64,000 bases of DNA from a virus, in IMG/VR virus record IMGVR_UViG_3300023257_000013, positions 45,387 to 109,386 of that record, one strand, 5' to 3'. This document shows, piece after piece, positions 1 through 64,000 of the stretch; within the stretch, counting starts at the first letter, position 1, and each line of letters opens with the position of its first letter. The notes beneath the pieces were generated by a model. It did not search any database and was not told the DNA's origin. It was given only the letters and a program-made list of their open reading frames with translations. The translations under genes were made by a program, and so were the position numbers.

Positions 1-1324
1 CACGGTACCCAGCCCGCCGCTGAACCCCTCGCCTGGCTGCCAGATGGTCGAAAGCATTGTCCACCAGGTTCTGTACCGATGCCGTGTCTTGCAGGTAGAA
101 CGCCTGCTTGAGGGCAATCTTGTACGGACTCTGTGTCACAGGTAGCGACGTACCCGACCCAGTGGGGTCATCGATAGCCAGCAGCGTGGTGAAGCTCTGC
201 CCCGCCTGGAGGAACCCCACGATGAAACGGATACGTTCCGCCTCCGTAGAGAAGGGGTCGATGAAGGTGTCCCTGAGGTAAGAGCCGGGCTTCACGTCCA
301 CTTCGGGGTGGGACCGGAAGATCGCCAGTGTGGTGTCTCGCACGACCTGCTGCCGGGAAACAGCCGGGAGGTTCGCTACCTGGGGGGTCACGATGAGAGG
401 TGCCCCCGCAACCTCCTGGGACACCTGAGATTCGTACTCCACACCATCGATGAGGTAGATGGCAGTGACCGCATAGTACAGGGGATCCTCATCGGGGAGG
501 GCCTGGAAGTCATTGTATGGAACCGCTGGATTTTTCGCATCCGTAGGCAGTGCCGCTCGATTGTGTGTGAAGGAGAACTTCTTCACGAGAGAAACTGAGT
601 CTATCCCAACAGAGGTGCGGAAATGGGTCGTGCTGTCCGGTATCCGAATACTCTCGTCAAAGTCCGACTGGAGGATGTCGCCCGCAAGATTCACCTGCAT
701 CCCCATGGTGCGGAAAAGCAGAGGATTGGCTAGGGGTGTGCCATCATCGTTCAGAGGCACATCCATGTCCACGTCTAGGATGCCGATAAGAGACAAGACC
801 TCCTCTGTGTCATAGGAGATGACAGGCTGGATGCTGACCCTCTTGTACCCGGTGATCCCGCCTCCGGGAAAGGCGGAGGCGTAGAAGTTGTACCCCGTCA
901 CCTCCTCGTCCTCCAAACCCGTGACCGTGATCTTTACTGTGCGGTCCAAACGCTCGATGAAAATCCCGGAAGGAGCCAGCACCTCAGCCTTCACATCCCG
1001 GTCAACCGCCAGGTTCGCCCGAATGACACCCGCCGCTGTCGTCTCTCCCGTCGTCAATACCGATTTGACATCGATGACGTTGGCACCCTGAAGAAGCTGG
1101 AGTCCGTCCGGGAAGGCTGAAGGATTCGGGATCGTGAAGGTCGTACCTTCGAACTGGATGTAATCAGGATTAGACGAAAAGGCCCCGCCCCGAAGCGAAA
1201 CCTGCATGTCCGCCGTGTCCGCATCCATCTGCCCCGAGAAGAAGCGGTAGGAGACGTCTGTGGTGAAAACGTAGTTCTCCCGATACTGCCCATCGGGGGC
1301 CAGGAACTTGGGAGTTGTCGCCAT
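1..1324 (-). CDS. Baseplate wedge protein, gpJ/gp6-like (C-terminus cut by window edge)
   Basis: The ATG at 1324 overlaps the TGA of the upstream gene (TGATG) and the frame stays open to base 1, so about 441 N-terminal residues are present and the C-terminus is missing. The first ~330 residues are beta-rich with Thr/Val-rich segments. The segment from about residue 355 (SRQQVVRDTTLAIF, then FRSHPEVDVKPGSYLRDTF and STEAERIRFIVGFLQAG) looks like the start of baseplate J/T4 gp6 proteins, where a PGS-x-LRD motif precedes helices joining wedge subunits. It directly follows a gpW/gp25-like gene, the usual W-J order in contractile tails. The role, forming the baseplate wedge ring that triggers sheath contraction, is inferred from family and context. 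The N-terminal extension is longer than in gpJ of P2. Confidence 0.62.
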   Translation of the reverse strand, partial: MATTPKFLAPDGQYRENYVFTTDVSYRFFSGQMDADTADMQVSLRGGAFSSNPDYIQFEGTTFTIPNPSAFPDGLQLLQGANVIDVKSVLTTGETTAAGVIRANLAVDRDVKAEVLAPSGIFIERLDRTVKITVTGLEDEEVTGYNFYASAFPGGGITGYKRVSIQPVISYDTEEVLSLIGILDVDMDVPLNDDGTPLANPLLFRTMGMQVNLAGDILQSDFDESIRIPDSTTHFRTSVGIDSVSLVKKFSFTHNRAALPTDAKNPAVPYNDFQALPDEDPLYYAVTAIYLIDGVEYESQVSQEVAGAPLIVTPQVANLPAVSRQQVVRDTTLAIFRSHPEVDVKPGSYLRDTFIDPFSTEAERIRFIVGFLQAGQSFTTLLAIDDPTGSGTSLPVTQSPYKIALKQAFYLQDTASVQNLVDNAFDHLAARRGVQRRAGYR

Positions 1325-2475
1325 CAGTTGCCTCCTGAAAACGGGTTGGGCTGGTTCTCAAGTCCTGCGGTCTTTGCCCCTAACATTAACCCGTTGGATC
1401 CCATCAGAGCCACCACTCCAGGCACCGTGTAGACGATGTTCAGATGGATTGGGTCAGAAGAAGCGTTCTGAACTGTCACGTCGATCATGAAGGTGGTCTG
1501 GTCCTGCGTGTGCGGAGAGACCGTCACATTGGTCACGGAGTAGAGACGTTCCTTGTAGGTGACCTGCTGGAACTTGGCCTGCTCCGTCTGGAGGGACTGA
1601 TACTTGGCCAACGCTTTCCGCACGTCCTCATTAATCAAGGTCGCCACACCGGAAACGGTCTTCGAACCAATCCGAGAACGAAGGTCCGTTCCGTACCAGG
1701 GATGGTAGGGATTAGAACCCTTGTCCGTCAGTAGAATCTTGAGGGCCGCTTGATAGAGCAGATCCTCATTAGCCACCATCAGGCTTTGACCGCTGGCTGC
1801 GAACCGGATGTCGTTCTCGACATAGGTAGCGCCACACCTGAGGCAGCGGTTACCCGGCATCGAATACGTCACCTTAAACACGGGGTCACCCATTGTGATA
1901 GGTGACGTGAACCGGGGGTACCTGGCCGTGATTGCTCCGCCTGGTGTGTAAATGTTCCAGGAGGGAAACAAACGCCGTCCTATGGCCCGCCGCTGGTAGG
2001 AGTTGACCCCCGCCGCCCCGAACCCCAAAGCGCCTGCAGCGGTCCCGCTGACGGCCACGTAGGAGGCATCCCCAATCGCAGCAGTGTCCGTGAAGGAAAG
2101 GTGGCTGTTGCTTGTCCCAATGAGGACGGTTCCGGTGCTAACCTTCTGGAACAACGCCTCAACTTGTTTCGCCGTATACCTTGTCACTGCCTGAACAGCA
2201 AAAACGAACGTCTGGGAACCCGCCGAGGTCTCTACCGTGAAACTGTTCTCACCGGGGATGATGTCATAAGGACCGGACACAGCACTCATCAACTCGGCTT
2301 GTGAAAACATCCCTGAGTTGGGGATGTAGAACTCGTCGTTGGCAAGGATCCTGATGGTGCCTGTGTTAGCCACAGGCTGCTTGGTGGCCAAAGATCTCCG
2401 ATCCGGTCCAAGAGGAATGTACTCCTCTACAGTCAGATGCGGACAAGGCCAGGCCAGTTGGAAATCTTGGGACAT
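1324..2475 (-). CDS. Baseplate wedge protein with gpW/gp25-like C-terminal region
   Basis: A 383-aa protein starting at ATG 2475 with a GGAGAGAG ribosome site just upstream. A short N-terminal part with CPHLTVEEYIPLGPDRR is followed by a Gly/Thr-rich beta region. A Cys pair (CLRCGATY, about residue 207) comes before an alpha/beta segment with DLLYQAALKILLTDKG, NPYHPWYGTDL and INEDVRKALAKYQ, which resembles the gp25/gpW fold where a conserved helix leads to a short polar turn and a second helix. In phage tails this subunit sits at the inner wedge and nucleates the sheath. It overlaps the gpJ-like gene by one base pair of stop/start, consistent with translational coupling. The two Cys could bind metal with Cys10. 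Wedge membership is fairly likely; the precise gp25 assignment is moderate. Confidence 0.6.
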   Translation of the reverse strand: MSQDFQLAWPCPHLTVEEYIPLGPDRRSLATKQPVANTGTIRILANDEFYIPNSGMFSQAELMSAVSGPYDIIPGENSFTVETSAGSQTFVFAVQAVTRYTAKQVEALFQKVSTGTVLIGTSNSHLSFTDTAAIGDASYVAVSGTAAGALGFGAAGVNSYQRRAIGRRLFPSWNIYTPGGAITARYPRFTSPITMGDPVFKVTYSMPGNRCLRCGATYVENDIRFAASGQSLMVANEDLLYQAALKILLTDKGSNPYHPWYGTDLRSRIGSKTVSGVATLINEDVRKALAKYQSLQTEQAKFQQVTYKERLYSVTNVTVSPHTQDQTTFMIDVTVQNASSDPIHLNIVYTVPGVVALMGSNGLMLGAKTAGLENQPNPFSGGN

Positions 2476-2525
2476 GCTCTCTCCATCAAGGTGCCACAGG
2501 ATCTAAAATATAGAGGAAACACCGC

Positions 2526-3407
2526 CTAACAACCCAACATGTCCCTCCCCACCTCTGACGCTTCATTCGGGAAGGTGAACTGGAGAAAGGGCATTTCGTC
2601 GCTGGGTTCAAAAGTGACCCGCCCCGTCTCATCTGACTGGTACAGAATCTGATACATGTCCTGAATGACGTTTTGCACCATCAACGTCTCGTCAAACCGG
2701 GTCGGGTCGAACGGCCCCACCCCACCCAGAGCACCACCGAAGGCCTGAACGAGCACCTCGTCCCGCTCCTTCACAAGCTGCTCTCTGAGGTCACAGAGCT
2801 TGACAATCCGCCACTCCAGATCCTGGCGTTCCTTCAAATCTTGATTAGCCCACTCCCGCATCTGCCGCATCGATTTCACGACCCCCTCATGGTCATAAGA
2901 ACCGGGGTCGATCCGGCCACCTTGGCGAGCCGGGTAGTAGGCATCTGACTGGAGATAACCTCCGGGATGACCACCCCAACCAGGGGATTGATCAGAGGAA
3001 ATCGGATCGTTGGGGGCTGCCGATTGAGGGGCTACGACTCCGCCAAAGGGGTATTCCTCCTGCACCACCGCATCCTGCTCGGAATTCCCCTGCGTCATGT
3101 CATTGGTCTCAGGATAAGTAAAGGGCGAGATGCTAAGAGGATCACCCCCCTGAGCAACGTAGGCTCGAAACAATTTGCCCAAGGCCGAGCCGGGAGTCAC
3201 ATAGAGGCCAGTCCGTTCCTCCGTCCGACGAACCTCTCCGTTTGCTTCCACGGCCCTGTATGTGACTTTGACCACCCCGATCCGTTCAACCTCGGCATTG
3301 ATGACATTGATCCGCTGTGACACAGTGCGGCGGTTTTTAAGCAACCAGCTTGAGTAAGCTCGGAAATACCCGAGCGGCCACACACACAACTTGGAAAAGC
3401 TGGGCAT
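2526..3407 (-). CDS. Virion/baseplate-associated protein of unknown function
   Basis: A 293-aa protein with a clear ribosome site (AGGAGATAATC before ATG 3407). It has a basic N-terminal helix (SSWLLKNRRTVSQRINVINA), a short beta domain (VVKVTYRAVEANGEVRRTEE), a long Pro/Gly/Ser-rich low-complexity linker at about residues 90-165, and then a strongly charged helical region (QMREWANQDLKERQDLEWR to LREQLVKERDEVLVQAFGG) that is probably a coiled coil. It ends in a small beta motif and a terminal Cys. It lies between the 964-aa structural gene and the wedge genes with 9 and 50 base gaps, so it is probably a tail or baseplate component. I do not recognise a family. Confidence 0.5.
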   Translation of the reverse strand: MPSFSKLCVWPLGYFRAYSSWLLKNRRTVSQRINVINAEVERIGVVKVTYRAVEANGEVRRTEERTGLYVTPGSALGKLFRAYVAQGGDPLSISPFTYPETNDMTQGNSEQDAVVQEEYPFGGVVAPQSAAPNDPISSDQSPGWGGHPGGYLQSDAYYPARQGGRIDPGSYDHEGVVKSMRQMREWANQDLKERQDLEWRIVKLCDLREQLVKERDEVLVQAFGGALGGVGPFDPTRFDETLMVQNVIQDMYQILYQSDETGRVTFEPSDEMPFLQFTFPNEASEVGRDMLGC

Positions 3408-3416
3408 GATTATCTC

Positions 3417-6311
3417 CTACAAAACATCAGGAACAACAGGATCTGATGGGACAACAGGAACACCGTTGATCCCCTCCACGGTTGTCGGATCCTCACCCAT
3501 GGGACCATCTGGCTTCCCTGATTTGGGGTGCCAAAAGGCCAACAACAAATCTAACAGGACGAAACTGGGGAACAGAGGAATCACCACTGCGACACCACCC
3601 CCGTAGGCCAACGGCGTGTCGCTGGGTTTGTTGTCCGCCGTGATCAGGTCAGACAAAACCCCGCCCGTCCCATTGGACACCATCGTCAACACGGAACATG
3701 AGGGGATCTGGAAGGTGAAACCCAGGATAGACTGAAGCAGTGCATTGATCCGCCGGATCAACTGCTGTAGGTCCACGATTCGGGCCTCAAGGTACTCGAT
3801 GTACTTTCGGATCGTATCTATAATGGACTGAAGGGATGCCCTGATTGCCTCCATCCAGTTTGCCAGGGAAGCCAGGAAGTCTTCCAAACCGGGCATCGTG
3901 TCAAACCACCGAACGAACAGCCACTCCCCATCGGACAGGGGTCTGCGAATTGCCGCCCCCGCCACACGCAGGGCAAGAGATGCCTGTTGGAGGATTCTTC
4001 CCTTGCTGGCATCCTGTGCCGTCACGAGATCTGATTTGACGAACAACCCTCGACAGTACATCATCTTGTCGGGGATAGGGGGACCATAAAAGAACACAGG
4101 GGAAAGATCCGCTGAACCTACGTGCCTCTCAGCCATGTCTGATGTATCCACCCGGTGGAACCAATCGTCGGGTACGGCAATGTCCTTATTGTCAGGTTGC
4201 ACGACACACTGCTCGTAAATGCTCCGCAGCCCTGGTGGGCACTCCTTCAAGAAGGTCTGGAGTTCCTCCTTGGACCCGAAAGCCATCTCCATGAATTTGT
4301 AATTGTCCCACTTCCCAGCGTTTGCATCTACCAGCCCGTCCTGCATGTGGGGATCCCGATCCAGGGTAACATCGGGGTTACCCATCAGACTCCGTGCCAC
4401 ATCCTCAAGCCCCCCAAGAACGGACAGAGGGTTCCGAGCAACACCAATCTTCGGATCGGAACTCTCCAGAGACTCCCACAGTGTCAGATCCAGGAAAGCA
4501 GCCCAGCCGCTAGGTTTCCCATCAGATGTCACCTCAGGATGAACTGCATCTAGGATGTCCCCCCACGTTGCCGTGCGGAGGAACTTGGTTCCACTGACTA
4601 CGGTAGCCTCAACGTCGGGCATTGGGCCAGTCTTGCTGTAGATGTCATGGGCTGCCAGGTTGATCCGAGCAATGAGATCCTGACGGAAAGTCAACACGGT
4701 AGCGTCCGACACCTTCATGGCATCAGCGTAGGACAGTTTCTGGTCATAGACCACACCCGTCAGATGCTGAACTGACTCCAACCCGCAGTAGCCGAGGGCC
4801 AACCCCTCGGTGATGACTTTGCTGGACTTGAGGTTTTCGAAGGTCTCGGTAGACACCGTCCCCTCAATCTCATCCAGCGGCTGTAGGTCGGGGCGCACCA
4901 ACACAAGCACCAGGAGGGCCACCCGCAGAGCATCCAGGTACTCCTTGGTGTTGGTGTTCGCAAACACGATCTGCTGGGGATTGCTGAAGGATCCGATATC
5001 CGTGGGAGATTTGCCCTCCTCCACCCCATCAGAACTGACCCCCACCTGAATGGGTTGCCCCGTGATGCTCTTCGTCCCCTCCTGAAACTGATATCGGAAG
5101 GCCCCGGAGTTGGCCACGGCCTTGGAACAGGTCGCCACCCGGACGTAAAGGGTCGCAGCAGGGCCATCATCCACGAACTGAAGTTCCCCACCCGAGTCGG
5201 CTACGACATGGGCTGCACGTGGCATTTCCTCACCCTTCAGAAGGATGGAGTACTCCCCGGTAGCAAAGGCCCCTCCAACGGCCTTGGGGGACACCCAGAA
5301 GGTCCGCTGGAGATAGTAGTCGTCCCCGTTCTTCAGGAGGTCGATTGGGATTGGTGTCCTCCCCGATCCCAGCAGACCATAAACTCGGGTTGCCCCATCA
5401 ACCAACGCCCCGTCTTTGATCCCCCAGTTGTAAGTCATAGAGGCAGGGACCGGATAGATCATCTCCCCCCCACCGTACAGAATGAGGGGACGACCATCGG
5501 ACATCAGCACCGGCCCATACTCTCGGGGCTGCGCCAACGTGGATGTGCCCGGCACCTTCTTCTTATCCTGGTCCCCCTGAGGACGGTCATACACGATGGG
5601 GATGCCCTCGGGCACCGTGGACACCGTAACGATGAAGCCGCCTGGAGGAATGGAGATCGGGGGCAAAAACGCATCACCCTTGAAGGCTTTGTCGACCCGC
5701 CACTTCACCAGAGCCAGTGCAGGAGGTGTACTCTCCTTCGTGAAAAAGGCCCCAATGTCTCCGAAGTCCATCAAATTCGCTGCGGATGCCCCGTACAGAA
5801 CCTCCGTGATTGCTACGGCAGGATGAGAACTAGCCAGGGCGGGGAACTGCTTGAAGTAGGCGAGCAACATCCTGATGGTGCGGTCAAGCCGCTCCCACTC
5901 GGACAGGTCCACGGACACATAGAAGAACATGGACAGGACGGTGGTCGCTGCGGAAACGTCAGGGCGTGACGGATCCGTCCTATCCGTGAGGCGGGCGATC
6001 ATCCTCCGCTCATACTCCTGGAAGCCGCCCTTCAACGTGTCGGGATCCTCCAAGAGGTTCCAATCCCCCGTCAGGTATAACCCTAACTGCCTCAAGTCCC
6101 GGAGAAGAGCGTTGATCTCATCAATGAGGGCCTGCACCAATGCAATAATTGGATCGAGGAAGCCAACCAGAAACGCCTTGATGAAGTTCAGAGCGAGCAG
6201 GGCGATGTCCAACACCGCAACCATCCATTCGGCCACGCTGTTGATTGCGTTTCGGATGTCATCCAGAAAGTCCGGGATCTCAAACGTCAGTGTTCCCCAC
6301 GAGTTCGCCAT
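3417..6311 (-). CDS. Large tail/baseplate structural protein, unrecognised family
   Basis: A 964-aa protein whose ATG at 6311 overlaps the preceding TGA. The N-terminal ~95 residues hold long hydrophobic and amphipathic helices (AVLDIALLALNFIKAFLVGF, then VQALIDEINALLRDLRQLGL). The middle is mixed alpha/beta. A second helical hairpin lies at about residues 820-880 (FLASLANWMEAIRASLQSII, then YLEARIVDLQQLIRRINALL), and a hydrophobic stretch near 910-930 (VVIPLFPSFVLLDLLLAFW) is followed by a Pro/Val-rich tail. The mirrored hydrophobic ends are unusual and could form a bundle or touch a membrane during DNA entry; that is inference. Its place in the baseplate cluster supports a virion role. No enzymatic motif was seen. 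Confidence 0.55.
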   Translation of the reverse strand: MANSWGTLTFEIPDFLDDIRNAINSVAEWMVAVLDIALLALNFIKAFLVGFLDPIIALVQALIDEINALLRDLRQLGLYLTGDWNLLEDPDTLKGGFQEYERRMIARLTDRTDPSRPDVSAATTVLSMFFYVSVDLSEWERLDRTIRMLLAYFKQFPALASSHPAVAITEVLYGASAANLMDFGDIGAFFTKESTPPALALVKWRVDKAFKGDAFLPPISIPPGGFIVTVSTVPEGIPIVYDRPQGDQDKKKVPGTSTLAQPREYGPVLMSDGRPLILYGGGEMIYPVPASMTYNWGIKDGALVDGATRVYGLLGSGRTPIPIDLLKNGDDYYLQRTFWVSPKAVGGAFATGEYSILLKGEEMPRAAHVVADSGGELQFVDDGPAATLYVRVATCSKAVANSGAFRYQFQEGTKSITGQPIQVGVSSDGVEEGKSPTDIGSFSNPQQIVFANTNTKEYLDALRVALLVLVLVRPDLQPLDEIEGTVSTETFENLKSSKVITEGLALGYCGLESVQHLTGVVYDQKLSYADAMKVSDATVLTFRQDLIARINLAAHDIYSKTGPMPDVEATVVSGTKFLRTATWGDILDAVHPEVTSDGKPSGWAAFLDLTLWESLESSDPKIGVARNPLSVLGGLEDVARSLMGNPDVTLDRDPHMQDGLVDANAGKWDNYKFMEMAFGSKEELQTFLKECPPGLRSIYEQCVVQPDNKDIAVPDDWFHRVDTSDMAERHVGSADLSPVFFYGPPIPDKMMYCRGLFVKSDLVTAQDASKGRILQQASLALRVAGAAIRRPLSDGEWLFVRWFDTMPGLEDFLASLANWMEAIRASLQSIIDTIRKYIEYLEARIVDLQQLIRRINALLQSILGFTFQIPSCSVLTMVSNGTGGVLSDLITADNKPSDTPLAYGGGVAVVIPLFPSFVLLDLLLAFWHPKSGKPDGPMGEDPTTVEGINGVPVVPSDPVVPDVL

Positions 6312-6538
6312 CAGGATCCCCCACCGTGTTTCAGTCGGGCCAACTGTTCATGCAGCCCCGACAATGCGGCCTGATCCTGGGCCACCATAGTCTCCAGGAA
6401 GGTGCGGAGCTTGACGAGAGTTTCAGCCTGACGCTGCATCAGGGGAGGAGTGGCAGCGTGCCCTTCCATCTCACCCCAGGCCCCAGGGTCCACCCCGAGT
6501 TTGTCCAGCAAGTCCTGAATTTCTTTAGGGATCTCCAC
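6311..6538 (-). CDS. Small structural-operon protein; start codon rebuilt at an IS junction
   Basis: The core reads EIPKEIQDLLDKLGVDPG, then a helix-rich segment (RQAETLVKLRTFLETMVAQD, LHEQLARLKHGGG), probably a short coiled coil of about 75 aa. The best start is GTG 6538-6536, overlapping the TAG of tnpB (TAGTG) with AGAAGG four bases upstream. A GTG at 6568 is also in frame but lies inside the right-end hairpin of the IS. If the element inserted between TTGAT and GGAGATCC, the ancestral gene began ATG-GAG-ATC with the ATG overlapping the TGA of the 3804-aa gene, as elsewhere in this operon. It ends in a TGATG overlap with the next gene. Small coiled-coil proteins here often assist tail assembly, but the function is unknown. 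Confidence 0.5.
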   Translation of the reverse strand: MEIPKEIQDLLDKLGVDPGAWGEMEGHAATPPLMQRQAETLVKLRTFLETMVAQDQAALSGLHEQLARLKHGGGS

Positions 6539-7746
6539 TAGGCCTTCTGATACCTTTCCCCCACGCACAAAGGCGTAGGGGTTAGTTCCTGCTTCATCAA
6601 AGGCAGTTTCGTTTCAGCTAATGCCAAAACCAGCGCTTCCTTCTCCACAAGCGTAACTTCCCGTGTAACCCACGGTAGTAAGTTCAAAGCGGCATTGACA
6701 TCTCTGTCAATTTCCCAACCGCAGGCGCACTTGAAGGTACGCTCGGATAGGCTTAACTTAGCCCTCTTTTCACAACACAAAAAACAGGTCTTCGACGAAG
6801 CGTAAAAACGATCATGAACAACGACCACGTCATCAAAGATGACCGCCTTATAATTGATCTGCCGTCGAAACCCCCCCCATCCCTCATCCACGATGTGGCG
6901 GCTCAACCGCCTATTACGAACCATGTTCTGTACAGCCAAATCCTCGATCCCTATCGCTTGGTTCTCACGACAGAGCCTTGTACTCAGTTTGTGCAGATAG
7001 TCGGATCGGACGTAACCGATCCGACGGTGCAATCGAGCCAATTTCATTGTCGATTTACGGCGATTTGCTGATCCCTTCTGTTTGCGGGAATGCCAACGGG
7101 ACTCCCGTTGCAACTTCCTCAGGTTCTTTTTCAAGGCCTTTGGTCCTTGAATATGCTCCCCGGTGGAGAGTGTAGCAGAGGATCTGATACCCAAATCGAC
7201 ACCGACCTCACTATTGGCAATGCGGTCACGTCGATAGTCACCGACATCGACCTGTACTACAACGAACCAGGCGTCAGCTACACGCTTGACGATAGCACTG
7301 GTGATCATACCCTCGAAACGTAGGACTTCACGCAACCTGACCCATCCTATTTTGGGTAAGTGGATACGTTTGTTGTCTAATCGGAATCGGTCATTAGCTA
7401 TGTAGAAAGAGTCCTTGCACCCACCTCGTTTTTTAAACTTGGGGTAGCCTGGTTTTCGACCCGCTTTCATACGATGGAAAAAATGCGTGAACGCCTTTTG
7501 GAGTTGCGTGAAAGACTGGGCTGTACAGTCCCTGTGAACTTCATAAGTCCAGGGAAACTTCTCACGACGGATAGCATTGAACTGTTTCTTGAGAGAAGAT
7601 CCAGAAGGTTTTTCTCCCGCCTCGTAGGCGCTTTTCCAATGTTCCAACGCCCAGTTGTACGTGAACCTCGCCACACCACAGGCATGACGAAAGTATTCCT
7701 CCTGCGTTCGGGAGGGACGGAGCCTTATTTCATGAGCTAGAAGCAC
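6538..7746 (-). CDS. tnpB: TnpB-type RNA-guided endonuclease, RuvC residues intact
   Basis: A 402-aa protein of typical TnpB length, starting at GTG 7746 with GAGGGGAAAA just upstream. The N-terminal OrfB helix-turn-helix region (PSRTQEEYFRHACGVARFTYNW) is followed by the beta-barrel/REC region (KAGRKPGYPKFKK). RuvC motifs are complete: VGVDLGI (Asp184), AIGIEDLAV (Glu268) and WEIDRDVNAALN (Asp347/349). The zinc ribbon between RuvC II and III is present (Cys321, Cys324/325, Cys340, Cys342). In this family the protein uses an omega-RNA transcribed over its own 3' end and right flank to cut DNA next to a TTGAT-like TAM, helping retain the element. No frameshift or lost residue is seen, so it is probably active. 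Without tnpA in the window it must move in trans or be fixed. Confidence 0.93.
   Translation of the reverse strand: MLLAHEIRLRPSRTQEEYFRHACGVARFTYNWALEHWKSAYEAGEKPSGSSLKKQFNAIRREKFPWTYEVHRDCTAQSFTQLQKAFTHFFHRMKAGRKPGYPKFKKRGGCKDSFYIANDRFRLDNKRIHLPKIGWVRLREVLRFEGMITSAIVKRVADAWFVVVQVDVGDYRRDRIANSEVGVDLGIRSSATLSTGEHIQGPKALKKNLRKLQRESRWHSRKQKGSANRRKSTMKLARLHRRIGYVRSDYLHKLSTRLCRENQAIGIEDLAVQNMVRNRRLSRHIVDEGWGGFRRQINYKAVIFDDVVVVHDRFYASSKTCFLCCEKRAKLSLSERTFKCACGWEIDRDVNAALNLLPWVTREVTLVEKEALVLALAETKLPLMKQELTPTPLCVGERYQKA
6559..6581 (-). ncRNA. Right-end hairpin, likely part of the TnpB omega-RNA scaffold
   Basis: The minus strand forms CCCC(T)ACGC / GCGTGGGG around a CTTTGT loop, overlapping the last codons of tnpB. 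IS200/IS605 right ends carry such a hairpin, and the omega-RNA runs through it into flanking DNA that acts as guide. Here the guide would lie just left of the element, in the 75-aa structural gene. The full RNA limits cannot be set from sequence alone. Confidence 0.5.
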
Positions 7747-7769
7747 TTTTCCCCTCTGCCTGCGTGATA

Positions 7770-7783
7770 GTCATGCACATGAC
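7770..7783. repeat. Left-end subterminal hairpin of the IS
   Basis: GTCATG-TG-CATGAC on the minus strand, a perfect 6-bp stem with a two-base loop, 28 bases inside the proposed left tip at 7811. Subterminal imperfect palindromes are the recognition structures of IS200/IS605 ends. Confidence 0.55.
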
Positions 7784-7812
7784 CAACATCTTAAAGCACC
7801 GTTGAACACTTA

Positions 7813-10800
7813 TCAAGTTTCAGAGACCTTCTCCATCGATTCCTTCAGGAGCAGATACTGCTCCTGTTCCTGAAGACGTTTGGGTAACTCAGCGTCAAAG
7901 CGGCTCAGTGAGGCAAGCGTGCCCAGAACCTGATGAGTCCGGTAGGCCAACCAGACGTACCGCACGTCCCGGAGCCTCTCAGACTGATCCAGCACATCGT
8001 CTACCAAGTCTGGCAGCACAGGGCGGACCATGCTCCCCGTCACTGTAGAGTACTCAGTGTATGGGGTGTCCCCTGGACCCGCCCTTCTCATCCCCGTCCC
8101 GCTGGCTGCATCATACGTCAGGAAGTCCAGCTTCTCGTCCAGGATCCAGAACCTCCTGTCCAGAAGGGACAAGCAGGTCGTGTTATTGGCATAGGGCATC
8201 ACATCCACCCGGCCCACCACGGACATGAGGTAGTCGTTAGAGGCCACACCGAGGCCCAACTCCGGGTCGGTCGGGCTGCCCACATCGTACAGGTGGGTGT
8301 CCCGTTGGAAGATGAAATAACTGCCACCCTTGGTGTGCCCAATTTGATTGATCAAAGCGATGAGGGAGAGCATCCGTTCCCGAGTGGACAGGACCAAGTC
8401 AATGGTGGCGTCCGTGAAGAACTGCGTCGGACGAATCACCTGATAAGAGAAGGGCCTTACCGAGTGGTTGCTGAGTCCGCTGGGGTAGTTCTTGAAGGAA
8501 CCATTCGCAGGATTCCTCGCCCTCGTCGGACGAAGATCCATCTGCCCCTCCTCGCCAGTCGCAGCCAAAGAAGAGTCGTGGATCGAGGGGTACACCGCAT
8601 ACGCTCGGGTGTCATCCGTAGGATCGAACACAACGGGAGCGACATCTGTCCCCGTGAATTCCGTAACCGGATTCACCAGCAAGTAGGGGGGTGTCACCGA
8701 ATCGACCACCTGGAGAACCCTGTAGAAGCCCCTGTTGTCATCCAGAGGGTTCGGGCGTCCAGGCACATACACTCCGGCACCGATCCTGACGTCTACAGAA
8801 TCGTCCCCCACCGGACGCATCGCCAACTCTTGCGTTGTGGGATCGCCCGCTAAGTTCTGAGGAATCAACCCGATGGGATCCACCACAACGATATCACCCT
8901 TCTGTACCCCCAACGCCCCGAAGGTCTGGCCCCCGGTTCCTGGGGCGTTCAGGTCGTCGTAGAGCTTGTTGACATTACCAGCATAGGTGGCCCCACCTGT
9001 GACCTCTGGGACGTAACCACCCAACTCTGAGGCCACACCCCAGGTAGCGTCCGTGCGTGTGACAGCCCGAGAAGTAATGACATCCAGGAGTTGCTCGTTG
9101 GTCTGCTCATGGGGCACCGGAGCGTGCCGGAGGAAAATCTCGAACCGCACGGTCCCGTTAGAGGGGTCATAGAGTTGCAACCCTGGAGGAACAAGAACCA
9201 ACTCATGTCCTTCCCTCACGGAACTGATCTCGGCTTCCTCCACTACGTCCCCGAAACGATCCAGGAGCCGGAAGGTGTCCCCGGCGTGGGCGTTCACGTC
9301 CTCGTTGTTGAACGGCCCCAGGTTGGTTCCCAGGTAGGTGGCACCGTCATTCCAAGCGTCGTTCGCTTTGGGTGACCCTGCGGGCTTGATCGATTCCCAG
9401 TTCATTGTGAAAGAGTTGGCCTGCACGATGCACATCTGGCTGGGCATCACAGTGTAATCAGTGATCATTCCTCGGCGGATCTCGTAGGCATATCGCAGGG
9501 GCATCAGGTTCGTAGGAGAACCCCCGACGTTGTGAAAACGACGGATGCGTCTCACAATGAAGGTGACCTCTTCCGGGATGTTCGGTTGCGTAGAAGCACC
9601 ACCTCCCAGGTAGTAGTCATGAGCGTTCCTCATCCAGATCTCTCGCACATCATCCGTTGCCGCAAGAGTGGGGTCAGGAAGACTGTGGTCCTGGTCAACA
9701 ACCCGAACGTGACTGACTGCCGGAACCAGATCCAACCCGGCACGAGGCACGGAGGGCTCCAGGAAGATCCCTGCCTGGGCACGGAAGCCTGGGAGCATCA
9801 CCCCGACATTTTCACTGGTCATAGCCATCTCGGTCCCAGGGAGGATGCACCGGACTCCCGTCGCACCATGGATGCCGCCGTAGGAGCCACCAGCCACATT
9901 CAGGGTGTCCCAAAGCTGAAGCAGGCTGTTAAACGCCTGCACGTCCAACGTGTGTGCGACCCAGTGGTAGACCGGAGTCGCTGGACTGGGCAGGAACTCA
10001 TGCCCCGGTTCCGGGGCAGAGACCATGGGGATCAAGGTGTTGAACCCCGCAACCCTGTCCAAGGCCCCGTCCGTCACGCCGGGTGCCCCCGCAGAGTTGA
10101 ACACCACAGGTTGAGCGTTATCCGGGGCGGCAGGGAAATGAGTCAACGACGTGGGCGGCCTGAAGGTCAGCCGCCGGAACCCATAGATGGAAAGGGCTGC
10201 ATCATCAACGCCCACGCAGTTGTCATGGGGCAAACCGTACTCGGCCCCGGAAACCTGTACGGGAAGGAACTGCATCCCCGAGATCTTCGTTCCTACGGTG
10301 GCGGAAAGCTCGAACTCAGCCTCCGTGATCACCGTCCCCATTGCATCCTGCCAGTTGGCTACCGTGAAGACGCCCCGTCCAGCCACCATCGCCATCCCAG
10401 AGTACTCGGCACTGATCACAGACCCACGGAAAGTCAACTCATCGAATGAAGCCAACCCTGCAGGACTAATCAACACAAAGACTCGGGTGCCTGCCGCAGG
10501 GAGAGGGAACCCGACATTGACACCACCCACAAGGGGTCCTCCCGCTGCGGGGGCCAAATCGGAGACCGTCAGTTCATTGGTGACATTGTCGTACCCCAAC
10601 ACCGTGGGATAGACCACTGGGCACCAACCCGTCCCTACCCCCGTGGTGGACGTAGGAGCCACCGCTCGGTAGGAACCACCCAAGGTCTCCACTGCATGCC
10701 GGACAAGGTACGTCCCAGCGTACAGGGTGCCCGGATATGTCAGATTACTGGAACCATTGATGACGAGCACGTCACCCTTCTCAACGGCCCCTACGGAACC

Positions 10801-13800
10801 TGAGCTTGGGGTGATGGCCGTGAGGCGACAGTCTGAACTTTCGACCTCCGCCGGGGTGAGCCAGGTGTTGAGCCTGCTGGATGTGACCCCTACGCCGGAG
10901 CAGATCTCAGCGGTCTGGTTGGGTGGGTAGTCACAGGAAGGCACAGTGGCCGAAGCAACAGTCACCCCTTCAATGGGGACGTTGTCATGCCCCTCAAAAG
11001 CCATCACCCGGATAGACCCCCGCTCGCTGACGGTACCAGCCGCCATCTGCCATTCACCCACGTAGGGTGGAACTCGCATCAAGAACGTGAAGGGAATCGG
11101 GGCACCTGTCCAACCGTTGGCCCTGGCGTTAACGTCGGACCAGTACCAAGTGGCTGCATCCCGCCCAAGCCGGACCTCGTCCACGGTGAGTTGGGTCTCA
11201 AGGTCCAAAGCGGGATTAAGAGGATGCACAAAACCCCGCTCTGATGCGTAACGCAGGTCGCAGGTCTCGTGGAAGGTGAGGCGGTCCTCATCCACCCAGG
11301 CTGTCAGGGATCCCCAGATCGGCGCTGCGGGTGCCCAGTGCAAGAACCCTCTGGCGTCGATGTCAAAGCTGTACTCGAACCCGTAGATCATCGTATACAG
11401 CGGCCCCGGTGTCAGCGTGTGAGGCAGGAACCATGTGTTCGGTGGGACAGCACCCCAGGGGATGATGCCGAGGCCAGGAATGATGATCTGGCGGTTGTCT
11501 GAAACGGGGAGCACCGGAACGACATTGTCCCCAAAGATGGGAGGACCACCCAGCGCCACACCGATAGGAGGTGCCAGGTTGAAGTCGTCCTGATAGGTCC
11601 ACACGAAGGCCATACCCTGCCAGAGAGTAATTCGGAGAGCCTCCACACCGCCCGTCAACGAGGGCAGTGGGTTCGGTCCAACCGGCCCCGCAACTACGTT
11701 CGGGTCTGGGCGGGCAATCATCCTGATGGTAATCGGGTTGCCCGCAAAGTAAACGTCGTTCAGGTTCCCCACCCCTCGGGTGATCCCATCGTTCAGGGCC
11801 ATGGGAACAGAGGTGAAGTCCAACACCGTGATCCCAGCCAGTGTGTCCTCAAAGACCGCAACACCCGCTGGCGGTACCCCCACCTGGGGATCCGGCGGAT
11901 AGATACCATCCACGAACACCATTGCATTGGTCAGATTGTATCTGACGGCATCTCCCGTCACGGGGCTGAGTCCGGCGGGCGGGGCTGCCGTGTGGGTGAC
12001 GAACCTCGGGGGTTCAACCGCCGTCCCACCGGGGATGGTCTCCGCTCGTCCTATGGACAGGATGCCGTGCGGCCCCAACGTGTACCCTGCTAACGTGGTG
12101 AAGTCAGAGTCTTCAAACAAGGCTGGTTCCTGAACCAAGATCAGGTCGTAGGGTCGGGCATTCCCGATCCCAGGAACGATGGGACCAGGCACCACGGGGA
12201 ACAGGTCCGCATCCACATCTAGGGACGCAGGAGTGTCCCCAACGACGTTCACCACGCCGTTCAGGCTCAGGATTTCGTCCGGGTACACCGCCTCGGTTGG
12301 CACCGTGTCGGACCTGGCTGAGATCGCCTCGGACACCACAACGGAGATGTCCTCGAAGCGATCGATCTCTGTGTTGCCCGTGCGGATGTATGGGACCGAG
12401 AAGTCCCCCGAGTCGTCCACCCAACCCCCAAGCAAAGCCGGAACTTTGAGTGGGTTCTGGTTCATGTAAAGGAACTCCAGAATACCCTCCACCGAGGAGG
12501 TGGGCTCAGGCACATTCTGTCCCGCCAACTCCTTCAACGGGATGTAGGCGTGGTCCTGAAGGGAGGGGAGGGACTTGTCGATGACTTGTCCGTCTGACTT
12601 GGTCCCCAAGTCATAGCCATCCCGATACAGTCCGGCCAGCACCGTACTGTCAGCGAACGTCTGGAAGGTGGGAGCCGTGGTCAGGTCTGGCACCTGAGGA
12701 GCCTGCATCGCCACCCCTGAGGGCGAAACCACCATCAGTGTGTCGCCCCGCTCCAAGGGGTACTCGTGGGCGGGTGTGTCCACCACAAGGACTTCCTCAG
12801 GGAGCGCCATCGGGGCGGCCAAGTAGTCCTGGAAGGTAATCACGCACCCGTATAGGACTTCTCTGACGAAGAGGCCCGTGGGTTCCGTGGCACCCCACAT
12901 CAGGACAGTTGTGGGACAGAAGGCACCGAGTTCTGTTCCGTCCGGCTTCCCCCAGCCCAACTGATCTCCTGCCTCGAAACCGGGCACGGCCAGTTCTGGG
13001 TCACCAGCAACGGCGTCGCCCAGATCCCCAGGAGGCACTGTGGAGAGGAATCGTGTGTCATCAGGGTAGCCCGTCTCAGGATCCACGGGCACGTCCCTTA
13101 AAAGGAGCGGCGTCACGATGATGCAGGCAACAGGGACCGGAGGAGAAGCACCCCCGTCGAAAAGACCACCAGGTAGCCCATCCGGAAAGTACCCCCAGAT
13201 GCGACCCCTCGCCCGTCTCTCGACCAGATCGATGGAATCTACACCCTGGATGTCCCCCAGCACGGGATTACTGATCTGGCCAATCTGCTCACCCGTGGTC
13301 TTCAGCCATTCCCCGTTGATGTCCCGTCCTGCCGTGTAGACGCCAGGGTTGAAGGCTCCCGGCTCCATCTGTGCCCCTGCGCCGGGGTACAGACGGAAGA
13401 ATGCCTTGGTCCGGGTGGGGAAGATGCGGGAGAACTGATGCTGATCGGACATGCGCCCGAAGACACCCTTGGCCTTGAAGTGGTAATAGGGATCCGCCCC
13501 CGTCCCTGTAATGTGCGTCTTTCCGAGCTTGAGGAGAACGACGTCGTCCACATCATTCTGAACCAATGCACCCTGGATGGTCTGCATTATATTCAGCGTG
13601 TTTGGACCCAGGAAAGAACCACTGATCTCAGCATCCTCCAACGTGACGGAGTCAGGAGCCACCACCCAATCGTCCAGGGTCAGGAATGCTGGAGCGCCCA
13701 GCACCCGTTCAGAATTTACTGCGTCCGCCCACACAAACCTTGACAGGAGACCACCTGAGATGGCGTCCTCGTACCCAGGCGTGGGGTAGTCCTTCCCGTA

Positions 13801-16800
13801 GCCCACCCAGAACCGGAACTTCCCATCCCGATCCCCGACGAAACCTCCCGAGATGGTCTCCTGGATCTGTTCGAAGGCCACGACAGTGTCATTGTAGAAG
13901 CCCAGGAACGTCCTGGCTGCCCGATCCAGGTCCGAGAGGTGTGCCTTCTCCCCCATCAACCCAAAACGCCCCTGCTGCCAGTTGTCGGTCCCTCCGGCGG
14001 AGATCTGAATGGAACCCCCAGCGGGAGACGTGGCGTTGATGTCCCGGATAGCCTCCTGGGCTGCCTCGCTGAGGAATTGGGTCAACTCCACGGCTCGGAA
14101 GTAGAATGAGTCCGGGCTGGAAAAGGTGAACGTCGCAGCGAGGGTTGCACCCAGTCTGTCATTCGCTTCGCTGGGTGTCGTGACGGACAAGAACGACGCC
14201 TGGAACCGAGGCTCCACCAGCACCTCATCCTTGAGATAGGGTTGGAGGGTCCGCAGCTTGGTGAAGGTCAGAAGGAGCCACTGGTTGGGCTGCAGACCAG
14301 CTTGCGGAGGCCACAGAAGCTGCACAGCCCCTGACGTGTAGTCCAGATGGTACTCCACGTCAGGCACCAGGGTCCGCCCCGGTGCCTCCTCACCGTTGCT
14401 CAGGGTCTCCCCGAACAGGACAAGTTCCACCGTCTCAGAGTCCAGAACCGGACCCACGCCCACGAACTCCATGAAGTTCGGAGGGTACACCGGACGGTAG
14501 GAGATTTTGACGATGGGGGCTGCCAGTATGTCGAAGGCCCGATGGAAGCTCCCCGTCACCGTGATCTTCGTGCGTGTCCCATCCTCCGTGATCTCGGAAC
14601 TACCGATGGTGTAGGGTGCGCCCCCGATCTCGATAACATGGCCCGGCACAGCGAACTCCGTAAGGTCACCTCTGAAGATGACAACCTTCTGGCCTCGCAC
14701 CACAGACTCAAAAGGAAACTGTGTCAGATCAATAGCTGACATAAACCCAGCGGCTGCCGTTGTGGGCACAGGAGTCGGCCCATCGGGGTCCACCACCGTC
14801 GTGAGGGGCTTGTCCGTAATGTAGTTCAGCAGATCGTTACCAGGAGCCCTGCTGCCCACCTCGTTTATGGTAGAGGGGAAGATGTTGACCTCGGTCACAT
14901 CCCCGCTGCCATCGGTTTCGAGCGGAAAGTACTTCAGGGAGCGGATGTAGAAGCAGTCCTCACCAATCCGAATCATCTGGCCCGGTTCGAACTCTGCTGT
15001 CCTATCCGTCCTGAGCCCAAACCGGCTCTGGTTCGCCTTGATGAAAAAGGGTGGACGATAGATGTTTTTCTGACTGGCCTCGTAAGAACGCTCCCCGCCC
15101 TGGGCTTCGTACACGGCAAAGGTCACGGTCACGGGGTCCGTGGCGTCCACTGTTTTACTCACGAACGTGACACGCCCGGCTCCGTTCCAATCCTCGGGGT
15201 AATCGACAACACAGTCGACCTGCCCGAAGTTCTGCATCATCGCACCGATCCACACGGAAGGTTCGATGTCTTGGAACACGGTGTCTTCAAGAGCATGGTT
15301 GAACTTGTAGATGTTGGGGGCAACCAACTGCGCCTGTTCTTTCCGCACGAAAACGGGAAGGAACTCGACCACTTGGTCACCGATCCGCCGCCCCTCAAGG
15401 TCCGCCCGCCAGTAAAGAACCTCCACCACCGCCCCCCTCGGGAGGGGCACGTTGGGGGAGAAGGCACCCAGCATTGGATTGATGGAAACATCCCTGTGCC
15501 CTTCGGTCTCCAACTGCTCCACAAAATAGAGCCTCTTCCCAGCGTGTACCGTCAGGTCAGCGGAGGACAAGTTGAACCAACCGTCTGAGGGGTCAAACTC
15601 CGCCTCTCCACTGACGAGCAGGGCTGCACCCAGGAACTCCTCCTGGTAGTAGACCTTGGCCCCCGTCAGTGAAGTCAACACAGTGGTGCCAAACTTGAGA
15701 CGCCCCTTCGGTGTCGTCACACCGCCAACAACAATGTCAGCGGTCAGGTACTCAATTCCTGACGGATCCGAACTGAAGGACGCAACCCCCACCAGATCAC
15801 CGGCCCCGTGGCTAAAAGTTGCCCTCCCCACCTGAACGGAGAACGCCTCCGTGGAGAAACGGGAACTGTTCACATCGGGGAGCGTCAGCAGGTTGTTGGC
15901 CATCGTCCCCATGGGGACTTTCCTGAGGGCCGTCAGTGTCGCCTCATTCGTAAGGTTGACTGCCTCCAAACCGAACCGGAGGCTGATAGGACGATCAAGT
16001 TCCACCGCTTCGCCCATGTCCACCTGAAGTCGGTTGGCCTCCTGCTCCGCTGGGGTTGCAGGCACAAGCCCGGCCAGATGCAGTATCCTGATGATGAAAG
16101 GCTCCTCAGGGAGAAGCTGGAAGTCCTTGTAGACCATGTCAGCGACAAGCGCCGGGTCATACACATCCGAGGTGTGTCCCGTGAAAAGCTCCCACGTCAT
16201 CCAAATCTGGGACTCCTCTGGGATCGCAGGTGCCAATCGCACTTGTGTAGACGAAAGGATCTCCTCCACAAGATAGGAGCCGGTGTTATCCCCGGAGGTG
16301 ATCTTCAGGCGGTAGCCAACCTTGGCCTGGGTGAAGTCAGCGGACTGATCCTCAAAGTGAGTGGGGTCGGTCAGGCGGGCACCCTTGGACCCATAGGTCA
16401 CCAAGGAACCAAACCGCTCGACCAGGATCACGTTCCCGGACACCCCGTCCTGGGGCAGAACGAAGTCCGTGTCAGGATCCTGAAAGATGTAAACACCACC
16501 ATCAGGGGCCACCAGCAGCCCTGCGGCAATTTCAGGGATCCCCAGCAGGGTCTCCGGCACCAGGCTGGGAACACCCAAGTTCAGGGTCGTGGTCGTTTTG
16601 TCCACGACACCCAAGGCGATGCTGTCCTCCACCCAGTCAAACTTCCGCTGCCCAAACCTGTGAATGATGTCCTCGTAGTGCAGGAGGGGCTTGTTGACCA
16701 CCTCGATCTCGTCCCCATTAAGGGCAAGGTACTGGAGGGTGAAGAAGACCCCGTCGTCATACCCAGCGATGTCCTGCAATGGCACATTGTCCAGGAACGT

Positions 16801-19227
16801 GAAGGGGCTGGGAGGAACACTCTCGGACAGGATGATGTTCTCGACCCGGTCGACTGCGGCGTAGTCCGGGGTGGCACTGCTGCGGTCCATGTTGGAGGGG
16901 CTGCGAGGGAGTCCCAAAGTGACCCCTGAGTCAGGAAGCCAGTTCTGGACCCCGTTCACGGCACGCCACCCAGGCATAAGGCCCAAGGCAGTGCAACCGG
17001 AAAGATCCTTTTCCCCGTCCGTCCCGAAACCGATCTCCACCGAGGTCGCTCCTCGGATTGCAACACGACCGCTCACAGCGGTGGCCGTCCCGGCGGGAGG
17101 CAACGGAAGAGTGTCAGACTGAAGGGATGCGGCGACCATCTCGGGTGTGAAATAACTGTTGTTAGGGTAGGCTGCCAACAGCAGAGTGGGTGTCCACAGG
17201 TATGCCGTACCGTCCACGGCATAGTAGAACACCTCATCACCAGTGAACCTGAAGATGTCCCGTCCCCTGGAGTAGACCACAGCGTCCGTAGTGAAGGTCG
17301 CTGGAGTCAGTGACGACTGAAGGAAGTAGACAGCGTTATCCCCGAAGCTCTTCCGATCACTTCGGCCCAGCACCACCAGAGATCCCTCTACACCCCGTTC
17401 CCTTGCTACATAGGCTTTGCTGGCCTTGACCTTGAAGCCCATGGTCGGGAGGTCAGCCTCCAGAGTCACCTCCTCCAACGTGATGATGGCCCCTTCACGG
17501 GAGAACAAGATGGATTCTCCAACCCCGTCGTCTACCTGACGGATCCGACCCAAGTTCTGTGCCCCGATGGTGTCGCCCCCCGGACGTACCGTGGCTGCAA
17601 CACCGGGCTGGGAGGGAAGACCCCCTGTACCGTCCGGGGCGTCGAGGATGCCCGAAACCCCGAGTCCTCTTCGGGGGTCGTCCAGCGCAAACTCGGTGGG
17701 CAGTTCTACTGCGTCCGGGATGTACAACGGGTCATCCTGTGCCGTAGCCACAGCGCCCGCTTCATCCACGAGTGCCACAGGAGCACGAGTAGGCTGGGGC
17801 TGGCTGTTAAGAGCCACCCCCTTGTAAATGACGTCCTCTCCCAGGAAGTACTTGTCAAACAGGGGGGTTGAGGGATCAGCCCGCTGTACGTCTTCGGGGG
17901 CAAAACGCAACTTCCCGGTCGAAAGAGACACGGCAACCGTACCGGGGTCCACTGTGTTGATTGATGCCAGAGCCGCATCAGTGGTGACCAAAATAGGGGT
18001 CAGAGGATTCCGACTCCCAAAATGGATGAAGGGGTGATCAGTCGGACCAGGGATCGGGGCCAAGTACAGGGGTGTGGCATCTGCAAGCCGCATCGGACCC
18101 ACGATTCCGTCCGAGGTTGGGCTGTAGCCCTTGTAGGAGTACCAGATGGTCTCACCAGCATGGGCCGTCGCAAATTCCGGGTTAAAAGCGAGCTTCCCAC
18201 CCGTCTGACCCATTACAGCATTGCAAGGGTTTGCTGCGAAGTCATAGTCCTCGAAGTCACTGTCTGCCACCACACGGACAGACCCCACAGGCGTCCCTGT
18301 GGCCCCCGGTACGGACCCCACCCGGATCATCGAGTACTGGTCAGGGGCTGCCGAAGAACCCGGTAGGAAGGTCCCCACGGGCAGGTTGTTGACCTTAGGG
18401 CTCATCGTGTAATCCAGGTCTAGCACCATTGCACCCAGATTCTTGACTGCCGTGCCCTTGTATGGTGCCCAACGCCGAGCCTGTCCGTCCCACCCGAACC
18501 GGGTCTCGTAGCGGTCGTTCCTCGTCCACCAGAAGCGGGACGACGCCAGTGTGTAGTGGACGGCCACCACGTAGTCCCCTCTGCGAAGGGACAGGCCCCC
18601 GGCGAGAGCGGTCTGCTGTACGTCCGTGAGATAGGCCATCCCAAGGGTCGGACTCTGCTCGTCGGCCTCGAAATAGAGGGTGACGTAGGGGGCGTTGCCC
18701 TTACGGGGCTGGCCCCCCGGATGGTTGGCTGGGTTCACATCGTCAGGATCGATCCAACCGTCATCGTCGTAGTCCTGATCGCCCCGAGCGACAACAACCG
18801 CCAGGATGCGACTGAGGCTCCTGTTCCCCTCGTCCGTAACCACAAGGTGGGCTGCCCCATCCGTCCAAGTCTCACCCGCTACGACGTCGGTCACGCTCAG
18901 GGTACCCGTGGGGTATGTCGCTGTTCCCGTTTCCAGCCACCAAGATGGGTCATCCACCCATGACAGGGATGCCGTGTTCTGCGCCCATACCAGATACTCA
19001 ACCGGAGTTGTGCCCGGTGCATCTAGGATTCCGGCCCTGTACTTATCAGCCGCTGCGTCCACAAAGGTCGGAGGCTCACCCAGGGGTGACCCGACCTTTA
19101 ATGTGTATGCCGTGGGGACAGAGCGTGGATCACGGATGACCCCCGTGACGGGCTCCCCTGAGGTAACAGCGTTACTGGGAGCGATCCGTGCCCCCCGCAA
19201 TACATGACCGTCGAAACTGAAACCCAT
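7813..19227 (-). CDS. Giant virion structural protein, 3804 aa
   Basis: By far the largest gene, starting at ATG 19227 in a TAATG overlap with the preceding gene. The protein is almost wholly beta-rich with many Gly/Pro/Val/Thr segments and few Cys. I see no transmembrane helices and no clear enzymatic motif. Segments such as TLVPDVEYHLDYTSGAVQLL resemble the short Ig-like beta units seen in other virion proteins here. The C-terminal ~250 residues become helical (LVLSTRERMLSLIALINQIG, and a final QEQEQYLLLKESMEK coiled-coil-like end). Position after hub, spike and a small Gly-rich protein suggests a tail fibre, baseplate appendage or peripheral baseplate plate; which one is unknown. Its TGA stop lies inside the TTGAT target of the neighbouring IS. 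Confidence 0.6.
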   Translation of the reverse strand: MGFSFDGHVLRGARIAPSNAVTSGEPVTGVIRDPRSVPTAYTLKVGSPLGEPPTFVDAAADKYRAGILDAPGTTPVEYLVWAQNTASLSWVDDPSWWLETGTATYPTGTLSVTDVVAGETWTDGAAHLVVTDEGNRSLSRILAVVVARGDQDYDDDGWIDPDDVNPANHPGGQPRKGNAPYVTLYFEADEQSPTLGMAYLTDVQQTALAGGLSLRRGDYVVAVHYTLASSRFWWTRNDRYETRFGWDGQARRWAPYKGTAVKNLGAMVLDLDYTMSPKVNNLPVGTFLPGSSAAPDQYSMIRVGSVPGATGTPVGSVRVVADSDFEDYDFAANPCNAVMGQTGGKLAFNPEFATAHAGETIWYSYKGYSPTSDGIVGPMRLADATPLYLAPIPGPTDHPFIHFGSRNPLTPILVTTDAALASINTVDPGTVAVSLSTGKLRFAPEDVQRADPSTPLFDKYFLGEDVIYKGVALNSQPQPTRAPVALVDEAGAVATAQDDPLYIPDAVELPTEFALDDPRRGLGVSGILDAPDGTGGLPSQPGVAATVRPGGDTIGAQNLGRIRQVDDGVGESILFSREGAIITLEEVTLEADLPTMGFKVKASKAYVARERGVEGSLVVLGRSDRKSFGDNAVYFLQSSLTPATFTTDAVVYSRGRDIFRFTGDEVFYYAVDGTAYLWTPTLLLAAYPNNSYFTPEMVAASLQSDTLPLPPAGTATAVSGRVAIRGATSVEIGFGTDGEKDLSGCTALGLMPGWRAVNGVQNWLPDSGVTLGLPRSPSNMDRSSATPDYAAVDRVENIILSESVPPSPFTFLDNVPLQDIAGYDDGVFFTLQYLALNGDEIEVVNKPLLHYEDIIHRFGQRKFDWVEDSIALGVVDKTTTTLNLGVPSLVPETLLGIPEIAAGLLVAPDGGVYIFQDPDTDFVLPQDGVSGNVILVERFGSLVTYGSKGARLTDPTHFEDQSADFTQAKVGYRLKITSGDNTGSYLVEEILSSTQVRLAPAIPEESQIWMTWELFTGHTSDVYDPALVADMVYKDFQLLPEEPFIIRILHLAGLVPATPAEQEANRLQVDMGEAVELDRPISLRFGLEAVNLTNEATLTALRKVPMGTMANNLLTLPDVNSSRFSTEAFSVQVGRATFSHGAGDLVGVASFSSDPSGIEYLTADIVVGGVTTPKGRLKFGTTVLTSLTGAKVYYQEEFLGAALLVSGEAEFDPSDGWFNLSSADLTVHAGKRLYFVEQLETEGHRDVSINPMLGAFSPNVPLPRGAVVEVLYWRADLEGRRIGDQVVEFLPVFVRKEQAQLVAPNIYKFNHALEDTVFQDIEPSVWIGAMMQNFGQVDCVVDYPEDWNGAGRVTFVSKTVDATDPVTVTFAVYEAQGGERSYEASQKNIYRPPFFIKANQSRFGLRTDRTAEFEPGQMIRIGEDCFYIRSLKYFPLETDGSGDVTEVNIFPSTINEVGSRAPGNDLLNYITDKPLTTVVDPDGPTPVPTTAAAGFMSAIDLTQFPFESVVRGQKVVIFRGDLTEFAVPGHVIEIGGAPYTIGSSEITEDGTRTKITVTGSFHRAFDILAAPIVKISYRPVYPPNFMEFVGVGPVLDSETVELVLFGETLSNGEEAPGRTLVPDVEYHLDYTSGAVQLLWPPQAGLQPNQWLLLTFTKLRTLQPYLKDEVLVEPRFQASFLSVTTPSEANDRLGATLAATFTFSSPDSFYFRAVELTQFLSEAAQEAIRDINATSPAGGSIQISAGGTDNWQQGRFGLMGEKAHLSDLDRAARTFLGFYNDTVVAFEQIQETISGGFVGDRDGKFRFWVGYGKDYPTPGYEDAISGGLLSRFVWADAVNSERVLGAPAFLTLDDWVVAPDSVTLEDAEISGSFLGPNTLNIMQTIQGALVQNDVDDVVLLKLGKTHITGTGADPYYHFKAKGVFGRMSDQHQFSRIFPTRTKAFFRLYPGAGAQMEPGAFNPGVYTAGRDINGEWLKTTGEQIGQISNPVLGDIQGVDSIDLVERRARGRIWGYFPDGLPGGLFDGGASPPVPVACIIVTPLLLRDVPVDPETGYPDDTRFLSTVPPGDLGDAVAGDPELAVPGFEAGDQLGWGKPDGTELGAFCPTTVLMWGATEPTGLFVREVLYGCVITFQDYLAAPMALPEEVLVVDTPAHEYPLERGDTLMVVSPSGVAMQAPQVPDLTTAPTFQTFADSTVLAGLYRDGYDLGTKSDGQVIDKSLPSLQDHAYIPLKELAGQNVPEPTSSVEGILEFLYMNQNPLKVPALLGGWVDDSGDFSVPYIRTGNTEIDRFEDISVVVSEAISARSDTVPTEAVYPDEILSLNGVVNVVGDTPASLDVDADLFPVVPGPIVPGIGNARPYDLILVQEPALFEDSDFTTLAGYTLGPHGILSIGRAETIPGGTAVEPPRFVTHTAAPPAGLSPVTGDAVRYNLTNAMVFVDGIYPPDPQVGVPPAGVAVFEDTLAGITVLDFTSVPMALNDGITRGVGNLNDVYFAGNPITIRMIARPDPNVVAGPVGPNPLPSLTGGVEALRITLWQGMAFVWTYQDDFNLAPPIGVALGGPPIFGDNVVPVLPVSDNRQIIIPGLGIIPWGAVPPNTWFLPHTLTPGPLYTMIYGFEYSFDIDARGFLHWAPAAPIWGSLTAWVDEDRLTFHETCDLRYASERGFVHPLNPALDLETQLTVDEVRLGRDAATWYWSDVNARANGWTGAPIPFTFLMRVPPYVGEWQMAAGTVSERGSIRVMAFEGHDNVPIEGVTVASATVPSCDYPPNQTAEICSGVGVTSSRLNTWLTPAEVESSDCRLTAITPSSGSVGAVEKGDVLVINGSSNLTYPGTLYAGTYLVRHAVETLGGSYRAVAPTSTTGVGTGWCPVVYPTVLGYDNVTNELTVSDLAPAAGGPLVGGVNVGFPLPAAGTRVFVLISPAGLASFDELTFRGSVISAEYSGMAMVAGRGVFTVANWQDAMGTVITEAEFELSATVGTKISGMQFLPVQVSGAEYGLPHDNCVGVDDAALSIYGFRRLTFRPPTSLTHFPAAPDNAQPVVFNSAGAPGVTDGALDRVAGFNTLIPMVSAPEPGHEFLPSPATPVYHWVAHTLDVQAFNSLLQLWDTLNVAGGSYGGIHGATGVRCILPGTEMAMTSENVGVMLPGFRAQAGIFLEPSVPRAGLDLVPAVSHVRVVDQDHSLPDPTLAATDDVREIWMRNAHDYYLGGGASTQPNIPEEVTFIVRRIRRFHNVGGSPTNLMPLRYAYEIRRGMITDYTVMPSQMCIVQANSFTMNWESIKPAGSPKANDAWNDGATYLGTNLGPFNNEDVNAHAGDTFRLLDRFGDVVEEAEISSVREGHELVLVPPGLQLYDPSNGTVRFEIFLRHAPVPHEQTNEQLLDVITSRAVTRTDATWGVASELGGYVPEVTGGATYAGNVNKLYDDLNAPGTGGQTFGALGVQKGDIVVVDPIGLIPQNLAGDPTTQELAMRPVGDDSVDVRIGAGVYVPGRPNPLDDNRGFYRVLQVVDSVTPPYLLVNPVTEFTGTDVAPVVFDPTDDTRAYAVYPSIHDSSLAATGEEGQMDLRPTRARNPANGSFKNYPSGLSNHSVRPFSYQVIRPTQFFTDATIDLVLSTRERMLSLIALINQIGHTKGGSYFIFQRDTHLYDVGSPTDPELGLGVASNDYLMSVVGRVDVMPYANNTTCLSLLDRRFWILDEKLDFLTYDAASGTGMRRAGPGDTPYTEYSTVTGSMVRPVLPDLVDDVLDQSERLRDVRYVWLAYRTHQVLGTLASLSRFDAELPKRLQEQEQYLLLKESMEKVSET

Positions 19228-19844
19228 TACACCACCACCGAGTTCGTAGTGCCAGGGACAGGAACTCCCGCCACAACGGGGGGAGTCGCAGGCAGCGTCA
19301 CAGAGGCCGTCCCGACTCCCAACAGAAGCAACGAGGCTATCCCGATCCCAAGACCTTGAGCCATCATCGAAAGTGCCGCTCCAGCACCAAGCGAGGCCCT
19401 TAAGGTACCCTGTAAGATACCCACCAGAGCAGGACCGTTCGCCACGATGACCTTAGAGACATCCTGCCCCACGCTAATCCCAGCAGCGACACCGGAATAC
19501 TGTCCATAACTGCTAAATCCTTGCGAGATCCCCATGGTCACCGCCGTCGCCAGAGAGAGGGACAAAGGCCCCTGCATCCCCGCTCCTGATAGGGCAGATA
19601 CCACCACGTCCACAGTCGGAGGAACGACCAGTTTGCTGCTCGCAGCCTCGATCACACCCATACCGGGCTGTCCCGTAGCCACCCCTTTGAGCGCCAAGTT
19701 CGTCGGTTGGTTGATGCCCCACTGGATCACGCCCGAAGCAATCCCCTGTGCGAGACCATCATAAGGAACACCCCCGAAGGGGAAACCACCCGAAGCCCTA
19801 TTCTGGGCCAGGGTCTGGTAGAGCTGGTTTGGGGTCAGGGCCAT
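19227..19844 (-). CDS. Gly/Ala-rich hydrophobic tail-module protein
   Basis: The likely start is ATG 19844 (MALTPNQLYQTLAQNRASGG), one base after the HNH gene stop, giving 205 aa; a longer start at 19862 would overlap the HNH gene. The protein is rich in Gly, Ala, Val and Ser with several mildly hydrophobic stretches (LSLATAVTMGISQGFSSYGQ, LGAGAALSMMAQGLGIGIAS) and ends in a Pro/Val-rich tail. It could be a membrane-active or spike-tip related small virion protein, but nothing identifies it. Its ribosome site (GAAGGGACTGAT) lies in the 3' end of the HNH gene, so that gene seems to have entered just upstream without breaking this one. Confidence 0.5.
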   Translation of the reverse strand: MALTPNQLYQTLAQNRASGGFPFGGVPYDGLAQGIASGVIQWGINQPTNLALKGVATGQPGMGVIEAASSKLVVPPTVDVVVSALSGAGMQGPLSLSLATAVTMGISQGFSSYGQYSGVAAGISVGQDVSKVIVANGPALVGILQGTLRASLGAGAALSMMAQGLGIGIASLLLLGVGTASVTLPATPPVVAGVPVPGTTNSVVV

Positions 19845-19845
19845 A

Positions 19846-20625
19846 TCAGTCCCTTCGGGCACTGTGCGTTACAACAGCTTTACACAAGAAAACCAATTCA
19901 GCCTGGGCCATATCCCACTTCATCTGTTGCACCCGTTTCTCTACCCATTGGATGTTATCTATCTCGTAACCCTTAGTGCTGTCGATGCGGTCAAGCGATG
20001 CATTCCCGCTTGACCGAACGCCAATCCTGTCAAAGGTCAGTGCAAATCCCGTTAGGGCACATCTTCCGTTTTGCCTCTGATAAAGCTGCCAAATCTCCTG
20101 GTGTGTGACAGTGACGGACAATCCTCGTTGCTCCGCCCCTGCCAGGATTTGCTTCCAAAAACAACCGGAAATTTCACCGACACCTTTCCAGTTGTGCGCC
20201 CGTTTGCCTTTGTTCGACTTCCCCATGGAAACGGCATTATCGTGGTGAAGACAACCACAACTACGTGTGATGCCAGTACGAAGGCGATTCAGTGGCACAG
20301 TGGTGGGGTGACCACAATCACAGAGGCAGTCCCATTGAGTACCACCCTCCCGTGTATTGTTCCTGTTTCTGCCGGTCACAGTGAGTCGCCCAAACCTTTG
20401 TCCCAACATAGACGTTTCGGAAGTAACCCCGTGTGAAACCCCCCGAAGACACCCGCAACTACGGGTGTGTCCCGACATCATTTTGTGCAGGACTTTGACC
20501 ACGACGGTGCCACAGTCGCAGAGGCATTGCACCTGAGTTTGCCCATGGGGGGCACGAGGGGCATCACCAGTGATCACCAAACGCCCGTACCGCTGACCGA
20601 CTTGGAAAGTTGCTCGCTTTGGCAT
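19846..20625 (-). CDS. HNH homing endonuclease with two CDCG-type repeat modules
   Basis: About 259 aa from ATG 20625; a TTG at 20637 is a weaker alternative. Two tandem N-terminal modules share GQR(Y/F)GRL-x-VTG, then LCDCG and a closing (T)RSCGCL, at roughly residues 8-60 and 72-125. These Cys-rich units occur as DNA-binding modules in phage HNH proteins. The C-terminal nuclease shows NGRCALTGFAL and ASLDRIDSTKGYEIDNIQWV, the Cys-bearing first strand and the LDRI-N pattern of HNH enzymes. It is free-standing between the spike gene and the Gly-rich gene, has no structural role, and is best read as a mobile homing endonuclease. The cleavage target is probably the same locus in related phages lacking the gene. 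Confidence 0.85.
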   Translation of the reverse strand: MPKRATFQVGQRYGRLVITGDAPRAPHGQTQVQCLCDCGTVVVKVLHKMMSGHTRSCGCLRGVSHGVTSETSMLGQRFGRLTVTGRNRNNTREGGTQWDCLCDCGHPTTVPLNRLRTGITRSCGCLHHDNAVSMGKSNKGKRAHNWKGVGEISGCFWKQILAGAEQRGLSVTVTHQEIWQLYQRQNGRCALTGFALTFDRIGVRSSGNASLDRIDSTKGYEIDNIQWVEKRVQQMKWDMAQAELVFLCKAVVTHSARRD

Positions 20626-20670
20626 TTCCGCCCCCAACCCTATCTTCCCTATACCAGAAGGACAAATAGG

Positions 20671-23100
20671 CTAACTAGCGATCAGATGGCCCTTGGCCCC
20701 GATACCCCAAGTTCCGAACGGCAGCCCCGTGAAGGGTTCCAGAGAACCGGCGCAGAGAATTGGGCCACTGTCCGTTCCAAAAATCGGCCCTGCCAGCAAC
20801 ACGCCCGAGGATCCTCTCACAGTCGCCACCCCCGCAGTCGCTACAAGGAAAGCAGCCGCCGTGCCTGTCATTGTTGCCGTGCCCGCCGAGGCCGTAAGGG
20901 AGAGGGGGCCAACACTTGCCGTGGCGTTGATCCCAGCAGGGCTCATCGTCAAGGTGCTGGTAGCAGCCTTGGCCTTCCACACACCCACCAGGGTCTCATA
21001 GGTCATGTTACCGACTTTGATGGAAGTCTTGTGATTCCCCAGGTTGAAGGTTTCCTCACGATCCCCCGCCACATAGGTCACCTTCTCACAGACGAAACCT
21101 GGCACCGTAGGGGCGTAAGTCCGCTCGTGGAGGGGGAAATTCGTGGGGAGACCGTACTTGGGACCACCGTAGGACTCCTGGCATTTCCCACCCACAGTGA
21201 TCTGGAAGTTTTCGGAGGAAATGGATGTCCTCTTGACTCCGTCGAGGCTCAAATCCTCATGCCCAGTGATCTGCACGGAGGTCGCACTGACCTCGGTCTG
21301 GTGCCCATGGATGAGCACCTTTTTGCCCGCAAGGAGGCGAAGGTTGGTTCGGGCCTCAATGTCTACCGCAGGAACGTCCCCTGCGCCCCGCCCCGTGCCC
21401 AACACGGCCTCCATCTCAGCTTCGTGTGACTTGATAGGTCCCCCACCGAAAATGCGAACTGAGCCCTCCTGCGCCGTGAAGGCCAGGCTGTTCGTTCCAG
21501 TGGTTCCGAACTCGGTGTGCCCATCGAGCAGCAGTTGGAACTTTCCTGCAACGCCCAATTTGAGGCCACCCCTCAGGAACGCTTCCACTGCGTTGCCTTT
21601 CGGGTCGCCTCCGATGCTGGCCCTGAGTTGCCCTTGCTTGTTGTAGGACACGAACGTCTCGGACACACCTCCAGTAGGGGGTGTCAACCGGAACAGCGTA
21701 GCGGCTTGCTCCAAGATGGGGGTTGAACTGGCCCCACCCCCAACGAATGTAATGTTGGCAGGTTCTATCCCTGGTGCGGGAGTGTCCCCGTCAAAAACGG
21801 AGGCCACCAGAGGAAGCCCGTAGCTCTTCCTCCCGGCAATTGAGAAAGGGTCGTTCCCGACCACGGATCCCAGCACCCACTCTATGTACGGAGCGTTGAC
21901 GTTCGGTGTCGTGGACCCCGTCTTCGGGTCGTTCTCCGGGATCCGGTCTACATCGAGCATGTCCGTCTGCTCGGTGACGGGCAAAATCCCATCCGAGGTG
22001 TGGGTAACCTCAATACGGTACTCCGTCAACGTCCGGGCATCCGGGTTGGTGACAGCATTTCCCTTGCTCTGATTGGACACACGGAACAGGGACTTCGCCC
22101 CGTAGATTGCATCGGTTTTATGCTTATCATCTACGACCTGCCCGAATTCGTTGATGAAACCCCCGTACCGAAGAAACTGGAGGGGATCCAGGTACGGGTC
22201 CGGGGCAAGATAGCTTCGAGTGAGCGTCGAATCCTCAGTGCTCTTAGCCAAGTTCGCTGATGGTGTCAGGAACCCCTGGGTTTCACTCAGACTTGAGGGG
22301 AGTGACTTGTCCGTCAGTGGGCGTCCCAGCCCCGCCTGAAGTCCATCATCCCAGATCTTTCCATCGGACACCATGGTGGGAGGAAGGAATGTGGCATCCC
22401 GCTGCACCATCCCGGCGTAGACACGGGCACCAGCCAGCGCTTGGAAACTCTGCAACGCCCGGAGTACGGCAGCCTGGTCCTGGTCCCGTAGGCGGAACTC
22501 GTTCCCCCGCCTGTTGGACAGTGTCACACTCTCATCCAGCACAAGGTCTGAACCCTGGGCAGAGGAGCCTACGATGTTGCCGGGTTGGATGTGCCGGAGC
22601 TTGTGCCGGGTGCGATCATAGGAACCCTCCCAGAATTTCTCTTCTCCCGGTCCCAGTTCGTATTCGTCGGCGGTCGTTTCCGCCGTTGTTACCCAGTTCC
22701 GGCCTGGCCAGATGCCCGGAACCATCCAACCCAGAATCACAGGAGTCTTGGTACTCTCCCCCACGTCCGATGTGGCACTCTCCTGCACCATCCAACCGAT
22801 GATGCAGAAATCCCCGATCTGGGGCATCGCCCCGAGGAAGTGGCGGGCACCGGCCCCTGGGAAGGTAAGGGGAACAGGCACACGCTCATAGGTGCCCGAG
22901 GCACCCGCTACGGTACGGAGCGTAGCGAGGTGGCCCTCGTAGTCCAAGTTAGTGACCTTGGCGATCCCCAACCCGTAATTCTGGTCAGGGGAAGCCTTCT
23001 TCAGATCCTGCTGGGCCTTCGTGGTTGTGGACCGCATCTGCCCACGGGTAACAGAGGGGGCACCACCTGGACGTCTGGAACTGGTGTCTGATGGGGCCAT
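20671..23100 (-). CDS. Baseplate spike/central hub protein, gpV/gp5-like OB-fold
   Basis: An 809-aa protein whose ATG overlaps the hub stop (TAATG). After a ~40-residue Ser/Gly-rich start, the segment around residues 42-110 (YGLGIAKVTNLDYEGHLATL, then AMPQIGDFCIIGWM) matches the OB-fold of phage gpV/T4 gp5 spikes, where a beta barrel of the G-x-V-x(n)-P-x-x-GD-x-V type caps the hub. A long middle region is beta-rich. The last ~120 residues alternate short hydrophobic strands with Gly/Ala/Thr (LSLTASAGTATMTGTAAAFL), as in the intertwined trimeric beta-prism of spikes. It would pierce the outer membrane or cell surface at contraction. There is no clear lysozyme domain here; that activity appears to be in the adjoining hub. 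Confidence 0.75.
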   Translation of the reverse strand: MAPSDTSSRRPGGAPSVTRGQMRSTTTKAQQDLKKASPDQNYGLGIAKVTNLDYEGHLATLRTVAGASGTYERVPVPLTFPGAGARHFLGAMPQIGDFCIIGWMVQESATSDVGESTKTPVILGWMVPGIWPGRNWVTTAETTADEYELGPGEEKFWEGSYDRTRHKLRHIQPGNIVGSSAQGSDLVLDESVTLSNRRGNEFRLRDQDQAAVLRALQSFQALAGARVYAGMVQRDATFLPPTMVSDGKIWDDGLQAGLGRPLTDKSLPSSLSETQGFLTPSANLAKSTEDSTLTRSYLAPDPYLDPLQFLRYGGFINEFGQVVDDKHKTDAIYGAKSLFRVSNQSKGNAVTNPDARTLTEYRIEVTHTSDGILPVTEQTDMLDVDRIPENDPKTGSTTPNVNAPYIEWVLGSVVGNDPFSIAGRKSYGLPLVASVFDGDTPAPGIEPANITFVGGGASSTPILEQAATLFRLTPPTGGVSETFVSYNKQGQLRASIGGDPKGNAVEAFLRGGLKLGVAGKFQLLLDGHTEFGTTGTNSLAFTAQEGSVRIFGGGPIKSHEAEMEAVLGTGRGAGDVPAVDIEARTNLRLLAGKKVLIHGHQTEVSATSVQITGHEDLSLDGVKRTSISSENFQITVGGKCQESYGGPKYGLPTNFPLHERTYAPTVPGFVCEKVTYVAGDREETFNLGNHKTSIKVGNMTYETLVGVWKAKAATSTLTMSPAGINATASVGPLSLTASAGTATMTGTAAAFLVATAGVATVRGSSGVLLAGPIFGTDSGPILCAGSLEPFTGLPFGTWGIGAKGHLIAS

Positions 23101-26100
23101 TAGTTCTCCTCACCCGTGAAAGCGTCTACTACGCCCTCGTTGGCCTGACCGATGACGTTTTTGCTAGTGCTTTTCAGGTTGTCCGCCGCTGCCTTCTGCT
23201 GGGCGGCGAAGTCCTCATAGGTCTTTTTAAGATCCTTGATGGTCCTCACGACACTGCTGGGCTTCATGTCCGGAAGGGAACCCCGCAGAGCCTCCTGGGA
23301 CATCTCCCAATCCAAGGCCGGACCCATCGATGAGGACATCAGCAATCTGGTCACATCATCCAGTCCCTGTTCCCCCAAGGCCAACGGCAACGGGGAACTA
23401 GTCGGGGATCCGGGAGTGTCCACCTGGATAAAATCAGCATGCCCCGCAATGTCCAACAGGATGTCAGCCTCCGCTGCCTTACAGGTGCAGGTCGTCGTCT
23501 TGAGTCCTGATGTCAGTTCAGCCAGTGAATACCCAGCATTCACCAACGGGATCTTGTGGACCCCATCCTTGGCCTTGTCCGTCAGGAAGTTGATAAGATT
23601 GATCTGTAGCTCCGTGGGGTCACCAGTCGTTCGGGCCAACCCCAGGTCCAGGATCTGCTCATCCGTCAAGTTGTCTCGGAGGCTTTGCAAAACCTTGCGC
23701 TCAACCTCCTTCACGGAATCATCACCTTTACCCAGGGTGATGACGTCTACAATGTCCTCCACCAGATCTTGGCTCAACAGGGAGAGAGGGTCCTGCCTGG
23801 TCAACTGATCCAGGACACCACCGGGGTCTGTGTCCACGTCCCGCCCGTAACGATAGGAGCCGATCACGGTGTAGCCACGAGCGTCGGACACGGGGAACAC
23901 AGGAGGGTACGCTAACACCGTGATGGGTGTCCTGACCGTCCATGATTCAGAAAACTTCTTGGGGACCGTGTCACCGTAGGGACCGGCCAAAGTTTTCACA
24001 AAAAGGTCCAATCTCTCCATTGTGGTCTGGTGGCTGGTTTCTTGGGCTACGGTGCTCTCCAACCACTGGTCCTTAATGGCTCGCACCTGCTCCTGCACAT
24101 TCCCAGCGAACCACTGAGCCACGTTCTTCCACACATCGATGGAATTCCTGGTAGAGGAACCCCGAAACAATTTCTTGGAGGCACTGGGGTTGTCCGCCAG
24201 TTTGTAGGTGCTGAGTGGGGTGGTACTTGGCCACACGGCACCAAAGGCATAAAAAGCGTCGGGAATCACAACAAATGTGGAAAGATCTGCAATCGGCGCT
24301 GTGCCATGAGCGTTTGCTGCAAGAGCAGCCAGCACGAGACCCGTACTATTGAATAGGGTCAACCACACCGAGAACAGGCTTTGCGGTGTTTGCTCCAGAG
24401 TCGCTTTGGCAGCCAGGGTCACAATCTGACTTTCCACCTTGGAAAGGAACCCGCCCCCAAACTCCAAACTCCAGGAACGCTTTATAGTCTTGGACTTCCC
24501 CCGTGACAATGTGACCTCTACGGGACTAAACATCATCTCCCGGATCTCGTTGGTAGGAACGAACTCACCCCCCGCTATCCTGTTGGTCAACACCTTGATC
24601 CCCCAGATGGGAACTCGTGCCCCCAACTGCGCCTGGGGCAGTACCCCATTAGGCTGGATCTCGATCTCATTGGAGGGCAGGAACGTCGGCACGGGCAGTG
24701 TTTTCCCCGCCATGTCATTGGGCGTCAGTGTATCGCTGCTAGTTCCGGTGTCCGTTTTTTTGATCTTCTTTACGGGTTGCCCTTGGTACTCTTTCTGAGG
24801 ATGTGACGCCGAGTAGTAACGGTACATCCCAGGCAGTGAACCATTGGAAAGAGACGCCTTCTTGTCCCCCAACAGGTCCAGGAGGGTCGTGGTGGCGTTG
24901 GGATCCTTGTAGGCTGTCCCGAACTGTGCGTCCTTGAGGAACCGATTCCCTGTCCTTCGGATAAGCTCCACGAAATAGCCTACCGAGGCGGTGTCGGATG
25001 AGTCCCCCAGGCTTTCATCAAAGGCAGTTATTGCTGAGTCGAACTGGGCTCTGACTTTAGCAACCTTGGCCTCAGCCGCAGTCACCGCTGCCTGTGCCTT
25101 TGTTTTGTCCTTCGCAGTGGACTGCACATCGTTTTTGTTCAAATCAGACTGTTTATTTTGGGCCACTCCCAGTGCCCTGTTGGCTTTTTCAAAGTCCTTC
25201 CGCAATTGTACCTGGTTTATTGTGAACTTTGCCTGCCTGTCCTGATACATTGCAGCAACCACCTTGATGGGGATCCCCCCCAGCTCATTTGGTTGCGACG
25301 GGTCCGTGGGGTACCAGAAACTGATTGTGTTCCCATCATCAGCGGACATCGTGAACAGCGGTCCTGGATTTCCCTTATCCGTCACCGTGAGGATGTTGAG
25401 ATCCACCCCCATCTTGAGAAGCCCAAAGAGAGACTGGTAGGAGTCCAAGGAGTCGATATCGGATCCAACAAGGAAGAACAACGGATTGAACTGTTCCGGG
25501 TCAAGGGCCATCACCACGTTGGGGAACCCCGACAACTGTGGTCTCCCGTCCTTTCCCTGTACCTCAAGCGGAGTGGGTGGGAAGGCTGGATAATCCAACT
25601 TAATAGCATCGATGCCGGACAACACGGGGTTCGTCCCCAGGGTCTCCACTTGCGCTGGATCCCCCGGAGCATAGAACTTGGCCCGCTTCCCAATAAGTTG
25701 TAGCGTGGTGGTACACTGGCCACCCACCTGATAGGCGTGAGCGAAACTGTTGCAGTAGTAGAAACAGTCCAGATAGGGGATGTACACGGGATACCCAGGA
25801 CGCAACTCAGGACGCATCGGGATCGTTACCGAAGCGGAGTTGGCAGGAGCGTTCATTATGTCCATGCGGTTGATGGCGGAGAAGAACATCGACTTGGTGT
25901 CATTGAAATACGCCGTTTCATAATTTCCTGGACGCCACCCAAATTGTGCGACCAAACGGTAGTCGATATACTGGCCCTGAACCCCCCACTCCCCCTCGAC
26001 CCCATGCCCCACGATGTTTTTGGTGAACGTCCCCTTCACGGTCATGTAGGTGACCTGGGGTTCCTTCTCGTCAAAGTTGATGGAGATGATGTCGATGTCC

Positions 26101-28145
26101 TCCAGCCGGTACACACGACTGCCGGAGGTGTCCAGATTGTACATTGGGGGCTTGAAGACGAAGTCCCCATCCACATCCTGGTAGAACTCGAACCCCGTGA
26201 CCTCACACACCTTCTGTGCGATGTCCAGTTTGGACTCGTAGGTGCTCTCGAAAAGCTGCACCTGGCCCCATTGGGAGATGTTGTTCACGAAAGCAATCAT
26301 TTCGGCCAGGTTCAACTCGAATGACGGAGTAGGAGAATCAGGGTTGTTCGGGTTCGATCGTGCGAACTTCAGGGCCTCAATCATCTGCTTCCGGCGGTCC
26401 TCGCTAGAAGGTCTCAGCAGCCCTAATGTCAATGCAGCAGAAAAAATGTCACCCGACCGACTTGTACCCTTGTCCTGGAAGCGACTTTTCAGTAACCGGG
26501 TAAGCTCTGAACCCTTAAGACGACTCAGGAAGGTGGCCTGTGCCGAGTTGAACAACGACCCTGAAGCACCGTGGAGACGGAGCTTCGTTTCCCGCTGATT
26601 GAAACGGTGCTGCCAGTATCTCAGGTTCAAACTGAAAAGGCTCTCCCCCGTAATTGGTGAACGAGCAGTCTGGTTCGTCTTCTTGGACAAAGCATAGGCG
26701 ACACCACCAGCCGCCCCAGCGGTGTCATTGTGCAGCGTGTACATGATCTCGTAGGGGTGCATCCCCGTGAAATTGTGCCCAACCATGGACACACGGGCTT
26801 TAGAGTTTTGAGGGCGTGCCCCGAAGAGGGAAGCATTGGTGCTCATCTGGTGATACTGCCAGAAATGGAGCATTGAGGCGCACTGGATGGTGATGTTCTG
26901 TGATCCAGCGCTCCAGGAGTGTGCCACCGACGTCACCACCCCGTGGAAGGTGTGGTAGTAGGGGTAGGCCAACATGTTCTCAAGCTCAACCCCGGACAAT
27001 CCGGCCTCGTTCACCAAAGAGTCACCCCACGACACATCCGAGGGGTTGACGGTGGACCCCGGTGTGGGTGTCACAACAGGGGCTGAGACCGGCTCAGAAC
27101 CCGGTGCATAATCGTCAGTAGTCACCCCTGCTGCCTCGCCCTTCCAGTATGCCAGGTGATCCTTAAACTCCCCAATAGTTTTAGCACGCTGTTCTGCGGG
27201 TGCATTGGAACCATCAAGACCGACGTTTTTCCCCCTCCACAACTCCCCAGCCCACAGATCCGTCAACGTGTCAGAATCCTTGCCCTTCATGGCGTTCTGG
27301 TATGTGTAAGCCATCGTCCAGGTAGCCAACCGGGGGTCAATCAAATCGGAATGTTCCCAAGTGATCCGGGGATCTTCGGCAAAGTTGTCAAACCACTTAC
27401 TTAAAACCTGAGTGGACCCGAAAGCCGTGTTAGTGTCCGGTTCCGTTTCCGAATCCTTCTTCTCTTGATTCCGACCCGCTGGCAGGATTTTGCTCTCCCG
27501 CATCAGATTGCCCAGCAGCCACTCTAGGGGAACCCCCGTTTCCTCGGACGCTGCCATCGCAATGTAGAGAACCCGTTCCCGAGGAAAATCTTGGATTGTC
27601 TGAGGCCCCTCCAAGGCCCACAGTTGATCCAACTGCGCTGCGTAAGCCTCCAGTTGGACATTCTTTTTCAGGTCCACCCCAGGAATGAGGATCGGTGTCT
27701 CGCCCAGGGTGGACTCCATGTGCCCGCTGTACGTGGTGTTGCTGTAGTCGATGTTAGACTCACCCGAGGCTTCAAACGTGATCTCGGGGTTGTTCATGGC
27801 TGTTCCCAGATTGGAATACAGCCCCTTCACAGGGAAGTACCCCCGCATGTAGATGTGAACCTCCAACCCTGGGTGCAGGAGGAACTGGGCATCACGAGCG
27901 AACGAATCTATGTGGTGGACCGGAACGCTCAATGTAAAGTTACCTGACGCCCCCGCTGCGTCACAACCAGCGTCCACTGACACCGATGTCACAAACTGCT
28001 GGATGTTGATTGCGCTATGGCACTTCTGGCAACCAGGAAGAGAGATGTCCCCGTTGATGTACACGAGGGCATCAGGTGTGTGCTGGACAACTTTGCGCTG
28101 GCCCAACCTCCAGGTGCCAACATAAGGTCTGTGCATTAAGCCCAT
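23100..28145 (-). CDS. Baseplate hub protein with embedded lytic transglycosylase domain
   Basis: A 1681-aa protein starting at ATG 28145 (GAGGTAA upstream; Met4 is a second option). The N-terminal region with a Cys pair (GCQKC) and FTLSVPVHHIDSFARDAQFL to LEVHIYMRGYFP is hub-like (gp27/gpD type). At residues ~190-320 an SLT-like domain follows: GVPLEWLLGNLMRESKILPA with candidate catalytic Glu217, then TNTAFGSTQVLSKWFD and AYTYQNAM. Hub-like sequence resumes (TFHGVVTSVAHSWSAGSQNI). A coiled coil lies at ~1000-1075 (Ala/Lys-rich, AAVTAAEAKVAKVRAQFD). The role would be the baseplate centre that also digests peptidoglycan during DNA delivery. It is much larger than T4 gp27 (391 aa). The SLT call rests on motif pattern and position. 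Confidence 0.75.
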   Translation of the reverse strand: MGLMHRPYVGTWRLGQRKVVQHTPDALVYINGDISLPGCQKCHSAINIQQFVTSVSVDAGCDAAGASGNFTLSVPVHHIDSFARDAQFLLHPGLEVHIYMRGYFPVKGLYSNLGTAMNNPEITFEASGESNIDYSNTTYSGHMESTLGETPILIPGVDLKKNVQLEAYAAQLDQLWALEGPQTIQDFPRERVLYIAMAASEETGVPLEWLLGNLMRESKILPAGRNQEKKDSETEPDTNTAFGSTQVLSKWFDNFAEDPRITWEHSDLIDPRLATWTMAYTYQNAMKGKDSDTLTDLWAGELWRGKNVGLDGSNAPAEQRAKTIGEFKDHLAYWKGEAAGVTTDDYAPGSEPVSAPVVTPTPGSTVNPSDVSWGDSLVNEAGLSGVELENMLAYPYYHTFHGVVTSVAHSWSAGSQNITIQCASMLHFWQYHQMSTNASLFGARPQNSKARVSMVGHNFTGMHPYEIMYTLHNDTAGAAGGVAYALSKKTNQTARSPITGESLFSLNLRYWQHRFNQRETKLRLHGASGSLFNSAQATFLSRLKGSELTRLLKSRFQDKGTSRSGDIFSAALTLGLLRPSSEDRRKQMIEALKFARSNPNNPDSPTPSFELNLAEMIAFVNNISQWGQVQLFESTYESKLDIAQKVCEVTGFEFYQDVDGDFVFKPPMYNLDTSGSRVYRLEDIDIISINFDEKEPQVTYMTVKGTFTKNIVGHGVEGEWGVQGQYIDYRLVAQFGWRPGNYETAYFNDTKSMFFSAINRMDIMNAPANSASVTIPMRPELRPGYPVYIPYLDCFYYCNSFAHAYQVGGQCTTTLQLIGKRAKFYAPGDPAQVETLGTNPVLSGIDAIKLDYPAFPPTPLEVQGKDGRPQLSGFPNVVMALDPEQFNPLFFLVGSDIDSLDSYQSLFGLLKMGVDLNILTVTDKGNPGPLFTMSADDGNTISFWYPTDPSQPNELGGIPIKVVAAMYQDRQAKFTINQVQLRKDFEKANRALGVAQNKQSDLNKNDVQSTAKDKTKAQAAVTAAEAKVAKVRAQFDSAITAFDESLGDSSDTASVGYFVELIRRTGNRFLKDAQFGTAYKDPNATTTLLDLLGDKKASLSNGSLPGMYRYYSASHPQKEYQGQPVKKIKKTDTGTSSDTLTPNDMAGKTLPVPTFLPSNEIEIQPNGVLPQAQLGARVPIWGIKVLTNRIAGGEFVPTNEIREMMFSPVEVTLSRGKSKTIKRSWSLEFGGGFLSKVESQIVTLAAKATLEQTPQSLFSVWLTLFNSTGLVLAALAANAHGTAPIADLSTFVVIPDAFYAFGAVWPSTTPLSTYKLADNPSASKKLFRGSSTRNSIDVWKNVAQWFAGNVQEQVRAIKDQWLESTVAQETSHQTTMERLDLFVKTLAGPYGDTVPKKFSESWTVRTPITVLAYPPVFPVSDARGYTVIGSYRYGRDVDTDPGGVLDQLTRQDPLSLLSQDLVEDIVDVITLGKGDDSVKEVERKVLQSLRDNLTDEQILDLGLARTTGDPTELQINLINFLTDKAKDGVHKIPLVNAGYSLAELTSGLKTTTCTCKAAEADILLDIAGHADFIQVDTPGSPTSSPLPLALGEQGLDDVTRLLMSSSMGPALDWEMSQEALRGSLPDMKPSSVVRTIKDLKKTYEDFAAQQKAAADNLKSTSKNVIGQANEGVVDAFTGEEN

Positions 28146-28148
28146 CCG

Positions 28149-29900
28149 TTACCTCAGTCCAAAAGGCCCGGAAAACTGCGTGGCCTCTGTCGTCACGATA
28201 CGTTGCCCAAGGGGTTCATTAACTTTGGGGTCCTCAAAACCACCGGAACCCACAGGAGTCCCACCAGTGCCTCCTCCTGACTTGGTGAACCCCGTTCCTT
28301 TTTCCAAGGGGGACTCCAAACCACCAGGCACCAAAACCCCGAAATCATCTCCGGTGGCAATGTGTCCCTGAGTTGTCACCCGAGGCTTCCCATCAGGACC
28401 TAACCCAACCGAGTAATTTCCTGGCTGGTTCTGGGCCTGATTTGCTTCTCCATAGTACCGAGGATCACTTGGACTGAGCGTCGGGGACTTCATGGGCATG
28501 ACTACGAAAGGCTGCTGTGCCATATCCGCCATTGCCGACACGGTGAATTCAATGGAAAACTCCACACCACCAAGCTCATTACCCTCATCATAGGTCCAGT
28601 TGAAACTCTCGATGTGTCCATAGTAGACCCACTGGTCATAATGAATCGACAAGGCCCCAACGAAATGGTGGGCGTTGGACTTGCCAATGGTGTCATAGAT
28701 ATACCCGTTGCTCTTGTAGAGGTGAAAAGCGTTCATCAGGTTCTGCCAGGAAAGGGAGTCCCGCTTGCTGGCGTACTGGACCCCCCGGCCCCCGGACACA
28801 AAGGCACCGCAACGAGCCGAGATGGAAAGCGTCGGCTGCTCCTCGCCCCAGGCATGGAATACGAACCCGTACCGGGTCCGCTCCTGGAACTGTTGGATCT
28901 TCGTGTAATCCATAGAAAGAGACGCAGGGTTGATGAGCATCACCAGCGGTGGGATCTGCATGATCCCTGAAACCTGTCGGGCGATATCAACCGCCGCCAG
29001 CATATCAGCGATGGCGGGTTCTCCAAGGTTCGTTTGGCTTGTGGTGGGCTGGACCTCCCCCCAGGTCAGATGCTCCTTCTGGGAGTTGGCCTGAATGAAA
29101 CCCTGGAGGGATCCAGTCTTCCCGTTGACTCCTACAGCCAAGGCAGACTGAGCCACCGCTGTCCGAGCGGCCTCGTAACCCTTGTAGCCCGACATTGCAT
29201 TGGCAAAGGCATCCAGGCTGATGTTGTTCCCCTGTCTTGCCAGAAATCCACCGTCCTCACCGAAAGGCAGCGGGGGTTCCACCTGGAACATGAAGGGGGA
29301 CAACTGACGAAGAAGCGCCTGAGACGCCTCGGGGGAGGGCAGCAACGAGTTCTCTACCTCGATCCCCACCTCGGGGCCGACCTGAAGGGGCAGGAACTCA
29401 GCGGGTGCAGGCGGAGTCTTTACTGATTGGGCCACCAGTTCGTCCCTGCTGCGATTGTACAGGTTCAGCCTGTCCCCAGGGTCAGTACTGCCGAAGCGGT
29501 CGCTAGGGTCCAAGCCCCCTAAATGATCCTCATAGTCCTGCTGGAGAGCACCCAGGTTCTCCTGTGTGGAAAGGCCAGGATCATCAGGAACTGCGGCGTC
29601 AGGCTTGGCCGGATCGTACACCTGAGCCTGTGGGGGTGCCGGTGCCTTTGGCTTAGACCCTGATCCCGACTTTGCAGTAGTGCTTCCAGGGATTGACTGA
29701 GCCTGTGAGTTGTCTGGGAATTCCTCATGATGGAAAACCCCGGAATCTTCCTGCCACCACTCCTTTACCAGCGCCCATCCCTTTTTCGCTAACTCCTTCT
29801 GTTCCTTCTTGTAAGCCTCATTTCGCTGCTTGACCAATGTGTCCTGGTAGTCTCGTTGCTCTAGCTCATCAGCCAATGCCCATGGGTCATCAAAAGGCAT
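28149..29900 (-). CDS. Baseplate/tail-tip protein, larger member of a paralogous pair
   Basis: A 583-aa protein. The N-terminal ~60 residues are a highly charged helix (LEQRDYQDTLVKQRNEAYKK), followed by a Pro/Asp/Gly-rich linker. The folded core at ~310-480 has MLINPASLSMDYTKIQQFQE, HAWGEEQPTLSISARCGAF, NAFHLYKSNGYIYDTIG and WVYYGHIESFNWTYDEGN, a pattern seen in phage tail-tip proteins linking the tube to the hub. The same motif order recurs in the next gene (29909-30538), so the two are paralogues. The C-terminal ~90 residues are Gly/Pro-rich and disordered. It lies directly between the hub gene and its paralogue. I infer a connector at the tube-baseplate junction. Confidence 0.6.
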   Translation of the reverse strand: MPFDDPWALADELEQRDYQDTLVKQRNEAYKKEQKELAKKGWALVKEWWQEDSGVFHHEEFPDNSQAQSIPGSTTAKSGSGSKPKAPAPPQAQVYDPAKPDAAVPDDPGLSTQENLGALQQDYEDHLGGLDPSDRFGSTDPGDRLNLYNRSRDELVAQSVKTPPAPAEFLPLQVGPEVGIEVENSLLPSPEASQALLRQLSPFMFQVEPPLPFGEDGGFLARQGNNISLDAFANAMSGYKGYEAARTAVAQSALAVGVNGKTGSLQGFIQANSQKEHLTWGEVQPTTSQTNLGEPAIADMLAAVDIARQVSGIMQIPPLVMLINPASLSMDYTKIQQFQERTRYGFVFHAWGEEQPTLSISARCGAFVSGGRGVQYASKRDSLSWQNLMNAFHLYKSNGYIYDTIGKSNAHHFVGALSIHYDQWVYYGHIESFNWTYDEGNELGGVEFSIEFTVSAMADMAQQPFVVMPMKSPTLSPSDPRYYGEANQAQNQPGNYSVGLGPDGKPRVTTQGHIATGDDFGVLVPGGLESPLEKGTGFTKSGGGTGGTPVGSGGFEDPKVNEPLGQRIVTTEATQFSGPFGLR

Positions 29901-29908
29901 GCGCCCCC

Positions 29909-30538
29909 CTACCCGACCAGGCCGGGAACACGAGACCGGAAGCGTAGCACCTCTCGGTCAATCGTGAAGTTCGCCGTAAGCTGAAACTGGAATGGTTCCG
30001 CAGCGTCCTCTGACACAGTAAAGGCAGAGAACCAACCCAGATGGACACCCCCGTCGAAGGTCACCTTGATGATACCCTGGAACACGATTTTACCAGCAAC
30101 GTCGTAGATGCTTCCGTTGTTGTGGAACAGGGCCAACAGGTCTAGATACTTGTCGTAGGCAATGGTCTCCCGCCGGGTGCCTCCGGTGTCAAAACTTCCG
30201 GGGCCACCTGTGATGTTGGACAACCCAGAGTAAGCCCGCATGAAGCCACCCGTGACCATGTTGAAATTGATGGTTCGGGCACCCTCCCCCCAGTGCTGCT
30301 CTACGAAACCCCCTCGGGTCTGGATGCGCTCGATCTGTTTGGCGTAATTGAACTCCACGGACTGAGGGGGGACGTGAAGGAGGAGCTTCAGGCTCTCGGG
30401 TAGGATGCTGGTCTCCATGTCCGGGCCGAGGATGTCAAAAACAAAAGGCCGGACGGCAAGGCTCGGGTCAAACTCATCCTGTGCCGACTTGAATGCCGAC
30501 CTGAAAATGGGACTCGTTTTGCCTGAACCTAGTGCCAT
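29909..30538 (-). CDS. Baseplate/tail-tip protein, smaller member of a paralogous pair
   Basis: A 209-aa protein starting just after the tape measure stop. The motifs LLHVPPQSVEFNYAKQIERI, EQHWGEGARTINFNMVTGGF, LALFHNNGSIYDVAG, HLGWFSAFTVSEDAAEPFQF and LTANFTIDRE follow the same order and spacing as the core of the 583-aa neighbour. It lacks that protein's charged N-terminal helix and disordered tails. Similar small proteins encoded right after the tape measure gene in myophages cap the lower end of the tube. That role is inferred from synteny. No signal peptide or enzyme motif was seen. Confidence 0.6.
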   Translation of the reverse strand: MALGSGKTSPIFRSAFKSAQDEFDPSLAVRPFVFDILGPDMETSILPESLKLLLHVPPQSVEFNYAKQIERIQTRGGFVEQHWGEGARTINFNMVTGGFMRAYSGLSNITGGPGSFDTGGTRRETIAYDKYLDLLALFHNNGSIYDVAGKIVFQGIIKVTFDGGVHLGWFSAFTVSEDAAEPFQFQLTANFTIDREVLRFRSRVPGLVG

Positions 30539-30539
30539 C

Positions 30540-33500
30540 TTAACTCAACAGCCCCGCATCCTGTGCCCTGGTGATCATGCTCAGAACCCCTGGACCTTCA
30601 CCGTAGAGATGGAAAGTATTCGACCCCTTACCGCCGCCTTTACCCGCTTGACTCAAGGCCCCACCAGGCTTCGAGAAGACCCCCACGTCGTTAGCGTCCA
30701 CCCGCTGGGCAAACTTGATGCCGCCCCGACCCACCTGCATGACAAAGTCCTCAGCCTTGGGTTTGTCCAGCCACTCATTCAACTGCAAAGCAGCAGCGGG
30801 GGAAAGAGATTCTGAATCGCCCAGGTCTCGGAGGATCAGTGCCGCTCGATCCTTCAGCCCTGCCTGCGACCCCACCCCCTTGCCACTAACGAGCGCCTCC
30901 GCTCCACCCTCAGCCGAGGTCTTACTCATCCCTGTCTGCCGCAGGTAACTGGTGATGTTTTCTACTTGCTCTTTCCGTTTGTCAGCCCTGCCCTGCTTCA
31001 CAATCTCCGTGGCCAGTTCTGCGGCACGGGACTTGGCGTAACCCTTAGTGAAGAACTTGTCATCAGCGACCTCCAGCACTCTCGTTTGATCCTTGAGGGT
31101 CTGGTTCTGCTTCGCTGTGTCGGCTTCCATTTGGGAGATGATGTCCTCGGTGTTCGCTTTTTGAACATCCTCCCAAGCTTCCTCCATCTGCGAAGGCATA
31201 TAATACGTGCCGTCAATCGTCTGCCCCTCCGAAGTATCCGGTTTGGCAAAAGTTCCGCCACCGGTCTCCGCCGTCATCTTCCTTTTTGTCCAGTACTGAG
31301 CAAGCTGGGTACGTTTGTCGAGTCGCCTCTCTGCTACATCGGCAGCATCCCGAGTTGTTGGGTAGGGCTTCGCTGCTTGGGCCACCTCAGAAGCCTTCGC
31401 AGCCGCAGCCAAGGCTTCCTTCATTCCGGCCTTTCGGGCACTGGTAGGGATGGCTCGTGTCTGTGTTGCGTCTGGAGCGCCCAAATGAAGTTGTGACCTC
31501 ACCTCCTCTTCGGTACGGCCAGGTGTGAAAAGCCCTCGTGACGTCTGTCGAGACAACGTTCGAAGATCCTTGTCCAGGACGGCAGCCTTTGTCCTTTGTC
31601 GGGTAAGCGTCATTTCGGCGGCACCAATCTTGGCCCGCAACGCATCCTTCCCCTCAGCAGTTTCTGTAGGGATTTCGGACTGCCACTTCGAAATCTTTTT
31701 TGACAACTCTCCTTGCTCGTCCCGGTTCTTCTCCAGTTCCTTGTTTATCTTATCAGACACGGCACCACGAACGGCCTTATCATCTCCACCGCCAAGCCAA
31801 TTGACGATGTCCTCAACACCATGATGGATCTTCTCCAGCCAGTATTCGACACCTTGCTCCAGGACTTTAGCGATCTCAGTGGTGTTGCGGGCAATGTCCT
31901 GGGCCAATTGGATGTCCGGGGCCAGTCCATCCTTAGCCGCCTGGGCAAAAATGTCACCCTGGCCCTGGATGTAATCCGCCATGTTATCCAGTTTCTCACC
32001 CCATTGGATGGTACCATTCTCTGCCAAGTGCGCTGAGTACACAGCGCCATCCTTGACAGCAGCACCGTATGCCTTGATCTGGTCCTCCATATCGTCTCTA
32101 GAAAGCTGCTGCCCCTCTTTTGCCTGCTTGTCTAGTTTTTCCCAGTTGCCATGCATCGTGCGGTCAATCCGAATCAACTGCTGAAGCGACTCACCAGTAA
32201 TCCCTGACATCTTCTCAAAGGCGATGAGCTGTTTTAGCCCCATCTCGTGGAGGGGTTTACCAATGAAGGACTGACCTTGAGCCAACGTCATCGCCAGCTT
32301 GCCACCTATGTCTAAACCCCCCAGGGCCTTGGCCATCGCAAACTCATCACCACCTACGCCCCCAGCAACCTGTTGTAGATTAGTCAACTGCCGAACCAGA
32401 TCTTCATTCCCGCTCAAAGCAGCGTCAGTCAACAAATCCGTCAGTTTGTCCTCCGACATTTTACTGAGTTTGTCTACCAATTCGTCCGCCGCCGCTGCCC
32501 TGTGGGCCTTAGACATCTTGGCTAGATTTGTGGGATCCAGATCGACCCCAATCCCCTTAAGGAGACCAGCAACCTCAGCACCACCCGCTGCAGACTGATT
32601 AATCAATTTCTCCATGAAATCTCGGGAAATGTCCTCGGCAGAACCACCGATGATCTGCTGCGTTTTTCTTGCACCTGTTGTTTTCACCCGAACAATCCTA
32701 TCCGTCATCGACTCGTCAGTGAAACCCTTCGTCAGGCCCTGGATATACTCACCAGCCTTGGAGGCACCCAGGATTTTGCCGAGCGTCATAAGCATCCCAG
32801 CAGTTTCATTCAATCGGACATTGTACATGGACATGCCGGAGGTGGCCTGTAACACCATTCCGTAGAACCGTTTAATCCCGAAACCCGAGTCTCGGGCTGC
32901 GATATGAATAGCGCTCAACCCCTCCTGCACCGTTTTGAAATCAGCGCCCAACTCCTCCATCCAGGTAGCAATGTTCCCCGCCATGACCTGAGTCCCCTGC
33001 CCGAATAGCTTGGAGTAGACCATGGTCAATTGGGTAGCGTCCCGAAGCTTCTCCATCTCCTCCCGAACGTTTTTGACGTTGCCCCGGATCTCCCGGAAAG
33101 TCAGACCGGCCTCAGCGTAGGCTCCCAACACCTCCAGGTGGTCCTTGGCTGTGGTGCCCCAGATCCGATTAAAGTCGGAAGCTAAGGTGAAGGTTTCTCG
33201 GACATGACCAAGTTGTGTGTCTAACTCCCCGAACTTACCCGTCAACTCCCCTGCCGCCACCCCCGACTCTAGAATAGTGTGGTGCAACTCCTTGGCATGG
33301 GAGTCTACCATCAGAAGGATAGCCACTATGGCAGCGAACCCCGCAGCGATACTCCCGATGGCGATGAGAGCCGGACCAAGCTGGGCGAGGATTTTGCCTA
33401 CCCCCCCCATAGCGCCACCGTCCTTGCCCTTCTTCACCATTCCCTCACCAGCCTTCTGTGTGAGGGTACCTAACTGAGTCAACGGACCTTTCATCATCCG

Positions 33501-33971
33501 AGAGAGATCCTTCGACGTCAGATCCTCGAAGGCACTTTGGATCTCGGTCCCAAATTTCTCCCCCAGCTCTCCCGCTTTCCTGGTGACCGCCTGGGAGGAC
33601 ATGACCTTCTCAAGCGACTTGGTGCGCCGCTTCTGGATGAGGCCCTCCTGCCGAAGTTCCTTCTTGAAGTTCTTTTCAAGCAGTCCTGTTCGGACTTTGT
33701 GCTCATCCAGTTGAAGCTGAAGCCGGGCCTTCCTTTCCACCGAGAAGTTCTTGGTCCTAAGTGCCGTTTCGATGGCCACAACCTTACGAGCGGACATCTC
33801 CAGTTCCTTGTACTGCCCCTTCATTGCCGTGGCGATCTTGGTGGCCATGTTTTTGGTCATTGTGGTAGTAGCCTCAGCAACCACCTTCACCAACCCGGTC
33901 TTAAACGGCTTCAACCCCTTCAGGTCAGGGTCAATCATAACTCTGAGGGCGGTGTCGTTCGCTTGTGCCAT
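30540..33971 (-). CDS. Tape measure protein
   Basis: An 1143-aa, mostly helical Lys/Ala/Gln/Glu-rich protein with the ATG overlapping the upstream stop (TGATG). The N-terminal ~180 residues form long coiled coils (KKELRQEGLIQKRRTKSLEK). A hydrophobic pair of helices lies at ~195-225 (ALIAIGSIAAGFAAIVAILL), typical of tape measures that span the inner membrane at DNA entry. Helices with regularly placed aromatic residues follow, then a low-complexity charged region (~800-1050) and a short Gly-rich end. Length, position after the chaperone-like genes and before the baseplate genes, and composition all support the call. If about 0.15 nm of tail per residue applies, the tail would be near 170 nm. 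Confidence 0.88.
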   Translation of the reverse strand: MAQANDTALRVMIDPDLKGLKPFKTGLVKVVAEATTTMTKNMATKIATAMKGQYKELEMSARKVVAIETALRTKNFSVERKARLQLQLDEHKVRTGLLEKNFKKELRQEGLIQKRRTKSLEKVMSSQAVTRKAGELGEKFGTEIQSAFEDLTSKDLSRMMKGPLTQLGTLTQKAGEGMVKKGKDGGAMGGVGKILAQLGPALIAIGSIAAGFAAIVAILLMVDSHAKELHHTILESGVAAGELTGKFGELDTQLGHVRETFTLASDFNRIWGTTAKDHLEVLGAYAEAGLTFREIRGNVKNVREEMEKLRDATQLTMVYSKLFGQGTQVMAGNIATWMEELGADFKTVQEGLSAIHIAARDSGFGIKRFYGMVLQATSGMSMYNVRLNETAGMLMTLGKILGASKAGEYIQGLTKGFTDESMTDRIVRVKTTGARKTQQIIGGSAEDISRDFMEKLINQSAAGGAEVAGLLKGIGVDLDPTNLAKMSKAHRAAAADELVDKLSKMSEDKLTDLLTDAALSGNEDLVRQLTNLQQVAGGVGGDEFAMAKALGGLDIGGKLAMTLAQGQSFIGKPLHEMGLKQLIAFEKMSGITGESLQQLIRIDRTMHGNWEKLDKQAKEGQQLSRDDMEDQIKAYGAAVKDGAVYSAHLAENGTIQWGEKLDNMADYIQGQGDIFAQAAKDGLAPDIQLAQDIARNTTEIAKVLEQGVEYWLEKIHHGVEDIVNWLGGGDDKAVRGAVSDKINKELEKNRDEQGELSKKISKWQSEIPTETAEGKDALRAKIGAAEMTLTRQRTKAAVLDKDLRTLSRQTSRGLFTPGRTEEEVRSQLHLGAPDATQTRAIPTSARKAGMKEALAAAAKASEVAQAAKPYPTTRDAADVAERRLDKRTQLAQYWTKRKMTAETGGGTFAKPDTSEGQTIDGTYYMPSQMEEAWEDVQKANTEDIISQMEADTAKQNQTLKDQTRVLEVADDKFFTKGYAKSRAAELATEIVKQGRADKRKEQVENITSYLRQTGMSKTSAEGGAEALVSGKGVGSQAGLKDRAALILRDLGDSESLSPAAALQLNEWLDKPKAEDFVMQVGRGGIKFAQRVDANDVGVFSKPGGALSQAGKGGGKGSNTFHLYGEGPGVLSMITRAQDAGLLS

Positions 33972-35167
33972 CAGCTTTCAGTCTCCTCAGTCGTGAACGG
34001 CACCCTGCGATTGGCCAGGGTTTCCGTCAGATCCCTTCCCTCCGCCGGTTCAAGCCGTCCACTTTCCGGCTTCAGCACACCCGAGTCGGGATCCCTCTCT
34101 AGATAGCGATTATAAAGGTAATCTCGGGAACCACCCTCGTCCATGATCTGTTTGACCCCCGGAGCGCCAGCCCCACGCCCCTTCAGAATCTCCTGCAGTT
34201 GTTCCGGTGTGTACCCCACCAAAGCCATTGGCGAATCCTCAGAGCCTGTACCCAATTCCCTCTCCTGTATAGCTCGCCTGCGTTCTGCCCTGACTCTTTT
34301 CTCCTGTTCATAGCGTTCTGTGACCTGTTTCTTGTAGGCGTTGACGATGGCATCGTGTTGGTCCTCATCCCCCACCACCCAACGGTACATCTCGTCCGCC
34401 AGATCATCCGGGGACTTACTGCCCAGCTTGGCTACAGGGGCGTCACCGTCAGTTTCTTCCCCCTTCGGTTTTATAAGGCCCAAGGTCTCATAGTAAAACC
34501 TGTCCTGTAGTTCCTGCCTTCGATCCTGCTCTTGTTGATGAGTTCGTTTGTCCCTTTCATCGATTTTTTTGACACCCTTGGGAGCTTGAGCCGATGTGGT
34601 CAGTTTGAAACCTTCCCACATCGTTTCGTCTCGTAGGCGCTGATCTTCAACGGAGTTAAAAAAGGCCCACATCCGTTGGACCCCGTTGGACCCCAGCGTT
34701 GAGGCACCCTCTATTCCCGAGTGGGCTGTGGGATGATGGCCCCCGTAACTCTTCCAAATGTAACGAGAAGAACCCTCATAACAAAAGGACTCCACTGCAT
34801 GCAGAGCCTTCGTCTGACGGGCAAACAAGCCCAGCAACACCGAAAACAGTTTTGCTATAGCCTCAGAGGGGAGGTTACGAAGAACAGGAATGATAGCGGT
34901 TGCAGCGTTGGCCTCCCCCAACACCACCGCACCATTCACCACCCACACAGCCGAAGCCAAGGCCCACATCTTCCACTCGTTGTCTGACCCATACCCGACA
35001 CGGGAACGAAGAAGAAACAAGTCCCCTGGCCCTAACGACCGGACAGCCAACTTAACTGAACCAACAGAAACAGAGTGGGTTAGAAAACCGGGGGAGATCA
35101 GCGTTTCGACGTCCTCATAAAGAGGCAGTCGTTGTTTCGGGGTAGACCTTGGGAGGGAGACATTCAT
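33971..35167 (-). CDS. Putative tail assembly chaperone / pre-tape-measure protein
   Basis: A 398-aa protein starting at ATG 35167 and ending in a TGATG overlap with the tape measure gene. The N-terminal ~170 residues are folded: LRSLGPGDLFLLRSRVG, WKMWALASAVWVVNGAVVLG, LPSEAIAKLFSVLLGLFARQ and ESFCYEGSSRYIWKSYGG. The rest is strongly charged and helical (QQEQDRRQELQDRFYYETLG, then EQEKRVRAERRRAIQEREL). Genes between tube and tape measure usually encode assembly chaperones that coat the tape measure, which suits this soluble, charged protein. The preceding gene ends 12 bases upstream, so there is no overlap suited to the classical gpG/gpGT frameshift. The function is inferred from position. 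Confidence 0.5.
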   Translation of the reverse strand: MNVSLPRSTPKQRLPLYEDVETLISPGFLTHSVSVGSVKLAVRSLGPGDLFLLRSRVGYGSDNEWKMWALASAVWVVNGAVVLGEANAATAIIPVLRNLPSEAIAKLFSVLLGLFARQTKALHAVESFCYEGSSRYIWKSYGGHHPTAHSGIEGASTLGSNGVQRMWAFFNSVEDQRLRDETMWEGFKLTTSAQAPKGVKKIDERDKRTHQQEQDRRQELQDRFYYETLGLIKPKGEETDGDAPVAKLGSKSPDDLADEMYRWVVGDEDQHDAIVNAYKKQVTERYEQEKRVRAERRRAIQERELGTGSEDSPMALVGYTPEQLQEILKGRGAGAPGVKQIMDEGGSRDYLYNRYLERDPDSGVLKPESGRLEPAEGRDLTETLANRRVPFTTEETES

Positions 35168-35179
35168 CCACCACTCTCA

Positions 35180-36415
35180 TCACTTCTGAGGGGGCTTGAA
35201 CCGTGGATTCCCTGAACCTTTGGGCGCTGCGGCTTGATTGAGAGGAACACGTCCCCCCCGAGATCCTTTGGTCTGTGACAGTTCTTCCGTAGGCTGCATC
35301 TGGACAGCGGGCGCACCGTCCGGAGCCTTGCTCACCTTCAGTTGGGAATCGTCAAAGTCCTCCGGGTTGTAATCGGTGCTCGGAACATCCTGTGCGGCCC
35401 GATGAGGAGGTGGTCGCATCCCATGGGGCTGTTGCGGTACCTCCCCAGCCCGATGCTGCTCAATGGCCCGACGTCGGATTTCGATTAGACGCCGGTTCTC
35501 CGCATCCACCGCTGCGTCCATAGCCTCGGAATCTCCGGCATCCACAAAGGAATCCTCCTCGGGCAACGGCTCTGGTGCCCGAGCAACATCAGGAGCGGTC
35601 TCCGGGGGTGGAGTGGGTTCCGGGGGCGGTACTGCTACGTTAGGCTTCACAGCGCCGGGGGGAGGCGCAGAGGGGGGGAGGATAGACTGCCGGGGAACGG
35701 GGCTCTCGGACGGTGCAGGGGCCTCAGGGGGGACCTCCGCTCCTTCCTCAGAGGTAACGCCGACTCTCGCCGCCGCTGCCTGGTCTACATGTTCCCTATA
35801 CTCGGCTTGATCCTGCACCCCCTGACGAGCCAAGGATTTGGCCAGCTTGGCAACCTGAGAGGAAACCCCGTCCTCCGCATCCTTGCCCTGCTTTTTCTTC
35901 TCCTCCTGAAGTGTCTTCAGACGTTGCTCGACCCTCTCTATCTCCGTACCCAAATCCGCAGGCTCAAAGGTAATGGCCGACTCGGCTCGGCGCTCCACCT
36001 TTTCCAGCAACTCACCATACTTACGAAAAATACTAATCCGAACTGTTCCAGTCCACTGAAGAAGCATTTTTCGCAAAGCCTGGACTTTGGGAAGTTTGAC
36101 GGACTGGCCATTAGGAAGCTTCTCATCCGTCTCTACGACATCCACGTCCCGGAGATCCTGGTCCCCAACGGCAATGATGGCGTGGGAAAGAACTGCGACC
36201 TTGAATCGCTCCAGGTAGTCAGCAGTGGTCGAGATGTTCTCGTCTTCATCCCCTTGGATAGCCTCACCAGCATACCTCTGGACGTCGACCTCCTGTTCAG
36301 GTGTTAGCACCTGGAGAGTGATGTCCACACCTCCAACCGGGAAAGTCAGTTCCCCCTGTCCGATGTCCTTGATAGGAGCTAGAGCTTTCTCTAAGGCTTC
36401 AAAAGAGATCTGCAT
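35180..36415 (-). CDS. Putative tail assembly chaperone (gpG-like position)
   Basis: A 411-aa protein with a good ribosome site (GAGGGAAAT before ATG 36415). The N-terminal ~165 residues form a compact domain: GELTFPVGGVDITLQVLTPE, RFKVAVLSHAIIAVGDQDLR and ALRKMLLQWTGTVRISIFRK, which resembles the small chaperone/minor tail proteins that follow tube genes and bind the tape measure. A coiled coil follows (IERVERQRLKTLQEE-like helix at ~178-195), then a long Pro/Glu/Ala-rich disordered C-terminus (~230-411). It lies 247 bases after the tube gene. The assignment rests mainly on gene order. Confidence 0.5.
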   Translation of the reverse strand: MQISFEALEKALAPIKDIGQGELTFPVGGVDITLQVLTPEQEVDVQRYAGEAIQGDEDENISTTADYLERFKVAVLSHAIIAVGDQDLRDVDVVETDEKLPNGQSVKLPKVQALRKMLLQWTGTVRISIFRKYGELLEKVERRAESAITFEPADLGTEIERVEQRLKTLQEEKKKQGKDAEDGVSSQVAKLAKSLARQGVQDQAEYREHVDQAAAARVGVTSEEGAEVPPEAPAPSESPVPRQSILPPSAPPPGAVKPNVAVPPPEPTPPPETAPDVARAPEPLPEEDSFVDAGDSEAMDAAVDAENRRLIEIRRRAIEQHRAGEVPQQPHGMRPPPHRAAQDVPSTDYNPEDFDDSQLKVSKAPDGAPAVQMQPTEELSQTKGSRGGRVPLNQAAAPKGSGNPRFKPPQK

Positions 36416-36638
36416 ATTTCCCTCACGTCAATTCGCCCGTCAAAGGGCGTAGTCCTTAAGGGGAAACAGCAGGTGGTAGGCCATTGACAGCACACAATGA
36501 AACATCCGTGGACATTTGAACCCATCTCAATCTGACCACCTCCCGAGGGAGGGGAAAAAAGCACAACAGGAGCATCCACATCTGTCCATCGGCTTTGTTT
36601 AGGCCGCCAGGGACTGTTTCCTCATCTCATCATACCAA

Positions 36639-36654
36639 CCCGTGCTCACACGGG
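36639..36654. repeat. Perfect hairpin after the tail tube stop codon
   Basis: CCCGTG-CTCA-CACGGG, a 6-bp stem with a four-base loop, nine bases beyond the tail tube stop on the minus strand. It lacks a following U-tract, so it is not a standard terminator. It could stabilise the abundant tube mRNA or weaken read-through into the chaperone genes. The rest of the gap 36416-36662 shows another palindrome (36539-36552) but no gene. Confidence 0.35.
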
Positions 36655-36662
36655 CGGAGACA

Positions 36663-37511
36663 CTAGATATCCAGGTTCAGATCGTAGGCGGACGCAGTGT
36701 CACCGCCACCGATGTTGCCGCCCGCCTGGGCAATCGTGTAGCCCTCTGAGGACTCAGCGAAACGGATGGACCCAAGCTGACCGATGGTGGGGTCGTTACC
36801 CGTGGCCAGGAACTCACCGTACACGGAGGCGAAGTCGTGAACATCAGAGATGGTCACGTCGCCGGTCTCCATAATCATCCCGGAGTCCTTAGCGAAGGTA
36901 GCAGACCAGGACGTGAACCAGCACGCCTCGTAGATGGTGATGACAGCGGAATGGCCTCTCTGGCTGGGATCCAATCCGGGACTCACGGAACCATCGGATG
37001 TGACCTGAGGGAACTGGGTCCGCTTCACACCACCGTCGAACTGACCACTCTTCCCCTGTGTACCGACGTTGGGCGCACCCATATCGATGTCCGCCAGGGT
37101 TGAGAACACAAGCTGCTGCTCGATGTCGAACGGCCACTTGTGATGCGAGAGGCTACGGACGGGACCGTCCACGCCGCCAGCATACCCGGAAGCCTGCCAA
37201 AGATTACAGAGGTACAGAAGGGCTCGTTCGAAGGAACCCGTCATCGGTTCCGTGACGGACGGGACCAACTCTGCGATCTTGTCCCCGAACCCCACACCAC
37301 GAACCGGCTCAATCGTCCGGCTCTCCGTGGGGTTGAACGAACTGATCACACCCATCTGGTGCATCGCAGCGTTGTTCCCATAGTGCGGTGTCAGGATACG
37401 CACCTTCTGAGACACCGCCGTCCGGGTGTTGGGGCTGGTTCCGAAATCGTACAGGTACGACGACCCACCCACACCGTTAGAGGGGTTGTTGTCCATGTTG
37501 TTAGCAGCCAT
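36663..37511 (-). CDS. Tail tube protein
   Basis: A 282-aa protein, with a strong ribosome site (GGGAGGAGCGC before ATG 37511). It has the length and beta-rich composition of contractile-tail tube proteins. Supporting segments are GVISSFNPTESRTIEPVRGV, then FGDKIAELVPSVTEPMTGSF and ERALLYLCNLWQASGY; the PTESRTIEPVRG...GDKIAE pattern recurs in large-phage tube proteins. The C-terminus is Gly-rich. It precedes the chaperone and tape measure genes. In most myophages it directly follows the sheath gene; here the two are split by about 6.1 kb of cargo. A TATATT box (minus strand 37574-37569) about 60 bases upstream may be its own -10, in keeping with high-level expression, but no good -35 is seen. 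Confidence 0.8.
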   Translation of the reverse strand: MAANNMDNNPSNGVGGSSYLYDFGTSPNTRTAVSQKVRILTPHYGNNAAMHQMGVISSFNPTESRTIEPVRGVGFGDKIAELVPSVTEPMTGSFERALLYLCNLWQASGYAGGVDGPVRSLSHHKWPFDIEQQLVFSTLADIDMGAPNVGTQGKSGQFDGGVKRTQFPQVTSDGSVSPGLDPSQRGHSAVITIYEACWFTSWSATFAKDSGMIMETGDVTISDVHDFASVYGEFLATGNDPTIGQLGSIRFAESSEGYTIAQAGGNIGGGDTASAYDLNLDI

Positions 37512-37700
37512 GCGCTCCTCCCGTTACACACGAGGTCGTAAGACGGTATCCGTCCTCACTCAGAGTCTAATATAACCGGAAAAACGATGAGGGTCTGCGG
37601 CTGGCCTAAAGGAGGATCAGAGACTGTTTCGTGGTAGAGGCGGACACTCGGGCATGGGGCACCTCCATTAAATCACTTTACCGGAAAGGCCCCCTAAGAG

Positions 37701-40283
37701 TCACCTGGAAAGGAAGGCCATCTGGACGGAAGCGATAGTGGCCTGAGCCGCCGCACCGTCCAGGTTACCCTGCGGTACCCACTCCCCCGGCACCTGGGAA
37801 GATGCAGCCCTGAGCCTCTTGGCCAGAGGGGGCAGGAAGTCGTAAATCGACCCCACCGCCTCCAGGAAATCAGCCATCCGGGTGAGGTGCGCCTTATACA
37901 TGCTCGTCTGCGTCAGCACCGTAGTCTGGAGCAACTTGAGTGCCAGGAGCAAAGTCTTGGCCACCCTGATCTCGTGGGTTGCCCCAGGCAATCCACCATC
38001 GGACTGGATCTGGGCCAGCAGGGTCATATGCTGCACAATGGCACCCAGGGTACTGGATACAACAGGGGACTGGCCCAAGGTGTTCACCGAAGGGGTAGTC
38101 TCACCCGGATCCTGATCGAAGAGCAGTTCCACTCCCAAACCGTCCGAGCCGTAGTCCTTGTCCCCCGTAGTGGCGACTCCCACATCATCCGCCCAGGTGC
38201 CAGAACTATCCGCCCAGGTGCCAGAACTATCTGCCCAAGTGCCAGAAGATCCCTTCGTGGAGGCACCAATGGACGAACCCCTCACAGAGGAACGACGGAT
38301 ATTCATCCCGGTGGACCCGTAGGTGTCCGGGGACATCGCATGGAGGACACCGCCAAACGTAGGGGGCTCGTGAGATGCTGCGGAGGCAGCGAAACAATGG
38401 TTCACCATGATGTCGTTGGGGCTGGCACTCCGAAGTACGCTGCCCAACACCTTGTCGTAGGGGACACCCGTGGGTACCACCCGCTGCTCCGGGGTCACCC
38501 CGGCCTGATCCCCGACCCGTTTGACGATAGCACAAAGGGACATCACCCGACTGGCGATACCAAAATCGACCGAGATCTTCTTAAGGCTGGTCTCCATTGC
38601 CACCCGAGCCGGGCCACTCCCAGCCATATCGATGGCGGTTTCCAGATCCTCAACCTGCCGCCCAGCCCACAAAAGGCTCACAGCACCCTCTGAAAGCTCC
38701 CGCTGGGTGGGTACGTCCACCACCACACTCATCCCAACAAGGCCCATCCTGACGGGGTAGGAACCGTTCTTGGACCCACCGTTGTCCGTGATGAACACAG
38801 GCCGACCGTCCCACACGTCCCCGACCTCGTGCATCTGAGGCTTGGCCGAACCGTTCATCTCCACCAGCACCTTCACGTCGGAATGACGGGGGCACTTGAC
38901 GGCGTTGAACAGTTCCATAGCCCCTGCGAGCACGTTCTCCGAGGGGTTCAGCATCTTCTGGACGCCGCCGGTACGCCGGGCAAGCTGGGCCAGGAAGCGA
39001 TCCTGGGCAGCACCCCCGATCCCCAGCACATGGACACGGCTCCCGGAAGCAGCCATGGACTCCACGATGGGGCCGGTCTCCCACACCTCACCGTCCGTGA
39101 TCAGGAAAATGTCTCCATCACCATCCAGGATCGTCAGAGCCTCCGACAAGGCCGTAGCCAACTGCGTCCCACCCTGAGAGTGTGTCCCCTGCAACCAGCG
39201 GGCCGCACGAGCACGATTGTCATCGGTAGCCTGCGCCAAGCTCTTATGGAAGGTCTCCGTCATACTGTCGAACCGGAGCAGACCAAACTGATCCTCCGGA
39301 GCCAACCCGGAAAGACACGCCTTCACGGACACCAGGGCCTGCTCGATCCTCTTCCCCCGCATGGAGCCGGAGCGATCCACCATGAAAATCACCTTCCTGG
39401 GCACCTGGGTGGCCTGTGGGACGAGTTCGGAGGGGAGGGCGACCATCCACCGGGGATGACCTTTTTTGCCCTTAGATGGCTTCCCCTTCACTATGGACTG
39501 ATCGGCAAACACCACCGGGGCCACCTCACGGGTGGACACGTCGATGACCAGATCCCGATCCGGGGACGAGGAGAGGCCCGCCAGCCAAACGTCAGCGGAA
39601 CCATTGATGTTCTGCTGCATCGTCACGTTGTGAGAGGGGGAGGACACGGTACCGACCAAACCAGCGGCCTCCAGGTGAAGCCTGAAACTGATCTCGTGCA
39701 ACTCCTCGGCGTTGTCCTTCCACTCGGGCAGGACCAACTCATCGAAGATGTCCTGAGGCAATTCCATCTTGGAACCACCAGAAGTGGGCGTGATGCGGGC
39801 AATGCTGTGATAGCTGGGGGCCAGGGTAAAGGGGAACCGGAAGCGGTACCGCCCGTCCTGCAGTTCCACCCCACCGATCACATCAACAGCGACCGTGACC
39901 GTCTCATCGGGCTGGACCTGTCCCACCATGATGGTTACGACCCCGTCCAGGCTAGTCTCCGCCAGGGTGGACAGGTGACCGGCCTCCACGCCAGCCTCGT
40001 ACTCCTTCCGGGCGTCCTCCCTCGGGGTAAGCTGGGAGTCCACCTCGAAGTCCTTTCCCTTCACCTTGTACCGCCGGACGGCCCCACCACGGGGAAGCTG
40101 GAAGATGTACAGCGCCTCCATGGGCTGGTCCCCGGCGCACTTGAAGCTGTGGACGATGGTCATCAACCCACCCGCAGGAGTGACCTGACCTGTCATCTCC
40201 ATCTTCTCCATCGCCAGGGGCACTGGGACGTGCGTGTGCGGATTCACCAATACGTTTCCGAGTTCCTGTGCCATGCCTCTCAT
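37701..40283 (-). CDS. VIT-VWA domain protein (inter-alpha-trypsin-inhibitor-like architecture)
   Basis: About 860 aa from ATG 40283, whose GAGGAG site lies in the last codons of the regulator gene upstream. A VIT domain spans residues ~20-160 (YIFQLPRGGAVRRYKVKGKD, DARKEYEAG, MVGQVQPDETVTVAVDVIGG, YRFRFPFTLAPSY). A von Willebrand A domain follows at ~298-470 with an intact MIDAS: DRSGSM, a Thr in GGTQLATALS and the Asp of LITDGEVW. The part after ~640 is low-complexity with three exact SSGTWAD repeats, then a helical domain (VAKTLLLALKLLQTTVLTQT). There is no signal peptide. VIT-VWA proteins bind partners through a metal ion. A phage copy between sheath and tube genes is unusual, and host-interaction, anti-defence or virion decoration are all possible. 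Confidence 0.88.
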   Translation of the reverse strand: MRGMAQELGNVLVNPHTHVPVPLAMEKMEMTGQVTPAGGLMTIVHSFKCAGDQPMEALYIFQLPRGGAVRRYKVKGKDFEVDSQLTPREDARKEYEAGVEAGHLSTLAETSLDGVVTIMVGQVQPDETVTVAVDVIGGVELQDGRYRFRFPFTLAPSYHSIARITPTSGGSKMELPQDIFDELVLPEWKDNAEELHEISFRLHLEAAGLVGTVSSPSHNVTMQQNINGSADVWLAGLSSSPDRDLVIDVSTREVAPVVFADQSIVKGKPSKGKKGHPRWMVALPSELVPQATQVPRKVIFMVDRSGSMRGKRIEQALVSVKACLSGLAPEDQFGLLRFDSMTETFHKSLAQATDDNRARAARWLQGTHSQGGTQLATALSEALTILDGDGDIFLITDGEVWETGPIVESMAASGSRVHVLGIGGAAQDRFLAQLARRTGGVQKMLNPSENVLAGAMELFNAVKCPRHSDVKVLVEMNGSAKPQMHEVGDVWDGRPVFITDNGGSKNGSYPVRMGLVGMSVVVDVPTQRELSEGAVSLLWAGRQVEDLETAIDMAGSGPARVAMETSLKKISVDFGIASRVMSLCAIVKRVGDQAGVTPEQRVVPTGVPYDKVLGSVLRSASPNDIMVNHCFAASAASHEPPTFGGVLHAMSPDTYGSTGMNIRRSSVRGSSIGASTKGSSGTWADSSGTWADSSGTWADDVGVATTGDKDYGSDGLGVELLFDQDPGETTPSVNTLGQSPVVSSTLGAIVQHMTLLAQIQSDGGLPGATHEIRVAKTLLLALKLLQTTVLTQTSMYKAHLTRMADFLEAVGSIYDFLPPLAKRLRAASSQVPGEWVPQGNLDGAAAQATIASVQMAFLSR
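38188..38248. repeat. 21-bp tandem repeat, three copies
   Basis: Three near-identical 21-bp units start at 38191, 38212 and 38233 (core GCCCAGGTGCCAGAACT on the plus strand) and encode SSGTWAD three times in the VIT-VWA protein. The first two copies are nearly identical, the third has two or three changes, which points to recent slippage expansion of a linker. Confidence 0.85.
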
Positions 40284-40285
40284 CG

Positions 40286-41011
40286 TCAAATCTCCTCGTT
40301 TTCGTCTGCAATATCCGGGATCTTTTGAATGTCTCGCTCAAACTGAGCCAAACCAGAAAGGATGCGGTTTTTTCTCCAAGGGGAAAGTCTCTCTGGAATG
40401 CGTACAATCACATCATCGGAAACAGCATACACGATCTCCTTTTGAGCCGGAGTTTGGGGTAAAGATCTGGTTTCTGTGGGCAGTGACTTTTCCAACAAAG
40501 AGCGGATCTCAGTGAGACTCAGCCGCTGTGCCCTCTTCTCAGAGATAAAAAGAAGCATCACCCGATGTTTTTCGGTGTAGTAGGCCCCCGGTCCAGAACG
40601 ACAAGGACCAGGCAAAAGGTAAATGGAGATGTAGTACCTGATAGTTCGGGCGGAGACCCCCACCAATTCTGAGAGTTGGGGCAGAGACCATTTGTCATCC
40701 GTGTCCAAGGCTACTGCACAAGATGACCTTTGACCCTGAGGAACAAACTGCGGAACGTCCCCCCTCAGAGCGAACTCCTTGAGTTCCGGGACATTCCGAA
40801 ACCACTCCCCCCTGATATAAAGATGTTGAAACTGCCGGTGCAGAAACTCCTCCACATCATAGGGAGCCTTGACCGGGACATAACGCAAAAGAACCACATT
40901 AGACGGTGTGGACACCTGAATAGCAGATGCTCGGTCCCGAGGGTTTGTGGATGTCCCTATCTTAATGGCCTCATTTTTTGCGTCCTCTAAAAAATAGATG
41001 TAGTGCTGCAT
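40286..41011 (-). CDS. T5orf172/Mug113-like domain fused to a MerR-type HTH regulator
   Basis: A 241-aa protein. Residues 1-85 (YIYFLEDAKNEAIKIGTSTN, then EEFLHRQFQHLYIRGEWF) match the T5orf172/Mug113 branch of the GIY-YIG fold, with YIYFL and KIGTSTNP as the characteristic strands. Residues ~107-175 (LPQLSELVGVSARTIRYYIS, then YYTEKHRVMLLFISEKRAQR and LSLTEIRSLLE) form a MerR-type winged helix. The C-terminus has a conserved-looking EIVYAVSDDVIVRIPERLSP motif. The gene overlaps the leader of the VIT-VWA gene, so the two are co-translated. It probably controls the cassette through the TTGACAG repeats just upstream; that is inferred. Nuclease activity of the N-terminal domain is uncertain, as catalytic Arg and Glu are not obvious. 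Confidence 0.75.
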   Translation of the reverse strand: MQHYIYFLEDAKNEAIKIGTSTNPRDRASAIQVSTPSNVVLLRYVPVKAPYDVEEFLHRQFQHLYIRGEWFRNVPELKEFALRGDVPQFVPQGQRSSCAVALDTDDKWSLPQLSELVGVSARTIRYYISIYLLPGPCRSGPGAYYTEKHRVMLLFISEKRAQRLSLTEIRSLLEKSLPTETRSLPQTPAQKEIVYAVSDDVIVRIPERLSPWRKNRILSGLAQFERDIQKIPDIADENEEI

Positions 41012-41034
41012 TCCTACCCCCGTCCTTGCTCGCT

Positions 41035-41063
41035 AGAGTAGGCTGTCAACTTCCCGCTGTCAA
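41035..41063 (-). promoter_or_regulatory. Sigma70-like promoter for the MerR/VIT-VWA operon
   Basis: On the minus strand TTGACA (41063-41058), a 17-base spacer, and TACTCT (41040-41035), 24 bases before the ATG at 41011. A second TTGACA (41049-41044) lies in the spacer, as expected if a regulator binds over the promoter. Confidence 0.5.
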
Positions 41064-41103
41064 GTTTGTCAAAAAAGATTTTTCAGAGGTTTCATCTTGA
41101 CAG
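41043..41103. repeat. TTGACAG repeat cluster in the divergent control region
   Basis: Exact TTGACAG occurs at 41043-41049 and 41057-41063 (minus) and at 41097-41103 (plus), and a shorter TTGACA lies at 41067-41072 (minus). Four hexamer copies in about 60 bp between divergent genes are far more than chance. They double as -35 boxes and as possible operator half sites for the adjacent MerR-type protein. Confidence 0.6.
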
Positions 41104-41124
41104 GAGGCATAGCCCTGTTACCTT
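41097..41124 (+). promoter_or_regulatory. Possible promoter for hsp20
   Basis: TTGACA (41097-41102), a 16-base spacer and a weak TACCTT (41119-41124), 30 bases before the hsp20 ATG. The consensus -35 with a poor -10 suggests an activated or weak promoter. Confidence 0.4.
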
Positions 41125-41154
41125 CAGGGTTGTAGGCAGCAAAAGGAGGCCACA

Positions 41155-41571
41155 ATGAAGGACAGATGCGGATTCGATGGGGACAACATCTTCGGCCCCC
41201 GGTTCGATGAGATGTTCAGGAAACTGGACGATCTCTTCGGGAAGGACACCCCCGAGTGGAAAAGCACCGAGGTAGGAGTACATGGGATCGTCCACGATGA
41301 CACGGGGTCCACGTACCAGGCGCTCATCCCCGGAGCCACCCGTGAGGATGTGACCATCAAGGTCGAGAAGGGGTCGCTTCAGATCGACGTCACCTACAAG
41401 CTCCCTCTCATACAAGGCGGCAAGGAACACACCTTCTCCGCCAGTGTACTGCTCGATGAGAAGTACGACACGGCCAAGATCGACGCCAAGTGTGTGAACG
41501 GTGTCCTGACCGTGAGGATCCCCTTCAGGAAGACCGCCAAGGTCCAGCCCGTCGACATCAAGGTCGGCTAA
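41155..41571 (+). CDS. Small heat-shock protein, Hsp20/alpha-crystallin family
   Basis: A 138-aa protein with a strong ribosome site (AAGGAGG before ATG 41155). A short N-terminal helix (FDEMFRKLDDLFGKD) precedes an alpha-crystallin domain: TGSTYQALIPGATREDVTIK, then VEKGSLQIDVTY, with the diagnostic VNGVLTVRIPF near residue 120 and an I-x-I/V-like C-terminal anchor (VDIKV). The length fits bacterial Hsp20. Such holdases bind unfolded proteins without ATP. It is the only plus-strand gene in this part, divergent from the MerR/VIT-VWA operon, and its end overlaps the convergent endonuclease gene by 14 bases. Myophages sometimes carry Hsp20, probably to aid capsid or tail folding or to protect takeover proteins; here co-regulation with the VIT-VWA gene is plausible. 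Confidence 0.9.
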   Translation: MKDRCGFDGDNIFGPRFDEMFRKLDDLFGKDTPEWKSTEVGVHGIVHDDTGSTYQALIPGATREDVTIKVEKGSLQIDVTYKLPLIQGGKEHTFSASVLLDEKYDTAKIDAKCVNGVLTVRIPFRKTAKVQPVDIKVG

Positions 41572-43528
41572 TCTCAGTTTGATCCTGAGCGGGACAAATC
41601 AACCTCGTCCCTAACCAAAGACCCTGTGCCTTCGCTTCAAGAACACCGAGGGAAACTAACCGTCCCTGTAGATAGGACACGTCTCGGTAGGGCTCATCCT
41701 CAGTAACCTCCAGGTAATGGAATCCGGACGAAGCCTGGACCATCTCCCGCTTAATCCGGTCACGCTCCCGTAGTGCCTCATATTCAGGCAAATAGGACTC
41801 GTCAATCATAAAAGCGTTAGGGAACGTGTAATGCTGATGACCCTGGAATTCAACTATTAGGTGGGTAGCGTCAGGGAGAAGGAAATGACCATCGAAACGG
41901 AAACGACGTCCAGTCGGAGGGTTGGTATATCTCATGGAGGACCATTCCATCTCATAGGGCACGTCACCCAAAGCCTTACTAACAGCGTCCAAACAAAGAA
42001 TTTGTCGGATATGCCGATGAAAGGTAGGCAGGCCATGCCGGTCACACTCCCTCTTGATAACGGGGTAATGATGCCCCGTCACGGACATCGCTTTACCAAT
42101 GGAAACCTTCCCGTTCTTCAGTTTGAACTGTTCCAGTAATGCCTTATCCAACCGGATCGTCCGGTCATCAGCAGCGTTCCTGACGTACCGCCGAGTCTGA
42201 GCCAACCCCAGGTCCACGATATACTTTCGCACAGTGATCCAAGAGACCCCCGTAACTTCCGTCACCCGATGATGATCAACACAGCCATCAGCATCCATAA
42301 AGGGTTCGAAATCCTTCAGGGTTAAATTAGCAGCCAACCCATTATCCCAAGGACGGTTCTCTCCAGTATAGAATTTCAACTTCCGGGCAGTTTCCGCCAA
42401 ACGAGGATCCTCTGCTGCTGTCAATCCTTTACTCCAAGAAGGCCGTCCTAACATTTTTTTGGAACTCCGGGCGATGCTCGGATGGTCCTCCTTGGTTAGT
42501 CCCTTGTTCCAACGCCCGGCATTCTCGGACATCTTCTGTCGGGTTTCATCCGACAGTCGTCGCCCTCGTAATACAGACTTGTCCCGTATTGCTGATGACA
42601 AAGCTACCATTAAGGCTTTTGGGTGTTGCTGTCGGTACCCAGGATGAGCGTTCTGTATGTGGCTAGTTAGGTTCTCCGCTCTGTACCCACACTCTAAACA
42701 AGTCACGTAATCCTCAGGTTCGAACTTGTCAGCCCATCTGGTATCCTCGGCTTTCTGTTGGCAGGAGGGACAACGACTGTCATGCATCCAACCCAAAAAC
42801 TTGGAAACGTCATGGGGCGTACCACACCCCGGACAGGTGACGGACTTAACCTCGCCTGTACCATGTCCACCATCCCTAGTCCTAGCAGCGTCAGACATTG
42901 CCCGTTCAACCTTTAGGGAACGAATCTGAACATCTCGACCATACTGAGCACGGTACTGATCCGCCGTAATCCCATGTGCCGCTTTCAAATGTCGAGCCAA
43001 AGACTTCGAACGATGACCACAGACAAGGCAGACGACGTAGTCAACCCCCTGTGTGACACTAGCCCAACGGGCTTCCCTTTGGGCATCCTGATAACGAATG
43101 TGCGCCTCGTCCCCCGCCTTTCTACGACGTCCGAAATGTCCCGCCAGACCCCCTTCCCCAACTACCTGTAAGCCACACACAGGACAAGCACGATCACAAC
43201 GGCAATTTTCACAGACGAAAGTTGTTAACTCCATGTGTGCCGTCTGATTAGCTTTCAGAACGACAGGACTATGACACTTTGAACATGCCACTGTAACGTC
43301 CTTGTACACACGAGAGTTAGCCGTAGCCCGACATGTTTTGGCAGCCGCAGCAGCCTGGAGCTTTTTGCCACGTGCGACAAAGGCATCTTCCCCAAAAGCG
43401 GCCTTCCATTTAACTCGTAAAGTGTTGGGACTCATGCCCAAACGACGAGCAACAGCTTTGAAAGGCTCCGTCGTCGCAAAAGGGTCTAGGATTTCTTCCT
43501 GAGTTGCTTTAGATCTTGGTCCACCCAT
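41558..43528 (-). CDS. Homing endonuclease: zinc fingers, NUMOD3-like motifs, Vsr-like nuclease
   Basis: About 656 aa from ATG 43528, with AGGAGGT six bases upstream (a longer GTG start at 43549 is less likely). An HTH-like start (FKAVARRLGMSPNTLRVKWK) is followed by several Cys pairs and two Ros/MucR-like fingers (YVVCLVCGHRSKSLARHLKA and YVTCLECGYRAENLTSHIQN). Next come NUMOD3-like units (LSDETRQKMSENAGRWNKGL, and a repeat LGRPSWSKGL) and helix-turn-helix segments. The C-terminal domain with FRFDGHFLLP, HLIVEFQGHQHYTFP and RERDRIKREMVQ fits the Vsr-like (EDxHD) nuclease of phage homing enzymes. It lies between the sheath gene and hsp20 with its own promoter and overlaps the hsp20 end, typical of a late-arriving mobile gene. 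Confidence 0.85.
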   Translation of the reverse strand: MGGPRSKATQEEILDPFATTEPFKAVARRLGMSPNTLRVKWKAAFGEDAFVARGKKLQAAAAAKTCRATANSRVYKDVTVACSKCHSPVVLKANQTAHMELTTFVCENCRCDRACPVCGLQVVGEGGLAGHFGRRRKAGDEAHIRYQDAQREARWASVTQGVDYVVCLVCGHRSKSLARHLKAAHGITADQYRAQYGRDVQIRSLKVERAMSDAARTRDGGHGTGEVKSVTCPGCGTPHDVSKFLGWMHDSRCPSCQQKAEDTRWADKFEPEDYVTCLECGYRAENLTSHIQNAHPGYRQQHPKALMVALSSAIRDKSVLRGRRLSDETRQKMSENAGRWNKGLTKEDHPSIARSSKKMLGRPSWSKGLTAAEDPRLAETARKLKFYTGENRPWDNGLAANLTLKDFEPFMDADGCVDHHRVTEVTGVSWITVRKYIVDLGLAQTRRYVRNAADDRTIRLDKALLEQFKLKNGKVSIGKAMSVTGHHYPVIKRECDRHGLPTFHRHIRQILCLDAVSKALGDVPYEMEWSSMRYTNPPTGRRFRFDGHFLLPDATHLIVEFQGHQHYTFPNAFMIDESYLPEYEALRERDRIKREMVQASSGFHYLEVTEDEPYRDVSYLQGRLVSLGVLEAKAQGLWLGTRLICPAQDQTEISRP

Positions 43529-43547
43529 TGAGCCACCTCCTAAATCC

Positions 43548-43576
43548 ACGATACCGGGAAATCAGGAGGTCGTCAA
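43548..43576 (-). promoter_or_regulatory. Sigma70-like promoter for the homing endonuclease
   Basis: TTGACG (43576-43571), a 17-base spacer and TATCGT (43553-43548), 20 bases before the ATG. This gives the endonuclease its own promoter just after the sheath stop at 43614. Confidence 0.5.
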
Positions 43577-43613
43577 GGATTACTAGGCTCTTTTACGCTG
43601 AATAGTGGCTGCC

Positions 43614-46600
43614 CTACAAACTTGACCTCAAATGAAAGGTGAGAATTAGGTATAATAGTGGGAATACTGGGGAATAGTACGCCTCTATCTCTGCGATTGT
43701 GGGATCGTCGGCTGAGATGTTGGCCTTGACTCCGGTGTAGGCACTGATGATCTGGGCGGCAACGAGCCGCTTGAGCATCATCGCCAACCGACCCTCGATC
43801 TGGCTCACGACACCGGGCAGGAACTTGATCCCAACGAAGTTCTCCAGGACGTTCCGGGCCTGCCGCTGCACCTCGTCTGCGATCATGATGATCGTCGGCA
43901 GCTTGGTCAGGATGTTGGACATGTCCGTGGTCAGACCGTGCCGCACCCGCAGGAACGGAGGCTTGTCTTCGAGGATCGTCACACCCTTCTGTGCCACCTG
44001 ATTGGCCTCGACCGGGTCGAGCAGGCGGGCAAGCTGGGTGAACCCGGTCAGCCGACGCCCCGTCCAGGGAGTCGCCACATCAAGGTTCGGGGACACAACC
44101 GAGCCTGCAAGAGCTGCGGCCAGGAAGGGTCCGTCCACCAGATACTCCCGCACATTGTTCAGGTTGTCCTGAACGGTGAGGGTTGCCATGTCCGGGTACA
44201 CCAGCCGCATACGGGTGCTACCCAGGGTCTGGGCCAGCGAGATTGCATCCGTGGGAAGCGTTCCCGAGACCGTACCGACGATGGCCGTCCGTTCGGACTT
44301 GTACCGGATGCTGCTCATCTTGTCACAGGAGCGACGGAGGATCTGGTACATGTCCGTCGAATCACCCCGCATCGGCGTGATGATATCGGGGGTCACGAAG
44401 CCGGGCAGCACACCTTCCATCTCCGCAATCGCTGCGGTGTAGGAGGCGACACTGGCCTGCTCACCAGTCCCTTCCTTCTGGACCTGCTTCACTCCGACCA
44501 GGACCGCACCATTCAACATCGCCAGGTAGGTGGCGAGGGACACCGGGTTGTCCGGGATGGGGGAGCCGTAGGCTGCCTCCACCGAGGACATCTTGGTGTA
44601 GAACTGAGTCGTGAAGTCCTGCTTCGTGTAGATGTAGCTGGCGTAGTACAGGTCACCGATGGAGGGCTCGTTGCCCGCACGCTCGTAGGTCTTCACCGTC
44701 GCCGTATCATCGACAGCCACGTTCACAGTGTTGGCCACCTTCATCTCCACACCGGGAATAACCCGGACCGGGATGTTGGCGTCACAGGTGAACGTCGTGG
44801 AACAGGCGACCCGGAAGATTGCCGTGGCACCCGTGGGATAGCTGATCCAGGGACCGACCTTATCCGTGCTCCAGTTCCTCGGGAGGATCGTGAAGGTCAG
44901 GCCGGTCACGTCATCGATGTAGGTCTGTCCGACCACACCGTCCTGGCCCGTACCGTTGTTGAGCACCGAGGTGGCAACGGAACCGGACCCAGCGCTGTTG
45001 CTGGAAATGACGAAGTAGCCATCCAGTGCCGGGTCACCCACCGCACCGTCGCCGTCCTCGGAGGTGAGGCCCGTGCCGTAGAACAGAGCGCTCTGCACGT
45101 TCGGGCTGGGATCCCTGACGGTCACGCTGGATGCGCTCCCCAAGGAAGCCGTCAGTGCCGGAGCGTCCTGGATGTACAGGAACTCAGCGTCGGTCTCGTC
45201 CAGGACCACCGTAGCGAATCCATAACGGACGAAGGTGTGGGTTCCACCACCGGGGACGGCGGTGGGATCCAAAGTCCAGTCGTTGAAAGTGGCAATCTGG
45301 TGACTCATCAGAGCAGATGCCAGTTTCTTGGTCTCCACCAGGGAGCGGAATGCTGCGGCACCGGAACCGAACCCGATGGAGCCGTTGGCGTTCCCAGACC
45401 CGATAACGATCTTGGCCTGCTCGTTCGTCAGGACACCCTTGAGGCGGGTGCCTGCACCTTCCTGGATAACCAGCCCGGCAGCGATGACTGCGGCTGCGTT
45501 GCCCCAGGGTGCGCCCGGAACGGCTGCCATCGCTGCAACGATCTGACCGAGAACCGAGGCGACAGCCGTGATCGGACCCAGCGCCGTGGACGTTCCCGTG
45601 GGGGTAGCGGTGAAGTTCACCTCTACCGGGGTACCGTCCAACTCAAAGAGGAAGTCGTCGTTCGCTCCCTGGGTGCCCGTACCGTCATAGAACAGAACCG
45701 CAGGCTCTGCCGTGACTGCATCCTGACCACCAATGATGCCCACGTTCCCGTACATCGTAGCGGGGTGAACAACAGCGGCGGACCCGGCGTATCCGGTGTC
45801 TCCCGTAGCCAGCCCAACGATGTCGTTTCCGACCTGGACCCCCAATTCGGTCTGGGACACCACGAAGTCGGCAGCCATGCTTCCGCCACCACCTGGCAGG
45901 AAGCGGTTGCGGAGGATGATCCGGTCATAGGGCTTGTACTCGCCGGTCACGGGGCACTCGTAGGCCCGAGCAATCGGACCCTGTACCAGGGCAGCCTGAC
46001 CACCGGCAGCGGCAGCCCCTGTGTCAAGACCCGCCAGGATTGCGAAGTCCTCAGCGGCGGTTGCTGCGTCGAGGAACTGCAAAGATCCGGCAGTGTCCAC
46101 GCCCGGAAGCTGCATGCTGAACTGCAACTGCCCATCGGCGTTCGCTGCACAGGTAATGATCAGTCCTGCGTGCGCTACCGAGGCGAGGGCTGTGACCTGA
46201 ACAGCGGTCTGTGAGGTGACCTCGGCGGCGAGAAGCGCTGCCGTGGCGAAGGGGCCATCACCCAGATCCACCGTGTTGCCAGCGGTAAACACCAGCGCAC
46301 CGGACACGTCGCCTGTGTAGACCATACGCATCTTATCATGCAGGCCAACCGCCAGTGTGACGGGACCGTCGAACTTGGTGGCTCCTGTATAGAGCGCCAC
46401 CGTGTTGGGGTTGTAGATGAAGTAGGGATCCGTGACAATCGGAGACGCTGCGGCCCATACGGGGGTCACCGTCGCCGTCTGGGTGACGCCGTCGTAGTCC
46501 GTCACGGTCACAGCCTGACCGGCGGTGCCTGCACCACCGTTGCCGACTACAATGACCCAGCCGTTGTAGTAGTCGTCCGAGGTCGCCGCTGCGGGGGGCG

Positions 46601-48923
46601 TAGCGGTAGCGCTCAACACGAGGGTACTTGCAATGGATCCACCCTGAGCCAGCCCGCCGTGCCCGCTGGCATGCTCATTAATACGGTCTGCAAAGTAGGT
46701 GGCATCCACGGCAGTCGCCGGGGGCAACACCACCGGGATGCTGACGTCGTCCACAATCAGTGTGAGGGTCTCATCCGCCGTGATCGTAACGCTCTCACCC
46801 TCCACGGAACCAACGCCGCCTTCGTATGCCAGTTCAGTTCCGACGAGGGAGGCGAAGAAGCCACCCGTGTGGGTGAGGACCGCCGAGGGGGATGCCAGAT
46901 CGAGGCCCGCCGTCGAGGTTGCCTCAATCCCATGTACCTGGACACGGAGGTGGTCGGACTGACCATCGATGAAGGCATAGGGTCCGGCACCGGAGAGGCC
47001 ATACTTGGCCGGGGATGCCTTCCGGGCTGCAAACTGGACCGTAACGATCTCGTCAACAGGCCCCGTGAAGAAGTCGCCACTCACGGACTCATAGTGGAAG
47101 TCCGGGTTCAACTCGGAACCGGAGGGGAATTCCACAGTGACTCCTACAAGAGCCGCACCCTTACTCCCTGCGGTGATTGAGGCACCGAAGATGGAAGCGC
47201 CCAGGGCGTTCTTCACGGCGTACTGACCAACACCCGAGGCACCCGCTGCCTCGTTGGCGATGGTGTAGGTGGCGTCGGTGAGAACGTTGTAGTACACGGT
47301 TGCCCACACCGAGGCACCCGGAGGAACGGCCTCCGCCAAGGTGAGGACGGAACCTTCAACCTTCAGCACTTCAACCTTGCCCCGTGCCATCGCATCCTGG
47401 ACGTCGTAGCCCCAGTAGGCCCACACGACATCAGGACGGTTGGTTGCCACGTCGATCCGATTGTTGCTGATGGTCTGGTAGAGGCTCTGACCGAGCGGTG
47501 TATCCCGCCCGTTTCCCAGCGTAGGACTCACGGGAAGCTGGAAGCTGAGGCGGGAGTCCGTGGACACACCACCAGCAGCGGACACCACCGGGGTGCATGC
47601 CCCGAGGAAGGTCCGGTTGTCCACCAGGGACAGACCGATCTGGGTGTCATCGAACGGCTCCGATCCGACCGTATTGATCCCCGCAATCACCGTGGCTGCC
47701 GTGCCCCACATGATGCGATCATCCTCAAGGATGAAGTCGGCACCCTGGGTGTAGTCGCTGACGCCTGGCACCGAACCGCACTGAGTCACCGATGTGACGG
47801 CGATGTGAGCCAGGTAATCGAACGTATCCTGCCAGGTGTTCCAGTAGTACTGGATGGACATCACCGCACCCGCTTTGGGTGCCCGAGACAGGGTCACTGC
47901 ACGGGAGGCACCGTCCACGGACGAGGGGATGACCTGGACACCATCCACCCGCACCACAACGTGGGAGGGGTCGGTCGTGGTCACACCACCGCCGGAACCG
48001 TCCACGATGGGACCTTGGAAGGTGTAGAAGGTGGAGACCCGGTTATCAGCCAGCCCAGCGATGAGGCCGAGCAGCCCGTTGGCACTCCCATCCGCTACAG
48101 ACACGCTATAGGTGGCCAGCAGGGACAGCGTAGAGTGTCCGTAGCTGTTCACGAAGGTGGTGGCCGTCAGCGTCCCCGCACGGGCCGCTGTGATCGCTGC
48201 TGCAATCTGAGCCATCGTGTAGGTGCTGCGTGCCGGAAGGGCAATGGAACGGGCCACACTGTCAACCACCAGGTTGACAACGTTGTTGGCCGCATCCACA
48301 ACCACACCACCCACCGTGATATCGCCGTGGATGTCCAGGACGGCACTGGTGGAGTTCGGGGCGTCCACGTCTGCGAGACCCGAGAGAGCCTTCACGGTCG
48401 CCAGACGGTTGGGCACCTGTTCCGACACGTCATCGGTCAGCAGGGTGTCCGTGCGATCGAAGTAGTAGGTACAGCGGACGACGTCTCCGGGCGAGGGAAC
48501 GGTTGCAAGCTGTACAAGTCCGGTGGACCCGGCCACGGAACGGACGGCGATGACCTCGTTATTGATGGTCACGGTCACGTCAGTGCGGCTTGTGGTCGTA
48601 GTGCCCGTACCGTCACCAGTGACGATGGGGTAGTTTACCACCTGGAGCTTGTCCAGGACTCCGTCCCAGGCACCCAGGGTGATCTGACCTGTGGCAGACT
48701 CAACCACGACAGCACGAAGAGACTCGTCCTCACCGACAACCCGCTGATCCACCGTGGAAGAGGAACCACGGACGATCTCCAGGTCTTGCTGGATGAGGTT
48801 CTCATTTCCCTCACCAATGATGATGGGAATCTTGAGGCTCTCCAGAGCCGATGCCAAAGGGTTTTCAAATAGTGTCGTCGTGAAAACGCCCGGAGGAGCA
48901 TAATTTTGACCAGGAAATGGCAT
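43614..48923 (-). CDS. Tail sheath protein, greatly enlarged (1769 aa)
   Basis: The ATG at 48923 follows GAGGTGG. The first ~35 residues (YAPPGVFTTTLFENPLASAL) and the last ~440 are those of contractile sheaths: SIGDLYYASYIYTKQDF, then PVSLATYLAMLNGAVLVG, VPYPD-type RLVYPDMATLT, LPTIIMIADEVQRQARNVLE and the closing AEIEAYYSPVFPLLYLILTF. T4 gp18 has 659 aa, so some 1000 residues are inserted. The insert is a string of beta-sandwich-like units with recurring DVTVTINNEV and HVVVRVDGVQVIP patterns, each ending in G-x-V-x-x-YY-type strands, and Ala/Gly/Thr-rich stretches. These probably project from the sheath surface, as domains II-IV do in T4. It surrounds the tube and contracts on infection. 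Confidence 0.88.
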   Translation of the reverse strand: MPFPGQNYAPPGVFTTTLFENPLASALESLKIPIIIGEGNENLIQQDLEIVRGSSSTVDQRVVGEDESLRAVVVESATGQITLGAWDGVLDKLQVVNYPIVTGDGTGTTTTSRTDVTVTINNEVIAVRSVAGSTGLVQLATVPSPGDVVRCTYYFDRTDTLLTDDVSEQVPNRLATVKALSGLADVDAPNSTSAVLDIHGDITVGGVVVDAANNVVNLVVDSVARSIALPARSTYTMAQIAAAITAARAGTLTATTFVNSYGHSTLSLLATYSVSVADGSANGLLGLIAGLADNRVSTFYTFQGPIVDGSGGGVTTTDPSHVVVRVDGVQVIPSSVDGASRAVTLSRAPKAGAVMSIQYYWNTWQDTFDYLAHIAVTSVTQCGSVPGVSDYTQGADFILEDDRIMWGTAATVIAGINTVGSEPFDDTQIGLSLVDNRTFLGACTPVVSAAGGVSTDSRLSFQLPVSPTLGNGRDTPLGQSLYQTISNNRIDVATNRPDVVWAYWGYDVQDAMARGKVEVLKVEGSVLTLAEAVPPGASVWATVYYNVLTDATYTIANEAAGASGVGQYAVKNALGASIFGASITAGSKGAALVGVTVEFPSGSELNPDFHYESVSGDFFTGPVDEIVTVQFAARKASPAKYGLSGAGPYAFIDGQSDHLRVQVHGIEATSTAGLDLASPSAVLTHTGGFFASLVGTELAYEGGVGSVEGESVTITADETLTLIVDDVSIPVVLPPATAVDATYFADRINEHASGHGGLAQGGSIASTLVLSATATPPAAATSDDYYNGWVIVVGNGGAGTAGQAVTVTDYDGVTQTATVTPVWAAASPIVTDPYFIYNPNTVALYTGATKFDGPVTLAVGLHDKMRMVYTGDVSGALVFTAGNTVDLGDGPFATAALLAAEVTSQTAVQVTALASVAHAGLIITCAANADGQLQFSMQLPGVDTAGSLQFLDAATAAEDFAILAGLDTGAAAAGGQAALVQGPIARAYECPVTGEYKPYDRIILRNRFLPGGGGSMAADFVVSQTELGVQVGNDIVGLATGDTGYAGSAAVVHPATMYGNVGIIGGQDAVTAEPAVLFYDGTGTQGANDDFLFELDGTPVEVNFTATPTGTSTALGPITAVASVLGQIVAAMAAVPGAPWGNAAAVIAAGLVIQEGAGTRLKGVLTNEQAKIVIGSGNANGSIGFGSGAAAFRSLVETKKLASALMSHQIATFNDWTLDPTAVPGGGTHTFVRYGFATVVLDETDAEFLYIQDAPALTASLGSASSVTVRDPSPNVQSALFYGTGLTSEDGDGAVGDPALDGYFVISSNSAGSGSVATSVLNNGTGQDGVVGQTYIDDVTGLTFTILPRNWSTDKVGPWISYPTGATAIFRVACSTTFTCDANIPVRVIPGVEMKVANTVNVAVDDTATVKTYERAGNEPSIGDLYYASYIYTKQDFTTQFYTKMSSVEAAYGSPIPDNPVSLATYLAMLNGAVLVGVKQVQKEGTGEQASVASYTAAIAEMEGVLPGFVTPDIITPMRGDSTDMYQILRRSCDKMSSIRYKSERTAIVGTVSGTLPTDAISLAQTLGSTRMRLVYPDMATLTVQDNLNNVREYLVDGPFLAAALAGSVVSPNLDVATPWTGRRLTGFTQLARLLDPVEANQVAQKGVTILEDKPPFLRVRHGLTTDMSNILTKLPTIIMIADEVQRQARNVLENFVGIKFLPGVVSQIEGRLAMMLKRLVAAQIISAYTGVKANISADDPTIAEIEAYYSPVFPLLYLILTFHLRSSL

Positions 48924-49067
48924 CTGTCCACCTCACATGTTCTCTTCAATGTTCAGCCCAAAAAATCGACACATTTAGCCACGGTCAAAACCGGGAATGG
49001 CTTATGCCCTTTCTAATGAGTCCTGGTTATTGAAGCAAAAACGGGATGGCACTGAGAAAAGAGAAGG

Positions 49068-49505
49068 CTACTTGGGAGGTTCTTCTTCCTTGTCCTGGTT
49101 CATCGCTTTGTCATTGATGGCAAGCGCTCGGTCATGAACAGCCCGCTCCTCAGCGGTCAGCACCCGGTACGTCCCATCAGGATTCCGGGAGAGGTCATAC
49201 CCGGAAGCCTCAGGGTGATGACCAAGGATGGTTCGTTTCTCCTGCAACCGCTGGTCTGCAACCTCCCACCCTTGCTGGGCGGAAGCTCCAATAGCTCGGT
49301 CGGCTTCTAGATCGTACTGCGAGACACCCGTATTTTGTGGGACCGGGCCACTCACATCCTGATGGAAGCTGCCGGTCACGTCCTCGGGGATCATCCGCTC
49401 CGCCTCCTCCCCACACTGACACTTCTTGGGGAGCAGGCGGTGCTTCACCGAAGCGTGACCCTCGAATTGAATTCCACACTGGCACTGATAGGTGTAAAGG
49501 GGCAA
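49068..49505 (-). CDS. FmdB-like zinc-ribbon protein
   Basis: Translation most likely begins at TTG 49505 (LPLYTYQCQCG), with AGAGG upstream, giving 145 aa; no in-frame ATG fits the conserved start. Two Cys pairs (YQCQCG and KKCQCGEEAERMI) form a short FmdB-type zinc ribbon in the first ~40 residues, the typical PLYTYQC opening of that family. The rest is polar and helical, ending Lys/Glu-rich. FmdB-like ribbons occur in many large phages near structural genes; their role is unproven. It starts 11 bases after the end of the 399-aa gene and is followed by a 144-base gap to the sheath gene, with no clear terminator. Confidence 0.65.
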   Translation of the reverse strand: MPLYTYQCQCGIQFEGHASVKHRLLPKKCQCGEEAERMIPEDVTGSFHQDVSGPVPQNTGVSQYDLEADRAIGASAQQGWEVADQRLQEKRTILGHHPEASGYDLSRNPDGTYRVLTAEERAVHDRALAINDKAMNQDKEEEPPK

Positions 49506-49515
49506 AGCGCACCTC

Positions 49516-50715
49516 TTAGCGAATAGTCTCGTATGTACTGTTCCGTCCTGAGAAGAATGGATCCGTGATCGTCTCCAATCCCAGGCTCTCCAACATCTGG
49601 ATGTTCCCCTGCCAGCCGTCAAGCTGCTCGTCCGTCATCTGTGCCACCAACCGAGCCTGTTCCACCGTAAGGGGGGCCGCTTGGCGGAGGAACACACCAA
49701 GGGGCACATGGATAGACCAATCTGTCTCCACCGTCATGGAAAAGTTCGACGTGTAGAAGTAGTCGTCCCCGTTCTCATCGTAGGGCTCTTCGGCCTCCCC
49801 ACCCAGGGACAGGTCGATCATCTCCATACCCTCAGACGACAGGAACGGACGCAACACACCCCAGAGGTACACAACAGTCTGATCCGCAATCTCCTGTTGA
49901 ACATAAACGTCACGGGAGGACACATCGAAGTCCAGGGACAGATCCCACTTACCACCGTACTCCAACGCCGCCGGACGACGGAGGCTGTCAACAACAACGG
50001 CGAGTCGGTCGCCCTTCTCATTTCGCCTGCCAAACGCCAACACGACCCCTGGGATCGTACTGTTGTCCGCCCTGTCGGGAACGATTGTGTGTGGTCCCGT
50101 AGTCTCGCCCGGAGAACGGTAATCAGCCACCAGAGACCGGCCTCCTGTGAGGGCCTCAGTCAGCACGATCTCACCCGTAGGTTTACCTGAACCGTCCAGG
50201 GTGAGGGTGTAGTTGACCTCCTCCACAAGCTGGAATCCAGCAGGCATTTCGAAGAGGCGGAGGGTTCCCGTCACAGGCGGCTGTTGAAGCTGCCAGTGCG
50301 TGGTACTGACTGCTGTGACGGCTTCCCTGTAGACGTCCAAAAGCTGATCAACGTAGAACTCCGTGTCCCCCGTCAACTCGATGAAGTAGACCCCCGGCGA
50401 GGAAGGGAAACGCCCACTGTTGTTCTGGATGGCTACAGAGTCCTCCCGGACCCACTCCAAAGCGGTCCCAGGGTAGTTCTGCACTCGGGTCAGGTAGACG
50501 TAGCTGGTAACGATGCCAATGTAGTTGTCCGCCGAGAGGTCAACCCGACTACCACCACCTGTCTTAACGACGATGCTATGCTGGGGTCGTTCCTTGAAGG
50601 AATACTTCCCCTGGATGTTGTCCACCAGATCCCTGTACCGGGGGTGATACTGCCAGTACTTCCGCAACTCTAGAATGAAGCGTCTTTTGAGGGCCGCTGT
50701 TAATCTGAAATAAAT
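49516..50715 (-). CDS. Neck/tail-connector virion protein, probable ATT start
   Basis: The frame has an in-frame TTG at 50667, but coding potential continues upstream to ATT 50715-50713, five bases after a strong GGAGGTG. From there it reads YFRLTAALKRRFILELRKYW, which looks like a natural N-terminus of phage proteins of this type, giving 399 aa. The following segments (KYSFKERPQHSIVVKTGGG, RVDLSADNYIGIV, TALEWVREDSVAIQNNSGRF, PSSPGVYFIELTGDTEFYVD) are also familiar from large-phage virion proteins of unknown function. A beta unit (FQLVEEVNYTLTLDGSGKPT) resembles those in the sheath. It lies just upstream of the FmdB-like and sheath genes, so a neck or tail-terminator role is plausible. Confidence 0.65.
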   Translation of the reverse strand: MYFRLTAALKRRFILELRKYWQYHPRYRDLVDNIQGKYSFKERPQHSIVVKTGGGSRVDLSADNYIGIVTSYVYLTRVQNYPGTALEWVREDSVAIQNNSGRFPSSPGVYFIELTGDTEFYVDQLLDVYREAVTAVSTTHWQLQQPPVTGTLRLFEMPAGFQLVEEVNYTLTLDGSGKPTGEIVLTEALTGGRSLVADYRSPGETTGPHTIVPDRADNSTIPGVVLAFGRRNEKGDRLAVVVDSLRRPAALEYGGKWDLSLDFDVSSRDVYVQQEIADQTVVYLWGVLRPFLSSEGMEMIDLSLGGEAEEPYDENGDDYFYTSNFSMTVETDWSIHVPLGVFLRQAAPLTVEQARLVAQMTDEQLDGWQGNIQMLESLGLETITDPFFSGRNSTYETIR

Positions 50716-50781
50716 GGGACACCTCCGTCAACAACTGAATACTTTACCCATCAGCCAACGGAAATTATCAGTGTTTTAACG

Positions 50782-51084
50782 TCAATGGGGGGCGGAGGGG
50801 CTCCCCTCCAGAAACTCTCGGAAGGCTCCAGGAGGCTCTTCCTCTACCACGGTGGCCACAATGGGGGGGTCCAGTTCCGTCTTGACTGTGTTTAGCACAA
50901 AGCCCTTGAAACTGATCTCCGCTGGTGGGGTGACACCCCGAACGTAGGCGACCGGACTTGGAATACCCGTGGTGCGGACTGGTACAATGTTCGCTGACTG
51001 AGACATCTCGAAGGTAGTGGTCATAACCACGTAGGTCATCTCCGACCCATCATCCTCAACCAAAGTCAGACGAATCTCTTTCAT
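50782..51084 (-). CDS. Small structural-operon protein
   Basis: A 100-aa protein from ATG 51084, which overlaps the upstream TGA (ATGA). It begins KEIRLTLVEDDGSEMTYVVM and has a beta-rich body with GIPSPVAYVRGVTPP and ISFKGFVLNTVKT, then an acidic Pro-rich end. There are no Cys and no hydrophobic segments. I do not recognise a family. Translational coupling to the paralogue pair upstream suggests it acts with them, perhaps in head-tail joining. Confidence 0.55.
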   Translation of the reverse strand: MKEIRLTLVEDDGSEMTYVVMTTTFEMSQSANIVPVRTTGIPSPVAYVRGVTPPAEISFKGFVLNTVKTELDPPIVATVVEEEPPGAFREFLEGSPSAPH

Positions 51085-51800
51085 CCAGGCAGCCCTGGCC
51101 GCACAAGATGATGCTCCCCCACGTCCATGGGTTTGTCGGCCACAGCCTCGGCACACCAAGTGGCACTGAGTTCCGCCAGCTTCTCATCAGACGCAGGCGG
51201 TGCAATAGGCAAGGCCCCCCGAATCAAAAGGGTACGACCCTCCCCCGTATGGAGAAGCTGCTTGATCTCCTCAGCGGGCAAGCCCAAACCCTTAGCCACG
51301 ACCTCAGGAATAGGATCTCCGATATGTAGGCAAACCAGCTTCAGGCAAACCCACTCATCCGTCTCATCCTCGATGAACCCGAACATCCTCGCTTTGGGAT
51401 CCTCACACACGGCAAGATCGTGCCCCGCTTCCTTTGCCTGCACCAACTGAAGCAGCCAGTCCGTCAAGGACTCGCACGGACGAGGTGTAACGACAGGGGG
51501 CCAGGAGACCGCCCGGAAAGGAGCCTCAGCCTCCTCTATCACAGCCCTGGCACCAACGTGGCGACGAGCATTCTCCACCACCTCCTCTCCTGTACCGGGA
51601 ACAATCTCTCGCCGCCGGAGGGGGTCTGGGATGGTCATCCCGGAAAGGGACAGGAAGTGCCCCATCCCTGCATCTCCATGGCTATGGATATTGACGGAGT
51701 CAGGGTCCAGCTTAAAGGTCTTGTCAGACGTCTGCATCGTACCGTCAGGCAACTCCACGGTCGTGCGTGTGATGACCTCGAACGTCTTCACGGTGCTCAT
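51081..51800 (-). CDS. Neck-module protein, paralogue of the adjacent 384-aa protein
   Basis: A 239-aa protein with ATG 51800 overlapping the preceding TGA. The N-terminal ~85 residues (VKTFEVITRTTVELPDGTMQ) are distinct. The last ~150 residues (SLTDWLLQLVQAKEAGHDLA, FIEDETDEWVCLKLVCLHIG, DPIPEVVAKGLG, EEIKQLLHTGEGRTLLIRGA, LSATWCAEAVADKP) are closely matched by the upstream gene. The domain is acidic and alpha/beta with conserved Trp and Cys residues. I do not recognise it. Duplication within one operon suggests either a hetero-oligomer or divergence after gene doubling. Confidence 0.55.
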   Translation of the reverse strand: MSTVKTFEVITRTTVELPDGTMQTSDKTFKLDPDSVNIHSHGDAGMGHFLSLSGMTIPDPLRRREIVPGTGEEVVENARRHVGARAVIEEAEAPFRAVSWPPVVTPRPCESLTDWLLQLVQAKEAGHDLAVCEDPKARMFGFIEDETDEWVCLKLVCLHIGDPIPEVVAKGLGLPAEEIKQLLHTGEGRTLLIRGALPIAPPASDEKLAELSATWCAEAVADKPMDVGEHHLVRPGLPG

Positions 51801-52951
51801 TCGTCGTCCTTTGCCTTCCCTCGCCCTGACGTTTCCGACAGCACGGGGGGGTCCTGGGGACTCGGGCGCACAAGCTGATGTACTCCCACGTCCACGGGTT
51901 TGTCAGCTTCAGCCTCGGCACACCAAGTGGCACTGAGTTCATCCAGACGCTCATCGGACGCAGGCGGAGCCTCAGGGAGCGCCCCCGTGATCAGAAGGGT
52001 ACGACCCTCTTCCGTATTGAGAAGCTGTTTGATCTCCTGAGACGTCCTACCAAGAGATTTGGCCACGGTCTCAGGAATGGGGTCTCCTATGTGCAGGTGG
52101 GCCAGATCCAGACAAACCCACTCATCCGTCTCGTCATCAATGAACCCGAGCGGCCTCGTTCTGAGATCATCACACACGGCAAGATTGTGCCCCGCCTTCT
52201 GTGCCAGCGCCAACTGAATCAACCAGTCAACCAAGGACACGCACGGGCGGGTTGTGACGATGGGTGACCAGGGGATGTCCTGGAAGGGAACCTCTGCCTC
52301 CTCGACCATAGCCATCGCCTCAAGATGGCACCGTGCATACTCTCGCTCCTCGGAGAAGAGGAAAGGACCCTGTGAGACCTCCGGCACCCTCAGCCTAGAA
52401 AGGGACCGTGGTGAGTCTGTGAGCACGGGGAAATCATGGCAACTGGGCATCTCATCAGGGGCCTGGTCCCGATACTCCTGAACCTTGTCCTCAGAGATGG
52501 TCTTCTGCGGACGTTCGTGCCGTTGGGTCCGAAGGGACTCCTCCATCGCTTCGACCTCATCCACGTTAGCCTTAGAAGCCCAGGACGCTTCCCAGATGTC
52601 CCCCAACAGGAACATCTCCAACGACTCCGCCTTGTCCCATTCTCCGAAGACATCTTGGATGTCCTGGTCCAGTGTCGGAACGTCCACGTTGTACAGGTCC
52701 ACCTGATAGGCTTCATTTGTCAACCCGTCCTCAACCAAAAAGCCTATGGCACGGACTGGAGCGGTCCCTCCAGGGACACTTCGCTCCTCGGAAATCTCGT
52801 AAGGGGTACGGGGTTTCTTCCGGTAGTACATGAGAGCCCGGAAAAAACTGTTCTGATCCGTGCAGTGGTACACCACGGGGTGGATGCACTGGAGGCCCCT
52901 AGTGGGCTTGGTCCAGCCGGTCGTGTGCGGCGTAGCGGAAATCCCATTCAT
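51797..52951 (-). CDS. Neck-module protein, larger paralogue
   Basis: A 384-aa protein from ATG 52951, overlapping both neighbours by ATGA. The N-terminal ~200 residues (VVYHCTDQNSFFRALMYYRK, EAYQVDLYNVDVPTLDQDIQ) are unique. The C-terminal ~165 residues repeat the domain of the next gene: SLVDWLIQLALAQKAGHNLA, FIDDETDEWVCLDLAHLHIG, EEGRTLLITGALPEAPPASD, LSATWCAEAEADKPVDVG. Identity by eye is roughly two thirds over about 150 residues. It follows the actin-like gene directly. Nothing shows an enzymatic function. The end is Lys/Asp-rich. Confidence 0.55.
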   Translation of the reverse strand: MNGISATPHTTGWTKPTRGLQCIHPVVYHCTDQNSFFRALMYYRKKPRTPYEISEERSVPGGTAPVRAIGFLVEDGLTNEAYQVDLYNVDVPTLDQDIQDVFGEWDKAESLEMFLLGDIWEASWASKANVDEVEAMEESLRTQRHERPQKTISEDKVQEYRDQAPDEMPSCHDFPVLTDSPRSLSRLRVPEVSQGPFLFSEEREYARCHLEAMAMVEEAEVPFQDIPWSPIVTTRPCVSLVDWLIQLALAQKAGHNLAVCDDLRTRPLGFIDDETDEWVCLDLAHLHIGDPIPETVAKSLGRTSQEIKQLLNTEEGRTLLITGALPEAPPASDERLDELSATWCAEAEADKPVDVGVHQLVRPSPQDPPVLSETSGRGKAKDDE

Positions 52952-53982
52952 TCGTCATCTCCTTCCTGTTCCTGAATGGCCTGGACAAGCAGACCGTAGG
53001 CCACACAGTTCAAAGGCTCCTTAGCCTGCCGGATGTCCAAGATCTCAATCGGGAACTTCTTCCGTCGCTCCTCGAACACCTTGGTGAAGAACTCCATGAA
53101 ACCCCCCGCCATGCTCGTGCCACCGGACACGATGAGAGGGATTGGACGGGCAAGAGCAAACTGACCCTCGATCAGCTTAAAACGGGCCACGATCTGATCG
53201 AAGACGTACTCTACCATCGCCCGGTAGTAAAAGGCCAAAGCCTCCTGGTAGCGACCGTCCGGCTTGTTCAGATCAAATCCTGCCTCCTTAACGGCACACA
53301 TCCGGGCCTGGGTAGCTCCTACGGATGAGGAAGCACCCTTGTCAATCCAATCGCCACCCCTGCCAACTGAAAAGGTTAGACCCTCGATGGTGTTAATAGC
53401 CAGAGCGACATTCACCATACCTGACCCAAAGGACAAGGAAAGTCCTGAGAAATCATCCGCTGCAGCTTCGCTGTAAATGATTGCCATCGCCTCGTTACCT
53501 GCGTATGGGGTGTACCCACACTCCTTCACGATACGTTGGAAAACACCCTGGTGGTAAATCACGTCTCGATCCGGCTGATCCAGCGGTGCTGCCGGGACCG
53601 AGTAGTAGCAGACCTCATTAGGAACCTGAGGCTCACCCAGCACGTTCTTGATCAGCAGACCCAGAACCTCCAGGCTCGATGCCTCGCTGGGAGACACAAT
53701 GCCCGAAGACAGGGGCCTGCGGGGTTCCCGCCCGAACACATTGGCAATCTCCATCGCTGCATCCCCAAGGATGAGGACGTCGTCCCCACGATCCACAAAG
53801 GACTTCCCGGAGAGCTTCAGCATCTTCTTGGCACTGGGGGACAAGTCCAGGAAAACATCCCGCATCCGCTTGGTCTCAACACCCTTGACTGTCCGCCGGG
53901 CAGACACCAAATTCATAGTCCCTATGTCGATGGAACAACCCAAAGGCACCTTAGATTTTTTTTCTGTCTCAACCTTCGTCAT
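52948..53982 (-). CDS. Actin-fold ATPase (ParM/Alp-like)
   Basis: A 344-aa protein, the length of bacterial actins, overlapping both neighbours by ATGA. Motifs of the actin/Hsp70 fold appear in order: phosphate-1 (GCSIDIGTMNLVSARR, ~15-30), connect-1-like (NEAMAIIYSEAAADD, ~163), phosphate-2 (LSLSFGSGMVNVALAI, ~181-196) and the adenosine motif (IPLIVSGGTSMAGGFMEFF, ~281-299). A GRGGDWIDKGASSSVGATQA stretch lies near 207. There is no membrane helix. Phage actins such as the Alp proteins can segregate or centre DNA; those are usually not placed in a neck operon. The partner could be the 193-aa protein just upstream. Whether this acts in the cell or is a virion part is unknown. Confidence 0.85.
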   Translation of the reverse strand: MTKVETEKKSKVPLGCSIDIGTMNLVSARRTVKGVETKRMRDVFLDLSPSAKKMLKLSGKSFVDRGDDVLILGDAAMEIANVFGREPRRPLSSGIVSPSEASSLEVLGLLIKNVLGEPQVPNEVCYYSVPAAPLDQPDRDVIYHQGVFQRIVKECGYTPYAGNEAMAIIYSEAAADDFSGLSLSFGSGMVNVALAINTIEGLTFSVGRGGDWIDKGASSSVGATQARMCAVKEAGFDLNKPDGRYQEALAFYYRAMVEYVFDQIVARFKLIEGQFALARPIPLIVSGGTSMAGGFMEFFTKVFEERRKKFPIEILDIRQAKEPLNCVAYGLLVQAIQEQEGDDE

Positions 53983-54560
53983 GTTTTCTTCCCCGTCTTC
54001 AGACCCTTTCTCTTTCTAAGGGCAGCAGTAGCTTTTGCCACCGCCTCGTCATTGGACTCCTCAGCCGTCACCTGGACGGAATCCTCAGTCCCTTCAGGCA
54101 CCATCCCTGAGGGGATGAAATGAAGGGGCTCATCTACAATACCCTGTTGGGCACCCAACGCCACACTACCGAGAGGCAGTGTGGCCAGCTTTGCCAGCAG
54201 TTTGTCCGTGATTTCTTGCACTATCGCCCCTGTGTCCACATCAACCTTCACGACCTGGGTCGTCAGGGTAGCCGGAGGGGGCTCTGGGAGCGCCTGGGGT
54301 GCCTTCAGTGGTGTTTTCGGACGGAGCACTGGGGGACGGAGCTTCCCAACCCTCAAGGTAGTGTCAGGGGCCTCCCGTTGCGTAGTACAAACGGTCACGT
54401 ACCGGACCCGCACCGCTTTGATCCGCACAGCGGTCGCCAGATCCCCCGAAGCGATTGCGATCCCCTCTGCGATGGACACCTCCTGCCCTTTCACAAGAAT
54501 GATTTTGAGGTCAGGCAGCCGCAACGACCGACAAAGACATTTGATGCGGGCTTCTCTCAC
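53979..54560 (-). CDS. Unknown protein coupled to the actin-like gene
   Basis: A 193-aa protein starting at GTG 54560 (GTGA overlap upstream, ATGA overlap with the actin gene downstream). The folded N-terminal part (LKIILVKGQEVSIAEGIAIA, then VRIKAVRVRYVTVCTTQREA) has three Cys early on. A Pro-rich linker follows (LRPPVLRPKTPLKAPQALPE), then a helical segment (IVQEITDKLLAKLATLPLG), and a basic tail (ALRKRKGLKTGKK). The basic C-terminus could contact DNA or the acidic surface of the actin-like partner. In ParM-type systems an adaptor is a small DNA-binding protein beside the actin gene, so an adaptor role is one hypothesis; a neck protein is the other. Confidence 0.5.
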   Translation of the reverse strand: MREARIKCLCRSLRLPDLKIILVKGQEVSIAEGIAIASGDLATAVRIKAVRVRYVTVCTTQREAPDTTLRVGKLRPPVLRPKTPLKAPQALPEPPPATLTTQVVKVDVDTGAIVQEITDKLLAKLATLPLGSVALGAQQGIVDEPLHFIPSGMVPEGTEDSVQVTAEESNDEAVAKATAALRKRKGLKTGKKT

Positions 54561-55168
54561 GGCTTGCCTCCAGTGGCAATTCGGATGAACTCATCCACGA
54601 TGATCTGTCCACAACGAGCTTTCCATTTCCGCACTGCAGTCTCGAAGAACGTGAACTTTGCGATCCCCGGATGAATCCAAGCGTTCCCAAGCTGAAGCGG
54701 CGCTCGCCGTAGCTCTACTGTACCGCCATCAGTCGTGATGGGCACGATCAGGGGCATTCGGGTACCCTTGGACACCCGACCCGTCTGCTTCATCCCCAAC
54801 CGCTTCTCCTGGTCCGTCAGCTTATACTTGGTGGGTTGCCTGTCCTTCGCCTCCTGGGTGAGCCAGGTCATCTTCCGTTCAGGGATGTCCCCCCTTGCTA
54901 GAACATTCATCCCATAAAAGGAAGATGTGATCTCCAAGGTACTCTTACCCCGTAATCGACATGAGTAGGAATCCCATATGGCGGGACCTCCCATTGGGTC
55001 TCTGCCGGACCAACCTCTTTTGCTGAAGTACTTTTTGGACTCCTCAGCCAGAGCATCCGTCAGGCACTTACCCACCTTCATGAGCAGCTTAGGCGTGACG
55101 GGAAGCCCCGTCATCTTTGCCAAGGGACCACCCAGGATAGCTCGGACTCTCTTGGCTGACTCGGCCAT
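54557..55168 (-). CDS. HK97-gp10-like / tail completion protein
   Basis: A 203-aa protein from ATG 55168, which overlaps the endonuclease stop (TGATG). It opens with a basic helix (AESAKRVRAILGGPL) and has IWDSYSCRLRGKSTLEITSS and FYGMNVLARG, then a basic loop and the closing WIHPGIAKFTFFETAVRKWK. The HPG-x(5)-FF motif before a final helix is characteristic of HK97 gp10-like proteins and P2 gpS-type tail completion proteins, which sit at the head-tail junction. Placement between neck protein and actin-like gene supports this. The homing endonuclease immediately upstream now supplies its ribosome site. Confidence 0.65.
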   Translation of the reverse strand: MAESAKRVRAILGGPLAKMTGLPVTPKLLMKVGKCLTDALAEESKKYFSKRGWSGRDPMGGPAIWDSYSCRLRGKSTLEITSSFYGMNVLARGDIPERKMTWLTQEAKDRQPTKYKLTDQEKRLGMKQTGRVSKGTRMPLIVPITTDGGTVELRRAPLQLGNAWIHPGIAKFTFFETAVRKWKARCGQIIVDEFIRIATGGKP

Positions 55169-56136
55169 CAGTGGAACTCCTCTGTCGGAGGAAACCAAAG
55201 ACGGAGGATCCGGTCATCCCCCTGTAGTGCGGGGAGCACCCTCTGCAAATGGGACAAGGCTTGGCCGGACCCGATCTCAGACTCAGAGTATCTACAGACG
55301 GAATAACCCAAAGAGAAAAAAGCCCATGCTGTTGCCACGTCGTCTGCAATACGAGTCTGGGGATCCCCATATAAGGTGTTTGGCCCGTGGAAAACCTCCC
55401 CATCACAAAGCACCACCAACTTCCGCCCTTTGGGGAGGCCCACCTTAATGTCTGCTTCCCGATGCGTGCGGACGCCTGCCACCTCTAATGTCAACCAGTC
55501 ATTCCGAGACACCACGGGAACACCTGCAACTTGCAGGTCGGCAACAAAACGATCCTCTAGTCCACTGCGGGTTTGGGCCTTTTTCACCATCCGGCGGGCA
55601 GACTCAACTTTCCGTTGCCTCATCAACTGCCGAACAACCTCTGCCCCAAAGGCATGTACCGCCACTGCCCGAAGTACCTTGTAGGAAATCCCCAGCCGAA
55701 CCCTGAGGGCATTTAGGTGTTCTCCCCCCTTAACTCCTGCTACGACTTGGCGATAGATTAAATCCCCAGGGGTCCAGACAAGATGTCGGCTTGAAAGACC
55801 ATCCCACTTAGCTTTAGACCCTGAGGGGCTCATGACTTGGCGAGGATCAGGTAGTTTATTAAACGTCAGCTTTTCGTATTGCCGTTTACTCATAGACCGG
55901 CGGAGTTTCTCGCACTTAGGGCATCGTTTAGAGTCCTTGGCCCCTATGTCTGAGATCTCCCAAAGTTGCCCACATTTGCGACAACAAAGAGTTGCTCGGT
56001 ACTCGGCCCGCCAGGTGTCCCATTTCTTACGCAAACGAGCATGAGATGGATCTGTGGCGTGACGTAAATGTTGGCCCAGTGAACGGTAAGTTGGAACCAG
56101 CCGCCCACAAACTCGACAGTCCCCTAAAAACTTCAC
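55168..56136 (-). CDS. Homing endonuclease, Vsr-like (EDxHD-type)
   Basis: A 322-aa protein starting at GTG 56136 with GAGGAG upstream. N-terminal Cys pairs (CRVCGRL; CCRKCGQLWE; RCPKCEKL) suggest zinc-finger DNA binding. The middle is helical with an HTH-like segment. The C-terminal nuclease has GLEDRFVADLQVAGV, then HREADIKVGLP, LVVLCDGEVFHG and TRIADDVATAWAFFSLGYSV, the order expected for Vsr/EDxHD-fold enzymes (acidic residue in a D-I-K strand, then D-G-E-x-F-H-G and a helix). It lies between two neck genes and overlaps the next start, a classic position for a free-standing homing endonuclease. Target site unknown. Confidence 0.83.
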   Translation of the reverse strand: MKFLGDCRVCGRLVPTYRSLGQHLRHATDPSHARLRKKWDTWRAEYRATLCCRKCGQLWEISDIGAKDSKRCPKCEKLRRSMSKRQYEKLTFNKLPDPRQVMSPSGSKAKWDGLSSRHLVWTPGDLIYRQVVAGVKGGEHLNALRVRLGISYKVLRAVAVHAFGAEVVRQLMRQRKVESARRMVKKAQTRSGLEDRFVADLQVAGVPVVSRNDWLTLEVAGVRTHREADIKVGLPKGRKLVVLCDGEVFHGPNTLYGDPQTRIADDVATAWAFFSLGYSVCRYSESEIGSGQALSHLQRVLPALQGDDRILRLWFPPTEEFH

Positions 56137-56145
56137 GGGCTCCTC

Positions 56146-57558
56146 TTAGTACGAAGTGTTTTCCCAGACCGGAGTGCGGCCTCGCTGTTCCTTCTCGTTC
56201 GGGGTACTATCCTTCTCCGTTTCCATCGGGATCTGGGCACTCTCTCCCTCAGGGTACGGGGGTATATCAGGCTGTGCCCACTGCGGAGGCTTCAACTCGC
56301 CGTCCACTGGCATCGGCGGGTAAGAGAGTTGACCATAACGGGTCTCGGGCCACGGGAAGGATGCTGTCCCATCAATAGGCACAGAGTACCGAATGTCCTG
56401 CTCATCGAAGTAGGCGATGTTGAAATGTTGTTGGAGCCTGTTACCCCTGTTAGAGGGCCGACGTACCGGACCCACAGAATAACGCTCGTTAGTCTGCTTG
56501 GCTATAAAGTCCCGCTGGGTCACGACGGGAGACGGTCCCGTCCAGATCTCGTAGGTGTGTTCTTTACGTCGCCCCTGAGCCAGTTGGGAGATCCGTCGTT
56601 CCGCATCATCAGGGACGATGATGATCGAGTATGGTCCTTCATAACCCCCGATGAAACCTGTCCCGTAGCAGATTGTGCAACGGTTGGAGGGCTGCTTCGA
56701 GTATTCCCTCATGCGGTCGTCCAACTCACAAGAACAGGGCACACCAGACTGTCGCCGGATAAACAGTTTCACCCGCTCCCCACCCTGTTGCAGAATCCAG
56801 TGATTCCGCCTGACGGCTTCCCGCCAGATGTAGTCCATGGTCTCTACATCGTTGAGGGTCAGCGCTGGACAATAGGAAAGGGCCGTCTCCTTGTATCCGC
56901 TGGGCGTGGTGGCATCCAAAACCACCGTCGTCAATCGATAGAAAAGATTGGCATCCAGACCTGACCGGACGTGGTTCCTGGTTACCCAGTAGGAGATTTC
57001 CACGACGCTAGTCTCAGATGGGAGGATCGCCGTCTCGTTCTTCTCCGTCAACGAATCGAAGGTGGCCTGGTTGATGAGAGTCACCTCCCCAGAGGGACCA
57101 AACACGTCATCAACAGGAACTTCAACCCCATCCACATAGACTGTCACGTCCGAAGGGGCGTTGGCTGCCGTTGCCGTTTGGAATGGACCCTGAGGGATCT
57201 TCTTGGCGATAGGGCTGTGAGTTTTTAACACCCATCGACGGTCGTTTGGGGCGTTCCCCTTGAACAACCAGGACTGGTTCCACAGTACCGGCTCACGGGA
57301 GATGAAGACGTTCTCCGTCCTGTCCCGAAAATAGGCACCACCAATGGGGTATTCGTTGACTCGGAAGTAGGGGCCACGGTCGGAAACATCAGACCGATAG
57401 ACATTCACCCCAATCACTGTGTACAGGGTGTTCCCCGCCAGCAGCGCTGGATTGTCCCACCGCACATCCAACACCCCCCGCTCGAACGGCGTAATAACCT
57501 GACCGTTCTGCGGCGGTATTGGTTGCGCTGTGGGGTCTGGATCCCATCCGTGAGCCAT
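56146..57558 (-). CDS. Neck / head-closure protein with zinc-knuckle motif
   Basis: A 470-aa protein with AAAGGATG upstream of ATG 57558. A beta-rich N-terminal half contains a unit DVTVYVDGVEVPVDDVFGPS resembling those in the sheath. The second half carries a highly characteristic stretch seen in many large phages: DYIWREAVRRNHWILQQGGE, RVKLFIRRQSGVPCSCELDD, RCTICYGTGFIGGYEGPYSI and WTGPSPVVTQRDFIAKQTNE. The four Cys (CSC and CTIC) probably bind zinc. The end is Pro-rich and disordered. Position before the gp10-like protein fits a head-closure or connector part. The family lacks, to my knowledge, a settled name. Confidence 0.7.
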   Translation of the reverse strand: MAHGWDPDPTAQPIPPQNGQVITPFERGVLDVRWDNPALLAGNTLYTVIGVNVYRSDVSDRGPYFRVNEYPIGGAYFRDRTENVFISREPVLWNQSWLFKGNAPNDRRWVLKTHSPIAKKIPQGPFQTATAANAPSDVTVYVDGVEVPVDDVFGPSGEVTLINQATFDSLTEKNETAILPSETSVVEISYWVTRNHVRSGLDANLFYRLTTVVLDATTPSGYKETALSYCPALTLNDVETMDYIWREAVRRNHWILQQGGERVKLFIRRQSGVPCSCELDDRMREYSKQPSNRCTICYGTGFIGGYEGPYSIIIVPDDAERRISQLAQGRRKEHTYEIWTGPSPVVTQRDFIAKQTNERYSVGPVRRPSNRGNRLQQHFNIAYFDEQDIRYSVPIDGTASFPWPETRYGQLSYPPMPVDGELKPPQWAQPDIPPYPEGESAQIPMETEKDSTPNEKEQRGRTPVWENTSY

Positions 57559-57568
57559 ACTTCATCCT

Positions 57569-57961
57569 TTAGCCCTGGGGCATCCCCTCTGGCGTTTGCG
57601 TCACGAGCCGTGCCCTGCCGTCCGGGAGCACCTGCCAGGGCTGCCCATCAGGGATCCCCATCCGCTTCGCAGCGACTTTCAGCAGATTCTGCCCCTGGGC
57701 CTCGACGTCCGAGATGGTCCCCAGGACACGGGCCTTCCGAAGCTCCAGTTGGCCGATCTCCATCGTAAGCTGACCACCCTTCTGGCGGAGCATCTGCAAC
57801 TGACTCTGCTCCTCGGGGGTCAACACACCAGCGATGTCAGGATCCTGCGGGGCCTCCCCGGCCACCTCAGGAGGATCCTCCAGGGTCTCCACCATTGCAA
57901 TCTCGGGGGTGACCTCTTCGGTCCCCTTGTCATCCACCACTTTCAAGTCGTTGTCTTTCAT
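57569..57961 (-). CDS. Small coiled-coil structural-operon protein
   Basis: A 130-aa protein with a strong ribosome site (GGAGGAGCAAGG before ATG 57961). The first ~45 residues are acidic and disordered, then a coiled coil at ~48-95 (EEQSQLQMLRQKGGQLTMEI, then LELRKARVLGTISDVEAQGQ) and a short C-terminal motif (AAKRMGIPDGQPWQVLPDG). Small proteins with this layout occur beside neck genes in large phages; function unknown. Confidence 0.6.
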   Translation of the reverse strand: MKDNDLKVVDDKGTEEVTPEIAMVETLEDPPEVAGEAPQDPDIAGVLTPEEQSQLQMLRQKGGQLTMEIGQLELRKARVLGTISDVEAQGQNLLKVAAKRMGIPDGQPWQVLPDGRARLVTQTPEGMPQG

Positions 57962-57989
57962 TCCTTGCTCCTCCGGTTAAAACCTTCCG

Positions 57990-58211
57990 CTACTGTACCG
58001 TTGTACTGCCACTCCCATTGGGCTTTTGTAGCGCCAAGGCACGTATCCGAAGTTGGGCAATAAACTGCCCCACTATCGTCCCCTTCTTCTCCTGGAGGAG
58101 AAGGCGGGTCGGGGGTGATACTATCTGGGCGCTCTTTTTCAAGGACCAGTAGATGGTTCCGTCATCTGCGATGTACTCGTAAATCCGGGTGGTACCTGTG
58201 GTCTTATCCAT
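57990..58211 (-). CDS. Small conserved-looking phage protein
   Basis: Translation probably begins at ATG 58211 (CTGGAG seven bases upstream), giving 73 aa; starts further upstream at 58229 or 58274 lack a clear ribosome site and run into a palindrome. It begins MDKTTGTTRIYEYIADDGTI and continues YWSLKKSAQIVSPPTRLLLQ, then a helix. It is the first gene of the neck operon as seen in this window. Function unknown. Confidence 0.55.
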   Translation of the reverse strand: MDKTTGTTRIYEYIADDGTIYWSLKKSAQIVSPPTRLLLQEKKGTIVGQFIAQLRIRALALQKPNGSGSTTVQ

Positions 58212-58268
58212 TAGCGACTCCAGTGTCATCAGGGTGATCGTATAGGCGGCAAAACGGATCAGACAGGA

Positions 58269-58304
58269 TGTCACACGGTGTGTCAGACTATGGCGTTATG
58301 TCTG
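58269..58304. repeat. Palindromes upstream of the neck operon
   Basis: An imperfect 17-base palindrome (58269-58285, TGTCACAC-G-GTGTGTCA pattern with one mismatch per arm) overlaps an inverted repeat CAGAC...GTCTG (58284-58304). They lie 60-95 bases before the first neck-operon ATG and may be operator sites for a dimeric regulator. Confidence 0.45.
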
Positions 58305-58459
58305 ATGGTGATATAGCAGACCCGACCCGGCGGGAGTTACCGCCCGCTTTGTAAAGCTGCACGGATGATGGTCAGTCGCTTAGAGTCCGTTCTCCTAAAC
58401 TGACTCAATCGAGGACAAGCCTTGATTGAAGTTAGGTTCCTGCCCAACCAGTAGTTTCA

Positions 58460-58479
58460 CTTGATTCAAATGAATCAAG
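58460..58479. repeat. Perfect 9-bp inverted repeat, operator-like
   Basis: CTTGATTCA-AA-TGAATCAAG, 9-bp arms with a two-base centre. The half site resembles CTTGATTGAAG about 40 bases to the left (58420s), which suggests a set of related binding sites. Confidence 0.55.
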
Positions 58480-58560
58480 CCAGAGCTTCCAGGACAGCAG
58501 GCTGTAACCGAGGAACTCCCGGTCATTCACAATCGTTAAGACTGCTAAGTTCTTCAACGA

Positions 58561-58607
58561 TTTGGATTTTACGGTGAGGTCTTTCCTCACCAACCACCAA
58601 ATCCAAA
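58561..58607. ncRNA. Two-stem hairpin, possible structured RNA
   Basis: An outer stem TTTGGATTT / AAATCCAAA (58561-58569 with 58599-58607) encloses an inner stem GGTGAGG / CCTCACC (58573-58579 with 58585-58591) with a five-base loop. There is no U-tract for either strand. It could be a leader RNA element, an RNA processing site or a DNA cruciform. Strand is unknown. Confidence 0.4.
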
Positions 58608-58751
58608 ATCCCAAAGAACAGTTTGAAGAGCTTGGCTATCACCTTTACGCTAAATACGATAGGAATGAGGGATGACCAAGTCAAGGACTTTTGAGTCCCT
58701 TCCCGACTGGTGTCCTCATTAAAAGGCTGTTTTGACCTACTGTTAGCAACC

Positions 58752-58943
58752 CTACGAGACATGTTCCAAAGCCTCAGGATGGATGTGCCAGGAGCCCCAG
58801 TCGTCCTTACAGACAACTCTGAGGGATGGTGTCAGGGCCAGCCGTTTCACGGTGAAGGTCACACCCAAAAGACCCCGCTCCATTGCGGAAACAGGGTGGG
58901 CAACGATCACGCTGTCCCCTGGCTTGAAAGTGACGTCGCTCAT
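58752..58943 (-). CDS. Small SH3/KOW-like beta-barrel protein
   Basis: A 63-aa protein with an excellent ribosome site (GGAGGACAAG before ATG 58943). It begins SDVTFKPGDSVIVAHPVSAM and continues GLLGVTFTVKRLA, a short KPGD-x-V ... GxxG-x-FTV pattern of small SH3/KOW-like barrels, and closes with HIHPEALEHV. Many phages carry such small proteins. It is divergent from the plus-strand pncC pair, with 136 bases between. Function unknown. Confidence 0.6.
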   Translation of the reverse strand: MSDVTFKPGDSVIVAHPVSAMERGLLGVTFTVKRLALTPSLRVVCKDDWGSWHIHPEALEHVS

Positions 58944-58982
58944 CTTGTCCTCCTACACCACAACTACTCAGCGGATCGGTAG

Positions 58983-59061
58983 GATGATCCCCTGTCAGGC
59001 ATACCCCCGTCTACCCCAACGAGAACCCAACGGGATCATCTCCGGCGCTGTTGGAGTAGAC
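58983..59061 (+). ncRNA. Leader with H-type pseudoknot topology upstream of the pncC operon
   Basis: Two interleaved inverted repeats: GATGATCCC (58983-58991) pairs with GGGATCATC (59032-59040), and GTCTACCCCAAC (59009-59020) pairs with GTTGGAGTAGAC (59050-59061; one mismatch). The order 1-2-1'-2' is that of an H-type pseudoknot. The last arm ends seven bases before the GGAGG of the 58-aa gene, so folding could hide the ribosome site. A translational riboswitch or protein-binding leader is possible. Since the arms are inverted repeats, DNA operators or a leader of the divergent minus gene are alternatives. Confidence 0.5.
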
Positions 59062-59079
59062 CCTTGTAGGAGGTGACCA

Positions 59080-59256
59080 ATGTCCGATTTGACCACGGTG
59101 GAAGGTGTCAAGGCGCTCATGGCGAGTTCCAAGTCCTACCCGGAATGGGACAACAACTGCATCAAGGTAAAAGCGGCCAACAACGGCTGGCCTGTTTTCT
59201 GGGGCGAAGCGATCCTCGGATCGGGCCTGATGATGCAGGTCGCTGCCTCCTGGTAA
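59080..59256 (+). CDS. 58-aa protein leading the pncC operon
   Basis: The ATG at 59080 has GTAGGAGGTGACC upstream. The protein begins SDLTTVEGVKALMASSKSYP and has a Trp/Asn-rich middle (EWDNNCIKVKAANNGWPVFW), ending VAASW. There is one Cys and no membrane segment. It ends 15 bases before pncC, which has its own GGAAGGAG site, so the two are co-transcribed. I do not recognise it; small size and position suggest a cofactor or a quickly evolving phage protein. Confidence 0.7.
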   Translation: MSDLTTVEGVKALMASSKSYPEWDNNCIKVKAANNGWPVFWGEAILGSGLMMQVAASW

Positions 59257-59271
59257 GGGAAGGAGATTACC

Positions 59272-59778
59272 ATGACTGACATTGCGGAGAAACTGGTAGC
59301 CGAACTCGACAAAATGGGGGTCCACATCTACACAGTGGAGTCCTGTACAGGCGGAGCGCTGGCATCTGCCATCACGAATATCCCCGGAGCCAGCGAGGTT
59401 TTCCGGGAGGGTTCCGTGGTCTACGGCAACGCAGCCAAGGAACGTCTGGATCACCGCCTGGGTCGTGAGGGACACGTCGCCCGACTCATTCAAAGTCACG
59501 GTGTCTACAGCCCCGAAATCGCCGCCGACTTGGCGGAAATGGGGGCGGAAATGGCTGACATCGGGGTGGGTGTCACAGGCACCCTGTCACGGGAAGACCC
59601 CGCCAACCCCCGCTCAGATGTGGGAATCGCCTACATAGGTGTGGCGGCACTGGGGAACAAAGCGATCACCTGCTTCGTGTACGTAGACGCCAAGCTGTCT
59701 CGGACAAAGGCCAAACAGCAGATCGTGGAGGAGGCGTTAGGGATGGTGCTGGACGTGCTGGAGGCACAAAGAACCTAG
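59272..59778 (+). CDS. pncC: PncC/CinA-C type nicotinamide-nucleotide amidase
   Basis: A 168-aa single-domain protein matching the CinA C-terminal (PncC) family, about 160 aa in bacteria. Hallmarks are YTVESCTGGALASAITNIPG with the nucleophile Ser24, VVYGNAAKERL with the family Tyr51 and Lys56, then YSPEIAADLAEMGAEMADIG and GVTGTLSREDPANPRSDVG, IAYIGVA. The family turns NMN into nicotinate mononucleotide and ammonia, feeding NAD resynthesis. In a phage this could restore host NAD after DNA repair or NAD-depleting defence. One deviation: the usual TG(I/V)AGP motif reads TGTLSREDP here. It sits on the plus strand, convergent with the 547-aa gene (4-base overlap). Confidence 0.86.
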   Translation: MTDIAEKLVAELDKMGVHIYTVESCTGGALASAITNIPGASEVFREGSVVYGNAAKERLDHRLGREGHVARLIQSHGVYSPEIAADLAEMGAEMADIGVGVTGTLSREDPANPRSDVGIAYIGVAALGNKAITCFVYVDAKLSRTKAKQQIVEEALGMVLDVLEAQRT

Positions 59779-61418
59779 TTGATCCAACCGTACTTGCCGG
59801 TATCCAACTTCCAGTACCACTTCTCCTTATCAACATCCCATCCGACAGATCCAATGTTCAACCCGTTGGAACCACCAGAGGGGTGGGTGTAGCCCCACTG
59901 AATCTTACACCATGAGGGTTGCCACCACTCCACGCTGATGTAGAGCTTATCGAACAGGGACCCAAACCCCTTGGGGCTCTTCACCGGATACTCCCGGTTC
60001 TCTATACCCTGGATGGCGAAAGGCAACTCAGCCTTCTTAGCGAAGACCTTCAGCGCCTTCAGCGCCCCCTCTTCGTCCTCGGGGTGTGACAGAGCAGCCC
60101 CCTTCCAACGCTGCTTCTCGTAGGTCTTCCAGTCGCCAGGCTTCGTAGCAGGGCCGGGCTTTTTCTGCCCGCCTGGGCCACCATGTTGCGTAACGTAACA
60201 GCGGTCCTTCTCGTCGCCGGTCTCGTAGTAGCACTTACCCTTCGGCTTGGGTTGCCACTTACCGGGACCTCGGACATCGGGACCAGACTCACCGTAGCCC
60301 TTGCCCCCCTCACCGTGCTCACGCCCGGCGAACAGTTCGTCACCGCAATCGCAGGCCACCATGTCGAGGTAACGGGCAGCAATCCTTGTTGCTGAGTTGG
60401 CCATAGCCTTCTTCTTTTTTCCCATGTCCCATTCGATACCGTAGTCATTCCACCAACGAGGGTTCTTTTTAGCTTCTGCCCCCCAGTCTCCGGCGTGAAA
60501 ACCCCGGTCCAGAGTCTTAAGCATCTTTTCGTTATATGTTCGGAGGTACTCTACAGCAGCAAGCTCCAAGTCCCCATCACGACCCACATCATAACGATGT
60601 GCTAGTTCCGATGCCAGACCCTCGTAGTTCCAAGATCCTAGTTCGGACCAGATCCATTCAAGTTGAAGTGGCGTGGCCTTTTCCACCACCTTAAAGACCG
60701 CTTTCTTCTTAGCAGCATCGTCCGGTGCCCCATCTAAAACGGCAAGGAAAGCGTCAGCAAACTTCTTCGGAACATCCCAAATGGGAAGATCGTCTTTGCC
60801 TTCCTTCTTACTCAGATACTTCAGCATATCAACAGGGTTATCTACGGCTGCCTGCGAAAGCTTCTCTGGAACTTTGAACGACTTCATCCGCAAAGCCTCA
60901 GGAGAGGGCAGTGAACCACTAGGGGCAGTCTGCTCCTTTTTCTTTGGCTCCTTTTTCTTTGGCTCCTTTTTCTTTGGCTCCTTCGCATCAGGCTTCGCTG
61001 CCGGGGACTTATACATGGGGGAATCCTTAAACCCCTTATTCTCCAAAAGAGCTTTGACAAGCCCCATGAACTCAGCAGGAGTCATAGTCTCCACTTTCTT
61101 TTTAGTCCCTGGTGAGGCCCCAGCCAAAAACTTCTTCATGACCTGGGCATCTGTCTGCTTATCTCCCGACAGGGATTTAGTCTTCTTGGCAAACGCCTCG
61201 ACCTCATCGGCGTCAGTGAAATAAAGGTTACCTTTACTCATCAGGGCACTAGGGTACCTGTATCTCTTCTGGGGCTGTTTCCCCTCCGGTTCCTTCTTTT
61301 CGGACTCCCCACCAGATTCCGCCACCGAGTGCTTTTTCGGGTCAGCCTTAGGATGTTCCTTAAGGTACTTCTTCAGGGCCTCTTCTGAGGGGAACTCCGT
61401 GGCCATTCGGGTACTCAT
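59775..61418 (-). CDS. Lys/Gly-rich putative virion protein
   Basis: About 547 aa from ATG 61418 (GGAGG upstream; a GTG at 61448 is weaker). The start, SEEALKKYLKEHPKADPKKH, is a familiar opening of large-phage proteins of unknown role. A KKEP-type low-complexity stretch at ~155-175 is encoded by 15-bp repeats. A folded helical middle (LPSPEALRMKSFKVPEKLSQ) leads to TRIAARYLDMVACDCGDELF near residue 345; ARIAARYL-like motifs recur in virion proteins. A Gly-rich basic part follows, then a beta domain (LYISVEWWQPSWCKIQWGYT) to the end. It is probably packaged or structural, but nothing proves it. Confidence 0.55.
   Translation of the reverse strand: MSTRMATEFPSEEALKKYLKEHPKADPKKHSVAESGGESEKKEPEGKQPQKRYRYPSALMSKGNLYFTDADEVEAFAKKTKSLSGDKQTDAQVMKKFLAGASPGTKKKVETMTPAEFMGLVKALLENKGFKDSPMYKSPAAKPDAKEPKKKEPKKKEPKKKEQTAPSGSLPSPEALRMKSFKVPEKLSQAAVDNPVDMLKYLSKKEGKDDLPIWDVPKKFADAFLAVLDGAPDDAAKKKAVFKVVEKATPLQLEWIWSELGSWNYEGLASELAHRYDVGRDGDLELAAVEYLRTYNEKMLKTLDRGFHAGDWGAEAKKNPRWWNDYGIEWDMGKKKKAMANSATRIAARYLDMVACDCGDELFAGREHGEGGKGYGESGPDVRGPGKWQPKPKGKCYYETGDEKDRCYVTQHGGPGGQKKPGPATKPGDWKTYEKQRWKGAALSHPEDEEGALKALKVFAKKAELPFAIQGIENREYPVKSPKGFGSLFDKLYISVEWWQPSWCKIQWGYTHPSGGSNGLNIGSVGWDVDKEKWYWKLDTGKYGWIN
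60933..60982. repeat. 15-bp tandem repeat, about three copies
   Basis: Units of CTCCTTTTTCTTTGG begin at 60933, 60948 and 60963 and encode KKEP-type repeats in the Lys-rich protein. They are exact copies, consistent with slippage. Confidence 0.8.
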
Positions 61419-61460
61419 CGAAAACCTCCAGTTAGACCCTTCTGTCACATCCTCAGAGGT

Positions 61461-61892
61461 TTATAGAGGCTCTACCGCAACAGTGGGATCTGCAACCCAG
61501 GGATGGTCCGGACCAGCACCCCTACACCATTTCGAATCAGTCGAGGCCCAGCGACAACGGTTCTCTCCACGCTTCCCATGCTTCAAGGCGTACTCAGCCC
61601 GCATAGCCTCCCTTCTGTCCTGATAAGGTCCGAACAAGGCACGAGGTATCCAGGGTCGCCCCCTGAACGTACTCCGGGCACCACCGGAAAGGTCGCCGTT
61701 GTGCTGGCGTAAACGGCGACGTGGGTTGTTTGTGGCTCCCACGTAGGTGTATCCGACCCCCTTCTTCGTCAGGACCGTCAGAGACTGAATAACATAGACA
61801 TGCCAAAACTTACAGGGCGGCTCAGAGTAGGCTTCCCTGAAGAGCTTGGCGGGGAACGGCTTCGATGACTTCCTGCGTCTTCTTCGTTTCAT
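61461..61892 (-). CDS. GIY-YIG nuclease-domain protein
   Basis: A 143-aa protein. After a basic start (KRRRRRKSSKPFPAKLF) come HVYVIQSL and YTYVGATNNPRRRLRQHNGD, the GIY/YIG strands with the catalytic-region Arg, then GARSTFRGRPWIPRALFGPY and REAMRAEYALKHGKRGENR with the likely catalytic Glu. This layout matches the SLX1/UPF0213 branch of GIY-YIG proteins. It could be a homing endonuclease or a DNA repair/recombination nuclease. It starts 68 bases from the divergent 103-aa gene. Confidence 0.83.
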   Translation of the reverse strand: MKRRRRRKSSKPFPAKLFREAYSEPPCKFWHVYVIQSLTVLTKKGVGYTYVGATNNPRRRLRQHNGDLSGGARSTFRGRPWIPRALFGPYQDRREAMRAEYALKHGKRGENRCRWASTDSKWCRGAGPDHPWVADPTVAVEPL

Positions 61893-61960
61893 GGGATCAT
61901 CTTACCACAGGCCAGAGTAGTTAAGGTGAGGGGCAAATGACCCCGTAAAGGAGACCCACC

Positions 61961-62272
61961 ATGGACCCGATGGTCACGTTCACGAAGACCGGAGACAAGG
62001 AAAGCGGAGCCAACGTATACAAGGTTGCAGTCGACGGAGTCGTCCAAGGCTACCTCTACAAGGGGTACGAAATGGGTGCCGGACGCTGGTGCGCCGGATA
62101 CTTAGGCCACTTCGAAGGTGGCTTCAAATGGCAATTCCAGGATGAGGAACACATCCACTACCCTCACTACATGAACCGCCGGTTCGACACCCTCAAGGAC
62201 GCCAAGGGGAAGCTCCCCGCTCTCCTCGCCACTGCCGCCAGACGGAACGCCGCCGCAGGGGGTGCCCTGTGA
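61961..62272 (+). CDS. Small protein coupled to the tandem-HTH gene
   Basis: A 103-aa protein with AAAGGAGACCCACC before ATG 61961. It begins DPMVTFTKTGDKESGANVYK and is beta-rich with many aromatic and His residues (YLYKGYEMGAGRWCAGYLGH, HIHYPHYMNRRF), then an Ala/Arg-rich helix. Its stop overlaps the next start (GTGA), so it is translated with the HTH-repeat gene. I do not recognise a family; partner or regulator of the downstream protein is a guess. Confidence 0.65.
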   Translation: MDPMVTFTKTGDKESGANVYKVAVDGVVQGYLYKGYEMGAGRWCAGYLGHFEGGFKWQFQDEEHIHYPHYMNRRFDTLKDAKGKLPALLATAARRNAAAGGAL

Positions 62273-63315
62273 ACGCCATTGACTGGACCCTCTGGGACAA
62301 ATGGCTGGGAACCTATCCTGACCCCACGATTGCCCACATGGTCGGCACCTCAGCCACCGCCGTATGGGAACACAGGACAGCCCTCGGCATCGCAGCCTAC
62401 ACAGGATACGGTGACAAGGACCGCAAGGACACAAACTGGAACTACTGGGGCCAATTCCTGGGCCTCTGCTCCGACGCTGCCCTGGCCCGTGCAACAGGAC
62501 TCGCCCGCCTCACCGTGCGGAGCCAAAGGCTCAAGAGGGGCATCGCTGCCTTTGACCCTTGGGCGCATCTGGACTGGACTGACGTGCCCCTGGGACGGAA
62601 GTCGGACAAGGTCATCGCCACACAGATGGGCTGTCCCACCAACGTCGTCAAAAAGGCAAGACGGGAACGAAACATCCCACCCACGAATGAGCCCTACATC
62701 TGGGACGTTTCCTTGTTTGGTGTCCTATCAGACTGTGAGATCGCTCGCCGTATGGGTTGTGCCCCAAGCGCAGCCACTCTCGCCCGCCACAGGTTCGGCA
62801 TACCCTCTCTCACCCCTGGCGTCAACAGAGGGTCAAAGGGCATTGACTGGGACAAACAACCCCTCGGCCAAATGCTAGACGGACACCTCGCCCGTCAACT
62901 GGGTGTTGACCCCGGTGGTCTCCGGCGGCAGAGAATAAAACGAGGAATCCCGAACTATGTCGCACCCCAAAACACCTACTGGGACAAGCAACCCCTCGGA
63001 CAAATGAAGGATGCGGTTCTCGCCCGTCAACTGGGAGTAGGGGCCTACGTTGTGAGATTGCAACGGGTGAAACGAGGGATCCCGAGCTACAAGACTCCCA
63101 AGCCAGCGAAAGTCAAAAAGGTCAAACCTGATCCCTGGGTGAAGGCTGAACTCGGAAAAGTCCCGGACAGGATAGCGGCATCCCGAATGCATGTCAGCTT
63201 GGCGGCAGCACGAAAGGAACGCCTCCGCAGGGGTATCTCCCCTTGCCGGAAGCGTATCCCGAAATACCCGGCACTCCGAGCGATGAAATTCAGGATTGGT
63301 GTGAGGATCTACTAG
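62269..63315 (+). CDS. Protein of about seven tandem HTH-like repeats
   Basis: A 348-aa protein beginning at GTG 62269. It consists almost entirely of ~45-residue units sharing W-x(4,5)-LG-x(3)-D-x(2)-(I/L)A-x(2)-(L/M)G, then a V-x(3)-R-x(3)-GI ending. Examples: WDKQPLGQMKDAVLARQLGV and WDKQPLGQMLDGHLARQLGV (units 5 and 6, nearly identical), WTDVPLGRKSDKVIATQMGC (unit 3), WDVSLFGVLSDCEIARRMGC (unit 4). The last unit is more degenerate and the end is very basic. Each unit reads like a small homeodomain-like trihelical HTH, so the protein could track along a long DNA site. No nuclease motif is seen. Function unknown; a DNA-binding regulator or a host-takeover protein is plausible. Confidence 0.75.
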   Translation: MNAIDWTLWDKWLGTYPDPTIAHMVGTSATAVWEHRTALGIAAYTGYGDKDRKDTNWNYWGQFLGLCSDAALARATGLARLTVRSQRLKRGIAAFDPWAHLDWTDVPLGRKSDKVIATQMGCPTNVVKKARRERNIPPTNEPYIWDVSLFGVLSDCEIARRMGCAPSAATLARHRFGIPSLTPGVNRGSKGIDWDKQPLGQMLDGHLARQLGVDPGGLRRQRIKRGIPNYVAPQNTYWDKQPLGQMKDAVLARQLGVGAYVVRLQRVKRGIPSYKTPKPAKVKKVKPDPWVKAELGKVPDRIAASRMHVSLAAARKERLRRGISPCRKRIPKYPALRAMKFRIGVRIY

Positions 63316-63322
63316 CTAGGGG

Positions 63323-63649
63323 TCAGCGCTTCATCGGCATCTTCCCGTCAGAGTGCTGCAACTGCTTAAGTACCAGGGCACGCTCAACCTCACGCCGCTC
63401 GTCACCCTCCATCCACTCAAGCATCCCTCGCAGATCAGAAGCTGGGACTCCCAGGTAGGGGTTCGGCTCCAGGGTGTCCTCAAAGACGTGCCCCTCCAAG
63501 CTATCACCGGGCAGAACCGCCCTGCAGGCATCCTCGGCATCCGTCCTGGGGAGGAACACCTCAGGCTCGGTCTCAGCAGCCACATCCTGGAGGGTCGGGA
63601 AGTCAGGGCATCCCTCAAGCAACTTCTGAACTTGGTTTCGGGTGTTCAT
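63323..63649 (-). CDS. Small acidic protein of unknown function
   Basis: A 108-aa protein with GAGGTTGCG before ATG 63649 and a strong sigma70-like promoter 37 bases upstream. It begins NTRNQVQKLLEGCPDFPTLQ, is acidic in the middle (LPRTDAEDACRAVLPGDSLE), and ends with a helix (GDERREVERALVLKQLQHSD). It converges on the HTH-repeat gene with seven bases between. I do not recognise it. Confidence 0.55.
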   Translation of the reverse strand: MNTRNQVQKLLEGCPDFPTLQDVAAETEPEVFLPRTDAEDACRAVLPGDSLEGHVFEDTLEPNPYLGVPASDLRGMLEWMEGDERREVERALVLKQLQHSDGKMPMKR

Positions 63650-63685
63650 CGCAACCTCACCGCCCGTAGTATGTGGGCACTGAGG

Positions 63686-63714
63686 ATTATAGACTGAAGA
63701 GGGTTACTTGTCCA
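63686..63714 (-). promoter_or_regulatory. Sigma70-like promoter
   Basis: TGGACA (63714-63709), 17-base spacer, and a perfect TATAAT (63691-63686), 37 bases before the ATG of the 108-aa gene. The -35 overlaps the end of the preceding gene. It is the best host-type promoter in the window. Confidence 0.7.
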
Positions 63715-64000
63715 ACGATGCAGGTTGCATCAGTTTGCTGTAATCGAACCTCGTACCCAGAGCGTCCGTGATGGATACGGGGTCACCCTGGTACTCGAAC
63801 ACCCGCCTATTGTACATGAGAGCATGAGCAGGACATTTGATTTTTCCCTCTGCAAAAGCCACACCCTTAGCCGTTGCCCGCCACATCCCGGAGGTCCGCT
63901 TAGTGCCCCCCTCAACCTCCGCCTGAGTGACCGCCAACCCCCAAGAAGCAAGGTAGGAATAGTCCCGTCCCGTATATGTGCAATCTCGGTGATGGACCCA
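63704..64000 (-). CDS. Phage protein of unknown function (N-terminus cut by window edge)
   Basis: The frame is open from 64000 to the TAA at 63704, giving at least 98 C-terminal residues; the start lies outside. It reads VHHRDCTYTGRDYSYLASWG, then LAVTQAEVEGGTKR, GMWRATAKGVAFAEGKIKCP and ITDALGTRFDYSKLMQPASL. The GMWR-x-T-x-x-G-x-x-F and LGTRFDYSKL elements look like a small winged-helix-like module that I have the impression is common in phage hypothetical proteins. A Cys near each half and nearby His residues could bind zinc. Function unknown. Confidence 0.55.
   Translation of the reverse strand, partial: WVHHRDCTYTGRDYSYLASWGLAVTQAEVEGGTKRTSGMWRATAKGVAFAEGKIKCPAHALMYNRRVFEYQGDPVSITDALGTRFDYSKLMQPASLDK

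What the first reader, a model, noticed from the sequence alone, without database searches (positions are those of the whole stretch)
37701..41571. Coupled MerR-type regulator / VIT-VWA protein / divergent Hsp20 cassette inside a tail operon
Seen: a T5orf172-MerR fusion gene precedes a VIT-VWA gene whose ribosome site lies in the regulator's last codons, with hsp20 divergent across 143 bp. Known: VIT-VWA proteins use a MIDAS metal site to bind partners, and MerR-type proteins such as HspR can control chaperones. Inference: the three genes form one regulated unit, perhaps for host surface or defence interaction, with Hsp20 as holdase. A VIT-VWA protein with intact MIDAS is very unusual for a phage tail region.
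Basis: partly seen in the sequence, partly recalled or inferred. Interest (0 to 1): 0.85.

Follow-up and report, generated by a model that had tools for sequence, protein, structure and literature searches.

The report
Giant-phage cargo: self-controlled metal-site protein
A giant virus of bacteria carries, between two of its tail genes, a small self-contained two-gene unit (a DNA-binding switch plus a metal-site protein of the inter-alpha-trypsin type) that also occurs in bacteria with the same control sequence in front of it, so the virus family most likely shares a bacterial module nobody appears to have described; the heat-shock gene next to it is probably only a neighbour.

Summary
In detail: T5orf172-MerR regulator, translationally coupled VIT-VWA gene with intact MIDAS, hsp20 divergent across 143 bp, next to a tail tube gene. 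The three-gene interpretation does not.

The real unit is two genes. The MerR regulator and VIT-VWA gene lie side by side in all 19 related giant phages found, and in 32 of 33 assessable bacterial loci (mostly Acidobacteriota), plus cultured Massilia and Aquabacterium plasmids. An operator, CTTGACA-S-TGTC, overlapping the -35 box of a normally spaced sigma-70 promoter, is conserved before the regulator in bacteria and phages; in bacterial genomes the exact site occurs essentially only there. A hairpin follows VIT-VWA in most phages. The unit sits in a variable cargo slot (0-8 kb) between two tail-region genes, is lost cleanly in a close relative (L008 versus L009) and broken in two others, so it seems not needed to build the tail. 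Hsp20 accompanies it in only 2 of 19 phages.

Best reading: an autoregulated (probably autorepressed) cargo module making a cytosolic MIDAS scaffold that binds an unknown partner. No MoxR partner was found. Biological role untested. I found no description of this module in open-access literature.

The parts
40286..41011 (-). MerR regulator (241 aa) with N-terminal T5orf172/MUG113 (GIY-YIG-like) domain, about 41002-40784, MerR HTH about 40681-40490, and a short conserved C-terminal segment
   Evidence: Pfam; alignment with 13 other phage regulators; same HMM finds the gene before bacterial VIT-VWA genes. The T5orf172 part is present only in the window, L030 and L031.
37701..40283 (-). VIT-VWA protein, 860 aa: VIT about residues 26-133, VWA about 298-441 with intact MIDAS, disordered Ser/Gly-rich linker 619-741, C-terminal helical domain 740-860
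   Evidence: Pfam; invariant MIDAS; AlphaFold2 pLDDT 82.9, pTM 0.82; Foldseek best ITIH1 6fpy E 2.4e-29
41052..41067 (-). operator AAACTTGACAGCGGGA containing the -35 box TTGACA (41063-41058); further TTGACA repeats on either side
   Evidence: best site in the 64-kb window for the phage operator matrix, 17.8 bits, next 10.4
41035..41040 (-). putative -10 box TACTCT, 17 bp from the -35 box
   Evidence: read from sequence and spacer survey; weak match, not reported by the consensus scanner
37656..37693 (-). hairpin starting 8 nt after the VIT-VWA stop, candidate terminator before the tube gene
   Evidence: -17.1 kcal/mol, 2 of 60 shuffles as low; clearly stronger equivalents in most relatives
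36663..37511 (-). tail tube protein, right border of the cargo slot
   Evidence: conserved in 166 viral stretches; tube/Hcp fold
43614..48923 (-). 1769-aa tail-region protein (structural role inferred from position), left border of the cargo slot
   Evidence: tblastn in relatives, mostly 40-69% identity
41155..41571 (+). hsp20, neighbouring cargo gene; not part of the conserved unit
   Evidence: PF00011; near the module only here and in L010
41558..43549 (-). ROS/MUCR-HNH-type protein (homing-endonuclease-like), cargo in the same slot in many relatives

Best explanation
A self-contained two-gene cargo module shared with bacteria. Shown by sequence: (1) regulator and VIT-VWA always travel as a pair, usually with overlapping or touching reading frames; (2) one operator (CTTGACA-S-TGTC, palindromic TTGACA-S-TGTCAA in its fullest form) lies on the -35 box of a 16-17-bp-spaced sigma-70 promoter before the regulator; (3) in phages the pair sits in a variable cargo slot between tail-region genes, with a hairpin behind it in most. 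Inferred: the MerR dimer binds this operator and switches its own operon, more likely as a repressor, because the spacer has normal length and the operator covers the -35 box. Coupled translation then makes VIT-VWA, a cytosolic protein (no signal sequence or membrane segment evident) whose MIDAS metal ion and VIT domain bind a partner protein, the MIDAS probably through an acidic residue of the partner. In the phage this acts on the infected cell (host takeover, stress, or competition with other phages) rather than in the virion. Partner and trigger are unknown.
For: Pair in all 19 distinct phages and 32 of 33 assessable bacterial loci; 4-nt overlap the commonest junction. Operator: bacteria LLR 426 versus 65-81 in shuffles, 27 of 29 loci; phages 152 versus 46-56. 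Exact CTTGACASTGTCA found in 12 of 25 bacterial genomes, at one place per genome in most, nearly always at this promoter. Spacers 16-17 bp in 22 of 28 bacterial and 15 of 19 phage promoters. Cargo slot 47 bp to 8.5 kb with unrelated genes in both orientations. L008 versus L009: flanks 84-87% identical, 3.6 kb with operator, regulator, VIT-VWA and hairpin missing in L008. VWA broken or lost in L012/13 and L020/21. dN/dS 0.10-0.19, so the intact protein is under selection. Hairpins after VIT-VWA in 12 of 16 phages at 2 of 60 shuffles or fewer. Annotated MerR + 'VIT and VWA domain-containing protein' pair on a Massilia plasmid, HTH + VIT-VWA on an Aquabacterium plasmid.
Against: No experiment shows binding, repression, metal binding or any phenotype. 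The window's own operator is a variant (GACAGC rather than GACAGT), its -10 is weak and its hairpin is only marginal. TTGACA is itself a common -35 box, so part of the motif is generic. Regulators evolve faster than VIT-VWA and may have been exchanged between phages. Position next to the tube gene in all these phages could also reflect a late, virion-related role.
Confidence: 0.68

Rival explanations
1. VIT-VWA is a virion-assembly factor: a vWA co-chaperone for the long tail, comparable with the MoxR-vWA pair proposed for jumbo phages and reported as required for tail assembly in Acidianus two-tailed virus, with Hsp20 as a second chaperone.
For: Located beside or near the tube gene in all phage copies. 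Precedent for vWA proteins in viral tail assembly: PMC7824862.
Against: No MoxR-type AAA+ (PF07726) in the window record or nine relatives including a 435-kb VIT-VWA-bearing record, while controls ring. The same pair is a stand-alone bacterial operon. It is deleted or broken in close relatives whose tail genes persist. It brings its own promoter and hairpin.
Confidence: 0.14
2. One reading: regulator, VIT-VWA and Hsp20 form one regulon, with the MerR protein acting like HspR on the divergent hsp20.
For: Divergent layout with one shared 143-bp intergenic region; L010 also has hsp20 on the opposite strand in the same slot.
Against: Hsp20 near the module in 2 of 19 phages; in L010 two genes separate it from the regulator. 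No HAIR site. Neither operator matrix puts a site facing hsp20 among its best 12 in the window. No conserved third gene in bacterial loci.
Confidence: 0.07
3. The module is a conflict system: a bacterial defence or anti-phage switch that giant phages carry for superinfection exclusion or to counter host defence.
For: Patchy presence in bacteria (3 of 60 sampled genomes of one phylum at E <= 1e-60, one of them the starting genome) and on plasmids; cargo slot with DNA methylases and PLD-like proteins; frequent gain or loss (9 changes on the tube tree); weak mad1 (MADS) match of the HTH.
Against: No defence genes recur beside the bacterial operon; VIT-VWA matches no PADLOC model; the mad1 match covers only the generic MerR helix-turn-helix.
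Confidence: 0.25

Closest known systems
Cytosolic VIT-vWA proteins (human VWA5A/BCSC-1, PARP4; Dictyostelium Vwa1, PMC10539598) and ITIH heavy chains (PDB 6fpy)
   Same: VIT then vWA with MIDAS in one polypeptide; best fold match ITIH1
   Different: Phage and bacterial copies are encoded with a MerR regulator, are about 720-890 aa, and end in a helical domain behind a disordered linker (modelled for the window protein only)
MoxR-vWA chaperone pairs, including those proposed in jumbo phages (PMC7824862)
   Same: vWA protein encoded by a giant phage
   Different: No MoxR AAA+ found; VIT domain present; own regulator and promoter
ArnA-ArnB archaellum regulators (PMC6509490; PDB 8s05)
   Same: vWA plus beta-sandwich plus C-terminal helical domain, acting in gene regulation; found by Foldseek
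   Different: Partner of ArnB is an FHA protein, not a MerR regulator; sequence similarity very low
HspR-type MerR repressors
   Same: MerR-fold repressor with a CTTGA-containing palindromic site at its own promoter (HspR site from general knowledge)
   Different: Site is CTTGACA-S-TGTCAAG, not CTTGAGT-N7-ACTCAAG; controls VIT-VWA, not dnaK/clpB
Phage morons (cargo genes with own promoter and terminator among late genes)
   Same: Own promoter/operator, hairpin behind, between tail-region genes, present in some relatives only
   Different: Carries a dedicated regulator and has a conserved bacterial counterpart with the same operator
VIT-vWA proteins of amoebal giant viruses (Fadolivirus, Terrestrivirus, Tupanvirus)
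   Same: Full-length structural matches
   Different: Eukaryotic viruses; about 15-18% identity; gene context not examined

Membership tests
VIT-vWA family | VIT domain followed by vWA domain | tested here: met
   Pfam over cut-off for both; fold match to ITIH1 across about 650 columns
VIT-vWA family | MIDAS DxSxS...T...D | tested here: met
   invariant in 44 aligned sequences; metal binding not tested
MerR family | MerR winged HTH | tested here: met
   MerR_1 44.1 bits, although preceded by a T5orf172 domain in the window
MerR activators of 19-20-bp promoters | over-long -35/-10 spacer | tested here: not met
   16-17 bp in most promoters
HspR | HAIR operator | tested here: not met
   only one 3-mismatch hit, far away at 2799, chance level
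MoxR-vWA pair | adjacent MoxR AAA+ ATPase | tested here: not met
   no PF07726 in 10 virus records; incomplete records limit this
MADS defence (mad1) | full set of MADS genes | tested here: inconclusive
   only the HTH of the regulator matches mad1; no recurring partner genes among neighbours, but the other MADS genes were not searched one by one
Phage moron | own promoter, own terminator, variable presence among relatives | tested here: met
   operator/promoter; hairpins; natural deletion. Sequence evidence only; transcription itself not tested
Virion protein | present in particles | not testable with these tools
   needs virion proteomics

The most novel reading that the evidence does not exclude
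The MerR/VIT-VWA operon with its CTTGACA-S-TGTC operator is an undescribed, widespread bacterial sensory or conflict switch built round a VWA5A-like MIDAS protein, and giant phages carry it as a ready-made weapon or shield (superinfection exclusion, counter-defence or host reprogramming).
Probability: 0.3. Interest if true: 0.82.

Novelty: new variant of a known kind. Interest (0 to 1): 0.6.

Why it matters
It defines a small, testable module: one regulator, one predicted operator, one effector. It spans several bacterial phyla and a lineage of giant phages, and gives a handle on what prokaryotic VIT-vWA proteins (relatives of VWA5A and ITIH) do. The natural deletion pair (L008/L009) and cultured carriers (Massilia sp. 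H6, Aquabacterium olei) make experiments possible.

Tried and rejected
Close-relative scans with the VIT-VWA protein and with the regulator found only the same virus in other samples; the tube gene opened the family. Hsp20 as a third conserved member: rejected. HAIR operator: rejected. MoxR partner: not found. MADS/defence homology: only the HTH. An operator-controlled hsp20 promoter: the CTTGACAG on the + strand upstream of hsp20 is not among the matrix's best sites. Generic promoter/terminator scans were at chance level. L111 was first taken for a misbinned phage contig; its neighbours (MacB/HlyD-type exporter, MarR, DNA methylase) and lack of the tube gene (a search without a positive control) make it look chromosomal. 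PHROGs gave no name to most tail-region proteins. Literature searches found no description of a MerR/VIT-vWA operon; this covers open-access papers only.

Full report
WHAT IS THERE. The window is bases 45387-109386 of a 109-kb virus record. The regulator (40286-41011, - strand) has a MUG113/T5orf172 domain followed by a MerR domain; the next gene is VIT-VWA; hsp20 is divergent. VIT-VWA should start at ATG 40283, 2 nt after the regulator's stop, with GAGGAG in the regulator's last codons. Its MIDAS residues are complete. The downstream gene 36663-37511 folds like contractile-tail tubes and Hcp, though its model is of moderate confidence. A Baseplate_J protein lies elsewhere in the record. So the setting is the tail region of a giant contractile-tailed phage.

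RELATIVES. VIT-VWA has no match in 50,697 annotated phage genomes. A scan with the tube gene gave 80 loci of a large, mostly uncultured phage lineage, with records up to 618 kb. An isolated member at 38% tube identity is Tunturi 5, a 309-kb myovirus of the Acidobacteriota Tunturiibacter (PMC11924767). Nineteen distinct records, including the window, carry the regulator plus VIT-VWA. The tube gene follows directly or after one or two small genes wherever the contig reaches that far.

BACTERIAL COUNTERPART. A scan of GTDB genomes with the VIT-VWA alignment returned 35 loci. A profile built only from the phage regulators finds the same MerR gene immediately upstream in all but two of them. One exception, L122, is cut off by the contig end; the other, L137, has two VIT-VWA genes in tandem and no regulator. 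Setting aside L111 (below), that is 32 of 33 assessable loci. No other gene recurs around the bacterial pair. Two cultured Betaproteobacteria carry the pair on plasmids. On the tree the phage sequences and one chromosomal-looking copy (L111, Myxococcota or Deltaproteobacteria) form one side of a fully supported branch, the other bacteria the other side. L111 lies among the phage sequences, so at least one exchange between phage and bacterium has probably happened, in a direction I cannot tell. In bacteria the regulator and VIT-VWA distances agree closely (Mantel r = 0.87); in phages less so (r = 0.42), so regulators may have been swapped. The T5orf172 domain occurs only in the window, L030 and L031.

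CONTROL SEQUENCE. The upstream regions share a motif that is far stronger than in shuffled sequence, in bacteria (ACAGTACTTGACASTGTCA; log-likelihood ratio 426 versus at most 81; 27 of 29 loci) and independently in phages (AACTTGACAGTGGC; 152 versus at most 56). Its centre is the -35 box. The spacer to the -10 box is 16-17 bp in most cases, which fits repression by occlusion better than the spacer-distorting activation of classical MerR proteins. In the window the site is at 41052-41067, clearly the best in 64 kb. In 25 bacterial genomes the exact core CTTGACASTGTCA turns up in 12, at one place per genome in most (two of the doubles are the palindrome read on both strands), nearly always at this promoter. 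This points to a dedicated local regulator rather than a regulon.

CARGO SLOT. Between the 1769-aa gene and the tube gene the distance ranges from 47 bp to 8.5 kb, filled with unrelated genes in both orientations: HNH/ROS-MUCR proteins, DNA methylase, RNA ligase, histidine kinase, HD, PLD, metallophosphoesterase and winged-helix-like proteins. Presence and absence of VIT-VWA are intermixed on the tube tree (9 changes). The clearest case is L008 versus L009: on either side the DNA is 84-87% identical, but L008 lacks 3.6 kb holding operator, regulator, VIT-VWA, hairpin and most of a PLD-like gene (identified by eye) whose end remains; L008 is therefore probably the deletion. In L012/13 and L020/21 the VWA part is broken or missing. 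Intact copies are under purifying selection (dN/dS 0.10-0.19). Hairpins after the VIT-VWA stop are significant in most phages, marginal in the window.

HSP20. Among 50 related records only three have any Hsp20 match, and only L010 has it near the module. With the window that is 2 of 19 module-bearing phages. It is best seen as another cargo gene in the slot; Hsp20 is known from other jumbo phages (PMC7824862).

STRUCTURE. The VIT-VWA model is confident (pLDDT 82.9) except for a 120-residue linker. Best solved match is ITIH1; archaeal ArnB, a vWA protein acting in gene regulation, is also matched. Full-length viral matches are from amoebal giant viruses. The N-terminus shows no signal peptide by eye, so the protein is most likely cytosolic.

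MECHANISM AND LIMITS. Shown by sequence: the pair, the operator, the slot, the losses, the selection. Inferred: repression, MIDAS-dependent partner binding, action on the infected cell. Not known: trigger, partner, benefit. The assembly-factor model loses support because there is no MoxR partner, the pair stands alone in bacteria, and close relatives manage without it. I found no paper describing this operon, but most subscription papers were not searchable.

Noticed in passing
window 41558-43549 and relatives L008, L029, L035, L053-L059: ROS/MUCR plus HNH/homing-endonuclease-like protein recurring at the left edge of the cargo slot; it may drive cargo turnover. Its 3' end overlaps hsp20 by 14 bp.
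   Followed up: partly
L005:1245-2633 (same virus record, outside the window): TnpB-like transposase with Cas12f1-like TNB domain, in a record that also holds a second ROS/MUCR-HNH-type gene (L005:10006-11070)
   Followed up: no
L009:4705-5874, L012:5522-6766, L021:7111-8139; L025:5021-6793, L030, L031, L105: Two families of winged-helix-like proteins (by eye; no Pfam match for the member shown), often transcribed divergently from the MerR gene; a possible second regulator of the slot
   Followed up: partly
L111 (JAKPOP010000018.1): Chromosomal-looking Deltaproteobacteria/Myxococcota copy of the pair, 50% identical to the window's VIT-VWA and nested among the phage copies: gene exchange between phage and bacterium
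   Followed up: partly
window 40286-41011, L030, L031: T5orf172 domain fused to the MerR regulator in two separate branches of the VIT-VWA tree, absent in nearer relatives; suggests domain gain or regulator swapping
   Followed up: no
window 7813-19227: 3804-aa ORF with no Pfam match in the tail region, among several other very large unmatched ORFs
   Followed up: no
L137:4947-10192: Two VIT-VWA genes in tandem without the MerR gene in a Thermoanaerobaculum MAG
   Followed up: no

Follow-up and report, generated by a model that had tools for sequence, protein, structure and literature searches.

The phage record IMGVR_UViG_3300023257_000013 (109,386 bases), of which a stretch of 64,000 nucleotides (the window) was analysed, encodes a 348-residue protein with seven helix-turn-helix (HTH) units in tandem. 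The reading that we favour, with modest confidence, is that this array is a stand-alone, nuclease-free DNA-binding protein that acts as a regulator on an extended site and is translated with a 103-residue partner. Its open reading frame lies on the + strand, with a GTG start at 62269 and a stop that ends at 63315, and the product is basic (39 kDa, pI 10.5, 62 K+R versus 27 D+E).

The units were found with an iterated repeat profile grown from the array protein, each at an E value of 3.3e-11 or better. All are on the + strand: unit 1 covers residues 9–44 (62293–62400, iE 1.3e-13, helices 18–25 and 29–39), unit 2 residues 60–95 (62446–62553, iE 3.3e-11, helices 69–76 and 80–89), unit 3 residues 103–138 (62575–62682, iE 1.1e-13, helices 113–120 and 124–133), unit 4 residues 145–180 (62701–62808, iE 2.4e-12, helices 155–162 and 166–175), unit 5 residues 194–230 (62848–62958, iE 3.3e-13), unit 6 residues 238–274 (62980–63090, iE 4.3e-14) and unit 7 residues 290–326 (63136–63246, iE 7.9e-12, helices 300–307 and 311–320). 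Unit 7 is preceded by a lysine-rich linker and followed by a basic tail. The consensus core has 33 residues, LLGKVSDxxIAxxxGVSxxxVxxxRxxLGIPPY, and in the phage units a Trp usually stands directly N-terminal to it. When the protein was compared with itself, the best off-diagonal local score was 106, compared with a mean of 31 for 300 shuffles (SD 4.6, maximum 50), and the sum of the best 20 self-scores was 1223 versus 486 for shuffled sequence (SD 31). An earlier note on this DNA had described seven HTH-like repeats of about 45 residues; the number is borne out by the repeat profile and by a self-similarity above that of all 300 shuffles, and the length agrees with the spacing of 42–53 residues between units.

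In the AlphaFold model of the full array, seven HTH pairs coincide with the seven units, each consisting of an 8-residue helix, a 3-residue turn and a helix of 10–11 residues. The full-length model has a pLDDT of 62.9 and a pTM of 0.24, with low-confidence linkers and an undefined placement of the units relative to each other. A model of units 5 and 6 alone, made with seven rows, reached a mean pLDDT of 89.7, showing helices 14–21/25–34 and 58–65/69–79 with 3-residue turns and a short first helix ahead. Single modelled units superpose on the HTH domains of FapR, Mos1 transposase, Tn3 resolvase, sigma-54 and Fis; on Mos1 transposase, for instance, 37 residues superpose at 1.5 Å. These superpositions were a second look at Foldseek matches and have Z values under 5, as expected at about 40 residues, so they support an HTH fold rather than membership of a family. 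For the two-unit model, Foldseek found nothing in the PDB at E 0.001, and all VIA rows stayed below Z 5; a sequence search of solved structures with the array protein also gave no match. Among viral predicted structures there were six matches at E 0.001, two of them called transposase. For the full-length model, Foldseek found no match at E 0.001; its top row, a designed toroid, was rejected as meaningless at pTM 0.24. Against the Pfam HTH models the array protein itself scores under the cut-offs (16.6 bits for HTH_23 and 17 for the AsnC type), and the relatives L010 and L008 score above that of HTH_23 (31.2 and 30.3 versus 24.6). The predicted fold of the repeat is that of an HTH, as had been proposed from the sequence, and these two relatives, together with the modelled helix pairs and the superpositions, lend model-based support to this assignment.

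The two most similar units of the array are 5 and 6, which agree at 26 of 39 residues and 79 of 117 bases (67% for both protein and DNA). They had been taken for near copies left by an ongoing expansion of the repeat, a view not consistent with this level of identity or with a dS of about 1.58 (dN 0.26), at which synonymous sites are near saturation. A recent repeat expansion was rejected on the same dS of about 1.6, and the duplication, judged by its substitutions, is old and has been kept by selection. This bears on whether the protein could be what is left of a homing endonuclease after loss of its nuclease, decaying and without function, which we consider highly improbable: homing nucleases do contain the unit, and genes of the homing kind are numerous in the surrounding genome, but the frame is intact across all seven units, dN/dS between units 5 and 6 is about 0.16, and stand-alone relatives on plasmids show purifying selection and have kept their unit order. 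The only other copies of the array gene itself are identical ones in two sister contigs, so that the estimates of selection among relatives are those for plasmid arrays.

Several relatives carry the unit fused to enzymes. GIY-YIG homing endonucleases of Vibrio phages (PHROG 7168; eugene 12A10, helene 12B3, 424E50-1 and 1.187.O) match the same repeat profile, with three to four tandem units forming the C-terminal part after the nuclease domain. The array differs in having seven units and no nuclease domain; Pfam finds no GIY-YIG domain in the 348-residue protein. A mycobacteriophage HNH protein contains one unit, and a ResIII/Helicase_C helicase (L005) contains four at its C-terminus, one of which has the word KGIDWDKQPLG in common with unit 5. 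The fusions to GIY-YIG and HNH-type nucleases and the pI of 10.5 argue for the DNA-gripping role suggested earlier, and the array protein very probably binds DNA with several beads at once. As the earlier note had advised, the number of repeats was compared among relatives, and it differs, mostly between 2 and 9 units. A stand-alone three-unit array protein is encoded by the 485-kb phage LR745208, which by eye also encodes a relative of the window gene at 20671–23100. Outside the window, the same phage as the array encodes a protein with two repeat units at its C-terminus (L002, 1504–2541, − strand), which is HNH-type by eye, with two HNH-like segments, and for which Pfam gives no nuclease. 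Viral contigs scanned with GIY-YIG, consensus and L005-tail queries gave no further relatives.

These features suggest how the protein may work. The seven small HTH domains would be strung on flexible linkers like beads, and the second helix of each bead's motif could sit in the major groove, so that the whole chain might grip one extended stretch of DNA, whose length we would put at some tens of base pairs for binding of every bead in register. Bound somewhere in the genome of the phage or its host, the protein could act as a repressor, an activator or a blocker, both role and target being guesses, and the unit itself is seen as a mobile module, used by homing nucleases too for gripping DNA.

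Upstream of the array, on the same strand, is an ORF of 103 residues (61961–62272) whose stop overlaps the array start by four bases (GTGA), suggesting that the two are probably translated together. It has a good ribosome site, with AAAGGAGA ahead of its ATG, and has no known domain in Pfam or PHROG and no relatives beyond the sister contigs. Divergent from this pair, and 0.4 kb from the array, lies a small free-standing GIY-YIG nuclease of 143 residues (61461–61892, − strand, PF01541 E 2.6e-11). In principle, the array and this nuclease could be the two halves of a split homing endonuclease, with the array recognising DNA and working in trans with the nuclease, given that Vibrio phages have array units and a GIY-YIG domain in one protein and that the free gene is so close, in a phage where homing-type genes abound. 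Nevertheless, we find this improbable, because the two genes are divergent and not co-transcribed, with the array coupled to the 103-residue ORF instead, and because the arrays stand alone in the plasmid neighbourhoods examined (L011–L020 and L024), where no GIY-YIG or HNH gene is annotated nearby.

The homing-type genes of the phage are many. At 40286–41011 (− strand) of the window, a T5orf172/MUG113-type GIY-YIG domain is fused to a MerR HTH domain. Two TnpB/Cas12f-like proteins are encoded in or next to the window (6538–7746, − strand, and L004 8567–9814, − strand), one of them beside tail genes. Two large proteins with ROS/MucR zinc-finger matches (window 41558–43549, − strand, and L004 10830–12203, − strand, the latter also matching DUF7487) have the look of homing endonucleases that carry several DNA-binding modules. 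At 37701–40289 (− strand) is an 862-residue protein that by eye resembles inter-alpha-trypsin inhibitor (VIT/vWA) and is unusual in a phage.

Outside phages, the unit is found mainly on plasmids of Pseudomonas. With the array protein as tblastn query, 47 plasmid records were matched at about 26–33% identity; with the consensus repeat, 152 of the 72,556 records in PLSDB were matched at 634 places, 138 of these records being from Pseudomonas. The plasmid arrays have 3–9 units, mostly without another recognised domain, and annotated examples are called 'hypothetical protein', of which one plasmid can have them at as many as 11 places; pQBR103, pPma4326F and pNCGM3449 all carry stand-alone arrays. 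Among sampled genomes, a repeat match was found in 13 of 298 Pseudomonas species compared with only 3 of 398 Pseudomonadota, which indicates that mobile elements are the main carriers of the family. The phage and plasmid arrays have the unit in common and differ in hosts and neighbourhoods. The mobF relaxase gene of two Pseudomonas plasmids has an array gene (L019 19680–20165 and L020 32635–33345) immediately downstream, in tail-to-tail orientation, which may hint at a function connected with transfer; on several plasmids, a DUF1173 gene is followed by an array of five units. Five-unit arrays from different plasmids align unit by unit, with about 50–85% identity within a position and about 30% between positions, so this lineage has kept a stable number and order of units. 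Furthermore, dN/dS for plasmid arrays is 0.07–0.21 where synonymous sites are unsaturated, and on these substitution patterns the arrays appear to be functional, maintained proteins under purifying selection.

More tentatively, the arrays that stand alone in phages and on Pseudomonas plasmids may form an undescribed family of modular DNA readers, in which a variable number of beads, exchanged with homing endonucleases, would each recognise its own sub-site within a long composite site. A base-reading code predicts that the exposed residues of helix 3 are kept among orthologues yet differ between units, and we tested this on seven plasmid orthologues. Identity at the exposed helix-3 positions was 0.39 between orthologues versus 0.10 between units, a trend in the predicted direction, but the excess was not significantly above that at other surface positions (p = 0.14).

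A different possibility, which we regard as rather unlikely, is that the protein coats DNA or binds it globally with little sequence specificity, much like D5 of phage T5 (PHROG 323), a phage DNA-binding protein in which several HTH-like stretches can be made out by eye. In the T5 record, D5 has the annotation of a DNA-binding protein needed for replication and late transcription; both proteins are multi-HTH, basic and phage-encoded, and some plasmid and Vibrio phage relatives of the array match PHROG 323 as 'D5-like'. However, PHROG 323 is not among the matches of the array protein itself up to E 1, T5 D5 stays below threshold with the repeat profile (E 0.055), and the occurrence of the unit in fusions with homing nucleases speaks for some specificity. 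By profile, D5 falls outside the array repeat family; it is a useful analogue. An HTH fold has been reported for it, through which it was recently said to trigger retron defence (PMC13405049). Among known systems, the array also resembles the NUMOD modules of I-TevI and I-HmuI, which are modular, elongated DNA grips on phage nucleases (PMC3943268, PMC1564403), and the likeness to the array lies in modular DNA grips attached to nucleases. Neither the array protein nor six of its relatives has a Pfam match to NUMOD.

Tandem HTH units as such are already known from Myb proteins and homing endonucleases. Myb repeats are three-helix HTH units with a conserved Trp, whose tandem copies grip DNA, and TALE proteins grip DNA with tandem repeats of which one unit reads one base; no sequence relation of the array to either was found. 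Pfam, PHROG, NCBIfam and PADLOC contain no model that describes the array. Models of anti-phage defence gave nothing for the array protein and weak HTH-type matches (mad1) for plasmid relatives. We found no account of HTH repeats in homing endonucleases or phages in the open-access literature, and the main text of a 2026 pQBR plasmid survey does not mention HTH arrays. As far as we could find, what is new here is that HTH arrays with as many as nine units and no nuclease stand alone in both phages and plasmids, as a family that is unnamed.

Repeat-based DNA readers are rare and useful, and this family offers a compact 33-residue unit in 2–9 natural copies, with fusions to nucleases and a helicase and a spread over phages and many conjugative Pseudomonas plasmids, some with resistance genes. 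Independent reading of DNA by the beads, if it occurs, would provide a new modular scaffold and an explanation for recurring 'hypothetical proteins' on plasmids; even otherwise, a name for the unit would allow hundreds of genes to be annotated. Finally, gp19 of Bacillus phage PM1 (L022 1947–3041), annotated as 'RNA polymerase sigma factor', has six distantly similar HTH repeats, and its annotation is probably a misannotation.
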